This document shows positions 1 to 64,000 of a stretch of 64,000 nt of DNA, in pieces. Source of the DNA: Gracilaria vermiculophylla (taxonomy: Eukaryota > Rhodophyta > Florideophyceae > Gracilariales > Gracilariaceae). Location: contig JAHNZQ020000004.1 of NCBI GenBank assembly GCA_019155205.2, positions 2,711,447-2,775,446 of the forward strand. Direction: 5' to 3'. Position 1 is the stretch's first letter. Each line of letters opens with the position of its first letter. The translations under genes and the position numbers were made by a program. The notes under the pieces are model-generated. The model saw only the letters and a list, made by a program, of their open reading frames with translations. It did not search any database and was not told where the DNA came from.

Positions 1-229
1 TGGTTGTGCTACCGCGTACCTCTCAGGTTTCCTCTTCCCACCTTCTAGGTTGAGCCCACCGCGCGCTCCCTAGCCACGCGTCCACACGAACACCCTTTTG
101 GTTTTTAGCCGCTTTGGTTATACCACACTTCTCGGCGTTCAATGTAACGATTGGAAGCTGTTATTGCTTGGAAAGTGGCGGGCCTCGAGCAATTTTTACT
201 TGAAAGAAGAAGGTGTACATATCTTTTTG
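1..229. other. unassigned left edge
   Basis: No gene or repeat is recognised here. The short open frames on both strands overlap one another and have no recognisable motif. The first sequence with an identity starts at about 230. Confidence 0.5.
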
Positions 230-932
230 AAACGATTCTACATAGACTATGTGCAAAATCTAGCCTACAGTACAGTTTTGGCGCACTTTTCAGGGGTAAT
301 ATGTTTTTGAAACGCACTGTATATCAAAGTATGGAAAAACAGAAATTGTCATTATTGATGGAAACATGGACTCTACACGCTACGAATAACTTCTTTATAC
401 TTTACCTACATGCTACTTTTTGGATATCGTGTACATGAAGAAAAAATTGTTTTTCAACAAGATAATGCCGCGGAACACAAATCTAAATTAGTGTCAGACT
501 GTCTACAAGAAGCAAGCATACATGTCATGGAATGGCCAGCGCGCTCACCGGACTAGAACCCCCTTGAAAATGTATGGGGTTTATTATCAAGAATGGTTTA
601 TGGCCATGGCAGGCAATTCAGCACAGTTTTTGATTCAAAAAACTGTATTAAGAATTGCTGGGACAATATTTCAGTTTCCACAATTAATGGCTACATCAAT
701 TCAATGCCTAAACGCTGTATTAGCGTTATTCAGCAAAAAGGTGGGAAAATTAGTTATTGAGTCGCCAAAGAGACTTAACGTAAAGTTGATAAAGTTGTTA
801 TGTTTTTGAAACGGTTTTTGGACTTGAATTTATTTTGAATTATTTTGAAACTCAATTTTGTAGACGTACAGTACCAAAATCATCATTTTTTTACTTTGAC
901 ACCAACGTGATATGGTTTTGAAACAGACTGTA
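230..932 (+). pseudogene. Tc1/mariner relic, rearranged
   Basis: Two pieces of the window's Tc1/mariner family are joined here. Positions 230-322 hold the transposase-start end of an element: a leader containing GGCGCAC, then the inverted repeat ending GAAACGCACTGTA. From about 323 the plus strand encodes the C-terminal half of a transposase, matching the better copy at 14750-16031. It carries the GKTEI segment and the last catalytic block, where an in-frame TAG sits inside the usual PDLNPIENVWG motif at about 553. The outer repeat ends in CAGACTG followed by TA at 931-932. The N-terminal half is missing and frameshifts are present. It is a dead copy, probably made by internal deletion with inversion. 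Confidence 0.75.
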
Positions 933-1345
933 CATCGCGACGGGGTTAGAGTAAGAATGACTCCTTGATCATTAATTTTGAGAAGGGATGAAATTAGGCG
1001 CTACGGGATAATTCTCAAGAACACCTCGTCGCCGGCATTTCTGATGCAGTTCTGGGAAGCAAATTCACCACACGCGCGACGAGACATTAACGCCAAGAAA
1101 ATTTTACAATTTAGAACATCTGTATCTCATATGGATCAATCATCACTCTTAACCTCGATATACCACCATGTTTGATACTCACGTCTAGTACATGCTAGCA
1201 AACATCCACAAAACGTGCAGCATGAACATGATGATCTGGCTCCACAAACTTCACACCTGAATATTCACATTTAATGCGGGGAGTTCGGTCGAGTCGAAAT
1301 GAACACCGTCATGAATGAATGTCTCGGTTCGATGCAATCATGAAT
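933..1345. other. spacer between Tc1 relic and LPMO gene
   Basis: No coding region or repeat is recognised. The 3' end and any 3' UTR of the minus-strand monooxygenase gene would fall in its right part. Confidence 0.4.
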
Positions 1346-2611
1346 CTACAGTGTTACGGCCTTTGCACGCGCTTCTGAATCCTCCCAGAGACTCCACCAA
1401 AAGCGGCAAGTGAAACCACCGGCTTTATCTGTTTTTACGCAGAATTGTTGCGAATCACAGCATTCTTTTCCCCCGTCACAAGGTTGGTCTTCTGGGATGC
1501 AATCTCCTGCTGCTTCTAAGAGTTCTTCTTGTTTGCGCTTACCAGAGTCCTCGTTTGCAGCCATCACGATATCATTCTCAAGCCCCTGTGAGGCCATCAT
1601 TAGAACTTCTTCCGGATTCTGCTTCACTTCATTTTCATCATTAGCAACTGCTGCTGGATCGGGCACTGGGTTCGCGAGGGCCTGTACCGGACCAGCACTT
1701 GTACCATCCGCCGTAACTTGAATGTCAGCGCAAGACCAGAATTCCTCAGGAAGCGAAGATCCTCCGCACTCAGACATGTCTGCCCGGTAGGTCCCCCTCC
1801 CGCCACCATCGGATTCGCATGTGGTTCCGAACGGAAAGTTGTAATTCACAATATACTCTTTGAAGCCTCGAGGCGCACACGAGTTCGCTGTAGCCCAATA
1901 CCACTGTACAACACAATGCTTGCACTCAAGATCATTGGGCAGTTGATATCGCATGGTGCCTGAGTCTCCACCCACTATATGCACGCCCACGTGGTCGGTA
2001 TTTCGACACGGAAGATACCAGCGACCTGGGTAGGCTTCATCGATAGGTCCACATTCATGTACTGTGGCGGAGGATGGACTTTCGCATGACGGATGAGGAA
2101 CTCGGTTTAGTTTGATGCAGTTACTGTTCGTGAAACAGCTTGCGTCGATATCCGGCATGCCGCATGCGTCTAAATTACATACGAAGAACTCGAAGTACCC
2201 ATTATGGTTGGTATCTATTTCAGCCTCGAAATCTACTTGGCCTCCTTTTCTCCAATGTGATACAATTGGTACATTAGGATAGGGCATGAAATCCCCACCT
2301 ATCATATGGTCAACACGTCCTTTTGGGTCACCGCAAAGGCCGGCTCTGTTCGCAGTAGTAAAGTCCTTTGTAGGTTCGTATACATTCCAGCCGGAGGGAG
2401 GTAAGTTAGATTTGACGGTTGCAACCGTCCCTCCATTGAGACAATGTGCACAATGGTCTGTGACGACATTGTCGAAATCGAGATCTGTTCCGCATTTGAC
2501 CGATCGGTAGGCCGCCCGTTGACGGGGAGTACACATCATTCCATGAGAAAAGGCAACGGAAAGAAGAGAAGATATGACAAGGGCACATAAGACGAAACAG
2601 AAGATAGCCAT
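1346..2611 (-). CDS. secreted AA15-like lytic polysaccharide monooxygenase with C-terminal cystine-knot-like module
   Basis: Predicted secreted copper enzyme of 421 residues that would oxidatively cleave chitin, cellulose or a related wall glycan. Residues 1-22 form a signal peptide; cleavage exposes His23 (HGMMCTPRQR), the N-terminal half of the copper histidine brace. His136 in TNHNGYFEF fits the second brace histidine of AA15 enzymes. The EEFWSCADI segment (289-297) matches the family's C-terminal block, with Phe291 at the usual axial position. Many cysteines suggest disulphides. A linker (about 300-370) leads to a six-cysteine tail (371-402) spaced C-x6-C-x5-CC-x5-C-x10-C, the cystine-knot pattern. 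The gene is a single exon with no disruptions. Substrate and the role of the tail are unknown. The family call rests on motifs only. Confidence 0.85.
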   Translation of the reverse strand: MAIFCFVLCALVISSLLSVAFSHGMMCTPRQRAAYRSVKCGTDLDFDNVVTDHCAHCLNGGTVATVKSNLPPSGWNVYEPTKDFTTANRAGLCGDPKGRVDHMIGGDFMPYPNVPIVSHWRKGGQVDFEAEIDTNHNGYFEFFVCNLDACGMPDIDASCFTNSNCIKLNRVPHPSCESPSSATVHECGPIDEAYPGRWYLPCRNTDHVGVHIVGGDSGTMRYQLPNDLECKHCVVQWYWATANSCAPRGFKEYIVNYNFPFGTTCESDGGGRGTYRADMSECGGSSLPEEFWSCADIQVTADGTSAGPVQALANPVPDPAAVANDENEVKQNPEEVLMMASQGLENDIVMAANEDSGKRKQEELLEAAGDCIPEDQPCDGGKECCDSQQFCVKTDKAGGFTCRFWWSLWEDSEARAKAVTL

Positions 2612-5062
2612 AAGGTGATTAGAAAGGTGACCGATGTTATGGATTGACGTGCGTCTTCGTTTTGGTGATTGATGTGCACTCTATTGAATTAGCCAGGACG
2701 TTCGTTTGATGGAGCAGAGTGGGTACAGAATATCGAACGTCGCAGGAAACGAAACAAATGGAGTTAGTCGACGATCGTCTCATGTCAGACGCCACAGGGG
2801 AACAAGGGTTATATAATACTGTCGGGCGATGGCTGGCGTTGCTCGCAATGACAATATGAATCCAAAAAAAACGTCGACAGCTTTTCAAGAACTCGTGGCA
2901 GATTTTGGTGGATTGCGGAAGGCATGTGAGAGTCGGGCTCGGAGGGGTTGACACATGGAAATCGGATTCTGTGAAGCGTGAGCACACGCCACGCATCGCG
3001 CGCTGAGCACGTTTCTATTTGGAGTTGACTAAAATGTTGTTCAGGCTGCCACGCTACACACGGACGCTCTTTTGAGCAACACATTGGAACAAACGCGCCG
3101 ATGTCAAGTGGATCCTGGCTGCTTATTGGATGGCGGCTTGCCGATCCTATGTGCCAAATGGAAGCCTGCGAAATGTTTGCAACACGTGTGATCCAGCTCC
3201 GTCAGCTCCATGAATGTGCTGTCCCAATTTGGATGCCACGTATTTAAGTAACTTATCCACTTCTGTGGACGACCTTTTGTTACACAGAACAGCATTCGGG
3301 ACCGGTGACGGTCTGTCGTTCAAAATCTACGAGCATTTTTCTAAGCGAGTCTTATTACGTTGTGGAAAGAACGAACATGAGACGCAACTGAAGCCTCTTG
3401 CTGCTAATTCGGGTACTCTCCGTTTCTTCAGACACCGTCGACATATCACGTATTTTGTTTCTTTTCGTACCATTGGGATCTGCATCGCGAGAAGTATTCC
3501 TTCAGTGGAGCTATCCATAGCCGTTTTCAGCAAGCGTGAAGAAGTGTTCATTCAACGAGAAATATAAAAATTTCAAAAAATATCTACTGTAAATTAACAT
3601 GTTGAATCAAATTCAAACCGCGAAATATAGTCCGGCCCAGTCATTTAGTTTGATATCTTTTCTTACTGTGCACAGTTCAGTCATTTCCGGAGGCGGAGTA
3701 TCGTAGCGTTTGCTAAAGAACAATCCAACGCAGCAGCGGCCGGTCGACCTAGCGCGGTGCGGCGGGCGGCGTACGATCGAGGTGGTGTGTTCAAGGAAAT
3801 GTAGTGCACGCGCAGCACGTTCAGGCAGACGAGAGCGCGCAGTGCCCGAAAGGTGTGGAAATTGCGTGTAAGGCATGAACGAGTACCGCACTCTCAAACG
3901 TGCGTCGACGGATACGGTTCAAGTGGCAACAGTGGCGCACGGCGGGAAGTGCTGCTCTGCGCTGTGAGCAGATATATGCGTAGCAGGCGCGACACCCAGA
4001 GCGGCACGCTGCAGTGGTTGCGGCGGCGGAAGCAGAAGGAGGAAAGCAGTGGAGCAGGTAAGTAATGTGCCTCAAAGGTATGCGTCCGAAAGCAAGGGGT
4101 GCGGCGGGGAGCTAGACTTACATGACGAGCTATGATTGGCGACGATGCGTGGGGTGGAAGGGAAAAAAAATCGCGCACCTGAGCTTCTTATGCCTGTCCT
4201 AGCAAAATCGTGTGCTATTGTCTACACGACAATTGGTCTCGTATGAGGTCACTTAGACTCAATATGAGGGCAATATTGATAAAGCTCTAGAGCTGCAAAA
4301 CATGACACGAGTACTTCAGCACTTGGATACCAGGTGGTGTCCACTTTCTTGATCGGCATCAACCAAGATATGGAGGTTCTCTACCCCTTGCTCAATTTCT
4401 TGTGGATGGAACAATGAAGACACTTGTTCAAAGCAATGATTGCACTTAATTATTTGCTATTACACAAGATTCTGACTTAAGCACCTGTTCCCCCTCTCAC
4501 TGCCATCCGTGCGCTGGCTGCACCGCCGCAGCTGCTGCGTGGTTTATTCTTTGACTTCGCCTTCGGAAATGACTGGTTGAGCACAATTGAAAAGGATTTA
4601 ATAGACGCATGGAAACCCCTGAACTCAGGTAACTGTCGAGTCTGAGGAATGGGACCCCTCCAATTCGACGGCAAAACGTGAGGAGCTGCCTTGACCTCGA
4701 AAATGGAAAAGTTTTATTGAAACGTGTATTATTTCAATTTCCCTGAAAACGATCGACCATTTTCAATTTCCCTGATGGACCATTTTCAATTTCCGCATTC
4801 GTGAACTCGAATTCTGAAGACATAACGCATGAAAAAATGATTCTGAGTACACAAATTCATTCCCCGCTCTTGGAATCCTTGTTAACTTCGCTGTGGAGGA
4901 AAGATGATTACCAACAGTCCTCCATCGGAAATACTGTGCCATGAGGTTTAATGAGTATCTGAGGAACGTAGTGCGTAAGATATTATCAAAGACTGCGCGC
5001 ATAAGATCATCTACTTCAAATCAGGTGGTAGGTCAATCGACTGCAACAGTTCTCTTTCCTAT
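2612..5062. other. intergenic region between the two host genes
   Basis: No convincing gene is seen. Several 60-120 codon frames exist on both strands, but they overlap each other and show no domains or homology between copies. A CAG|GTAAGT sequence at about 4053 on the plus strand looks like a splice donor, yet no coding exon leading into it is recognisable. The right part would hold the 3' UTR of the ARM/ankyrin gene, whose stop is at 5063-5065. Confidence 0.4.
2809..2815 (-). promoter_or_regulatory. candidate TATA box for the LPMO gene
   Basis: On the minus strand the sequence reads ATTATATAAC, about 200 bases upstream of the monooxygenase ATG at 2611. It is the only good TATA-like match in the near upstream region. 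Use as a promoter is inferred; the distance would leave a 5' UTR of roughly 165 bases. Confidence 0.35.
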
Positions 5063-8000
5063 TCAGGGTAGATAAAAATTATGGCTGGCCGTTGAATACG
5101 AAGAGACGTCAGCCTCCACGTCAGAATTTGTTCGAGAACCCGGTTTGCCAATGGGAAGAATTGGCTCCTCAACGATAGCGTCTATGTCAAAGCCAAAGTT
5201 TTCGTTGGCAAAATCTAAGCCAAGGTCTCGGCTCCCGTCTGCTGGTTCTTCCATCATCATGGGAACACTTTGTATCCTTGTACTCGCATGTACAACACTC
5301 AGACCTTGTCGGCAAATGGAAGGCCCGATAGACATCCCAGTTATTGGAGCTGATGGATTCAAATTTAGACTACTGCCGTTACTTCCGTAAGTCATCGCAT
5401 CTTGCAAATGTTTCATTTGCCTCGAAGCATCTCGTGGAGGACGGAAGAAATCTGGCGATAAAGATGTTTGCACTGGAACACCAGATAGGTGTACTGACTC
5501 CGAATTATTTGTACCAGGAGAACACGCATTCACAGACATTAATGTGTGCTGAGCAACCCTGTGCCCTCCATGAATTTCCATTGTACCGATCTGCTGTGGT
5601 TCCAACGTCATTTTGGAATCAGATGAAGGGTTTGGTTGAACCGTTGCAGCATTGTGAGGCATTGACACTTGCATGAACTCACGCGCTGAGCCCAAGGCGA
5701 TTGGCAAATGTGGCGATTGATGCCTTCCCAAATCCAAATGATTACTGTTTGGTAATCGAGTTGAGCGACTTCGGTGTTTTTGAGGAAAATAAAATTCACC
5801 TGACTCCGTATTGGCACCTTGCACAATTTTGCTTCCTCTTCGCTTCACCCTAGCAAGCCATTCTGGATTGCCAGAACTTCTATGATTACCACAGCGTGCG
5901 CAATAAACTGTTGCCCCTTCTTTGAAAAAATAAAAATGGGAGCACTCGGCAGAGATAGATGGGGAGAAATCATTAGAGTCTTGTGAAGTCGCATCTTCTC
6001 CCGAGTGATCTTCTTTATCACATTTTCCTTCCGTGCGAGAGCAAACGAGAGTACCTCCTTTGACACTTTGAAGATCTTCTTTGTCTCCATGTCCACTGGG
6101 AATTGAGTCACAGTCTTGAGCTTCAAGATCCACGAGCACGGAGGAAACTGGAGACTGTGACCTTGTTTGAGAAGCAATTGAAGGGTCATTCGCGTTGCCA
6201 TGCGAGGATCGGGAAGCATCTACACGTCGTCCGATACCATGCCTCGAAGGCATGCCCTTGCACTGCCTGTTCCTAACTGCAGACCGCCTAGAAGTTGCCA
6301 GAGCATATTCGACCTTAACTTGAGCTGATTCGGCTTTAATAGATGCTTGTTCGATAGCCTGTATGTGTCCCAAGTGTGTTTTTGCCGCATTGATTGCATT
6401 CAGATTTGCATCGTTGTGAAACTCTTCTCTTCTCGAAATTCTAACGAATGCTTCTTCATAACTGGTAATAGTCGTCGCAATTGCTCTGGCATCATTACAC
6501 TCCAAACAAATCCCAAGAATCCTACGGCCCTCCTCTGCTAAACGCTGGGCCAGGTCGTCAGCTGTGTCACAGAGTGCGTACTGAGACGGACCATGTTGTC
6601 GGGCGCGGTCAGACAAATCACGAAGCCGCTGAATATCTGGCCAAACACAGGCCGTCATTTTCTCCGTAATTTGAAGAGTATGCTGCGACTCAACCAAGAA
6701 CTGTTCTATCGAAGAAAGTGCACACTGACATTCATGCACGGCTGCTTGAAGAAGACTTCGAGCTCTGATAGCCCGCTGCAACCGCTCCAACTCCGATCGA
6801 GCTGTTTCTGCTTCATTAAACATGCCCAGCGAATTCAATGATAGTCGCAAACTGCTTAAAAGGGCCACATCGGAGTGCGATATGGCACGCTTGAGATCTC
6901 TGACAGCAGCAGCTTGCTCTCTCAACTTCATTGCATTGCTCTTTGCGAGGTCAATATCATGGCGCAACGCGTTTATGCCGAATTCCTCTGCTTCAGAGGC
7001 GGCTTTCTCAATTTTGGCTGGGTCGTTTGTCTTAATTGCTTGTCGGAGTCTTCGACGCTCTGCTTTCACTCGTCTTCCCATGACCTTTTTCGCTGCCTCA
7101 ATTGTCGCTGCCAATTGGGATTCCTTCGAAAGCAGAGCCTCCTGGGCCTTAATCAGGGCCTCCTCAAGTCGAACTATATCATCGGATTGCATCGCAGAAG
7201 AAAGCTCTTCGTTCACGTCCCGTTCATGACACACGGCTTCAAGATATCGTGCTTTTTCAAGCTCGCGCCTTTCTTGAAAGACATTCAGGGCACTCTTTGC
7301 CTCTTCCAAAACTAAGGACGGCTCCCTGCCTTCAAATATGCGAATAATGGTCCCAGACCCTCCCTGTTTCTGTATCTCATCAACAAGATTTCTCGTCTCA
7401 GGGAGAGATTCCGTCAAAATATCAAGATTTTCCACTCTGATTGCCTTCCGAATTGTGAACGCCTGCTTTTCCAAACGAGATATTAAAGAGATAACTGATG
7501 ACGCTTCTACAATTATTGGATCTTCCTTGTCCAAGACTGTTCTAATCGCTCGATTCATGGCACGGGACAATGATCGCGGGTCTCCACCTTCGAGAGCAGT
7601 AGATATTGCCTTCTTCACCATCTGATGCGCATTTTCGCGCTTGGAATCCAAGACTTCTCTCTCTTTCTCTTCTCGTGCTCGTCTTTCCTCCGCCTGCAAA
7701 CTTGCAAGTATTTTTCGTGCCTTGCGAACTTCATTTCCAAGACCGACTTCCATCTCTAGTGGTGCGGATAGGAAAGAGGCGTTGGGAGAAGTAAGAGAAT
7801 TCCCCTGATTCGATGAGTGGCCGAGTACCGAATGACTGTGCGCTTCATTCGGACAATCAACATGGTCTTCTTTTTCGGATTGACCGCTGCAACTTTGGCT
7901 TCCGACACCCGCCGCTAGGTTTAGAACAAGCCTACTAACGTGGGAAATTGCTTCAGCGAGCTTTGCAGCCGATCTCTGCGATATCGCTTCATCAAGACGT

Positions 8001-11000
8001 CCACGAGCCTCTCGAGCTTCCGCCTCTCTTTTACGCATCTCCCTCGTCCGCAAAGTGTTCTGCCGGTCTTCTCTCGTAGTCTTCTTTTGCGAGGATTGAT
8101 GATCTTTCGTTGCATTTCCATCAGGTGCGAAATCTTGAGAAGGGATTCTAGACCCATTGCTAACTCCAGGCGCTAATGACCCATATCGATGCGGCCCTTG
8201 GTCGCCAAGTCCTTCACGCGCGTATTCGTCGTGGTTTCCTTTAGCACCTGACTCTTTGAGTTTCGAGCATGCTCTACATGTATGAATAGTGTCATCAATA
8301 ACATAGGGGGTGCTCACTGACCCATTCGTCGTCTGGGGCTCAGTAAAACCGCTTCCACTATTATTTCGAAGGGAAGGCGGTTGATTGAATGGAGAGGTAG
8401 ATGCAATGCTGTTGACTTGCGACACGGCAGCACGCTGTTCTTGAAGGCGTTGAATCAATAAACGAACCACATCTTTTGCGCCATTGCTGGCAGCATACTG
8501 CACAAGAGTCCAGTTCTTACGACCAAGTCCCTTGCAAGTGTCGGTAACCACGGAATTGTGTTGCAATAAAATAACTGCACTTTCCGAGTGCCCATTCAGA
8601 ACAGCAAAGTCAAGCGCAGACCACCCTGATTTCGAGGTTTGCTCATTAACATTGGCCCCCCTTCTCAACAAAACATCCACCACTTCATGATTATTCTTCG
8701 AGGATGCCAAATGTAAGGGGGTCAGATAATCACAAACCTCCGTGTCCTTGTTCAGCATTGCTCTTATATTCGCTTTGCATCCCACTGAAGCCCCCGCGTC
8801 AAGTAATAAGCTCACAATGTCGCTCTTTCCGTCGTCAGCCGCAATCAGCAACAAAGGTTTTCTGTTGCAATTCACATTTGCCCCCGCCGATATGAGGCAT
8901 TTGACCACAGCAGAGTGTCCTCCTTGCACAGCGTAGTGTAACGGGGTTACTTCGTTCCTCGTTATCGCATCAACATGAGCTCCGTGATTCAGCAGAATAT
9001 CGACAATCTGTGAAAATCCGTTAGAAGCTGAAAGATGTAGCGGAGTGTACTTCCTTTCATCTACATTGTTAGGATTTGCACCGTGATCTAATAGAAGCTG
9101 GACAATTCTTGAAAAGCCTCTTTGAGTTGCCAAGCACAATGGAGTTTGCATTTTTGATGACTTTGAGTTCACTGGAGCGTTATTGTCCAACAATAGTTTG
9201 CACACTGCTGAAAACCCCCCTGACGCAGCAAGATGTAACGCTGTAACACCATCTCCACACTTCGTCCATGACTTCGCACCATGCTCTATGAGCAGTTGAC
9301 AACAACGTAGAAAGCCCTTGTGAGCTGCCCAAGCGAGCGCCGTGAGCCGTTTTTTTCCGTGTGTAACGTCGAGGTCTGGTCTACACCGCTTTAGTAATAA
9401 CTCGAGACATAAAGGCTTTCCCAGTTGTGCAGCCAATATAAATGCGGGAAGGCTGATGCTAGACCCGTGGTCGGATGGCCCTCCTCCTGGATGCAACAGG
9501 GCAGGAGCCTCTGTAGCCGCCACTCTTTGATTCCAGTTCATCTTCGAAAGCAGGATTGCCAAACAATGTGAATGGCCTAACCTCACTGCTCGCCCAAGCT
9601 TGGCAGCCAGACCAGCCCGCCCATCACCAAGACGCCCACAGCCAGAACAAAAATCGCAAATTGGGCGAATTTGCTGTCTAGACCCTGAATCAGTAAGATG
9701 CATCTTTGACGAATCCGAGTCATCTGCAGACCCCTTTGAACGTGGACGACGTTCCGTCAAAGGTGACGAATCAGTACACAGCAGACAGCAACAAGGAGCT
9801 GGGCGCGGTGGAATCAGATCTGAGTCGGAATCGTCATCATCCGGCTCCGAATCTGTGGAAGATCCTGATGTAGAACCGCGTACATCAACAATAGCTGGCT
9901 CATGATGCCCGTGTTCTAGCCCGTAATCCACCATATCTTGAGAGCTGTGTAAGACGGCATGCGCACCGCAACTCGATTGGTCTAGTCCTTTTGTCACATT
10001 GTACAACCCATGACCTTGATGAAACGACAGAGCAGAGTTTGTTTGATCTTGTCGTGGCTGATGAAGCGCATAATCGCACGAACAGCTTTTCTGCCCACTT
10101 GATGACGGACTCTGTGATATCTTTGAGTGATGAAGCGCAGAAACGGGAATTGATGGGAAGGTCTGCAACAAATCGCAATTAGTAGCTTCTGTCCCAAAAA
10201 TCCTCTCTAAGATCAACCTCGCACGGTTCCGAACATCCAAAGATGCATGATTTGTCAAAGCTTCAATTCGTTCAACACCATGTGCTTCCGCTACAAGGGC
10301 GGCCATAGTGTTGTAGTTATTAGAATTAGGCAAAACATTGTGCTCACCGCTGATAAGAATGTTGCGAAGTCCTTTCAAAGCTACAGCGGCAACTGTGCCA
10401 CATCCCTTCCATAGTACGTCAAGTTCCTTTTGACACAAAAGCAAGTTGCAGAGTGCCCGCACGCCGTTCTTTTCAGCGAGATATGCGATTTGCTTTGGAA
10501 CCCGGTTGCTGGATAGGTTAAACAGTACCCATGTGGCATCTTCTCTACAGGCCGCGTCCTGATTTTCCAATAATTTGAGTAGCGGAGGAAGAATATCAGC
10601 ATCAAGCACATCCTGAACCTGATGGGAAGACTCGGTTATGTTCGAAATAATCCAACAAACTTCTTTTCGAATCTGCCTGTCTGAAGATGACAACAAGGTT
10701 CTCAAACATGGTAAGGCGTCACTGTCAATAACTACTTGCGTTTGTTGATCATCGCCACAAGCAACATTTCCAAGAACTTGAAGTGCTGTCAGTTGAACTG
10801 AGAGAGGGACCGATCGAGACTTTGAGTTCCGTAGAAGCCCCACCAATTTTGGCACAACATTTGCTTCCAAGATAGCCTGGATCCTATCGTTCTGAATACC
10901 TTCCCCAAACAACTGGCACAATCCTAAGCAAGCCTCTTTCAACACTTGTTCTTCTTGCTTCTCATCCAGAAGCGAAGCCAAAGTCACAGCAGATTTGCGG

Positions 11001-11820
11001 ATCTACACATTCAAACCAAGGATTTCAAGGAGTCACATGGAGAAACAAGAACGCCGCAAAAGACCAGACGAGGACACAAAACAGTTCCAAACGCAATGAA
11101 CGAGATTAATGGCAATGTGAAAAAAAAGTAGAAAACAACATGATAAGAAATGTGTCAGTAGGTTACATAGACATACGATGAAAGCTATATTCTCAAAGAT
11201 ATATTTGCCTAGATCTTCCTTGCCGGTGCTTTGCAAATGAATGTAAAGTGACACTCTGAGTAGTGGGTGAATGTGTGTGAGTGTGTGTGTCTGTATGAGT
11301 GTGACAAGTGAGTTCATGAATAGAAGCAAATGTAAACGAGGAAATGATATAGTCGTGGAAAGTTGTTAAAGTAACAGAAAATGCGATAAACGCTTCAAAA
11401 GAGACAGACGATTTTCGTGAAGGGAAGAATTTCGGGAGACAATGGAGCTAAGGAGTAAAACATTAGCCCAAAGCACTCCAGGAAGACCAAAACACCGAGA
11501 CCACCTTAGTCGCCGAATATGTCTGTGCGTGAGATCGAGCCATACGTTGCGAAACACCATCTGAAACGGAAAAAAGGGGGCAGAAAGGGCTTTCATGCTT
11601 GAAACGACGCCCATGCTCACACTCAAGGACTCCCATACAGACACACAAACACATACACATCCGAAAAGAGCTCGGGGACCCACACACAGTTCTGGCTCTA
11701 TCCGGAAAAGAAAACGAAATGAAACAGACAAACAAAACATACCTGTTCAACGGAAACGTCTTGCGAAATTTGTACAGAGTCTCTCGGAAGACCATCCCAA
11801 GGCAGAGAATATTCCACCAT
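5063..11820 (-). CDS. giant ARM-ankyrin repeat protein (importin-alpha-type armadillo repeats fused to ankyrin repeats)
   Basis: Predicted protein of about 2005 residues. Exon 1 (11820-11743) encodes 26 residues from an ATG and ends CAG|GTATGT. Exon 2 (11002-5063) starts after TGTAG and is open for 1979 codons; both junctions are phase 0. Residues about 27-300 are importin-alpha-like armadillo repeats, with the GDDQQTQVVID and KEVCWIISNITESS signatures. No importin-beta-binding domain or first ARM repeats are seen. Residues about 546-883 are ten ankyrin repeats (TPLHLSASNGF type). About 1026-1586 is charged, helical, coiled-coil-like sequence with repeated LxxAI units. A single CARC pair lies near 1728. 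The ORF has no internal stops. A scaffold role, perhaps nuclear-transport related, is inference; no catalytic domain is seen. Confidence 0.85.
11003..11742 (-). other. predicted 740-bp intron of the ARM-ankyrin gene
   Basis: Bounded on the minus strand by GT in CAG|GTATGT and AG in TGTAG|ATC. Both flanking exons are in phase 0, so joining them keeps one frame through SVEQ and then IRKS. The intron contains CA/TG-rich simple sequence and stretches of pyrimidines. It also explains why the long frame appears to begin without an ATG (a GTG at 10987). It is a prediction from splice signals only. Confidence 0.6.
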
Positions 11821-11894
11821 GAGGTTCAAAGCAGAAAGCGATAACCAGAGGAAAGGAAGCGAAGTGAAAGTGAGGAGCTTCAGTGCGCTGGCAG

Positions 11895-11902
11895 TTTATA
11901 TC
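11895..11902 (-). promoter_or_regulatory. candidate TATA box for the ARM-ankyrin gene
   Basis: The minus strand reads GATATAAACTG about 75 bases upstream of the predicted ATG at 11820. The spacing would allow a short 5' UTR. It supports, but does not prove, the exon 1 model. Confidence 0.4.
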
Positions 11903-12592
11903 TAAGCGAAACGTTATTTGGACGAGGAGCTTTGGGAATATGCGACAGTGAAGTCACGAAGAGAAACCCGCGCGATCGCAGGGATTCGAGCTGGGAACTG
12001 GAAAACCCGGCAAAGCGAGTAGGAAATGTCTGGAAGAACGGAAGAAACGAGCGGGCACTCGAGAAGCGGTCCGGATTCCAGAAACATGACCGAAATTTAA
12101 GAATTAGGCATCATGTTGGATTGGATTTTATAAATTCTCTCCAAAACCAGTATTTCAATGAAATGACATTAACTGTAATGTGAGACCAACTTGACAGAAA
12201 AAGTTATTCACACCCCAAAGAACTTAGCAAGCCATAGTGTATTCTGCTCGGGAAAAAGTAATGTAAAGACAGGTTTGTGATTTTGGTAAAAAACTTTTCG
12301 AAGCCGATCATGGTGAAAAAGTTTCTTCGCAATTTGAGGAAAGTGAGCCAAACGAGAAGCACTAGTACTCGCTCACGAAGCTTCCATACCAATAAATGGG
12401 TGCTTCCTGAAAGTACATAAACTCAAAGAACAAATGCGTTCTTTATTTTGATAATAATTTTCCACATTCACGTGTTCACACCACAATTGTTTTGCGAATT
12501 TCTGAACTTACTTTCTCCAAAATAAACCCCCATTGACTTCATTTGATACCTATATTCAAAAAGCAGCTGCCGTACTCTACATTTATGTAATA
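11903..12592. other. intergenic spacer upstream of the ARM-ankyrin gene
   Basis: No gene is recognised. A few short overlapping frames occur without motifs. It would hold the distal promoter of the minus-strand gene and ends at a Tc1/mariner inverted repeat preceded by TA. Confidence 0.4.
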
Positions 12593-13857
12593 CAGTCTGT
12601 TTCAAAATCATATCACGTTAGTGTCGAAGTACAAAAAATAGGGTTTTGGTACTGTAAGACTACAAAATCAAGATTTAAAATAAATTCAAGTCCAAAAACC
12701 GTTTCAAAATCATAACAGCTTTATCACCATTAAGTCTCGTTTGGCGATTCAGTAACTAGTTTCTGCCCCCTTTTGCTGAAGAACGCAAATACTGCGCTTA
12801 GGCATCGAATTAATTTAGCAATTAATTGTCCAAATAAAATTATTTTCCGAGCAGGTCTTAGAACAGTTTTTCAAATCAAAAACTATGCCAAACTCCCTTT
12901 CATGCCCGTAAGCCATTCTTCACAACAAACCCCATCCATATATTATGAGGATTACCTCTTGTGAGGATGCTAGCGAATCCGTCACCATAATGTTTGCTTC
13001 TTGTAGCAACTCTGAAACCAGTTTATAATTTTGCACCGGTGCAGTATCTTGCTGGAAAACCAAATTTTTTTTTCGTGTACACGATATCCGTAAGGCAGCG
13101 TGTAAAGCAGTTATTAACAACTTTCTGATGGCATGCAGAGTCTATATTTTTAACAATAAATGCAATATCTGTTGTTCCCGATTTCGATATGCCTGCCCAT
13201 ACTATTACAGAATCGCCTACAGAGCTTCTTGTCCAAAATTCAAAGCGTTTTTTCATAGATCATGCCAATAAAATTTATAACAATCCGGACCATCCATATT
13301 GAATAATTATTTATCAAAAACATCAATTGTGCCCTGTTGATTTCTTACAGTACGCCATGTTTGCATACCAATATATTAATTTTTGCTTATAGTTATTTTC
13401 CACAAGGAATTTTTTCTCAGTTTTGAATACTTAAAAATTTTATCATATTTATATCACGTCAAACGTTTGATTTAAAAACATTGTGGTTTAGAGATTTTGC
13501 AATTTTATTACATAAACGTTTTCCGGACACAATTTTCGTTTTTTACCGTGTTTTTCTGCAGGACTCAAAATGAGTGGACACTATAGATTTGTTTGTTCTA
13601 CAGGTAGCTGGATTTTTAAGGAAATGGAGAATTGTGAGCGGGTGACGATTTGAAAGTCGACCAAATTCAGCATAGGAGTTTTCATTTGCTTTCAATCGTA
13701 TGATTTCTAGCTGTTTGGAGCGCGAAAGAGGTGATTCTCGAGCCATAACGATGGATGTTATTGATGCAGTGTTATGATTGTGAAACGATTTCTAATTATA
13801 TGTTATGCAAAAGGCGCATTACAATACTACTTTGGCGCGTTTTATAGGCTTGATAAA
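12593..13857 (-). mobile_element. Tc1/mariner relic, minus-strand transposase
   Basis: The left inverted repeat starts CAGTCTGTTTC right after TA (12591-12592). The minus strand carries transposase pieces: an N-terminal helix-turn-helix part (13746-13543, starting MARESPLSRSKQLE) and middle pieces near 13256-12950 containing the GTTDIA segment. Frameshifts and stops break the gene. The right inverted repeat is degenerate: the typical GGCGCATTACAATACTACTTTGGCGCG leader (split here as GGCGCATTAC then TACTTTGGCGCG) is present, but homology fades at about 13857, so this end is truncated or overwritten by the repeat that follows. Confidence 0.75.
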
Positions 13858-13874
13858 GTATTATTTGGAGACGC

Positions 13875-14328
13875 TGTAACAGGTGACACTGTCCCGAACT
13901 TGGAATTGAAGAAGTATAGTTCCAAATGGTCGCAGCAGGTCTAAGTGGTCGTGCACACGCGAAAGTATGGGGTACAAAAGGAACAGGATTGTCGCTATGA
14001 GNNNNNNNNNNNNNNNNNNNNNNNNNNNNNNNNNNNNNNNNNNNNNNNNNNNNNNNNNNNNNNNNNNNNNNNNNNNNNNNNNNNNNNNNNNNNNNNNNNN
14101 NGACGAAGGCATTTCACACTTATATTGTTCGCAAAAACTTACTTCCTCATCTACATTAAGTGACTTGACGTGGACGTCAATAGGAAGTGGGAGGATAATA
14201 GTGTAACAGGTGACACTGTCCCGAACTTAGAATTGAAGAAGTATAGTTCCAAATGGTCGCAGCAGGTCTAAGTGGTCGTGCACACGCGAAAGTATGGGGT
14301 ACAAAAGGAACAGGATTGTCGCTATGAG
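13875..14328. repeat. 127-bp direct repeat flanking an assembly gap
   Basis: Positions 13875-14001 and 14202-14328 are almost identical: one mismatch seen by eye over 127 bases. Between them lie 100 Ns (14002-14101) and 100 bases of unique sequence. In one frame the second copy encodes a stretch with GLSGRAHAKVWGTKGTG that I cannot assign. The arrangement could be a true tandem repeat, LTR-like ends of a small element, or duplicate placement of contig ends. Confidence 0.8.
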
Positions 14329-14749
14329 CTGTAGAAGAGATGCTCATCGACCTGTCAGAGGAACAGATTATAGTAAAGTATTTCCCAGTCGTTGCAGACG
14401 CACTGTATGAGCTGATTTAATTTGCATTGCATTGCTGTTCAAATGAAAAAAAACTCATAATGAAAACCTGTAGAAAGTTGATGTTGCTGAAATTGAAGAC
14501 GAATATATTCATACTTATATCTGGAACTATTCTATTTTTGATTTCTTTAATTGTCATTCAAACCAAAATTGCAGAAGAAGTCTACATCTCATATCCCAAG
14601 AAATTCGATAATTATGTACATTGTTATTTTTTAGCATTTAACATACGGTTTCTATTGTTTAATACAACGTTTTATGAAATATAGAACTTTTAAACGAAGG
14701 ATTTTGTAAGCCGCAACAGTATTCAATTATCGGAAATGTTGCTCTTCTG
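14329..14749. other. AT-rich spacer
   Basis: AT-rich sequence between the gap-flanking repeat and a Tc1/mariner inverted repeat. An 85-codon plus-strand frame at 14427-14684 is Leu/Ile/Phe rich with one membrane-like stretch, but its composition follows the AT bias and nothing supports it as a gene. Confidence 0.35.
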
Positions 14750-16031
14750 CAGTCTGTTTCAAAATCATATCACGTTGGTGTCAAAGTAAAAAATTGATGA
14801 TTTTCGTACTGTACGGCTAAAGTACAAAATGAGTTTCAAAATAAGTTCAATTCCAAAAACAGTTTCAAAATTGTAATAACTTTATCAACTTGAAGTCTCT
14901 TTGGCGACTCAGTAACTAAATTTTCCACCTTTTTGCTGGATAACGCTAATACAGCGTTTAGGCATTGAATTGATGTAGCCGTTAATTGTCGAAACTGAAT
15001 TATTGTCCTAGCAATTCTTAATACAGTTCTTTAAATCAAAAACTGTGCTAAACTGCCTGCCATGACCATAAACCATTCTTTATAGTAAACCCCATACATT
15101 TTCAATGGGGTTCAAGTCCGGTGAGAGCGCTGGACATTCCATGACATGAATGCTTGCTTCTTGTAGCCAGTCTGACACCAATTTAGATTTGTGCACCACG
15201 GCATTATGTTGTTGAAAAACAAATTTTTCTTCATGTACACGATATCCAAAAAGTAGCATGTAGTTATAAAGAAATTTTTTGTAGCGTGTAGAGTCCATAT
15301 TTCCATCAATAATGGCAATTTCTGTTTTTCCATACTTTGATATACCATCCCATACCATTACAGAACCGCCTCCAGAATGTCTTGTATAACTTTATGAACT
15401 TTCCTTTCTAAGATCATGCCAGTAATACTTAAAACAATCTGGACCATCCAAAGTAAACCTTTTTTCATCAAAAACTATGACTGTGCTCCATTAATCTTTC
15501 CAGTGCGCCATCTTTGCACACCAAGAAATTCTTTCTTGATTATGATGTTCTTCCAGAAAGAAAGTTTTCCTCATTCTTTTATACTTGAACAACTTTTTCT
15601 TTTTAAGTTCCCTCCATATTGTTGATTTAGATACATTGAGGTTTAAGTTTTTTGCAAAATTCTAGCACGAAACTTTTCCTCGACACAATTCCTGTTTAAT
15701 ACCGCGCTTATCTATAAAACTGAGAAGGTTTGGACGCCTTTTAGGTTTTTTTTCTCCATAACTTGCTGGAGTTTTATGAAACCGGAGAATTGTGACTGTA
15801 GGACGCTTCAAATGTCGGCCAATTTTGGCATTTGATTTTCCGTTAGCTTTCAATTGTACAACTTCAAGCTGTTCGGAGCTCGAAAGAGGTGATCCTCGAG
15901 CCATATTGATGGATGTTGATGATTTAGTCTTATGATTATGAAACGAGTTTTACTTATATGCTCTGCAAAAGGCGCACTACAGCACTACTTTGGCGCGTTT
16001 TTTAGGCGTGATATGATATTGAAACGCACTG
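14750..16031 (-). mobile_element. Tc1/mariner element, nearly full length, inactive
   Basis: This is the best Tc1/mariner copy here (about 1.28 kb). Its ends are inverted: CAGTCTGTTTCAAAATCATA on the left and the complement of CAGTGCGTTTCAATATCATA on the right, followed by TA (16032-16033). Transposase on the minus strand starts at 15904 (MARGSPLSSSEQLE) with an N-terminal DNA-binding region, and its C-terminal catalytic part is at 15358-15080, ending in DLNPIENVWG. The second catalytic residue is changed (FQQHNA where FQQDNA is usual), and a frameshift separates the halves, so it cannot encode an active enzyme. The left TA target has decayed to TG. Confidence 0.85.
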
Positions 16032-16053
16032 TACTTAGCAGCGATACAGATAA

Positions 16054-16098
16054 CCCTTTTGTGACGGCGAGCTTATATCTATCTCAATAGACATAAGC
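16054..16098. repeat. piggyBac-like left terminal repeat with palindrome
   Basis: It starts CCCTTTTGTGACGG and then contains GAGCTTATATCTATC, a 3-base loop, and ATAGACATAAGCTC, which can form a hairpin. The right terminus (19788-19836) has the same pair of features in inverted order. Confidence 0.75.
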
Positions 16099-16259
16099 TC
16101 AAAATCTGATTAGATTTCGACCTGTGAACGGTAAAATGGGTGGCGCTCAGTCGCACAGGTGGGCATTATCGTTATGTCTACTGGTATACACATCAGCCCA
16201 CAAATACTAATGGGCAGGAGTAGAATAAATATCTATCTAAACCAACAAGATCGGCGATA

Positions 16260-17900
16260 ATGTTGTGCAAGCAAAACTCAGCTCATCTTTTCCGTTTTGT
16301 TTGCAATAAGGACGAAATATGCGCTGATGAACTCTGGATGTCACAGAACCCAAGCACGAGCTCCCCATCTCAAAACACAGGGGAACCCGCCAGACGTAGT
16401 GGCCAGATTTGTAGTGTACTTCACATTCTGAGAAAAAATCGAAAGATCCGACAAGTCCGAACGCTGATAGTATTCATAATTACCAAGACGATGTTAAATG
16501 CATTGTAAATAACTTAAACTTTATACTGGACGAAGGTCCTGGGAAGGAAGAATTCATCGTTTTCACTTTAGGTGCGGTCGAAAAGCAGGAAGTGTGCGAC
16601 ACTGTTTCATACTGCTCAATATGAAAAACAAATACAGGATCGCACTTACTTAAACCGGATCTCATCCAACGTTCCTACTCTCGCAAACAAGAACTTGGCC
16701 TGTTTCCCTTGGTTCTGATCAGCACGTATTTAGAGTGTGTTCGCATATGGACGAGCAAAAAAAAAGAAACGCGGAAAGAGAACCAAGCCTTTGCGCATGG
16801 ATAAATTGATGGCGTTCTTCGGAGTTCAACTGGCAACTTCTATATATGGCCTAAACCGACTTAAGTATTAGTGGAACGAATCGGATTTGCAGCAAATTTC
16901 TTTTTGTCAAAAAACGATGTCCCGTGATACGTTTTGGAACATTCGTGCCGCATTGCGATTCTATGGTACATATAATTCTGAAAAGGATGTGGTTGACCCT
17001 TTTTGGCCTAGACGGCAACTTCCCGAGCGCTTTCATAGATACTCGGCGACATTGGCTGTGCCGGTTGGTGTACGGTACCTGGATGAAAGCATAATAAGGT
17101 GCAAGGGAAAGACAGCGGCCCGTTCTTATGTAAAATCGAAACCTGTGAGATTCGTTATTCGCTTCTATGCCGTAGTTGGCTGGGTACATGCCTATTTCCA
17201 CAGCTTTTAGGACAACGAAAGTGGTAATAAGTCCGGAATACTACCTGTGGTGCGTTACACCAATATTTTTCGTAACCTTCGAGGAGCTGTGGAGCGGAAA
17301 TTCAATGGCACATATGTCCGGAAATGCACTGCATCGTCATTGTGATGTGCCCAAATCGCCCATCAAACACAACTACTTCCCACTTTCTCTCCTGATCGCC
17401 TCATTATTTTGGTCAATTTTTATACGCGCCATATGCTAGCCCGCCAATTGCACATTCTCAGCGACGGGCAATGTCGTATACTTGGTACAGTTAGAATTTC
17501 AAATGTCGATGGCGTCAACCGACCAGCCTTGAAAAAGGCAATTGAAACTCTCCCAACTGAACTCAACGTGGTGATTGGCGCTTGATTCAGGTGTTAGAGA
17601 AGGCGGATACGCCGAATTCGGGGTTATCAGTAGCGAACAATGCTGGTTATATTGTTTTCAGGGACCACGCCGTGGTTATTTTCTATACAAAACATCTGAC
17701 ATACATGCCAACGCCTCTAATCCACACCCCAGATTATCATGCGATGGCCTGTATCCACGGCTTAGCACCTTCGCTACGATGGAGGGGTAAAAACGTCTTA
17801 CACGCACAACATTACAAGTGCTCGCGGCCATTGTCGCATTTTATCTTTTCATGAACTGTGTTGATCGTTTCAAGCAGCTGTGGTCGACAACGGCTACCGT
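16260..17900 (+). pseudogene. piggyBac-like transposase relic
   Basis: Best conserved from about 16798 to 17200: an MDKLMAFFGVQL segment, then MSRDTFWNIRAALRFYG, then LDESIIRCKGKTAARSYV, which fits the first catalytic Asp block of DDE_Tnp_1_7 enzymes (DESM-x-F-K-G-R type). The next block, near 17415, reads LVNFYTRHML where a DNFYTS motif is usual, so the second catalytic Asp is lost. The third block is near 17855 (CVDRFKQLW, Asp kept), followed by a C-terminal stretch ending about 18090 with NAHDIL. Stops and frameshifts occur throughout. It would have cut and pasted the element at TTAA sites. It is not functional now. Confidence 0.7.
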
Positions 17901-18458
17901 GAGGAAAGAACAGCGACTGCCAATGTTTATCTCAACGTTTATTCTGAATGCAAGTGTTATCAATGCGCATGATATCTTGAAGGCGATTTGCAGTTCCGGA
18001 GAATCCATCGTGGATTTAATCCAGATGAAGAAGCTAATAATAGAACAACTTGTGAGGCAGTACGCGGAGTATAAGCAACAACGTGTTTCTCTATGCCGTC
18101 GGCCGCCACAGACCTCTTTGACGCCTTGCATTTCCGGCTCTGGCGCTATCACTTCTCCGCTGCAAATTCTCCTTGAGACACAGGAAAGAAACAGCGTTCA
18201 CTGTTTCCTTTGCAACACACAAGCAAAACATGGTCGTGGAGTTTACACATATTATTAATGTACTGGCTGTAACCTGGGCTGTCACGTTAATTGTTTTGGT
18301 TTCTTCCACCACGAAGAGGCTTTTCGGGGTGTGCAATCAGACGTACATGATATCTTAAAACGAGCAGAAAAGCGAATGCGTACTAAACGGAACAGAAAGC
18401 GTGCAAATGAGGCATCCTCAACAATCGAAACTGCTAAACTACCAAGATCAAAGTAGAA

Positions 18459-19149
18459 TCATTTCTTCTTGAGACCCATATAATGACCGCTTTAATGTGG
18501 CAAAACATGACGGATACCTTCAAGAACACAATGCGGTAACCGAATGCGTACACTCTTGCCAAGGAATCCGTGATTTTCATAGATATACCTTCTGTATGCG
18601 GTCTTTCTGGCTTCGTTGTTGCGCATGGTGAGGTGTGCGCTATATTTGTCATCAGCGCCCACGAAATCTACCACCGAAGGTCCAAATTGAACCCAGTAAC
18701 ATGAGGTACCTCCGCCGGTGATACACATTACGTCCTCGTTGTACGATGTCATCAACGGAATGTTTGTGTGAACACAATCAGTTTCACGAGGCTCGCGTTC
18801 AGTGGGGGCGTTCGATCTGGCCTCAGCACGTGATCGTTGAGTAGTTTGGCTTGTCGCTTTTTTACTTCACTTCCGGAGACAGTGAGCAGTTTTCTGCCGG
18901 TGGTGTTGTCCAACCTGTTATTGTGCATGACGATGGCGGCGCGCGCATTCTCTTCCATTTCGTTTCGGACTTGAACTGCCGTGGCCGATGGTCATCCCAA
19001 CTCATGTGCACGGGATCCCTATCTCGAGCGAAGGATGGTGGTCGTCGTTGACATCGGCGTCGTCGTCTTGTTGCTGGAGAAGGGTGGTGAGCTGCGGTGA
19101 TAGTTGGGGAACGAACCGATCTTCGACTATCTGCGGTGACGGCAGGCAC
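18459..19149 (-). pseudogene. accessory gene of the piggyBac-like element with P2X7-ballast-like C-terminus
   Basis: A second gene converges on the transposase. Its C-terminal part (18755-18459) contains, in order, RKTAYRRY, HGFLGKSVR, RLPHCVLEGIR, then an in-frame TAA, then SGHYMGLKKK and a TGA. The spacing R-x2-AYRxY ... LPxC-x3-IR ... GxYxGxK matches the cytoplasmic C-terminal ballast/ZCD domain of P2X7 receptors, which also occurs in many uncharacterised proteins. Upstream frames (18958-18752, then 19149-18862) give a charged region with HMSWDDHRPRQFKSE and continue it after frameshifts. One stop and at least two frameshifts mark it as decayed. No channel-forming P2X part is present. Function is unknown; domain assignment is from motif memory. 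Confidence 0.55.
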
Positions 19150-19787
19150 TCAGATTTATCAGAGGCTATCGTTCTTATTACAACACTTTGCACTTGATGT
19201 GCGCTTCAAAGGCATGCAAAGCGCATGGGCCGCAAAACTGCAGTTTGTCGGTGTGCACTGCAACGCGAATGCACTCACGAAGCAAAGGTGACAAGGAATA
19301 TGAACGAGAGCTTTGGACGAGTATGAGTAAGGTGGAACAAGCATGTGATCTGATGCGGCGTGGTCTTTTCGGCGGGGCGCGGACTAGAAATCAAGAGCAA
19401 CAAAGGGCGGCGTTGTGTTTGTAGCCCGATGTATAGAATAACACCAGCAGAGGGGTGAGGGTGTAGGCGCGAGGTGTGCGTGTTCTACGGGCGCAAATAC
19501 GACGTAATACAAACGTGCGCGTGGAGGAATCGTTTAGTATGACGAAACCCTGAACAGGTTTGGAACGGACCAGAAACACCTGCACAGGTCCAGGATGCGT
19601 TTGAAGCCAACGCGAATGCCACGCAAAGATGAAAGTGGAAGAGATCGTGAACAAGTTATAACGCGGATAAAAGATGTTTTCGGCGGAGAACAGGTTTTGT
19701 AATATTGTGCATCCCAGATTTTTACGCTCCAGCAAAATTGGTCCGCAGTTGCATACTTGGCAATCAAGCCCTCCTTTTCATTGGCTC

Positions 19788-19836
19788 CGGCTTATGTCTA
19801 TCCAGATAGACATAAGCTTTTTCCGTCCCCAAAGGA
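19788..19836. repeat. piggyBac-like right terminal repeat with palindrome
   Basis: It contains GCTTATGTCTATC, a short loop and GATAGACATAAGC, then the inverted terminal sequence CCGTCCCCAAAGGA followed by TTAA at 19837-19840. It pairs with the left end at 16054-16098. Confidence 0.75.
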
Positions 19837-19840
19837 TTAA

Positions 19841-20224
19841 TTCAATAGATTTCATATTCATTACACGCCTAAAAACGCACCAAAGTAGTATTGTAGTGTG
19901 CCTTTTGCATAACATATAAATATAATTGGTTTCATAATCATAACACTACATGAATAGCATCCCTCGTCATGGCTCGAGAATCACCTCTTTCGCGCTCCAA
20001 ACAGCTTAAAATCATACATGTAAAAGCTAATAGAAAATACTATCCTAAAATTGGCTGACTTTTAAAAACGTCATCCGGTCACAATTCTTCGTTTCCTTAA
20101 AAATCCATATACCTATAGAAAAAACCAATCTACAGTGTCCAAAAATTTTGAGCCTCGCAGAAAAACCCGGAGAAAACCAAACATTGTGTCTAGAAAACGT
20201 TTCATGTAATAAAATTGCAAAAAC
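19841..20224 (+). pseudogene. Tc1/mariner, left part (split by the LTR element)
   Basis: A degenerate inverted repeat leads into the family's usual leader (ACGCCTAAAAACGCACC) and an ATG at about 19970 starting MARESPLSRSKQLK. The frame is broken by stops. At 20224 the gene is interrupted by a 10.84-kb LTR retrotransposon; the right part resumes at 31067 after the target duplication AAAAC. Confidence 0.8.
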
Positions 20225-20777
20225 TGTAGTACAGTGGCTCTTACGGAAGTACGGTTGTTTGAACTTAAGGTATAATATTCTTAAGGAGGCCCCGTATTTT
20301 ATTAGGTGGGCCACGTGGTGCATAATCTCGCCCGCGTGTGCTACAGTATTATTGAGGCACGGTAGAACTATTATTTATTTTAGATAATTTATGCAGGTAA
20401 TTAATACAGTAGCGAGACCTGCCGAGGCGGGCTCCCGGCTTGATACTTAATATGCCGGTTGAGCTTCACTTCTGGGGAAATAAAGACAAGCACCCTTAAG
20501 TCTTCATCTACTTTTCCGGTTGGAGTCTCTCGTCGATCAACTCAGTTTTCTAAGCCGCCGATCCCCAGGTCGCATCATCGCAGCGCCTGCAGGAGAATTT
20601 TCCGACCAGTGAACCTCCCCCTCCGCTTGGTGTTTGTAAATCCCCTTAAACAGTCTCCCCGGCTCACGACCCCGGATACCAGAGACCACCTTTAGGAATA
20701 CGAGCCTTTGGAGTCACCAAGAACTCCTAGCGGACGTTGTGCTTTACAACCTCGACGGGAGGTCTGACAGTACCACA
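20225..20777 (+). repeat. 5' LTR, family A complete copy
   Basis: 553 bp, TG...CA ends, colinear with 30514-31066, with 33501-34053 and with 58026-58578, and with reverse copies at 49764-50294 and 54294-54848. Confidence 0.95.
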
Positions 20778-20779
20778 AC

Positions 20780-20791
20780 TGGTCTCCCGAC
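20780..20791 (+). promoter_or_regulatory. primer binding site, family A
   Basis: TGGTCTCCCGAC starts 2 bases after the 5' LTR. The leading TGG fits a tRNA 3' CCA end. The sequence is kept in the copy at 34056 and, less well, at 58581. Alternatively its GGTCTCCCG core is complementary to the anticodon-arm region of eukaryotic tRNA-Asp, which would make it a half-tRNA primer. The tRNA cannot be settled here. Confidence 0.6.
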
Positions 20792-21315
20792 TTAGAAGGT
20801 CACAGTTCCTAAAGGATTCGCACAAGTCGCAGCAGAACCGTGTATTTAGTTTGCAACGACCAACTCCCAACAGTGGAATTCTTCCTTAAGGTGATTCGGA
20901 TGTGGAAGAAAATCACCCCCGACCTACTCCTCTTTGGACCTCTCAGAATATCCCACGGAAACCTCCTACAGGATCCTCAAGTGACCGGCTCCGTCGGTTG
21001 GCGCAGCACGCGCAGCGCTCCCCAGGAGATGTCCGCCACACTGGAGGACCCTGAAAGCCTCCTTCGGAATCCTGGCTCCTCTATGGAGCGTTTCAGGAGT
21101 CTCCTTAGGAGAATGCATGATCGGAGACAAGTGGAATCCCCCGCGACACCTCTGGAGAACGCCGATGTGGAGGATGAAGTACCGCACACGGCATCGCAGC
21201 CGCCACCTCATGAGCTGCAGCGACGGGAACACCCTGTTGATAGTTCAAATGGTGAACTGTGCGCCCTGTGTCACAAGAGAGTATAGCGCAAATATCTCAT
21301 CTGTTTTCCAACAGT

Positions 21316-21328
21316 TTATGGGCCCAGC
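21316..21328 (+). promoter_or_regulatory. TRIM primer binding site (half-tRNA iMet)
   Basis: TTATGGGCCCAGC is the complement of GCTGGGCCCATAA, the invariant anticodon stem-loop of eukaryotic initiator tRNA-Met. Drosophila copia uses the same internal region of this tRNA. The copia element at 61451 carries the same site. Confidence 0.8.
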
Positions 21329-21342
21329 TAAACGCTAGGACC

Positions 21343-21359
21343 CTGGGTTCGACTCCCAG
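21343..21359 (+). other. tRNA T-arm / Pol III B-box-like sequence inside the TRIM
   Basis: CTGGG, loop TTCGACT, CCCAG forms a perfect 5-bp stem with a 7-base loop and matches the Pol III B-box (GGTTCGANTCC). No matching acceptor stem or D-arm is found, so it is not a whole tRNA gene. Confidence 0.6.
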
Positions 21360-23579
21360 AAGTGACCTGAGCCTGAGAAATTGTACAGGTGTACAGCAGT
21401 AGTGAAGATTGGCTACTGTAAGCTCGAGGTCTCGTTCTGTAGGGAAGTACAGGGCGAGGGGGCGTGTTGATAGTTCAAATGGTGAACTGTGCACCCTGTG
21501 TTACAAGAGAGTATAGCGCAAATAGCTCATCTGTTTTCCAACACACCCGGAGGCTAACTCCCTCCTGGAGTCCCTGGCCCCGCGCCTTACAGATTGGCTC
21601 TCAAAAGAGCTGGTCCAAAGACTTCCTGCACGTTTTGAAGCCCACTTCGGAGCGTGCCCCCAAACCCTGGTGGAGGAAATCGCAACGGAGAGCGATCACC
21701 GTGCTGTGGATGCTTTGCTGGATTCCGACCCCTTCCTTAAGGTTGTCTAAGATGTTATCCGTGCGGTGGTTCGCTTCCAAAACGCGCAGCTGCTCCCCGC
21801 AGCGGCGGTTCAAAGTTATTCATCCGTACAGGAGAGATTCCCTGTATCAACACCTTAGGTGACCCCGGGCAGAGAAGGAAAGGATACTGCCATCCCCTAC
21901 GCCAGAGGAGGAAATGATACTGCCGTAGGGAAACGGGACCACCTCAGGAATCCTGCTATGCACCGTCTGTACCTGACGCCCCGCGGAGGAGGAGAGAATA
22001 CCGGTCGCGAAGAGGTTCACCTAAGGAGAGAAGTACAGGATACTCCTCGGGTGGATCGCAATAACTGGGGTATCGTCAGCAACCCAGACCACCGTAAGGA
22101 AAGAAGAAGAAGGAAACGGAGGGAGAAAAGAAGAAAGCAAGACACCGACTCGCAGAGAAGATCAGACTCTGAATCCATAAACAGCTCCAGCTCGGAGGAC
22201 AGTATACCTCCCAAGGAAAAAAGCAGAAGGGTCAGGAAGGTCGTCCCGCATAACGACCTCTTTGCCAAAGTGGTGGATTATGACACCTACAGTTTGAATG
22301 ATCGCTCCACACTCTACAACGCGTCGGTCGCTAAACGACCAACGATGATGCAACGCCGTATGGATATTGAAATGAAGAAGCACTCCTTCTCAGGCGAAGA
22401 CCCCATCTCGGTGTTGAATTTTCTTACGCGCTTCCGTTCGGCGTTTAATACCAATGCTGTCCTTGAAGGTGCCGTCGTATGGTGCTTTCAGTTCTACCTC
22501 ACAGTTCAAGCGCACTCGCTGGTGTAGCCGCGTCTCACGGGGGAGAGCTCCATTGTGGATGATCCTGGAACGGAGATTTTGACGACGTACCCGGAGGTAG
22601 TCAATTTTTTCCTTAAAAGGTACGCCACGGACGAGATGATATCTGATGCCGATGCTGAAGTCACTTCCTATAGAAAAAACACCGAAATGACCGAGACCGA
22701 GCTCTCACAGAAGCTGTGGACGAAGGCTCTGCGGTGTGGGAAGGTGTACACCGAACGGCGGTGGAAGTCACTTTTTGTCGAGGGACTCCTTCCCTCGATA
22801 CGCGCGAGGGTGCGTAATCACCTGACAACGCACCTAGAGACCACCTACACGGAGTTAGCACGTTTTGCGGCATCCTATGCGAATACCCACCGTGCCGCTC
22901 GCCGCATTCATGCTCCACTTTCGGACAAACCGGCGGCCCCGAGGACCCGTCGGAAATCAGCCCTGACGTTGGACTCCAGCACCTCGGAGGATGTCGACGA
23001 CCTCACGCTTGTAGGAGAGCAAGAGACCCTCGCCCTCACATACGCCTCCTCTAAGGGAGCACCGTTTAGGACGAGGACACCCCCGTCTCCTACCTCGTAC
23101 GCGTCAGCAAAATCCTACAGTAACCTCCAATTTGCGAACCCTCGAGGCTACCTATCGCTTTGCAGGATTTGCTTGTCACGAGAGCCCGTACATTGTACGA
23201 CTCTCACTCCGGCAACGAGGGCCGCTATCCTGCAGAAAAGAGAGAAAAACTTCCAGGACCTGAAAGACACACCAACGGAGAGCGGAAGTTATCGAACTGC
23301 GTATCGCGACATCCGCTCCCCTGAAGGAAACCACGGTTACCGTGCTCCACCGTGAGTGCCGCCTGTCCCACTGTCACTGGCACCCGCAACGCCGGTACAA
23401 GTGTCCCAGCCGGTTGCACCTCCAGCAAGCACGTTGCATCGCGATGCACAACCGGAGCAGCCGTCCCCGCCTGGAAACCAGCCCCTCTCCAACTAGGAAA
23501 ACCCTCAGAGCCACGCGTAGAGGCTCCGCGTGGCTCTCCAACATCGAGCTTCAGCTCCACGGAGATGGCCATTAGGAAA

Positions 23580-23957
23580 GAGGGAGAGGCCGTCTGCTCT
23601 GTCGACGCAGAATCGGCGGGCCCCCCAATCCCATTGCACTCATTCGACACCTTTGAGGATTCTGTTTGCGCACTCGGCCGTGAGAATTACAAGGTATTCG
23701 CCTGTATAGGATGTTCTCTGCTCGCCTCCACCACGGTGCGCGCTATCCTCGATACCGGAGCTGGCCCCAATCTGGTGCACGCCGACGTGCTCCCGCGGTC
23801 TGCTCTCGGCTCCTTGAGGACTGACAAGCTCCCTACGGTGCACGGTGCGTCTCGTCGAGCATTGCCCATCTTCGGCGCAACCCCCTTATACTTCCAGTTG
23901 GGCTCCTTACAAGTTAAAGTGAGGTTTTTCGTGGCGACCAACTTGGCCGCACAGTGA
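23580..23957 (+). pseudogene. aspartic protease domain, family A complete copy
   Basis: Retropepsin-like domain with the catalytic signature AILDTGAGPNLVHADVL near 23740-23790, the flap-like LPTVHGASRRALP region, and FFVATNLAAQ before a TGA at 23955. In-frame sequence after the stop continues ILGTSFVDRY, the usual C-terminal ILG block. It would cleave the polyproteins. The active-site DTG is intact in this copy. The copies at 46.9-47.2 kb (ITGAL in place of DTGAG) and 35.8 kb (DIEAG in place of DTGAG) have lost it, while the one at 61.2 kb keeps it. Confidence 0.85.
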
Positions 23958-24599
23958 ATATTGGGCACTTCTTTTGTGGATCGGTATGTACGTGCAATCT
24001 ACCCACGCCTGCGGAAGGTGACGTTTCACGACGCCGCCCCTGTATAAATCGCGTCTGCATCTCCAGGACCGGACGCCAACGCGCGTCACGTGGGTAATCT
24101 TCAAAAGGAGATGCAGTCGAATAAGCTCCGCGTGGTAAAGAGCATCGAAATACACGCAAGGAGTCAGGCCGAAGTCTGGGTGCAGACCTCTGCTTCTGGC
24201 CTTTCATTCCTACAGGGAATTTCACACCTGACGACAAAGCCGCACTCCATGATGGCAAACGGTATTATAGAAGTAATCCAGAACGTTTCCTTCAGGGCCG
24301 TGCTCGCTAACCTCAAGGAGTCGCCATTACGGCTCCAGAATGGAATTGTCGTCGGACTGGCACTACCGGCCCATGTAAGACTGGCTCACCATCTTCGCTC
24401 GGAAGACCTTGCCGACCGCGATGCTATCACCACCATGGAGGTTGAAGCCACTTCAACGGCTCCAGAGGAAAAGAGTCCTGCCACCTGGCAGAAGAAGCTC
24501 CAAATTGGCGATGAATTCGAAGGGTATCGCCATAAGATAGTGGAGATGCTATCCGCCTTTGAGGATATGTGGTCTGGTCGCCTGGGTCAGGTAAGCCTG

Positions 24600-25455
24600 G
24601 CCAAGCACAGGATCCAGCTCACACCGGATGCAAGAACCGGTAGATCTACTCCCGAGGAGGGCCGGACCCCATGCGCGCGACTTTGAATGCGATGAGGTCC
24701 ACCAGATGCTGAAGAAGTGCGTTATAGAGCCTTCTAATTTCGAATGTGCCTTCCCGGTGGTGTTTTTCAAATAGAAAGATGGCTCCCTTAGGTTCTGTAT
24801 TGACTACAGGCGTCTTAACGAGGTGACGGTACGCCACTCGTACCCGATACCCCGTATGGATGAATGTATCGACTCCTCAGGCAATGAGTCCGTTTTCTCC
24901 ACGCTGGATGCCAATCGTGGCTACTGGCAGATTAAGATGGAGGACTCCGATAAGGATAAGACAACGTTCACCTCGCACTGTGGGATCTTCAGATTCCTAA
25001 GGATGCCATTTGGATTGAAAAATGCACCCGCTACGTTCCAACAAGCGGTGGACATTATCCTGTCAAAGATGAAGTGGCAGTACGCCTTGGTGTATATCGA
25101 TGAAGTCATCATATACTCCCGTAGCGTGGAGGAGCACTTCATTCATGTGAAGCACGTGCTACAACTCCTAAAGGATGCTGGCCTCACCTTGAAGCTGGAG
25201 AAATATTTCTTTTTCAAGTTGTCGGTGGACTACCTGGGGCACATTTTGCTCCCGGGCCGCCTACAGGTTTCCAGAAAAACTCAGGATGCCAGCAAGGAAG
25301 CTCACCCTCCCACAAACCAGATGGAGCTCCGCTCCTTTCTGGGATTGTGTAATGTCTTCTGGAGGTTTGTACCGAATTTCTCCCGTCTAGCGGCGCCGTT
25401 AAATCGCCTCTTGGAAAAAGGACAAGCAGACGCAATTGGCTATCTTGACAGATAA
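24600..25455 (+). pseudogene. reverse transcriptase domain, family A complete copy
   Basis: Contains the Ty3/gypsy RT blocks in order: LRFCIDYRRLNEVTVR, YPIPRMDE, FSTLDANRGYWQI (first catalytic Asp), FRFLRMPFGLKNAPATFQ, YIDEVIIYSRS, YLGHILL, ELRSFLGLCNVFWRFVPNFS. The core motif is YIDE rather than Y-x-DD, so the third catalytic Asp is a Glu. A TAG at about 24771 lies just before KDGSLRF and frameshifts border the domain. It would copy element RNA to DNA; this copy cannot. Confidence 0.9.
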
Positions 25456-25920
25456 GGAGTTTGAAGCCTTCGACACACTGAAGAGGAGACTAATAGAGCC
25501 ACCAATCTTGGTACTTCCGAAGCGGCACGGGCGAATGGTGCTGGATACTGACGCCTGTATATACCAGGTCGGATGTGCCCTCCTACAGGAACAAGCTGAA
25601 GGTAGACCTCAACCCATCGGATATTGGAGTCACAGCCTCACCCCTACGGAACGGAAATATTATTTCACCTCGGAGCGCGAATGTCTCGCCATCGTGTCGG
25701 CAGTGTTGCTATGACGCCCATACCTGAAAGGCGCGCTTTTCACCTTAGGGACGGACCACGCACCACTGAAGTCGATACCGTGCTTGACAGATGCCTCCGG
25801 TCGCCTGGAAAGGTGGCGGTGACGCCTCCTGAACTTCGAGTTTGACATCGGCCACCACGCTGGCATTAAACAACAGGCAGCGGACGCGCTCTCGCGAATC
25901 TCCGCCGATGGGGAAGATAA
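25436..25920 (+). pseudogene. RNase H domain, family A complete copy
   Basis: Blocks LDTDACIYQVGCALLQE, YWSHSLTPTERKYYFTSERECLAI and, after a TGA at about 25712 with frame changes, LGTDHAPLKSI and DIGHHAGIKQQAADALSR. These are the usual RNase H and connection sequences of Ty3/gypsy pol. Confidence 0.85.
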
Positions 25921-25927
25921 AACACCT

Positions 25928-27445
25928 TTGCAGGACAACATCCCGTGTCTGGTTATCCAGAACACCGACGGGAAAGAAAGATGCGATGGAGAATGTTTGG
26001 AATTCTGTGAACCTGGGGGTAAATACAGTGGACTCCCTGAGGTGATGGCTCATGTTGGGGAGGAAAAAGAAGTCCTCCCCATTACTGTAGCGGAGTTCCT
26101 GAAGGAGCAGAGTACGGAGACATACCGCAAGGAGTGCATCGCCTCTGTGGGGAGTTTGACATCGTCATTCGACGTCCACAGAGACGGCGTGCTTGTACGA
26201 CGCGCCCCCCTAAATAGAGCTCTTCAAAAGGTGGTGTCGACGAAGCTACGGGCGAGAGTGTTGTACCTCTCGCACTATCCTCGCCTCGCCGGGCACCCCG
26301 GTGGATCACGGATGTATTCTACCATGCGGAGGGAGTTCTATTGGCCAAACATAGCTAATGACGCCTTCCAAACTGTGGCGGATTGCTATTCCTGCGCCGC
26401 CGCTAGGGGGAGTATACGGAAACACCGGACGCCGCTCACTCTGTTCCCACCTTCGGGACCGTTGAAATTTGCGGCCATGAACATCTTGCGTCCTCTCCTC
26501 AAGACGGAGCGACGGCACCAATTTATCCTCGGGATCACGGATCGTTTTTCCAAGATCACGCGTGCCGTCCCCCTCCGGAGCACTACTGCAGCAGTGATTG
26601 CCGACGCCTTTCTGGAGCATTGGGTTCACCCCTACAGGGTACCGTTGTACCTTTTTACGGACAATGGACCCCAGCTCGCGGCGAAACTCTTCAGCTCCGT
26701 CTCCGGAATGCTGTAAATGAAGCAGTTGTTCACAACTGCCTATCACCCCCAGACAAACGGACAGGCGGAAAGATTCATCAAAACCATCGCCTCGAGGCTG
26801 AAGCACTACGTTGCGGACCACCAGAAGAATTGGGACGCATATGTGGGACCCCTCACGTATGCATACACCCTACAGGTGCACCATTCTACAGGGACCACTG
26901 CTTTCCATCTGGTGCTCTCGCGCATCACGCCAAGTGCCGTCATCGCGGCACGCGCCACGGCGCACCCGGCGGATGGGCCACAGACGCCAACAGCGGCGCA
27001 AACCAAACGCTGCATTCTAAGGCGATATGAGAACGCACTCTCCCTCGCGAAGGAGAGACTCAACGCCTCGCAGTGGAGATACAAACAGGACTTCGACCGT
27101 AAGTTTATGGACGGTCCTCACCTGCAGGAAGGCGACGAGGTGTTCTTCGATAAACCCGAGGAAAACTCCGATGAACCGCCAGACGTCACGCGCAAGGTAG
27201 CGCCGACCACCTCAGGGCCCTTCAAAGTCCTTGCCACCTATAGGGATACTGTCGCCATTGAGGTGAACGGGCTCAGAGATGACGTCTCCCGTGATAGGGT
27301 GACGAAAGTCCCAACGCCCAACGCTCAGCCTTTCAGGAATTCCCGCCACCCCACCTCAGGGACAACGCGCGGAGATTCCTCATTCGACCATTTCAGGCGC
27401 GACGACACCACGGGATACTGGGAACAACATCACGGCTCTCGGTGA
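25928..27445 (+). pseudogene. integrase, family A complete copy
   Basis: The zinc finger is HYPRLAGH ... CYSC (about 26272-26397). The catalytic core has MNILRPL where MDI is expected, so the first catalytic Asp is Asn. LFTDNGPQL (second Asp) and TTAYHPQTNGQAERF (Glu) are kept. A TAA interrupts at about 26714. The C-terminal region (about 27090-27330) contains GDEVFFDKPEE and GPFKVLATYRD, the usual C-terminal DNA-binding segment. It would insert the cDNA copy and make the 5-bp duplication. Confidence 0.9.
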
Positions 27446-27679
27446 ACCAATCCTGGAGGCTCCCAATGCCATCCTGATCCCTGAAAGTGACATCCTCTCG
27501 CGGGGGACCATATCGTCTCCCATCGACAAACCCCTGCAGGAGTACTATACCGCGTCCGCTGGTATGGGTACAACTCGAAGGACGACACTGAAGAACCTCC
27601 GGAACATATCCCGGAGAACGTCCTTAGGCGATACCACGCCAATTTGGTGCAGAAAAGCCTCTCCATGTAGGCGCTTCCG

Positions 27680-27699
27680 TTTAGGAAAGGGGGAGGGGG
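27680..27699 (+). promoter_or_regulatory. internal polypurine tract
   Basis: TTTAGGAAAGGGGGAGGGGG lies just after the end of pol and before the antisense ORF module. Its first 13 bases are identical to the 3' polypurine tract at 30498-30510. The minus-strand copy keeps a degenerate version (CGTTGAAGGAAGG read on the minus strand, near 43190-43210). Confidence 0.7.
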
Positions 27700-28124
27700 C
27701 CCCCGACCGGAGTGTTTTTCGCCTCCGCAGTCTATCCCCTACCTGGAGTTCTCTTTACCACCTCCAGTCTGCCGTTCCTCGCTTTTCGCATGCTCCCGTA
27801 TCGGTACTTCGTGTCGTTGAGCTCGCATGCATGGCCTATTCATGTTTGAAGTACCGGTCGTGGAGCTTCTGCTCCATCCAAAGGATCTTTTATTGGTCAG
27901 GGTCCTCTCACCTACAGGCCACCGAATCGCGTTTAATACTCCGCTTCGAAGCGCTATTTTGCTGTGACCGCTTGGCTATCGAAAAACTCCGAATGGCTTT
28001 CCTTGAGGGCCACCATCGAGGCTCGGTCTGTCCGGGCCTTATGGAGCTCTAAGACCCAAGCACGCGCCTCGCGCAGAGCCTCCACAGGAGAAGCCGGAGC
28101 AGGACGGTCTGTCACCAGGCACGC

Positions 28125-30002
28125 CTACACCAACCCCTGGAAGGCAGACCCAAGAGCCCCGGAGGAGACTCCTTCCGACAGTGGACCCGATGCGGCTACC
28201 TCCGTTGACGGCGCAACAACCGTCACGGAGGGAGCAGCAGACGGCGGACCAGCTGAAGCAGGAGCTCCCCGACAGGATTCCGCGGGTTCTACAGTGGAGG
28301 ACGGCAATGCCAAGGGCGGAGTCGGTGACGCCGGAGGTGACGGCGGCGCGGGACCTGGAACGCTCCGCAGGCGAAGCTGAATACTCAGCGCAAAGACGCT
28401 CCACAATCGGGGTTGCTCTACTGGAGCCGAAGGTACCGGGACGGGAGTAATGTCATCCTCTTCTAGTGGAGACACGGCGGTGACCACTGCGTGAGCACTC
28501 GGCACTGCGGCGGGCCGTGGAGTTATCACCTCAGGAGGTGCGCCCATATCCTGGGACGAAGCCGGTAACCGACGTGTCGCATCCAACGCCAGACTCTCCT
28601 TCAAGCGGTCGTAGTCTGGTACTCGAAGCCGTGGCACCTGAGGAACCCGAGATGGCGCCAGACGGGAAAAGGCGGGGTATGCTTGCCCGTCATCTTCTCC
28701 ATTCGGACTCCTCTTAATGGGGTGAAACTTGTCCTGGCCGTATTCGTACCAGAGAAAATCCGGTTTGTCACTCCACGCCACCTGGAGGTTGTAATCCAAC
28801 AGTGTCTCCGCTTCGGACTCACTCCATGCGGTGCCCATAACCAGGTTTTGGATACCAAAGGAGCGCAGCACCCGTATGATGGACGCCGACAAGGGGAGCA
28901 AAAGCCCGGCGGTCGGCTGATATGACAAGTTCCAGTAGAGGCGGCCGTCGTGTCATCGGGTATAGGAAGTTACGCCTTCGTTCGCCGTTTGGAGATACGC
29001 CATCGGGGTGCTGACCGCGAACTCTGTCGAGGCGGTCAACATGACGAAACGCCCTAGGGAGTCATGTGGATCCAGAACCTCAGAGGTATGATACGCGAAG
29101 GTTATGGGCGTCGCCACGCAGAGATGCGGGGAAACCCAGTGGTTCCTCCAGGAATTGTTCACCTTAAGGTAGTACTTCGGACGTTGCTCGGAAGGCATAT
29201 CATGGAATTCCGTGTTATGCCATCCATAGAAGTACCCGAAAGCGGTGCGTACGCGAGTTTCGACCGCAAGGTGCGTCGCCCATCGATTCCGATTGAGCCA
29301 GTACAGGCGATCGTATGGGAGATCAAAGGGAAACACCGCAAGGGCGGAGCGGCCATCGGCAATGCTTCTGGTTCGCTTCGCTCTCTGGTGCGAGCTCTTT
29401 TTGTGGAGTGAGACCTGGAGTCTCGCCTTGATCTCTCATTCTTCAGCGCACCTCAGGTAGGGAGTGTCGCAGTGTCCTACCGTGGTTGGAGCATTGCCAC
29501 CATGTACAGGAGTATGAAGCCAATGGGCGCGGTATACATCGACGCAGTTCCGCTTCTGGTCGTTCCACGCAATCTCCAGGATGGCGCGGAATCGCATCGC
29601 CTGCAGGTACGGACCGAAATGGTGAATGTAATCCTCCGCGGGACAGGGGAGACTCACGCGCCTATCGTGGAACGGGACAAACACCCGCGTGACACAATGA
29701 TGGAAGTGTTCTTTTGGAAGGAACGGTGCTCCGGTCGAGGTGTGATACACCTCAGGATTGGAAGGGGATGTCGGCGCCGGAGTCGGAGAGGACACTCCGA
29801 AGGCGTATGAAGCACGGTGGATGGCGACCGAACGCGTGGTTGCACCTGAGGAGAGAGACCTGACACCACTCGGGGATCGATTCGAAACTATATGCACCAC
29901 CTTGGAGGGACCCGTATCGAGCCGCCACCGTGGAATCCGAGGCGCAGCCAGGCGACAGGCATCGGGCGCGTTATGGAGCACCATCACGGGGCCCGCGCTC
30001 AT
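28125..30002 (-). pseudogene. antisense ORF of family A (aORF), unknown protein
   Basis: A minus-strand frame runs from ATG 30002 to TAG 28125 (about 625 codons), antisense to the element's own genes, between integrase and the 3' LTR. Only two in-frame stops break it (about 29433 and 28950). The N-terminal third includes PRIPRW and EHFHHCVTRVFVPFHDRR. The middle includes WHNTEFHDMPSEQRPKYYLK, HWVSPHL and LDPHDSLGRF. Next come YQPTAGLLLP and FLWYEYGQDKFHPI. The tail is Pro/Ser/Ala-rich. The plus-strand relic at 39346-41330 encodes the same protein blocks despite heavy DNA divergence. I recognise no domain, signal peptide or clear membrane segment. Antisense genes are known in some plant LTR elements, but no match is claimed. 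Confidence 0.75.
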
Positions 30003-30497
30003 ATCCAACGGAGATCGACGGAGGTGCGGACGAGCGACTTATGAGTCTGGAACCTTCACGGAGATCGGATGAGCGGAGACGAAGAAGCGGGTGTTGCCAA
30101 AAGGAGTGACCTTGAAGGAGGCGGAGTGGCTAGTGCCTCCAAGCGGTCGGTATCCTCGCGGATCTGACCCACGCTCCGTCTACGGAAGTGCGCGTTTGCA
30201 ACATGCGCGGTACGCCGGAAGACGCGGACACTCTTGTTGCCGACTGGCGCAGCAGCACCGACAGGTGACACCAAGAAGGAGCGGATGCAGCCGGGTGAAG
30301 GAGGAGCAGAGCCCACAAACGCCCCAAGGAGTGAAACGCGAGCCCGCGGCAACACGCCGCGCAGGAGTATGGAGAAGAGAAGGAACGCCACAAGGAGAGA
30401 ACGGGCAAACCGCCGGAGGCCGTACGGGCCGCAACGCCGATCGGAGCCACCCCAGGGATCAAGAAAGCGAAAGATGCACTTTGAGGACGTGAAGCAA
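30003..30497. other. region between aORF start and 3' polypurine tract
   Basis: GC-rich sequence open on both strands in several frames. A minus-strand frame from 30514 has a hydrophobic stretch and a plus-strand frame is Arg-rich. Neither is in frame with the aORF (a TAA lies about 30042-30044 upstream of its ATG) and neither is clearly matched in the copy at 38.9-39.3 kb. It may hold the aORF promoter. Confidence 0.4.
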
Positions 30498-30510
30498 TTT
30501 AGGAAAGGGG
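30498..30510 (+). promoter_or_regulatory. 3' polypurine tract, family A
   Basis: TTTAGGAAAGGGG three bases before the 3' LTR, the expected primer for plus-strand DNA synthesis. Confidence 0.8.
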
Positions 30511-30513
30511 TCA

Positions 30514-31066
30514 TGTAGTACAGTGGCTCCTACGGAAGTAGGTTGGTTTGGCCTTAAGGTATAATATTCTTAAGGAGGGCTCGTATTTTATTAGCTGGGC
30601 CACGTGGTGCGTAGTCTCGCCCGTGTGCGCAACAGTATCCTTGAGGCACGGTAGAATTATTATTTATTTTAGATAATTTATGCAGGTAATTAGTACAGTA
30701 GCGAGACCAGCCGAGGCGGGCTCCCGGCTTGATACTTAATCTGCCGGTTGAGCTCCACCTCTGGGGAAGTAAAGACGAACACCCTTGAGTCTTCATCTAC
30801 TTTTCCGGTTGGAGTCTCTCGTCGATCAACTCAGTTTTCTAAGCCGCCGATCCCCAGGTCGCATCATAGCAGCGCCTGTAGGAGCATTGTCCGCCCAATG
30901 AACCTCCCCCTCCGCTTGGTGTTGGCGGATCCCCTTAAAGAATTCCCCCGGCTCGCGACAGCGGATACTGAAGACCATCTTTAGGAATACGCGCCTTTGG
31001 AGTCAACAAAATCTCCTAACGGACATTGTGCCTTAGTACCTCGAAGGGAGGGCTGATAGTACCACA
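30514..31066 (+). repeat. 3' LTR, family A complete copy
   Basis: 553 bp, colinear with 20225-20777, ending ACCACA and followed by AAAAC, the target duplication. Confidence 0.95.
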
Positions 31067-31961
31067 AAAACCTTAAACCACATTGTTTCTAAATCAAACG
31101 TTTGACGTGATTTCAATAAGAAAAATTTGTTCAAGTATTTAAAACTGAGAAAAACATTCCTTCTAGAAGATAACCATGAGCAATAAACAATTTATTTGTA
31201 TGCAAACATGGCGTACTGTAAAAAATCAACAGGGCACAATTAATGTTTTTGATAAATATTCAATATGGATGGTCCGGATTGTTATAAATTTTATTGGCAT
31301 GATCTAAGTAAAAACGCTTTGAATTTTGGACAAGAGGCTCTGGAGGCGATTCTGTAATAGTATGGGCTGGCAAATCAAAATCGGGAACAACAAATATTGC
31401 AATTATTGATAAAAATAAAGACTCTGCATGATATCAAAAAGTTGTTTATAACTACACGCTACCTTACGGATATTTTGTACACGAAAAAAAAAGGTTTTCC
31501 AGCAAGATAATGCACTGGTGCACAAATATATACTGGTTTCAGAGTTGCTACAAGAAGCCAACAATATGGTAACGGATTCGCTAGCATCCTCACCAGACGT
31601 AAAACTCATAATAAAAGGATGGGATTTGTTGTGAAGAATGGCTTATGGCCATGAAAGGGAGTATGGCATATTTTTTGATTTGAAAAACTATTCTGAGACC
31701 TGCTCGAAAAATCATTTTATTTGGACAGTTAATTGCTAAATTAATTCGAGGCCTAAACGCAGTATTTGCGTTCTTCAGGAAAATGGGGGATAAACTAGTT
31801 ACTAAATCGCCAAACGAGACTTAATGTTGATAAAGCTGTTATGATTTTGAACCGGTTTTCGGACGTGAATTTATTTTAAATCTTGATTTTGTAGTCTTAC
31901 AGTACCAAAACCCTATTTTTTGTACTTCGACACTAACGTGATATGATTTTGAAACAGACTG
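31067..31961 (+). pseudogene. Tc1/mariner, right part (split by the LTR element)
   Basis: Continuation of the transposase relic from 20224, beginning in the target duplication AAAAC. It carries the catalytic-domain remnants (TTNIAIIDKN, FVHEKK) and ends in the inverted repeat CGTGATATGATTTTGAAACAGACTG followed by TA (31962-31963) (motif split as CGTGATATGATTTTG and AAACAGACTG). Frameshifts and stops make it inactive. Confidence 0.8.
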
Positions 31962-31963
31962 TA

Positions 31964-33231
31964 CAGTGTGTTTCAAATGCCCATCACGCCTAAAAAACGC
32001 GCCAAAGTAGTACGGTAGTGCGCTTTTTCCATAAAATACAACTAATAATCGTTTCATAATCATAGGACTACATCAATAACATCCGTCATCATGGCTCGAG
32101 GATCACCTCTTTTGCGCTCCGAACAGCTATAAATCATAAAACTGAAAGCAAATGAAAACTCCTATGCTGAAGTTGGTCGACTTTCAAATCGTCACCCGCT
32201 CACAATTCTCCGTTTTCTTAATATTCCAGTAACCTATGGAAGAAAACATCTAGAAGGCCTTCATACCTTTTACGTCCAGCAGATGAACGCGGTATAAAAT
32301 GGAAACTGTGTTAAGGAAAATTTTATTGCGAGAAAATGGAAAAAATCTCAAATCCTAATGCTTTTAAATCAACATATTGGCGTAATATCATTTACAATAA
32401 TTTGTTCGAGTATGGAAAAAATGAAGAAATTTTTCATTCTAGAAGACCATCACAAGCAAAAAAAGAGATCTAGGTGTGCAAACAGGGGGCATTAAAATGT
32501 TCAATGAGATGTATTCATTTTTCTGACCAAAACAGATTCAACTTTGATGGTCCACATTGCTTAATCATTTATTGGCATAATCGAAGAAAAAAGTTTTCTA
32601 GATTTTGGACAACACATTCCAAAGGCGGTTCTGTAGTGATATAGGCTGGTATATCAAAATATATAAAAACAGATATTGCGTTTGTTGATGAACATATAAA
32701 CTCTGCATGCTATTAAGAAGTTCTATACAAGTATATATTATAATACGGATATTATGTACGTAAAGAAACTTTCGTTTTCCAATAAGATAATTGAACGGTA
32801 CACAAATCCAAACTGGTGTCAAAATGGCTACAGAAAGCAAATAAAAAGTTAGTGAATTGGCCAGCATGCTTACCAGACTTAAATTTTATTGAAAATGTAT
32901 GAGTTTTATTTTCAAGAATGATTTACGGCTATGAAAGTTATTCAATCACAGGTTTTGATTTTAAAAAAACTGTAAGAAGAACCTTCTAGACAATATGTCA
33001 ATTTCGATTATTAATAGCTACATTAACTAGGTGTGCACATTCTTCAATAGCGTTATTCCGCAAAAAAAAGTCGAGAAATTAAGTACTGAGTCGCAAAAAG
33101 AGATTTTTCGTTGATAAAGCTGTTATGGTTTTGAAATGGTTTCTGGACTTTAATTTTTTTAAAATCTTGATTTTGTTGTCGTACAGTACCACAGTCACAA
33201 GGTTTGCACATTGACCCCACCGTGATATGTG
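31964..33231 (+). mobile_element. Tc1/mariner relic adjoining the previous one
   Basis: Starts CAGTGTGTTTC immediately after the TA shared with the previous element. The leader holds the ACGCGCCAAAGTAGTACGG segment, and the ATG at about 32092 starts MARGSPLLRSEQL, with many stops after that. The right inverted repeat decays after ACCGTGATATG at about 33231. Head-to-tail arrangement with its neighbour. Confidence 0.75.
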
Positions 33232-33500
33232 ATGTGCAACGCCCTTCCAAGGAAATCTTCCCAACTTTGTCGGTGTTTGGACTCCAAGGAGGTAGTGATA
33301 TATTATGAATTGTACTGTAGAGAATAGACACTGAGGTGCACGCCGGACTGCCGGGTAGTACACGTGAATGGCACAATTATGAATCCCTGCAAGGCAGGCA
33401 AGTTGGCAGACGTGGGTACAGTAGTGGTGCATGGCATTGCCGGACAAGTTAGATATTATACTTAGATGATTTGAAGCGGCGTGCCCTACTGTTAGTGAAA
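33232..33500. other. unassigned spacer
   Basis: No gene or firm repeat identified between the Tc1 relic and the family A LTR. Weak resemblance to sequence near 56.5 kb was noted but not convincing. Confidence 0.35.
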
Positions 33501-34053
33501 AGTAGTACCGTGGATCCTAAGGTTATAGTGTGGAGTGGCTTTATGGGGGGATATTCCTAAGAAGGGCTCGTATTTTATTAACTGAGCCACGTGGTGCATA
33601 AGTCGGCCCGCGTGCGCTACAGTATCCTTGAGGGTCTGTAAAATTTATATTTATTCTAGTGAGTTTGCGCGGGTAATTACAACAGTAATGAGACCTGTCG
33701 AGGCGAGCACCTGGTTGGATACTTAATCTACTAGTCGAGCTCCTCCGGAGCGGAAGTAAATAAAGCACCCTTGATTCTACGTCTATTTTTCCGGTTGGAG
33801 ACACTCGTCGATCATCCTAAGGTTTCTAAGCCGCTGATCCCTAGGTCGCCCCGTGGCAGCGCCTGTAGGAGCATTGTCCGCCCAGTGAATCTCCCCCTCC
33901 GTTTGGTGTTTGCGGGTCCCCTTTCAGGATTCACCCGGCTCGCGAACGCGAATACCGGAGACCACCATAAGAATATCGCGCCTTCGGAGTCACTAAAAAC
34001 TCTTCATGGACGTTGTGTGCTACTACCTCTAAAGTAGAACTGACGGTACCAGA
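33501..34053 (+). repeat. 5' LTR of truncated family A copy
   Basis: 553 bp, colinear with the LTRs at 20225 and 30514; the first bases have decayed (AGTAG for TGTAG). Confidence 0.85.
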
Positions 34054-34991
34054 ACTGGTCTCCCGAATCAGAAGGTCAGTGTTTTAAAGGACTCGCAAGA
34101 GTCGCGACAGAACAGTGTTTTTAGTTTGCAACGATCGGAACCCAGCAGTGGAATTCCTCCTTTAGATGATTTGGAAGAAGAAGAAAATCACCCCCGACCT
34201 CCTGCTATATGGACCCCCCAGAACCCCCAATGGAAACCTCCCTAAAGGACCCTCCAGCAACACAGTCCGTTTATTGGCACAGCATGTGCAGCGCTCCCCA
34301 GAAGATGGCCATCCGACTGCAGGACCGTAAAAGTCTCCTTAGACATCCTGGCTCTTCTGTGGAACGTTTCAGGAATCGCCTTAGGAGAGTGCACGATGGG
34401 AGGCAGACGAAAGCCCCCGCGACACCTCTACAGAACGCCGGCGTGGAGATTGAAGAACCGCACAGACATCGCAGCCGTGAACGCAGGATCTGCAGGGACC
34501 TCAATACCCGGAGGTAACTCCCTCATGGGGTCCCTGGCCCCACGCTTTACGTATTTGCTCACAGAAGAGCTGGTCAAAAGAATTCCTGCAGATGTCAAGG
34601 CGCATTTTGGAGCACGCCACCACGCACTTGTGTATGAAATTACGACGAAGAGCGCCGGCCGTACTGTGGGTGCTTTGCTCGATTTGGGCGTTTTCTTCGA
34701 GGTGATCTAAGATGATATCCGAGCGGAGGCTTCTTCCCAAACCACCCAGCTGCTCCCCTCAGCGGCTTTTCAAAGTCCTTCTTCCCTGCAGGAGAGATTC
34801 CCTCTATCAACAGCTAAGGTAACCCCGTGCAGAGAAGGACAGGATACTGTCACGCTCTCCGCCTGAAGAGGAAAGGATATCGCCGTAGGGAAACGGGAAC
34901 ACCTCAGGAATATTGGTACGCCCCGTCTGGGCCTATCATCCCACGGAGGAGGACAGGGTTCCTGTTGCGAAACACTTCATTTTAGCAGGAA

Positions 34992-35490
34992 TGAGCTACT
35001 GTCCCTGCTGTCGCAGCGCATATGTTGTTCCTGACACATTCCGTGGAGCTGTAATATAAGCCATTGTTAATAAGGTGACGTGATGCTGGTATATGCTGAC
35101 TGCGATGACGTGGAAACTGCTTGTCTATGGATCCGGATTACGGTGACAACCAGGATCCGTGCATTTGTGCACAGTCATGCTCTCGTGAGTTTACGTAATG
35201 GTTATGCATTTTTGTGGATCATTTGTGTCTTGTTGTGCTTTGTTGTTTTCGGCCATATTGAATTGTGGGTAATATTGTGGGTATCACATTTATTTAATAC
35301 TTAAATATGATTGGTAGTATTGCTTTTCTCTCCAGAGTAGCGTAGGTTACACTCTGGTCGAGTTGGTGCACGTTTGCCACTATATATGGTGGCCTCCAGG
35401 CACCTCCAAGTAAATCCAAGCCAGATCTGGCGAACTTCCTTTACTTGCCTTCAACTTTTCCTCTGCCCTGCTGACCTCCATTACTTCACC
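34992..35490 (+). repeat. solo copia-type LTR (diverged, 499 bp)
   Basis: Flanked by CAGGAA at 34986-34991 and 35491-35496. It shares the 3' blocks of the LTR at 61451: GATTGGTAGTATTG, a TATA-like CCACTATATATGG, and CACCTCCAAGTAAATCCAAG. It lies inside the truncated family A gag. The 5' half is diverged and shorter than the 562-bp form. Confidence 0.75.
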
Positions 35491-36373
35491 CAGGAAAATT
35501 AATACAGGATACTCCTGGGGTAAGTCTCGATATCGAGGGTATCCTAAGTAACCCAAACAACCTGAAGGAAAGACGCCCGAAGGAACGGACGGAGAAAATT
35601 AGAAAGCGAGACACCGATTTGGAAAGAAGCCCAGACTTTGAATCCGTAAACAGCTCCTGCTCAAAGGACAGTATAGATGCAAAGGAGGAAAGCAGAACTG
35701 TATACTCTTTCAAGAGATGTGTAAGGTGTTCGCTTCTATCGGATGTTCCCCGCTCGCCTCCATCACTGTGCGCGCTATCCTCGACATCGAAGCTGGCCCC
35801 AATGTGGTGCACGCCGACGTGCTCCAGTGGCTTACCCTGGTCTCCTTGAGGTCTGGAAAGCCCGCTAATTTGTGGGATTCGTGGCGTCGAGCATAGAACA
35901 TCCTCGGAGCATTACTCTTGTATCTCCGGCTGGGCTCTTTATGTGTGTCAGTGTGGTTCCTCGTGACGGCGAACTTACTGGGCACTTTATTTGTGAATCT
36001 ATATGTACGTGCAATATACCCACGCCTGCGGAAGGTGACGTTTTAGGACGTATCCTCTGTAGGTATCGTGTCCGCGTCTCCAGGACCGAACGCCAACGCG
36101 CGCCACGTGGGTACTCTTCCAAAGGAGACGCATTCGAATAAGCTCCAGGTGGTAAAGAGTATCGAAATATCCGCGAAGAGTCAGGCCGAAGTTTGGGGGC
36201 AGACCTCTGCATCGGACCTTTCATTCCTTCAAGGCAGTCCACACCTGACGACGAGGAGACACTCCTTGATGGCGAACGGTGATATGGAAATAGTGCCAAA
36301 AACTCCCTTCAGGGTCGTTCTTGCAAACCTGAGGGTGTCATTTTCACGGCTCCACAAAGAGTATGTCGTTTGA

Positions 36374-38554
36374 TTGGTATTATCAGTCCCTTCAGTACTG
36401 GCGCATCTTCTTCGTACGGAAAGCTGGAATGAACAAAAATTTATCTTTCTGTTACCTAACACATCACCAAGTCGGTTACCTTTGAAATGGAACATTTATT
36501 GAGCGTCCATAGAGTGAAAACTGAAGATGAAGAAGCTCTTGTGATCGTATTCCGAATGATGCCTCCATCTCCGAGGGTCGGCAAATCTCAAACAATTCCC
36601 GAATATATTCCAGTTTCTTACACCACTCACAAGCGTGCCTCCACAGACGGGTTCTGTTCTATTCGACACTGTGTTTTTTGCCGCAAAACCTAAGCTCCGG
36701 AGCCCTTCCGCGGGTTGCCTGACTACTCTTAAAGTTACAACCTATCCGTTGAATTCGTCTTTTGCGTTTCTATATTTTATAATTACTGGGCTAATGACGA
36801 AGCTGTGTCTCGCCTCCGTCCGGATTCTTCAGATACTCCATAGGCCATGCGTTTGTAGATATAGTCATATTTATCAACTTACTAGCTAGACTTCTTCCCC
36901 AGTTGTTCAGCGTTGCTGATATGAACGCAGCCACTGGAAATGCCAGGGACTCTTTCCAAAGACATACTAGCCATATTGTGACGGAACAAATGCATTTGTA
37001 AATGCATCTAGAGATGAATAATCAAATGAAGGATTCACATGCTATCTAAACTCTTGCTGACTCTCCCTATTCCGTGACTTCGTTTGAAGCTTGGTCTTAT
37101 ATATGTTCTTTTTCTGCATTTGCAACTGCTCCGACTGGTGTCTTGTTTCTGCATCACACTTGAACGCTGAAACCTTTTGGTATAATTTACGATAGGTCGG
37201 GCATGTTCACCCCGTATCACGGCATGTCGTTAGCCTGGTCTATGCTCCTGACCTCTAGCGCTTTACCACCACTCTCATGATGTTGCTCAGCTTCTCTTCC
37301 ATGAGCCAGGAGCTCCATGACCGTCGGTCTGTAATTCTCTTAAAGGCTATAAACGGCATTAGATAGTTGTTAGGAATCTATGCGTTGAAAAGTTTTTTAG
37401 AGCTATACTTATTATGATTTTTCTTTAAGATACGATGTTGAAACATGTTTTAAAAATTTGGTTACATTTAGACAACTATCTACACGCCTTCTTGATACGA
37501 CGGTCAGTTGAAAGCTTTATTCTTTTTCAAGATATTTATGGCTAGCAAGAATATCTACACATTATACGTCAGACACGAGCTTAGCACTGCGTTTTGTAGA
37601 ATTCTTTGAAATACGGATAACTGTGAGCACGAAAGTGAAGCTGAATCAATCATGAAACCTGCATGATGAGATTCGGCGCATGGCACACTATCTTCCATAG
37701 ACGCAGTATTTTCTGGATCACAGTAGAGAACCCTGCATGGAACCGTATTTCTGGGAGGGTCTGATAATTTATATAAACCGCTGTCGATATGCCGCCTTCC
37801 CACATGGACGACACAGTCGTTTCCTGTTACAATCATCAAAATCGTGTTCTAAAACTAGTAGCATCACAAGTTAATGTTGTACTAACTTGAAACTGGTGAC
37901 CCTTCAGCCTTAGGTTATCTTAGAATACTTTACTTCCTAGGTTTAATTACGCCATAAAAATCCAGCTCATACTAATTGTTGAGATTTGAGGTTTCCGTGT
38001 GTTTTCAGTGAGCTTCATGCTCTATTATAAGAAAAGGCTGTCCTCACCATCCTTCTTTATCAATACAGATATCCCCACCGAGTCTTCGTCATCGGCACCG
38101 TTGACTACCTTGAAAAACGCATTATACTCCTTTGAACCAAGATCGCCAGTTCCACTGCAGACGTTTTCACCTACGTTATGCCCCGGAAATACTGCGACAG
38201 GAGCTACCTTGAACATTAATGAGGACTCGCCATATAATTTGAAGACAATTGACGTCGCCGTTTCAATACATGTCATTAGAGCTTTTGATAATTGCATTCG
38301 CGGAAAACGTAAAAGTACTCTTTAACGCACCCGTCTCACTCTTAGCTGTCTATATTGTGATCTGTCAAGTTACAGTCGATTGAAACTGACTAAAAGTATG
38401 TAAGAAACGATGCATCGTTAATAGATGCTATAGAAGCGTTCTCCACCTCGTTGTTTTGACCGTCAAATTAAAGTCTTCACGAACTGGGAACAACATGAGG
38501 ATCACGAATAGAGAGGTAAGAAATTTTTTGTTATGTGAAAAACGAAGGCTAACC
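36374..38554. other. unassigned repeat-like region
   Basis: No intact gene. A 68-codon plus-strand frame at 36487 and a 108-codon frame at 37999-38325 have no recognisable motifs. The minus-strand segment around 37740-37850 resembles 42210-42310 (shared GGTCTGAT, TATATAAACCG and TGCCG blocks), so at least part of it is another repeat family, possibly a DNA transposon. I could not name it. Confidence 0.35.
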
Positions 38555-38830
38555 CCGAATTTATTCTAGGAGGCAACCCAGAAATCGGCGGGTTTGAAAC
38601 CTGAAGGCGTTTGAAATAAGTTTCCAACCGGAAAAGGTCAAAGAAGACTCAAAGGTGCGTTGTTTACCTCCCCTGGAGATAGGACTCATTCGGCAGATTA
38701 AATATAGTGCCCGGAGCTCGCCTAGATAGATCGAACTGCTAAATTAAATACCTACTTTAAGTAACGAAGAGAGATCTCAATTCTACAATTTCTCAAAGAA
38801 AATATCGTCTTATAATTAATTGTACTACAT
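38555..38830 (-). repeat. partial 3' LTR of the minus-strand family A copy
   Basis: Reverse-oriented family A LTR. The blocks TCCAACCGGAAAAGG, AAGACTCAAAGGTGCG and CGGCAGATTAAATA match the complement of the LTR middle. Homology is lost on both sides, so only about half of the LTR survives. Confidence 0.65.
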
Positions 38831-39345
38831 ACACCCTTCGCCAAATTACACGACGTCCTAGAGGTGCATCTTCTCATAGATCGATATTCAAGAGACTCCT
38901 AACGGCAGTGATGACATAAGGGCCTTCCTCAATGCTACAAATCCTCCCTCTTAGGAGATTTCCCCGAACTCCCCAGTCCTCACACGGTGGACCGACCGGG
39001 GGTTCCCTTATTTCTTTTGCGGCGTTTTTAGGTCCCAAACAGTTCTTGACTCAACCTCATCTGCTACTTTTTGGCATACCCTGCTCGTGCTATAGTGCCA
39101 GCCGGTGGTGTCCTCGTCCGTGCTACCTGGGTGGCCTCCATACGGTGTAGGAGGCCTGCTGTTTACAACAGGGGCGTAGCCCGATCTGGCCTGTTCAATT
39201 GTCTCTTCTCATGGTGCTGAGCCACTGAAGCTCCCACGGTGCTCGCCACTTCTATTTGACGGAGGATCCTATTTTAGGAAGACCCGAGTCGTCATGTTCT
39301 CCCGATCATCCTCCTTAGAGACTCCTTAGCCCATATTCTTCCATT
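38831..39345. other. family A sequence upstream of the aORF relic
   Basis: By position this is the interval between the 3' LTR remnant and the aORF start in the minus-strand family A copy. It is pyrimidine-rich on the plus strand. I see no secure protein similarity to the matching interval of the complete copy. Confidence 0.35.
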
Positions 39346-41330
39346 ATGACCTACCGTCGTTCTCTTTTTGATTTGGACTCGCTCCCTGCTTTGGTGCTCA
39401 TTACCTCCCCTGAATATCCTTGTTCGTCTTCTCCACGTATTCCTCGATGGCTTCGCGACATGGCTTCCTCACCTGACAGCTATATAACGGCGGGTCTCAC
39501 CCCTTGTGGTGTTCCGTACAGTTCCATTGGGGACACCATACACTCAATCTCCGATCTTCCCACTACGTAAACCTTCATTATGCCTTCTCCGTCTAAGGTT
39601 TCTACTTCTCAGTCCAATCCTGAGGTGAATCACACCTCCTTCGGTGCGCTTCTCCGCCCAGGGGAGCACTTCCACCAACGTGCTACACGGGTATTTGTGC
39701 GCTTCCATGCACGACGCATCAGTATTCCTTTTTCCATGGCATATTAAATTCACCATTTTGGATCGCACCATAAGGCAAAGCCGTTCCGCGACGTACAGGA
39801 GGTTGCTTGGAATGACAAGAAGCAAAACCCGGTGAATGCCTTCCGTGATCACAGGCTGCACACTATGGTGCACGGTGACCATGCTCCGACCACAGTGGGA
39901 CACTACGACACTCCTTACATTAAGTCTGCCGAATAGCGCGAGATTCATTCTCGAATCCGACTATTTTTGCGCAGGGAAAGCGCTCACCAGCAAGCGGGGC
40001 GTCTTGAAAGAATCGCCGATGGACGATTTGTCCTTGCGATACTGTCATTCGATCCCCCTTATGATCTCTTCTATTCCCTGAATTGCAAAAGATTGGTGAT
40101 CCTCCTTGGGGATGAGACCGAGTGCGGAACGCCTTCCTATACTTCTGTTACTGCCACAACACGGAATTTCATGACATGTCTTCCGCGCAAGGTCCGAAGT
40201 ATTACCTCAAGATGAACTACTACTGGGGGGACCATTGGGTCTCCCTGCACCTCTCTTTGGAGATTTTCATCACGATGGCGGACCATATTTCATAGGTTCT
40301 CGATCCATATGACTCCTTAGGACGGTTCATCATACAAATCTCCTCAGCGCAATTGGCGGTAGGCACCCTTGCGGCTTATCTCCAGGCAGGAGACAAGTGC
40401 GTCACTTCCTATACGCGGAGTCGCAATCGTCAAACCTACTGGGATTCCGTGTATCAGCCATCCACCGGACGTTTGCTTCCTTAGTCGGTGCCATTTGTCA
40501 GGTTCCTTCGCTCATTAGGGATTCCGAATCTGGTTGAAGGCAACTTATAGAGCAACTCTGAAAGGGAGGGGCTTCTAGATTACAACTTTCCAGTGGGGTG
40601 CAACGATACGCCGGGCTGGCTTTGGTATGATTATGGAAAAGACAAGTTCCATGCCATTGTGACGGGCCCCAATGGATATGATGTCCAGCGAGCCGACCTT
40701 GCTTTCCCCCGCTGTGGAGCTTTACTGGTTCCTCAGGTGCCGTGGCTACGTGTCCTGGACTATGATCCTATGGTGGGAGCCTAGCGATCCGCGTGCCACA
40801 TCCGTCAACGGCTGCGTCGCAGGACATGGTATCACCCCCTGAGGTGGTAAGGTGGCCTCCAGCATGGATTCCAGACTCTCTTCCAGCGGTGGCCAGTGCG
40901 AATCCAATGGAAGGGAACGAGATTATTTCCGTCCAAACTATTTCGGCCCCGGTGGTGCAATACCGTTTGAAGAACATCCCGGCTCCGATCATTTATCCAC
41001 GCCTGAGTAGCATCTGGGCTCTAGTGCCACCGTACCCTCCAGTGCGGGCTGCTCTGCCCTGGGATCGGGGATTCTCTGTGGCAATGACTGCAGTATGCGC
41101 GCGGGAATCCACCGTTCCGGCTGGTCCGCCGTCCGTGACTCCTTCAGTAGTGGCTGCTATTCCACTGGCAGGGATTGCCACCTCCAGTGCATCCTCTGGC
41201 GGTTCGTTCCTTGGGGCTCCTAGTACTGCCTTTCAGAAGTTGATGGAGGCCTGTCTGGTGACGGGTTGCCATGCGACCAGTTGTCCTAGAGGCGCTGCAC
41301 GAGACTGGTGACGGGGTCCTTGAGCCTCAT
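39346..41330 (+). pseudogene. aORF relic in the minus-strand family A copy
   Basis: Encodes the same unknown protein as 30002-28125, on the strand antisense to this element's gag-pol. Matching blocks in order: SSPRIPRW; HTSFGALL...GEHFHQRATRVFVRFHARRI; TTVGHYDTPYIKSAE; RIADGRFVLAILSFDPPYDLFY; FHDMSSAQGPKYYLKMN; HWVSLHL; LDPYDSLGRF; TSYTRSRN; YQPSTGRLLP; LWYDYGKDKFHAI and PQVPWLRVLDYD. About three frameshifts and several stops break it. The C-terminal tail is again rich in Pro, Ser and Ala. The protein-level match across diverged copies is the main evidence that the antisense frame was a real gene. Confidence 0.75.
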
Positions 41331-41379
41331 GAGACATTGCCGGAATAAGCCTGAACGGCTGCCATCAAAGTGTTAGGAT

Positions 41380-42370
41380 TTACATTGCTTTATGCTTTTA
41401 TCATATGAATCATGAGTTATAGACTTGGTATTTTATGGTTTACGTAGCTTTGATGCATTCCTTTTGAAATTGCAGTTTGATTCGATGTATTATTAGCCAT
41501 GAACAGGCTTTGCAACCACGTTTTACAATCCATGTCATTAATCTATGTTTGAAGTCGTGAGAATTACAGGAATCTTTTGTCACTCATAAAATTAAGCCTG
41601 ATAAAATAAATAAAGTTTTTATTTAATTAGCCTCTCATTAAAGCTAACAGCATTAACAAAGATCCTATTAATGATTTTAAATTAGTGTTACTTAGATGAT
41701 TCTGGGCAGGCTTCAGACCCTATACTTTTTTTTAAATGATTAAGCCTTGATTAATAAATAAGTATGGTCCCCCAAAGTTGGCACTGAACGCGCATAGTTA
41801 TTAGTGTATAGTATAGTATAGTATAGTTATTAGTGTATAGTATAGTGTAGTATAGTGGATAAACAAAAAATCTGTTATACAAAATATCTCAATACCATTT
41901 TTTATTAACTTATAAGAATCCTTAGGTAGCGAAATTCCTTGGAAACTAATGTTTGCACCGATCCTCAGCTGACTACCTAGCATTGTCAATTTTTCTAGGT
42001 ATTAATATTAAGAATTATATTGAAGGAACTCGGCAAATTATTGTCGTTAGTGTAAGCATTCGGATCTTGTCCACGACGGAATGTTCTAGAAGCATCTTGC
42101 GCAGGAAAACCGTCCCTTAGGGACATTTGTTTTCGCTTTGCATAGCTGACAATAAGATATTTCATAGATGGTGCATTTAAAGTGATACCGTAGAAATCAT
42201 TCATTGTGGCTTTGTTTTCGAAGGTCTGATTCTCTATATAAACCGTGATCGACCTGCCGAACTCTCCTTTGCTAGTCACCGTCGTTCACTTTCTCAACCA
42301 TTGACACAGTTTTCATACACAAAGAGAGCCCGAAGGGATTAATTGAGGGCCCAGTTCTAGCAGGGAGGGC
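41380..42370. other. insert within the minus-strand family A copy, unassigned
   Basis: AT-rich DNA absent from the complete copy. It includes a short TATAG-type microsatellite (41803-41858) and a 94-codon minus-strand frame (42279-41995) containing SITVYIENQTF and DGFPAQDASRTF. The latter is related to sequence at 37.6-37.85 kb. Origin unknown. Confidence 0.4.
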
Positions 42371-42376
42371 TCACCT

Positions 42377-42938
42377 ATTGGAGGTCAGAGGGGCAAGGGA
42401 AGGTTGGAGGGATATTAAGAATGTTCGCCAGCTCTGGCCTGGATTTACTTGGAGGTGCCTCGACCACGACTAATATAGTGGCTCAGTCGCAGCGACTCGG
42501 TTGCATCAGAAATTACACTAAAAAGGAAAGACACTCAATACTACCAATCATATTGTAACATGACATAAATGTACTAGCCACAATTCAATAATGCTTACAA
42601 CAGCAAGGCACAACAAGGCATGACAGTTCCGTACACTCACGAGACCATGACAATGCACAAATTCACTCAACCACCTTACACTCTCTGTATTCCACCACCA
42701 CTCGTGTCCATACAGCAATGTGTGAGTATAGTTACCATGACGAGGCACATTACACTAAAATATATCCGGTGTACATTAAGCTGAGTTTGCAATGTGTACA
42801 CCTGGAAACCATATGGTAGTGAACAACGTGCCGAGTAGCACACCTGCACACGTGTACCAGACAGAGTCAACATTCAATGCAGCCCATGGTCCCCGGAACA
42901 TTTAGTTGTCAGTGACAGCACAATCACTTTATCCAACA
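42377..42938 (-). repeat. solo copia-type LTR (562 bp)
   Basis: Minus-strand copy of the LTR at 61451-62012, same length, starting TGTTGGATAA and ending CCAAT. TCACCT flanks it at 42371-42376 and 42939-42944, a 5-6 bp target duplication. No internal region remains, so it arose by LTR-LTR recombination. Confidence 0.9.
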
Positions 42939-43139
42939 TCACCTAGATACAGAGTATATGACGCCGTTTGGTATCCTGTAGGCGCAAAGAACCCAGTGAT
43001 GGTAGTTATTCTACATAGGTACAGTTTAAAATACCTGTAAGGGAGAGCAGCTCCTATCAGATTGGGGATTGCCGTAATAGTTCATCGCAGGGGCATACGT
43101 CGAATGAGCGACAGCGACCTGAATGCAAAAAATAAAACT

Positions 43140-44760
43140 CCAGATGAGGGAGAAATAGTGCAAAACGAGGAATAGCTCCATCCAGGGGCCCGACGTCCTT
43201 CCTTCAACGGAAACTCCTATGTAGAACTGCTTTGCCGCTTTTGATTGGCGTGGTATCTCCTGAGGACGTTTTCTGGGATGTGTGCCAGGGATTCTTCTGT
43301 TTCATCTTTTGAGGTGTACGCGTACCATCATACGCGGTACAGTAGTCCTGCAGAGGGCGACCGGAGGAGATCAATATGACCTACGGCAAAAGACACCTTG
43401 AGGGGTCAAAATGGTGTCGGAAGCTTCCATCATCGGTTTAACAAGAAAAGGCACGTGGTATCCAGTATCCATCGGTTTCGTCGCTATTGAGGGGTTCGGA
43501 ATAGAAATCTCCGCGTGTGACCCCTGAAGTGGAGAGTCAGGCGTTCGTGAAAGACTGGGCGTCGTGATTTTCGTGCCCCAATCTCGGGAGACGACATCTG
43601 GGAGCCCGTCTACCTAAACGGCGACAGTGTCCATGTAGTTTTCCAGGATTTTGTAAGGCTTTGAGACGTTCGGCGCTAATTTGAGAGTGACTTCCAGCGG
43701 TCATCGGACGTGTTCCCAGGTTAATCGAGAAAACCCGGATCATCATCCTATTGATGAGAGCCTTACGTCACCTTTAGGTCGAAATACTGTTTATTTCTAC
43801 TACGCAAGGCATTGAGTTTATTCTTTGCGAAAGAGATTGCGTTCTCATAACGCCTTAAAATGGATTTCTTTGCTATAGCCTTATTGGTGCTCGTGGCCTA
43901 TTCGCTGGGTGCGCGGTGGAGTGTACCGCTATAATGGAATTATACGGGTCACGCGCGAGCACCAAATTGAAAGGAGTTGTCACTGTGAAGCGGTGCACCC
44001 GCAGGTTACATGCAGAGTTGAGCGAGCCCACTTATGCATCCCAATCCTTCCGGTGATCTACGACGTATTGTTTCAGCCTGGAACCGATTGCGTTTTAAAG
44101 GTATTCCCACTACGTTGGTCTGCGTGGGGTATGCAGTGATAAATGACTGCTTAATACCCAGCATTCTTGATATTGACCTGAATAGATACGTCGCAAACTG
44201 GGTTTTATTGTCCGTAAGGAGATACAACGGGATTCCATATGGTCAAACCCAATTCTTCGGAAAAGATTCGAGAACAACTGCTGCAGCGGTGCTCCTGAGG
44301 AGTATGGCACGCGTGATCTTCAACAAACGATCGGAGATTACGAGGATAAATCGATATCGTCTCTTCGATATGGAGAGAGGACGCAAGTATCCATGGCAGC
44401 GAAGGGCAAAGGTCCTGAAGGGGAGAAAAGAGTGAGTGGCGTCCGGTGTTTGCGGACGGTTTCCCGAATGGCTGTGCACGAGTGATAACCGGCCACCATT
44501 TGGAAGGCGTCATTAGCCATGTGCGGTCAATAAAAATTCCTCCTCAGGATTAATTCATGCACAATCCACCGAGGTGTTTCGCAAGGCGAAAATAAAGTGA
44601 AAAATACTGTATTCTCGCCCAGTGGCTCGTTGGGATCACCATTTGGAGAGCACCTTACAGGGGAGCTCGGCGTACAAGTACGCCATCTCGGTTGACATCG
44701 AATGAAAATGATAGACTCTTTGTGGTGGGGAGGCACTCTTTGCAGTACGCATCTGTACAC
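43140..44760 (-). pseudogene. integrase remnant, minus-strand family A copy
   Basis: Pieces match the integrase at 25928-27445: the N-terminal region (44760-44527), MANDAFQMVAGYHSC (zinc-finger part, about 44520), FAAMDTCV with the first catalytic Asp kept (the complete copy has Asn), a DNK segment (FTDNGPQ equivalent) near 44220, and the C-terminal region near 43746-43537. Many frameshifts. Confidence 0.75.
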
Positions 44761-46200
44761 TGCTCCCTCGAGAACTCCACTATAGTAATGAGGAGAACAT
44801 TTTTCTCCTCCTTGACAAGTTCCATCACCTCAGGGAGCCCACTAAATCTACCTCAAGAATCACAGCATTCCGAGCATTCTCCATCAGATTCTTCTTTTAT
44901 GTCGGCTTTCTGGATGACAGCACACGGAATTTTGTCCTCGAAAGGTGTTATGTCTTCTCGCTGGAGATTCGCGACAGCGCCTTCGTTACCTGGTGTTACA
45001 TGCCAGGACGGTGAAAAATGTCAAACTCGAACTCCAGGAGGCATGATATAGACCTTTCCAGGCGACCGGAAGCATCCTTCAAGGATAGTATCCACTTTAG
45101 CCGGGAGTTGTACGTCCTGAAGGGTAAATGAGCGCTCCCCAGGTATGCGTCTAAAAGTAAACCGCACATACGATGGCGACACGTTCGCGCTTCGAGATGG
45201 AATAATGTAGTCCCGTCGGTGAAAAAAGCGACTTCAGTATCCTATATGTTGAGGTCCACTCTCAAGTTGTTTTTGAAAGGAGGGCAAATCCAATCTGATA
45301 TTTAAAAGCGTCTGTGGCTGGCTCCATCCGGCGGCTTCAGTTCGGGAAATCCTCGATCGGTGTCTCTACTAATCTTCTTTTCAAGGTGTTGAAGGCTTTG
45401 AATTCTTCGTCTGTGAAGGAGACCAATTGAATTTGTTGGCTTTGCTTTGAGAAGAGATTTCATGGGGCCGCAATACGGGAGAGATTCGTGACAAATCTAA
45501 AAATCAATACATAGCCCCAGGAAGGAGCGGAGCCCCGTCTGGTGAGTCGGTGAGCAAGCTTTCTTGATGGTGCCCTGAGGCTTCGCGTAAATCAGAAAAT
45601 GGCCTTGGAGCACAATATGTCTCAGATTGTCCACCGATAATAAGAAAACGAAACACGTATTCAGTTTCAAGGTGGGTCCAGCATCTTTAAGAAGTTGTAG
45701 CACGTGCTCGACACGCATAAAGTGCTCCTTTATTTTGGAAGAGTATATAATGATAACGTGCACATACATAAGAGCGTTTTGTCACTTCATCTTTGACAGA
45801 ATTATGTCCTTCGCTCGATGTAACGTAGCGGGTGCATTCTTCAGTCCATATGGAATCCTTAGAAATCTGAAAATGTCACAGTGGAAAGTGAAAGTTGTCT
45901 AATCCTTATCGGCGTCATCCATCTCAGTTTTCCAGTAGCCACTGTTGTCATCTAGCGTGGAAAAAACGGCTGCATTACTCAAGAAGTCAATTAATTTATC
46001 CATGCGGGGTATTGGGTACGAATCGCATACGGTCACCCTTTTGAGTCGTTTACAGTCAATGTAGAAAATCAAGGAGCCATCCTTTTTCTTGCAAAACACC
46101 GCCGCGGAAGCTGTTTTGAAATTTGAGGGCTGGGTGACGTCCTTATGTAACACTTGCTGGAGCTCATCGGGTTCGAATGTACGCGCATAAGACCCGGCTC
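44760..46200 (-). pseudogene. RT/RNase H remnant, minus-strand family A copy
   Basis: Matches 24600-25920: FYIDCKRLKRVTV, YPIPRMDKLIDF, VFSTLDDNSGYW and YVHVIIIYSS (the Y-x-DD box is lost), VEHVLQLLKDAGPTLKL and ELRSFLGLC-like sequence. Stops and frameshifts throughout. Confidence 0.8.
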
Positions 46201-46359
46201 TCTTGGGGGCTCGTTATCGCTATTTCGCCTCAATTGTGAGCAAAATCCGGTGTATGGCTATGCTAATCTGTCCAAGGCCACCGATCTACCTGTTCTCAAA
46301 GGTGGATAGCATCTCTACCATCCTATGACGATACGTTTTGAACTCTTCGCCTATTTAGA

Positions 46360-47330
46360 GCTTCTCCTGGAAATTGGGATGCTTTTCTTTCTCTAGAGCT
46401 GTCGATACCGCTTCTTCTTTCATGATGGCCATTGCATCGCGCTCAGTAACTTGTTATATGCGTAGGAGAAAAGCTATTCCTGCAGGGGAGGGTGGTGCCA
46501 ATTCGAGGACAGATCTTCTTTGGAGCCGTAAAGGCGACTTCTTTAGCTTAGCAAGAACGACTCTGAAGGGAAGTTTTGGCACTATTCCCATAACGGCATT
46601 CGCTATCATGGGGTGCTGCTCAGTCGTCCGATGTGTACTCTTCTATAAAAGTGATAGGACGAATGCAGAGGTCTGCACCCAAACTTCGGCCTGACCTTTT
46701 GCTGGTATTTCGATACTCTTTACCATGCGGAGCGTATTCGGGTACGTCCTTTTAAGAGCATTACCCACTTGACGCGCGTTGAGACCTCGTCCAGAAGATG
46801 AGAGAACGATAACTACGAAAGAAGCGTCATGAGACGTCACCGTCTGCAGGCCTGGGTATATTGCACGTACATACCGATCCCGCAAGGAAGTGCCAAATAT
46901 GCACTGTGTTTTCACGCCGGTTGCCACGAGGAAATACATCTTCATCTACAAGGAGCCGTATCGAAGAAGCAGTAGTAATGCTCTACTGATTTTCAATGCT
47001 CAATCTAATGCATCTTGCACCGTAGGGAGCTTGCCAGCCCTCAAGTATCCAAGTGGAGACCACGGGAGCACGTCAGCGTGCACAAGTTTCGGGAGAGCAC
47101 CGGTGATGGGGATAGCACGCGCAATGGTGGAGGTGAGTGTGGAACATCCGACAGAAGCAAAAACCTTCCACTTCTTCTGGCAGAGCGTACAGAGAGAGTC
47201 CTCAAGGGTTTCGAATGCATCCCAATGAATGGAGGGGTCCGCCGCATCTGCGTAGTCCGTACAGAGATCTTCTCCTCTTTTTTTAGAGGCGATCTCGGTT
47301 TTGCCAAGGCTTGACGGAAAGGAGCCACGC
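46360..47330 (-). pseudogene. protease and linker remnant, minus-strand family A copy
   Basis: A frame near 47120-47080 reads AIPITGALPKLVHADVL, aligned with AILDTGAGPNLVHADVL of the complete copy, so the catalytic Asp is gone. Then IFGTSLRDRYVRAIYPGL (ILGTSFVDRY equivalent) and GQAEVWVQTSAF. Confidence 0.75.
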
Positions 47331-47649
47331 GGAGCCTCTACGCGTAGCGCTGCGGGTTTTCCTGGTTGGAGAGAATCTGAATCCTAGTGGGGCACGGCTG
47401 CTGCGGGTGCGCATCGGGATGCGCCGTATCACCCTGGGTTGCATCCAGTTTGGATTCGTGCCCGTGCCCTGGCGCCTCACGTGCAAGTGCGACAGGCTGA
47501 ACGCCAACTGGGACGCGGATATCGTAGTAACCTTGAAAGGATCAGACATCGTTACACATGGCTCTAGAACTTCTACTCTCCGTCGGTGTGTCCTTTACGT
47601 TCTCGAAATTATTCTTCGGTCTCCATAGAACGGCAGCCCTCAATGCCGT

Positions 47650-49590
47650 ATTGAGAGAAATATATGGTACCGGCTCTCGAGACAATCAATTCCTGCAGAT
47701 CGGTGGGTAGCCTCTAGGATACACGAATTGGACACTCCTAAAGGATCCTGCCGAAGCATACCAGGTATTAGACGAGGGCGTTTTCGTCCTAGACGGTGCT
47801 ACCTGAGATGAAGCGAATGTGAGAGCGAGGGTCTCTTGTCCTCCCTCAAGGGTGAGTCGGTCTATTCCCCGTGCGTTGTTAGAGTCCACCGTCAGGTGGA
47901 TTCTCGACGGTTCCAGAAGCCGTTTATTTGTCCAAAAGTGGACCGTGGCTGTAACACGAGGCACAGTGGGTATCTCCGTAGAATTCAGCAAAACGTGCTA
48001 GCTCCGTATTGGTGGTCTTCGAATGCGTTTTCATGTGACTACGCACCCCGGCGCGGATCGAAGTAAAAAGTCGCTTGACAAACGAAGACTTCAGTCGCTG
48101 TTCGAAGTACACCCTCACACACCATAGGGCCTTGGTCCACAACTTCTGTGAGAACTCCGTTTTGGTCATTCCCCAGATGTACCCATAGGAGGCGACTTCA
48201 GCGTCAGCATCGGCTATCCCTTCATCCATTTCATACATTTTAAAAAGCAAATTGACAACCTCGGGGTACGTCTTCAAGAACTCAGTTTCAGGATCATTCT
48301 AAATACTGCTCTCTCTCGTAAGGCATCGCTGCACCAGCGAGTGCGCTTGACATGTGATCTAGAACTGAAAGCACCAGATGGCAGCACCTTCATGAAAACC
48401 ATTGGTAATACACGCAAAACGGAAGCGTATGTGAAACTTTAACACCGAAATGGGGTCTCCACATGAGAAGAAATCCTTCTTCATCTGAGTATCCGTGCGG
48501 AGCTGGATATTTGAGAGTCGTGCAGCGACTGACGAGTAATAAACAGTGGGGCGATCATTCAACCTGTAGGTGTTATAATTCACCACTTTGGCGAAGTGAC
48601 TATCAAGCGGGACGACCTTCCTGACTCTTCTGCTCTTCTCCTTGGGAGGTAGACTGTTTTCCGAGCTGGATCTGTTCACGGATTCGGATTCTGAGGTTCT
48701 CTTCGAATTGGTTTCTTGCTTTCTGATTTCTTCCCTCCGTTTCTTTCGGCGTCTTTCCTTTAAATTTTCTGGGTGCGTGACGATACCCCCGCTATCTCGA
48801 TTCACTCGAAGAGTATCCTGTCCGACTCTTCCTGGGTAAAGTGTTTCGCAACCGATATCCTGTCCTCCTCCGATAGGCGACAGGTCCAGAAGGGGCTCAA
48901 AGATATTTCTGAGCGGTTCCCGTATCCCGAAGACCGTATCATTTCCTCTTCTAACGTAGGGTGAGACAGTTTCCTGTTCTCGTCTGCCCTGGGTATCTAT
49001 CGGAGTTTAGAGAGAAGACATCCCCTGTAGAAAAGCAGCACTTTGAAACGCCGCTATGGGGAGCACCTGCACGGTTTGGGAATGAAGCCCCGCCCGGATA
49101 AACTCTGAAATCACCTCTAGGAAGGAGTTCGAATCCAGAAAGGCGTTCACGGCCAAATTGTCACTCCCCGATCCGATTTACTCCATAAACGCGTGGCGGC
49201 GCGCCCCAAAATGTGCCGCAGCACCTGCAGGGACTCTATTGACCACTTCATGTGAGAGCCCATCCGTAAGGCACGAGGGCAGTGACTCCAGGAAAGAGAT
49301 TGCGTCTGGATGTTCTCATCTATGAATCTCCTGAGATGGCGGCTGCGCTGCTATGTGTGGCTCTTCAATCTCTACGTCGGCGTTATTCAGATTTGTCGCA
49401 AGGGATTCCATTTGCCTCCGATCGCGCACTCTATGCCGGCGATTCCTGATACGCTCCACAGGGGAGCTAGGACTCATTAGGAAACGTTTTGCGTCCTCCA
49501 GTATGACGGCCAATTCCTGGGGAGCGCTGCGCATACTGCGCTCACCGACGGAACCGGTTTCCTGAGGGTCCTGTGAGGACGTTTCCAATG
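47650..49590 (-). pseudogene. gag remnant, minus-strand family A copy
   Basis: Frames at 49588-49316, 48805-48359, 48277-47924 and 47991-47686 match the gag of the complete copy in order: a basic ERRRKKRREEIRK stretch, SENSLPPKEKSRRVRKVV, GDPISVLKFHIRFR, EGAAIWCFQF and TYPEVVNLLFK. At the codon where two other copies have TAA, this copy has TCA (Ser, 49106-49108 complement). Confidence 0.85.
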
Positions 49591-49763
49591 GAGGTTACAG
49601 CGGGTCTGTATAAATGGTGGTAAGGAAGATTTCCTTCACTTTCGGAATACTATTAAGGAAGAATTTTACGGTTAAGTTCCGATTGCGATAAACTAATAAC
49701 ACTTTTCAATCGAGACTCTTTTAATTACTTTAGGAAACACACTTTCTAAGGTGGCAGCCCAGT

Positions 49764-50294
49764 TATGGTACCTTTACTTCTCTTTTTGAGTTGGTCGCGC
49801 ACAACGTTTTTTAAAAGCTTTGGGTGCCTTCAAAAATGGGAGTTACTAAAGATGGGCACCGGTAATCACGGTCACTGGTCGGGGGAATTCTCCCAGATGG
49901 TCCGCAAGCATCAATCGGAGAAGGGGGTTCATGGAACGGACAATGCTTATACAGGCGCTGCTATGATACAACCTGAATCGTTAGGGCTTAGAAACCCAAA
50001 GGCAATCGAAAAGAGTCCCCAACTAGAAAACGTAGAAGAAGACTCAAAGATGCTGGGTTTACTTCCCCCGAAGGTGAAGCTCAACCGACAGACTGAATAC
50101 CGTGCAAAGAGCCCGCCTCGACAGATTGAACTACTCTACACTAGTTTAGTTACCGACACTAATTAACTAAAATAGATCAAAATTCTATATTTCCTAAGGA
50201 ATACTGTGCTCAGTTAATAAAACACAAACTCTCCCTAAGAATACCCAGTTTTTGAACCACAACACAATTTCCCCTTAGAATCTACTGTGTTACA
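49764..50294 (-). repeat. 5' LTR of the minus-strand family A copy
   Basis: Reverse copy of the family A LTR, about 531 bp. Its element-side junction CCCAG-TTATGGTACC aligns with the complement of GTACCACAACTGG in the complete copy. Confidence 0.8.
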
Positions 50295-50369
50295 AAAACG
50301 ACACATCAAAGTCCAACAGAGAAAAGACAAGTCCCAAATATTACGAAACTTTCAAGAAGGAAAAAGATC

Positions 50370-51934
50370 CAAATGTTACTGGCTAGAGTACAGCATATAT
50401 GGATGAGGGTGATTTTTCACGTGGAAAAAATCGCTACTTCATATGCAGATTTCAGCCAAACAGCCATCCAGATCATCTTTGCCGCAAGGAGAAAAAGGAG
50501 TGCAAAAAAACCATATGTCAGAGACCTGACTTGGCTGTGCGTCTGTGCGGTAATTGGGGATCCCAAATCTTAGTCAAATCTTTTACGCTTTGCAATTAGT
50601 CTTGCCGAGAGAAGGATGTGGGTGGATAATGAAACGATTGCTGGACGCACACTCGATTCAGATATCGACCACTTTGCTACCATCAACTTTGTGTCTTTGA
50701 AGAACGCTAAGATATTGTCATCAACAACCGATAGCATCAAAAAATTTGAAACAGAAATTAAGAATGGCGCTAAAACATGTATTGTTGGTGCACTCACAGC
50801 AACGATCACTATTAATGTTTGCCTGTCAATGGACAAAATGTATGTCATATAAAAGGAGGAGAGAAATACGAACGTGCTCCTTATTCGTAATCGCACATAG
50901 TTGAAACCAAAAATCCTAACAATGACTGGAGTTCGAAAACGATCGTTCTCCTTTGATCCGACGAGACACATGTATTGATCGTAGCAAGACACAACAAGGG
51001 TATTTCCGCTTGTACAATGTGATTCGAGATGAGATAAGACTACAGGCTACAAAGAACAGCCTAAATGAAGAATTTTGAACTGTATACATTACATATGATT
51101 AAGAGGGATGTAGAGATTATGAGGAACGTATCTATTTCAAAACAAAAATTGCAGATACATCTTTCTGAATTCAAAGAAATACTTCTTGAAGACGTCCGGG
51201 CACACGGTCCCTTACACTCGCGAAATTCCTCTCAAAATCAATTTCCAACCATAAAGACTATCTTCTATATGACCTATTATTTGACTGGCTTCTACGTAGC
51301 TCAAGGAACGTATAAGAAGTTACACAATGTATTTGACAAAAATCATATACGTTCTTCGAAACCACCTTACGGATGTCCTACATTCTTCATAAAAAAAATA
51401 CTAAAAACTTGAGAATTGTTTGTGGTTACCAAAATTTCTGACCAAATCCATTTCATAGATACAAATCAGATTCGTCCTTTCCATAAAAATATAAAAAAGA
51501 TTTGAGAAGTATCAATGTTTTCGCAAAACGAACTTATACGGGAATATCATCAAATCCACATAGTTGCATAATACTGATAAAGCATTGCCATAAGGACTCA
51601 ATAAAGCTTTTCCGAGTGAAAAGTGCTATGTTTTGGGATTTGGAACGCACTTACATCTTTATCATACTTCTTTCTGAAATATTGGCAGAAGTTTTATATA
51701 GAGTGCATGGTTTTTCTCTTTGATGACATTTTGATCTACAGCATATCCTCCGAAGAAGAAAAATTTCAGCTCCAAGAGCTTCGTGAGAATATGTGCAAAA
51801 CAAGATTTATACAAGGCCTAAAAAATTCTGTTTCGGCGCAAAAGAAGATGAATAACTTGGATACATTTTTAAATGAGAAAGGCTTTCAACGCCAGAATGT
51901 TTGGTTAAGGCTACCACAAAATGGTCCACACTAA
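50370..51934 (+). pseudogene. relic of a second Ty3/gypsy type (gag end, protease, RT)
   Basis: A frame at 50399-50599 has a knuckle-like CRFQPNSHPDHLC. At 50616-50852, RTLDSDIDHFATINFVS resembles a retropepsin active site with DSG altered to DSD. At 51065-51412 the RT start shows IRSSKPPYGCPTFFIKK, followed after a stop by LRIVCGYQNF, and at about 51717-51750 FDDILIYSISSEEE carries an intact catalytic pair. Protein motifs differ from family A, and the DNA is AT-rich, so it is a different lineage. RNase H and integrase are not seen. Frameshifts and stops make it inactive. Confidence 0.7.
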
Positions 51935-52039
51935 ATCCAGGAAGTGACGTGCAGTACTTTCTGAAACTTTATTTATTTTACAGGACGTTTATCATTGAAA
52001 ACATATACCATTAAATTTCAGGTTGGAGCTTCAGATGTT

Positions 52040-55000
52040 GATTGAAAACGAACGATGAGTGAATTGGCTCAAGCTAATCGCCAAAGCGTAATGGCATCAC
52101 AGACTGTAACAAACATGAGCCATGGACTCTTGGATTTATTGACTCTGGCGAGTCACGCTACTCAAAAAAAGCATTGTCGCCGCCTATCGCAACGAAACGC
52201 ACGAGAATACTTCCATTTATAACCAAGATGCCCATTTAAAATTAATTCGCAGCTGTGAATCGTGTGCGTCAAGTGCAAAAAGCACGAGTCGCACATATCA
52301 AGCACAAGAAGACATAATGTCCTGCTATAGAAACGTTCAAAAGCATACACTAGAATGTCATTTGATTAACATTTATTTTATTGAAACACTATAAGAACAC
52401 AGCCAGATCCATCCATGATGAGAGTATGGCCCTGGCCAGTCTTCTTCTAACTCTCTTGTGTTACATTTGGTGGTACATTTTCCAATCTTGTAGCTGTAGC
52501 AGCCCTTTTTCACCTTCTTTCACCCACTTCCGCAGCCTTTCCCTGTTTCCAGGTTATCCGTGTCACATGAGATATAGCGATCCATAATAACTGACAAATT
52601 CTATCACGTTTAGCTCAAGTCGCAGATCATACGGTTCGACCCCATCATTCGAGAGAAAATGCGACGGACGGTGCACCCAAACAGTGGCCACCGCTGCTTT
52701 TCATGCTTCAACGACTGCCGCTGCTGCGGCAATAAAAACGGAAGCTTTCGAACATACAAAAGCTCGCCAAAACCAACGCTCGCTATCACTGGGAATCAAT
52801 CTCTTGCCATACTTCACCCATGAATGGTACAAAGAATCCAGAATGGGTCAGGGTCAAGGAAATTAATCCCACTCGGTATCATCCTTCGCTCTCTGTGCAA
52901 CCAACAACACGCCATGTACATACTGGCTGTGCACATGCGGACCTGGAAGACATGTAGGTCGGCACGCACATAGTGGTCTGCCAACTTTGCTCGGCAATCG
53001 AAGGCTGCCGAACTTGAACGAAATGCCCATGAAAGCCATTTAAATATGTGGAGGCTCTTGAAGCGAAACTACTATAGGGTATTCTCCCCGCAAACGCCGG
53101 CAGAGGCATGATTGATACTCATCCAAGTTCGTCTTCTATAAAAGACCATCTCATTTGGTTCATACACCTCGTAGACACCTGAAAGTAAACATTCTCCGAA
53201 GCTGGTATCTATGCAGTTTTCTATATCGATGTCTCACAGGTGCAAAGTATCCATGCAATAACCCACGGGATCCTCTTTCCTTTCTGAACACGACCTTAAC
53301 TTTGTTTGCACGCTCCATATGGCTCAAAAGTGTTGTAGCGTAGAGACTGGCGCATTTGAGAAGCCTGGCAAGTCTTCCCACAGAGGACAATTGTAACCCC
53401 CAGGGGCTATCGTTCGTAAACGAGTTCATCGAACCTCCACGACACTGCCGACATTGACAAGCACGTCCATGGATCCTCGTAGAGAGCAGAAAAGATATTC
53501 AATGAAGACCATTTCCGCATATACCGGGCTCATAGCTGGTGCATGTGATGTGGTCAGCGCTCATAGAGTGTCGCAATCCACCCTTGTCGCAAACGTCTAG
53601 GCAATGCTTTGCGTGATAAGCAATCGCGGTCAAAAACCTAGAGCCGCGGCACATCAGTGAAGCTTTGCAAAATTCTTTTGCAATTCACCTATTTTTTCCA
53701 AAAGACAAAGCACACTGATTCTATACCACTCCCTATACTATTTTAGAGGTGGATGTGAGCCCAAAGAGAAAATTGATGTATGAAGCTAATTTGAATGGCC
53801 ACAGCGTTACTTTCTAGTTCAAAAAGGGTGCTTCTCATGCGCTTTTTCTCCAGCTGCAGCCACATTAAATGACCATACGGTGAAACCCTCGTCATGCTGC
53901 CGAATAGATTTCCGAGAAAGCTCCCGAACCCCGATTTAAGCGAAATTAGAAGCAGGTTTTTCCATAAAATATTGCTGCGCATCGACAAAGGCGTTCGTAT
54001 TCAAGTTGAATGAAGACAACAGCAACCTAATCCTGATCACGATAGGCCATCAATGGGTCCCTCCGACACTACAAACTATAGAGTTGTCATGACACTAGCT
54101 TTTCGTTAGGTGCGCCGGTTGACCAAGCCACATCATCCACTCTCGTTGCTCCACATTCGCCAACACTCGATTGAAAACGCAAGCGATGCAGACAAGATTA
54201 TTCAAACGACTCTATCGATTAGCCAAGAAGAGATCCTGCCAGCTGTATGCAATTCGCCTCAGCCAGGCCCCAATCTCACAATACCATTCAGATTGTGGTA
54301 TACTCAGTTCTTCTTTCGCAGTTAAGCGCATGACGTCTGTTGGGAGTGGTTGGTGACTCTAAAGTAACGAGTTCCTGCAGTTGGTCTCCGGTAATCATTG
54401 TCAAAAGCCAGGGGAATCCTGGAAGGTGGTCAGCAAGCACCAAGTGGAGAAAGGGATTCCCTGGGAAGACAATGTTCCTAAAGGAGCTGCTATGAGGCAA
54501 CCAGGAAAACAGCGGCTTAGAAACCTGGAGGCCTTGGACAAGAGTTTCTAAAAGGAAACATTAGAAGAAGACTCAATCGTGTCTTATTTACCTTCCGCAG
54601 AGGTATAGCGCAACTAACAGATCACATACAGTGCCAGAAGCCCCTCTTTGGCAGGTTTGACTACTGCACACTAGTCAAATTTTGTACAATAATCAACGAA
54701 AAAAATATGTAGATTCCACAATTCTTCAGGAGTACTATAGCACACGCAGGCCGAATAGGGCACCTCGTGGCTCAGTTCATAAAATACGATCACTCCTTAG
54801 AAATACCCAACCACAAGACAACATCACCTTAGGATCCACTGTACCACAAAGAGCTAGCAAAACTGTTTGATGAGCTCCAAAATTTATGTCGGGAAGACCT
54901 TCCCGGTACTCTGCACCCATCTAGCCAGTTTCATTTTGAAATAAATCACAAAGGCTTTGAACCACCCCCTGCGCGACCTGCCATTAGTCATCCTGATCAG

Positions 55001-57550
55001 AAACTCACAGTCCTCAGGAACACTTTGGATTCCTTACTCAGAAAAGGTCTCCTTTGTCCTTCTGCTTCTCTTTAGAGAGCACCCGTTTTTTTCGTGAAAA
55101 GGAAATCTGGTGAGCTTCGTATCGTCCGTGGCCGTCGCAACCTTAGCTGCATAAGTACCTCGCACTTCACACTACTTTCCATCAACGATGAAAATTCAGA
55201 TTAGAAGGCGGACGCGGAATTCTTATCTATTATCAACTGGGGAGGCTTCTAACAGCAAATGCTCATAAGCGAGAGTGTCGGTCATCTGAAATTAATAAAG
55301 AACCGATTGGGATCTTTCGATTTGCGCTATCTGTTCGTTAATATCACCAACACGCTAACAGCCTTCTAACGACTGACCGCCTTCTTTCTTCGTCACTTCA
55401 TCGGAAAGTGTCTCGTACTGTATCTGGGCGATACCCTAGTCTGCAATCGTTCACGGTAAGAGCACGAGCTGCATTTGAGTAACGTTTTCGAAACATTTCA
55501 CAAAAACCAGTTGTTTTCCAAAGTAAGCAAATGAGATTTGGGCGTCCACGAATTGGATTCCCTTGGATTTTGCGTATTCGCGCAGGATATGGCGACGCAA
55601 AAGTATCTTGTCATTATGGTTCCGGACTGGCCACCACGCCCGCATATCTGCCAGCATTTATTGGGCCTCGCTAACTTTCATATCCTTCTTTCAGAGGCTA
55701 TGCACATATATTTTGCCTTTTCTCCAACCTATTGCTCTATGACGATTTCCGGTGGGGCCTAGAGCAGAAAATAACATTTTAAACCAGTAAAGCCGCTCTG
55801 ACATTCGCCGCGCCTCTGGAAAACGCACCCGCCTCTGAAGAGAATGATTTGGACGCCTACTCTTCGCAATTTGGCGTCGATGTCACGCTGTGGCCGCCAT
55901 GGAATCACATCCGTTTCTTTCTACAGAGACTCTCACCCGCTGAGACCCGCTGGGATAGCGGCGAAAAAAACATTCTCTACAATAATTGAACTACGTACGC
56001 GGAGCTCTTACTTGAGAGGACGTCTATTGTCGCTCTACACAGATCATGGCCCGATCACATATCATTCGAGAGAACAAGAACTGTCTGGTGGGCATTGTCA
56101 TTGGTTGGATAAGAGCCAGGAATTTTCCTTCAACATGAGACATGTTTCTGGGACCAGTATTGTCACTCCCAGAGCCCATAGCCGTCGTGCAAACAACGAA
56201 ACCCCGTGTCTATGCCCTTCCTTTGTATCTTTCGACGACGTTCAGAATCGTGTATGGTCTGTGTATGATACGAACGCACATGCCACAAAATCCTCAACAG
56301 CGACATGTCTGCCGACAAATCTATCACACACCTACTGCTCGAGTTCACGTTCATCGATAGGGCCATCTATTGAAAGGGTACTGACACGATATGCATGTAA
56401 AGCTTCGGAAGAAAATTTTACACTTAACCCATGCATCGTTTTCATGGACTCAAGCGTCCCGGCGCCAATAAGACGTACTGCAGAGTTATGCACCACGCGT
56501 ATTTACCGCAGGTGCACCTATATATATATTTTATTAGGTGCGCAAACACCGATCATTTTAGGTAGAATAACCACCGAACGTGGCTCCGCCAGAACGGGTA
56601 CAGCCTTTCCTGATCCCTCAATGGTGTTGGAATACCATCTCTCTTTCACTGCCTCACAGATCTTCCACGCAACAAGAATGGACAGGACGTTATTGTGGTG
56701 ATCTTTGAAAAACTCTCCAAACGCACCTTGTTTATTAAAATATCAAAGGCAGCATCGGCGCAGGTGAATTTGGCGCTCTTTGAAAAGCACTTATTTTAAA
56801 AGTTTGCCACACCGATAAAAAGGATCTCCCACTGCAACCACGAGTTTGCTACTCAACTTTCGAGATCAACAACGTGCTTGTTAGGCATCCGGAACAATAT
56901 TTCAACCGCTGATCATCTTCAGGCAGACGGGCAGTCCGAAACTCGTATGTGGACTCTGTTGGCGGAGCTACATTTGTCACGACAAACAGCGCCAGCCGAT
57001 TGGCATCTCGCACTTCCTAAATTGGATTTTGAATACGGCTTCTCCCATCAAAGCAGCACCCATCGTTCTCCTGACAACGTGGCAACCTTTTTCGCCAGCC
57101 ACAAGCATTACGCCGACCACCACAGCTGTTAACGAAATCTGGAACAGAATGATCTCCTCTTTCTGCGCGCAGATCACGCAAAGTCAGCACAACAGACAAT
57201 CATCCCACGAAAGTGGAAGCCACGCTTTATGAGACATTTTTCCGTCCTCGGAAAACTCGAACCGCCTGCACACTGCCATGAACTACCACCATCTATCTGC
57301 CCCACCTTTTGTACAAGCAATGAAAATTGCGCCGCTTTTACGTGAAGTCTACAACCCCTCTTGACAACTTAATCAACAATGATGGCGTCGAGGAACAGGA
57401 AGAATAACACATTCTGGACAGGCGGCGTGCACGTCGGCGCATTTACTACCTCATACAATTTGGCAGCGTTTGCAAATAGGATGTCATCTGGCTACCAAGC
57501 GTCGCACTCAAGAAACGTTGCGCAAGAGGTACCGAATGCAATTTAGAGCA
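52040..57550 (+). pseudogene. relic of a third Ty3/gypsy type, split by a family A solo LTR
   Basis: Clear pol remnants run from 54855 to about 57250. Upstream of RT is ELAKLFDELQNLCREDLPG. RT follows with APVFFVKRKSGELRIV, GSFDLRYLFVNITNT and YLGDTLVCNRS (box altered), then HLSNVFETFHKNQLFSK. RNase H: VDVTLWPPWNHI and SLYTDHGPITYHSREQELSG. Integrase: TDLPRNKNGQDVIVV, FEKLSKRTLFIK and, after a frame change, LLGIRNNISTADHLQADGQSE. Possible gag sequence lies at 52055-52200 (MSELAQANRQSV) and 54110-54290, but 52.2-54.1 kb is otherwise unassigned. Many in-frame stops. The family A solo LTR at 54294-54848 interrupts it. Confidence 0.75.
54294..54848 (-). repeat. solo family A LTR, reverse orientation
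   Basis: About 555 bp, from TGTGGTATAC at 54294 to the complement of TGTGGTACAGTGGATCC ending at 54848. No matching target duplication is seen at its flanks, so later change or recombination between copies is possible. It sits inside the third Ty3/gypsy relic. Confidence 0.85.
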
Positions 57551-58025
57551 TAAAACTAAATGAGAGCAGTTCTGTCCAGAACAAAGGCGAGTATAACCAA
57601 CGTAGGCCGAAGAGTGTAGCTGAAAACCGTAACAAGGCGTCACGCCACATATTGCAAGCGTTTATGCCTGATTTTGGAACACGGCGCACGAACAAATTGC
57701 AGTTTTTAAAATATGGCGCCTGGTTCAGGCCAATCTGCAACAATGCAACGCGTGCTTCGAGCGCTTCGAACAGGCGCCGAAAAGTTTAAGCGCACGACAA
57801 AAATGCGGCGTGCAATACAAAAGTTCAAGGAAAATACTCTAGAAGGTAGGACGCTTAACGTCTAGTTTTTTGGAACACTATTAAACAATGCTAGACTAAT
57901 ATCTGACGAGAGTTTGAATCTAACCAGAATTCTTCAATTCTTTTCTATTACGCAAACAGTTTACGCAATCAAGAACAGACATGGAACTACCTTTGAAGAA
58001 TAAATTTTGATTATGTTAACGGTAC
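57551..58025. other. unassigned spacer
   Basis: No gene, repeat or known motif recognised between the third Ty3/gypsy relic and the next family A LTR. Confidence 0.4.
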
Positions 58026-58578
58026 TATAGTACAGTGGATCCCAAGGTAATATTATCTTGTTGTTGGGTATTAATAAGGAGTGCTCGTATTTTATTACCT
58101 GAGACACGAAGTACACTATTCGGCCTGCGTGTGGGACGGTACTCCTGAGAAAGTGTAGAATTTGGATTTATATTTGTTAATTGTTGTAGGTAATTGGACT
58201 AATGTGCATTAGAAGGACCTGCCTCGGGGGCTCCCGACACCGTTTTTGATTTGCCAGTTGTACCCTACCTGCGGAAAAAGTAAACCAAACAACACTGAGT
58301 CTTCTTCAACTTTATTCGGTTGAAACTTCTTGTCCAAAGCCTTCATGTTTTCAAGCTGTCGATCCCCAGGCTACCGCATACCAGCGCCTGTAGGAGCGTT
58401 GTCCTTCCAGTGAGTCCCCTTTTTTGCATGGTGCTTGCGGACCACCAGTCAGGATTCCCCCGGCTCGTGATCATGATTATCGGAAATCTCTTTTATTAAC
58501 TCGCGCCTTTGTAGTAACGAAAAACTCCTAGCGGGCTTTGTACATTCAAACCTCGAAAGGAGATCTGACGATATTACA
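58026..58578 (+). repeat. 5' LTR of the copia-truncated family A copy
   Basis: 553 bp, colinear with the other family A LTRs; starts TATAGTACAG and ends ATTACA. Confidence 0.85.
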
Positions 58579-61450
58579 ACTGGTTTCTGACTTGAAAGGC
58601 CTGTATTCTACAGAAATAACAAGAGTGCTATCAGAAAAGTATGGTTAGTTTGCGCATATTGGAACCCAACAGTGGAATTATTGTTTAAGGTAATAGGGAA
58701 GTGGAGAGAACTCACCCCCTAACTACTCCTATATGCAATCCTCGGAACCCTGAATGAAACCCCTTACAAGACCTTCATAGAACCATTTCTGTTGGTGGGT
58801 GCAGCACACGCAGCGCTCCCCACGAAACGGCCGTCAGAGTGGAGAACTCTAAGAGTCCCCTTAGAAATACCAGCTACGCTGTGGAGCGTTTCAGGAATCG
58901 TATCAGGAGAGTGCACCATCGTGGGCAAGCAAAATCGCTTTCGACACTTCTGAAGGACGGCAATGTGGACAATGAAGATCCACACTAGGCATCGCAGCTG
59001 CCACCTCAGGAAACATAGGTACGGAGACACCCGGAAGCTAACTCCGTCTTGGAGTTATTAGCCCCGGGTCTTACGGACTGGCACCCGAATGAGCTGGTCG
59101 AAGAAATTTCTGCAGATGTTGAGGGAAATTTTGGGGCGCGCCACCACGCTCTTGTAAAGGAAACTGTACAAGAGATTTCTCACCGTGACATGGATGCTTT
59201 GATGGATCTACATCTCTTTCTAGAGGTTATTTCAGGTATTTTTTGCAAAGATGTTTGTTCCTAAACCGCGCAACTATTCCCTGCAGCAGCGTTTCATAGT
59301 CATTCTTCCATACAGGAGAGTTTCACTTTATCAACACCAAGGATAGCCCCGGGTGGAAAAGTACAGGATACTGGAGCTCCCCACGCCATAGGATGAAAGG
59401 ATCCTGTGGTAGGAAGAAGGAGTCAGTAATATTGCTATAAATCGTCTGGAACTGTCGCCTAGCGAAGGAGGACACGATACCGGTCTCGAAGTACTTCACA
59501 CGCGGAGAGAAAAACAGGACAGTCTTTAGGAAAATCACGATAATGGGGATATTTTCAGCCTTTCAGACAACCTTAAAGAAAGACGACGAAAGAAAAGGCG
59601 GCAGAAAAGCAGAAAGCAAGACACCGATTTGGAGAGAAGCTCAGGTTCTGAATTCATGAGCAGCTCCAGCTTGGAGGAAAACATACCTCCCAAAGAAAGA
59701 TGCAAGAGGATCAAGAAGGTCGTCCCGCTTCATTACCTCTTTGCCAAAGATGTAGTTTATGATACCTACCGCAAAATTTATCGCCCTTCTTTCTACGACG
59801 CGTCAGTCGAGAGAGGACTTACCGAAATCGAGCGCCACATAGATTTTTAGATGAAGAAGCATTTTTCCTCAGGTTAAGACCCCATTTCGGTGTTCCATTT
59901 CCTAATACGTTTCTGTTCGGCGTGTAATACCAATGTTTTCCATGAAGGTGCCCCCTTCTGTTGATTTTAGTTCTACCCCATAGATCAAGAACATTCGTAG
60001 GTGCACTTCCTCCTAACAGGGCAGAGCATCAATATGGATGGTCCTGGGACGAAGATCTTGACAACAAACCTAAGATAGTGAATTTCATGCTTAAAAGGTA
60101 CGCAGGGGATGAGATGAAATCTGATGCTCAGACTGAACGCACCTTCTATAGGTAGAACATGGGAATGACCAAAACGTAGTTCTCAAAGAGGCTGCGGACG
60201 TTCGCCTCAAAATGCGGGAACGTATAATCTGACCGTCTGCTGAAGTCATTATTTGTTAGGGGATGCATGCCATCGTTCCGTGACAGGGTACCTATTCATA
60301 TGACAACGCACTCGAAGACAATCGTTACGGAGCTATAAATTTTTGCAGAGTCCTACAAGAATACCTATCGTTACGCTCGCTGCAGCCACGCTGCACTTTT
60401 GGGCAACCCAATAAGACTTACGGAACCATCGGGTGACCGCCCTTAGATTGGACTACAGCAGCGCAGGGGATATCAACAAGCTCACGCTCGATGCTAAGCA
60501 GGATTCCTTTGCTTTAACACAAGTTCCATCACAGATAGTACCGTCTAGGACGAAGATAACCTCTTCTTCTCTCCCGTACGCCTCAACAGGATCCTACAGG
60601 GACACCCGACTCGCCAACTATCCGGGATACCCACCGCCTTGCATAATATGCTTCTGTCAAAAGCCAGTACACTCCACTACTCTCCCCCCGTGAATGAAGG
60701 CCACCAATCTGCAGGAGCGGGAGAAAATTTTCCAGAACCTGAAGGACACATCAACAAAGGGTGGAAGTTATAGAACCGCGTATAGCGATGTACGATCCCC
60801 TCAAGGATAGTACGGTACCCGCGCTCTAGTAGCAATGCAGCCTGTCCCACTCACACATGCGCCACCAGGGCACGGGCAAGTACCTAAAGAGGTTGCATTC
60901 GAAATTAACACGACGCGTCCCGATGCACAACGGCAGCAGCCGTCCTCCACCGGAACTCCGATCCCGTCCAACCTTGATGCCACTCACAATCATGCAAAGA
61001 GGGTCTGAATGGCTCCTTACCGTCGAGCCTTTGCCGAACAGAGGCCACCTCTAGGAAAAGGGGAGAGGACATATGCACGGTCGACTCAGAATCGGCGGAC
61101 TCCCCAATCTATTTGGACCGATTCGACACTTTTGAGGACTCATTTTGTGAGCTCTGCCAGGTGAAGGATAAGGTATTTGCCTCTCTCGGATGTTCTCCAC
61201 TGGCATCCACAACTTTATGCGCTATCCTCGACACTGGGGCTGGCCCCAACCTGGCGCACGTGGGAGTGCTTTTGTGGTTTGCTCTTGGATCCCTGAGGGC
61301 TGGCAAGCTCCCCACGGTAGGAGATGCATTGCGTTGAGCATTGAAAATCCGTAGAGCTTTACCCCTGATTTTTTGGTTGGGCTCCTTGTATACGAAGATG
61401 CTTCTTGAGTAGTAGCAAGTTCGTTGTGGTACGAGACGCGTTGCGTCGAG
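58026..61450 (+). mobile_element. family A copy (5' part), truncated by a copia insertion
   Basis: 5' LTR 58026-58578 (553 bp). Gag remnants run from about 58750 to 60700: KELVEEISADVEGNF-like sequence near 59090, a basic RRRKKRRQKSRKQ stretch near 59585, LEENIPPKERCKRIKKVV near 59675, and CIICFCQKPVHSTTL near 60640. The protease frame 61113-61337 has an intact AILDTGAGPNLAH. Homology stops at 61450, where the copia LTR begins. The gag Ser codon TCA at about 59229 corresponds to the TAA shared by two other copies. Confidence 0.85.
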
Positions 61451-62012
61451 TGTTGGATAAAGTGACTGTGCTGTCACTGACAACTAAATGTTCCGGAGAC
61501 CATTGGCTGTGTTGAATGTTGACTCTGTGTGGTACACGTGAGCAGCTGTGCTATTCGGCACGTTGTTCTTTACCATATGGTTTCCAGGTGTAAACATTGC
61601 ATACTCAGCTTAATGTAAACCAGATATGGTCTTGTGTAATGTGCCTCGTCATGGTAACTATATACAAACATTGCTGTATGGACACGAGTGGTGGCGAAAT
61701 ACAGAGGATGTAAGGTGGTTGAGTGAATTTGTGCATTGTCATGGTCTCGTGAGTGTACGGAACTGTCATGCCTTGTTGTGCCTTGGTGTTGTAAGCATTA
61801 TTGAAATGTGACTAGTACATTTATGTCATGTTACAATATGATTGGTAGTATTGAGTGTCTCGCCTTTGTAGTGTAATTTCTGATGCAACCGAGTCGGTGC
61901 GACTGAGCCACTATATAAATCGTGGTCGAGGCACCTCCAAGTAAATCCAAGCCAGAGCTGGCGAACATTCTTAATATCCATCCAACCTTCCCTTGCCTCT
62001 CTGACCTCCAAT
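61451..62012 (+). repeat. 5' LTR of the copia element (562 bp)
   Basis: Starts TGTTGGATAA and ends CCAAT just before the primer site. Same length and sequence family as the solo LTR at 42377-42938. A TATA box (TATATAAAT) is at 61912-61920. Confidence 0.9.
61912..61920 (+). promoter_or_regulatory. TATA box in the copia LTR
   Basis: TATATAAAT lies about 90 bases before the LTR end; the diverged solo LTR at 34992-35490 keeps TATATATGG at the matching place. It probably drives element transcription. Confidence 0.55.
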
Positions 62013-62028
62013 GGGTTATGGGCCCAGC
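62013..62028 (+). promoter_or_regulatory. copia primer binding site (half-tRNA iMet)
   Basis: GGGTTATGGGCCCAGC directly after the LTR is complementary to the anticodon arm of initiator tRNA-Met (GCTGGGCCCATAACCC). Drosophila copia primes from the same internal tRNA region. Confidence 0.85.
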
Positions 62029-63150
62029 CCCGCTGACCTCTGCCGCTATCCTTTGTGTATCGCCGCTCTGCCTCACCGCAGTTCACCTGCGTTGCTCCTT
62101 CGTTCTCTCCGTCGTTTCGTTGCGTCTGGTGTGTTGATAGTATCGTTGGTTGGTGTTGTAATTTTTCTTTCGGTCTCGCGTTCCTCCATGAGGGCGTTGT
62201 GTTGGTAGTATTTCGACGTTGGTGTTGCCGTTTAATCGTGTTCGGGTTATCGTTGTCGCCGGTGTTTGTCGATCGCTTCTCCTTTTGTTTGGTCTCCCTC
62301 TGTTCTTGTTATTGGGATCCCCGCGTCGTGTTTGCGGGCTCTGATCCGAGAGGTTGAGGACCGTATTTCTGTTGGAGTCTGGGCACTATCGTGTTGTGTC
62401 TCAGCAGTTTGTGTGAAATCTGGGATTTGTGATTCCCAGTTTGTGTGTTTTGTGTCATCACTTGGTGATCAGTGCGACGAGCGGTTGATCCGCAGTACAC
62501 TGGGTGATTCCTGGTACTGCGAGGACGTTAGCCTGGCGACCTGATCTAAAGCAGGTGTTAGTTTCAAGCGTGCTTCCCACCGGTTCTACTTTTGTAGGGC
62601 GGATAATGGTGTTGGTCGAAAGACCTGGCGAGTACCGCCGGATCACCTGTGGACGGGTTGTCATGGCGTACTGCACTTTATTGGTGTTAATCTGTGTGAG
62701 AACCTGACTTTGGGTCGGGTGCTTGGATTGTTGCGAACGATACCCATAACGAGCTTTTGATCCGGGGACCCAGGTCTTCCGGGGAGGCGACGTGTCACAA
62801 GCTTACCCCCTGTGAAGCCGCGAGCTACCTTTGTTAGTTCTCGTCTGCAGCGTACCGTGGGGTCAAAGTAGCTTCAGTTTGAGGTTGCGCAAGTTCTTGC
62901 AAGAGACCAGAGAAGGCTAACTTGGTGAAGACATATCTTTGGTCATTAACCGTCCTCTGGAAGTCTCGTAAAGAGCGACGCACCTCCTCCTTGAGCGTAG
63001 GAGGAGGCCGACAGAAGAAAGCGCTTTCTACCCGAAAGAGCTCCCGGGGTCAGAGATCTGACCTCTAGGGTGCGCGGATTGCTGCTGGTGATCCTGCCTG
63101 TGCCATCCGTCTATTGATCTTATTCGTTTTTGTTTGTTATTTTTTGTTTG
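62029..63150 (+). other. copia leader without a clear gag
   Basis: About 1.1 kb with no frame longer than about 100 codons and no recognised Gag motifs. Either gag lies in or beyond the gap, or this is an unusually long leader, or the region has been replaced. Confidence 0.5.
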
Positions 63151-63154
63151 TTGA

Positions 63155-63298
63155 TTGTTGTTTGTTGTTTGTTGTTTGTTGTTTGTTGTTTGTTGTTTGT
63201 TGTTTGTTGTTTGTTGTTTGTTGTTTGTTGTTTGTTGTTTGTTGTTTGTTGTTTGTTGTTTGTTGTTTGTTGTTTGTTGTTTGTTGTTTGTTGTTTGT
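63155..63298 (+). repeat. heptanucleotide microsatellite (TTTGTTG)n
   Basis: About 20 nearly perfect copies of TTTGTTG run straight into the 100-N gap, which probably exists because the array could not be assembled. The true length is unknown. Confidence 0.95.
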
Positions 63299-63398
63299 NN
63301 NNNNNNNNNNNNNNNNNNNNNNNNNNNNNNNNNNNNNNNNNNNNNNNNNNNNNNNNNNNNNNNNNNNNNNNNNNNNNNNNNNNNNNNNNNNNNNNNNN

Positions 63399-64000
63399 TA
63401 CTGTTGTGTTCGACAAGCACAAGGTATGTGTGTACAAGGGTTCTGCTCTGATTGCACAAGGACGCCGTGTCAAAGGCCTTTACTACCTCTGTACGGCAGT
63501 TTCACACCTTGCTGATTGGGACAGCGCACTCGTATCCGACCTGTCGATCTTGCATGCTCGTATGGCTCACGTGAATGTTGGAGGCATTAAGCAAATGGCT
63601 CGCGATGGCGTTGTGTCAGGGCTTAATATGGATGTGGCACAGAATCTGAATGTATGCAACTCTTGTGTTATAGGCAAGTCTACCCACGTGGCGACTCCCA
63701 AGCAAGGGGAGGAGCGCGCAACCAAGCTGTCGGACCTTGTTCACTCGGACATTTCTGGTCCATGGGAGGTGGGATCTTTGGGTTGCTCGCTCTACTTTGT
63801 AACATTTATCGACGATCACAGCCGGTAATGCTTCCTGTACATGCTCAAGACCAAGAGTGAGGCGTTCCAGATGTTCGTGAAATGGCTTAAGTTTATTCAA
63901 AACCAAATTGGTACTCAAATCAAAACCATTACTACCAATGAGTGCGTACTTCGTGGGCTACGAACGGACAATGGTGATGAGTACATCTCAAACAAATTTG
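63399..64000 (+). pseudogene. copia integrase (partial), with one premature stop
   Basis: The frame from the gap edge reads GAG-pre-integrase sequence (HARMAHVNVGGIKQMARDGVV), the zinc-binding end CNSCVIGKS, then the integrase core: LVHSDISGPWEV (first catalytic Asp) and FVTFIDDHSR. A TAA follows at 63826-63828, after which the same frame continues CFLYMLKTKSEAFQ and RGLRTDNGDEYISN (second Asp) to the end of the window. The single stop sits where Tyr or another residue is usual, so this copy is only lightly damaged compared with the Ty3/gypsy copies. It would insert the element's cDNA. Confidence 0.85.

Follow-up and report, generated by a model that had tools for sequence, protein, structure and literature searches.

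Genes and features at the locus

The stretch of DNA analysed in this study (the window, 64,000 nucleotides) contains at 20225-31066 a complete Ty3/gypsy element, element A, with two 553-bp LTRs and the 5-bp TSD AAAAC on each side. This element has an antisense gene (aORF) in the interval from the pol end to the 3' LTR. A second, inverted element in the window, element B, carries an aORF at the same place. The features of the two elements are listed below.

20225-20777, plus strand: 5' LTR of element A, 553 bp, next to the TSD, 494 of 553 positions the same as in the 3' LTR
21859-23352, plus strand: gag region, open in two pieces in the window copy, sense-frame dN/dS 0.47 and 0.38 (21 copies)
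23352-23954, plus strand: protease region, Asp_protease_2 E 0.12, below the cut-off
24823-25452, plus strand: reverse transcriptase (RT) piece, RVT_1 E 2.8e-26, dN/dS 0.38
25928-27442, plus strand: integrase (zinc-binding and core), two open pieces, Integrase_H2C2 E 3.9e-12, rve E 0.005
27456-27655, plus strand: tblastn match to a chromodomain-bearing pol end, two reading frames in the window copy
27912-30002, minus strand: aORF, 696 codons and stop, antisense to gag-pol, between the pol end and the 3' LTR
30514-31066, plus strand: 3' LTR of element A, 553 bp
30840-30909, no strand assigned: block of highest conservation in the interval from the aORF to the element end, inside the LTR
38584-38786, minus strand: LTR-like segment, 3' end of element B
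39613-41333, plus strand: aORF of element B, broken and diverged, antisense to the gag-pol of B
43462-49313, minus strand: gag-pol of element B, 71% nucleotide identity to element A
49905-50207, minus strand: LTR-like segment, 5' end of element B

The LTRs of element A differ at 59 positions (89.3% identical) and a purine-rich tract precedes the 3' LTR. RT and the zinc-binding domain of integrase scored above the Pfam cut-off in the window copy; the other gag-pol regions were weak or unmatched. The Pfam search gave no hit for the gag region of this copy, which is capsid-like by eye only, and the protease of copy L028 (gag-asp_proteas, E 1e-4) was likewise below the cut-off. The integrase frame of L028, a relative of element A, ends in a Chromo domain (E 7.3e-6, above the Pfam cut-off), and RT and RNase H precede integrase in L028 and L020. 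The family of element A is thus Ty3/gypsy with a chromodomain at the C-terminus of pol. The chromodomain-bearing pol end (27350-27670) is in two frames in the window copy and in a single frame in L028, and a stop at 27443 occurs in one of the two frames (19 sequences); the two-frame arrangement of the window copy may represent decay, variation or a frame shift.

Comparison of the sequence between the aORF and the element end revealed values of 0.037-0.061 in 20-nt windows for the block at 30840-30909 versus an LTR mean of 0.099, and this block is a candidate regulatory segment that could serve either strand. The leader of element A contains a stretch of about 309 bp (21235-21543) with 79-bp direct repeats at its ends (21235-21313 and 21465-21543; 96%). 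The same stretch recurs, 93-94% identical, inside pol of L015 (about 4544-4850) and L021 (about 5103-5412), and it is absent, with an overlap of about 6 bp, from the leaders of L014 (about 9347-9352) and a second L015 piece. The stretch resembles a miniature element bounded by terminal repeats.

The window also contains, at 33551-34051, 54321-54805 and 58069-61343, additional LTR-like segments together with another gag-pol piece, the third of this element group and a more diverged one. Two host-like genes lie on the minus strand of the window: one at 5063-10987 for a 1974-aa armadillo and ankyrin repeat protein, and one at 1346-2611 whose product contains a lytic polysaccharide mono-oxygenase (LPMO_10) domain. 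The heptamer GTTTGTT is repeated in tandem about 25 times at 63126-63298, and tRNA and Rfam searches of the window gave no match. The LHC family had 10 matches in the assembly (44.8 Mb, 27 contigs) and the phycobilisome linker family 11; the two together point to a red alga as the probable host. A Zn_clus search, run with no positive control, gave no match. Contig C20, which may be plastid DNA, has an 881-aa frame at 15579-17279 with three phycobilisome-linker matches. A preliminary description made from the window had suggested that the antisense frame belongs to a lineage other than that of the known plant examples, and the host genes and the chromodomain of the element's relative agree with this.

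Extent of the antisense gene and selection on its frame

The preliminary description reported, at 28125-30002 on the minus strand, a single frame of about 625 codons with two internal stops, antisense to gag-pol in the interval between integrase and the 3' LTR. Our analysis confirmed the frame, its strand and its place; the end of the frame had to be moved. The window copy has three premature stops, at 29438-29436, 28955-28953 and 28127-28125. In the per-codon tally, the window copy alone of the 20 sequences that have a codon at 28127-28125 carries a stop at that site, whereas all 20 carry one at 27914-27912, and the aORF is therefore 696 codons long. The ATG at 30002 is the probable start, judged from the sequences compared: it is also ATG in four of six diverged subfamily copies, five of which have the terminal TAG. 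A second conserved methionine codon lies at 29795, where 17 of 20 family sequences, the window copy not among them, have ATG. The segment 30002-29796 is weakly constrained (dN/dS 0.61 ± 0.14), so that the exact start is uncertain and methionine 29795 is a possible start. At least two genome copies have a 708-codon stop-to-stop frame whose matched part is stop-free.

The layout of the aORF comprises a conserved N-terminal region of about 430 aa (about 29795-28500), a Pro-rich linker (about 28500-28200) and a C-terminal segment (about 28199-27915). An imperfect inverted repeat (27792-27866; 19-nt arms, 37-nt loop, 79% complementary) lies just past the antisense stop codon.

A genome search gave at least 146 matches, with 144 of 665 candidates scored. 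The window copy and 20 genome places (L009-L028), the best-scoring of the 146 matches listed, formed the set of 21 copies used for the analysis; the 20 places lean towards the window's own family, N-masked stretches were skipped and L029 entered none of the substitution counts. Across the aORF region L009-L028 are 83-88% identical to the window copy, with gaps or insertions in some.

A six-frame map of the whole element in 300-bp windows, from which blast pieces below 83% identity or overlapping filled positions were left out, revealed that the lowest dN/dS follows the sense frames of gag-pol and then the antisense frame at 28625-29824. Values for the gag-pol sense frames were 0.29-0.45 in the better windows and 0.58-0.80 in several others. 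At 28625-29824 low dN/dS was found only in the antisense frame (0.24-0.33) and in its stop-rich mirror (0.31-0.40); throughout the map each low-dN/dS frame is paired with the opposite-strand frame that shares its wobble position. The antisense frame gave 0.57-0.62 at 28025-28624. The leader window 20825-21124 gave 0.45 and 0.47, but at a coverage of about four sequences and with 4-5 stops per 100 codons.

Pooled dN/dS with block jackknife errors (21 copies) was 0.242 ± 0.022 for 29795-29100, 0.343 ± 0.054 for 29099-28500, 0.639 ± 0.052 for the weakly constrained Pro-rich part, 0.430 ± 0.090 for the C-terminal part and 0.347 ± 0.050 for the whole of 29795-27915; a value near 1, which would have spoken against the preliminary description, was thus not observed (0.35). 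Pooled values for the sense genes were 0.377 ± 0.049 (RT), 0.375 ± 0.037 (integrase) and 0.457 ± 0.079 (integrase end), the last two corresponding to the two integrase pieces, with 0.472 and 0.382 for gag. Substitutions concentrate at the antisense third codon position across the conserved region.

Variants were further divided into those private to one copy and those common to at least two copies, skipping columns with fewer than 10 sequences or without exactly two bases. The N/S per site in the aORF was 0.99 for private and 0.37 for shared variants, and the frame-shifted control gave 0.90 and 1.02, respectively. The corresponding private and shared values for the sense genes were 0.83 and 0.21 (integrase), 0.69 and 0.33 (RT) and 0.70 and 0.56 (integrase end); the shared variants show tighter constraint on the integrase core (0.21) than on the aORF (0.37). 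The simplest reading is that the aORF was selected while the lineage replicated and that selection ended at insertion, in agreement with the past selection on this strand proposed earlier. A one-ratio codon model, which mixes the replication and post-insertion phases, gave maximum-likelihood (ML) omega values of 0.54 for the aORF, 0.40 for 29795-28500, and 0.46 for RT and integrase together. The sense complement, its stops masked, gave 1.20. Sequences lacking more than 40% of the data were excluded (16 of 21 kept for RT and integrase, 21 of 21 elsewhere). Overall, purifying selection acts on the aORF protein across the pooled sampled lineages, with a strength close to that on RT.

The diverged second copy noted in the preliminary description is real. 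It was recovered by blastn at 39613-40850 and 41213-41333 on the plus strand (67% over 1241 bp and 68% over 123 bp) inside the inverted element B, and the peptide blocks said to be common to both copies (KYYLK, HWVS-HL, LDP-DSLGRF, YQP-(T/S)(A/G)-LLP, DKFH-I, PQVP-LRV-DYD) are present. Six subfamily copies, L030 (window copy B) to L035, have 62-81% nucleotide identity; in all six it is the antisense frame that has the lowest pN/pS (L031, 0.20/0.56; copy B, 0.30/0.61), and here too change is concentrated at the antisense third codon position. Comparison of A with B gave a pN/pS of 0.296/0.595 for the aORF, 0.191/0.494 for RT, 0.213/0.463 for integrase, 0.254/0.451 for the integrase end, and 0.217/0.303 and 0.235/0.449 for gag. 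The aORF protein therefore changes more than RT and integrase, and its pN/pS ratio lies between those of integrase and gag.

Base composition, or coding by the sense strand, might by itself leave an antisense frame open. The aORF region is GC-rich (0.596), and any frame opposite a selected frame will appear somewhat constrained, as does the wobble-sharing sense mirror here (0.42), the other four of the five remaining frames being at about 1-1.3. However, the three sense frames over the aORF contain about 10, 20 and 10 stops per copy, the mirror being the frame with about 20; the sense complement has an ML omega of 1.20 versus 0.54 for the antisense frame; and changes cluster at the antisense third codon position in both the conserved region and the diverged copies. 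No plus-strand frame fits the conservation better; a better fit there would have spoken against the preliminary description. Since the substitution pattern is frame-specific, a chance open frame is excluded, and we regard the by-product explanation as extremely improbable. The aORF is almost certainly a selected protein gene.

Relatives of the protein and its proposed role

Consistent with the preliminary description, which matched the frame to no family, searches of Pfam, NCBIfam, PHROGs and PDB by sequence and profile gave no credible match to the aORF protein, and a single-sequence search of 5.8 billion proteins found nothing. The sensitive profile searches proposed earlier, in each of which about 8,000 candidates were scored, revealed two unnamed metagenomic proteins and no named family: P0002 (769 aa, open, 31% identity, E 3.1e-59; on a 3,849-bp contig) and, in the next search, P0006 (300 aa, 56% to P0002, E 2.6e-71). 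These are the only outside relatives found among the candidates scored. P0002 has, in this order, the conserved N-terminal region, a Pro-rich linker, an aligning C-terminal segment and an RG-rich tail, the tail being seen in this one distant protein only. Searches of viral_contigs and genome_contigs gave pattern matches and no aORF relative. In hmmscan, PF04195 gave no match to P0002 or to the frames of L019 and L011, even with E allowed up to 10, nor, with a limit of 1, to any of 13 members of the alignment. The aORF protein appears from these searches to be an undescribed family, apparently unrelated to TRP28 proteins.

The purifying selection described above leaves the origin and the kind of product to be weighed. 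A captured host gene or a nested mobile-element gene that is now only a passenger would account for the opposite orientation and the separate codon frame, and the origin of such plant genes is given as unknown in PMC7264820. A passenger would not be expected to match the RT-like constraint in shared variants, nor to lie in line with pol and/or the 3' LTR in 20 copies and at the same place in element B, and among the best-scoring candidates no relative was recognised outside these elements. A nested transposon with long terminal inverted repeats was rejected, only imperfect pairs of 15-19 nt having been found around the aORF. We consider passenger status unlikely. Somewhat less unlikely, though still improbable, is that selection is real and acts on a structural or envelope-like product and not on a regulator. 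The size of about 700 aa and the position after pol resemble env, and the AlphaFold2 model of P0002, built with four other sequences, is predicted to be mostly helical (mean pLDDT 36.9, low confidence), a weak point at most. Against this stand the antisense orientation, the weak case for a membrane span (best 19-residue hydropathy of 1.49-1.72 on a simple scale) and the absence of similarity to two pieces of the element's gag (hhalign probability 0.1%).

Our preferred reading, which we hold to be likely, is a selected antisense accessory gene serving the element. The RT-like constraint in shared variants and its absence in private variants suggest that the product is used in the element's own cycle, in which the protein would be an accessory factor. 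As the aORF is unreadable from gag-pol RNA, a separate antisense promoter is needed, and we infer one in or beside the 3' LTR that would transcribe the aORF from integrated (or cDNA) copies. The protein would most likely act as a nuclear or nucleic acid-associated regulator of expression, import or integration. A nuclear regulator is favoured because of the analogy with the plant gene23 (nuclear, with its own promoter) and with retroviral antisense genes; on this analogy we propose the nuclear role only tentatively. The layout of the aORF (N-terminal region, Pro-rich linker and C-terminal segment, with the RG tail in P0002) is compatible with such a regulator. The fuller proposal, that of an HBZ-like antisense accessory gene, independently evolved, of an undescribed family and required by the chromodomain Ty3 elements of a red-algal lineage in order to propagate, is plausible, yet we stop short of calling it probable.

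Comparison with known antisense genes

An extra gene antisense to gag-pol in the interval between pol and the 3' LTR, present in most copies of a family, is described for plants as aORF-3R (PMC7264820, PMC11963269). The plant Ty3/gypsy carriers described include maize Grande with gene23, rice RIRE2 and Silene Retand, whose ORF4 has TRP28/PF04195 (PMC7264820, PMC11963269). The aORF of this study shares their position and orientation between pol and the 3' LTR and in this arrangement matches the class aORF-3R, which is already known; the protein and, probably, the host lineage differ. Unlike Retand, the aORF here has no detectable TRP28/PF04195. Retand is described as a non-chromovirus, whereas the relative L028 has a chromodomain, and the host here is probably a red alga, far from flowering plants and fungi. 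Boty (Botrytis cinerea / Sclerotinia sclerotiorum), a fungal element, is described as having an antisense aORF in the corresponding position (PMC7264820) and is a non-plant likeness, compared by description only.

Oomycete Ty3/gypsy elements are described with an extra RNase H and, in one group, a chromodomain (PMC5348765), which at the pol end is a likeness to the family studied here; the word 'antisense' is absent from the main text of that paper. The LHC and phycobilisome-linker genes of the host here point away from oomycetes, and a search run without a positive control gave no elicitin match. The aORF differs from an env gene in being antisense and in having no clear membrane-spanning segment on a simple hydropathy scale. 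In the open-access literature searched, no description of red-algal Ty3 elements with an antisense gene was found.

HBZ of HTLV and similar genes offer a functional analogy for antisense protein genes (PMC7264820, PMC11963269), and the antisense promoter of HTLV is placed in the 3' LTR (PMC7264820). The aORF resembles HBZ as an antisense protein gene; it differs in that its promoter is a proposed one and in that its protein has no known domain. The role of 3'-end antisense Ty3 genes is described as unsolved, function being argued mainly from conservation (PMC7264820, PMC11963269). The family analysed here constitutes a clean test of selection, with private variants neutral, shared variants constrained and controls flat, and a system for testing antisense transcription and function. 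What looks like a different eukaryotic lineage and an apparently unrelated protein suggest that the arrangement recurs. If the HBZ-like proposal is true, flowering plants, fungi, retroviruses and red algae would have gained antisense genes beside the 3' LTR by convergent evolution, and the cause of the convergence would be a site that offers a separately regulated transcription unit.
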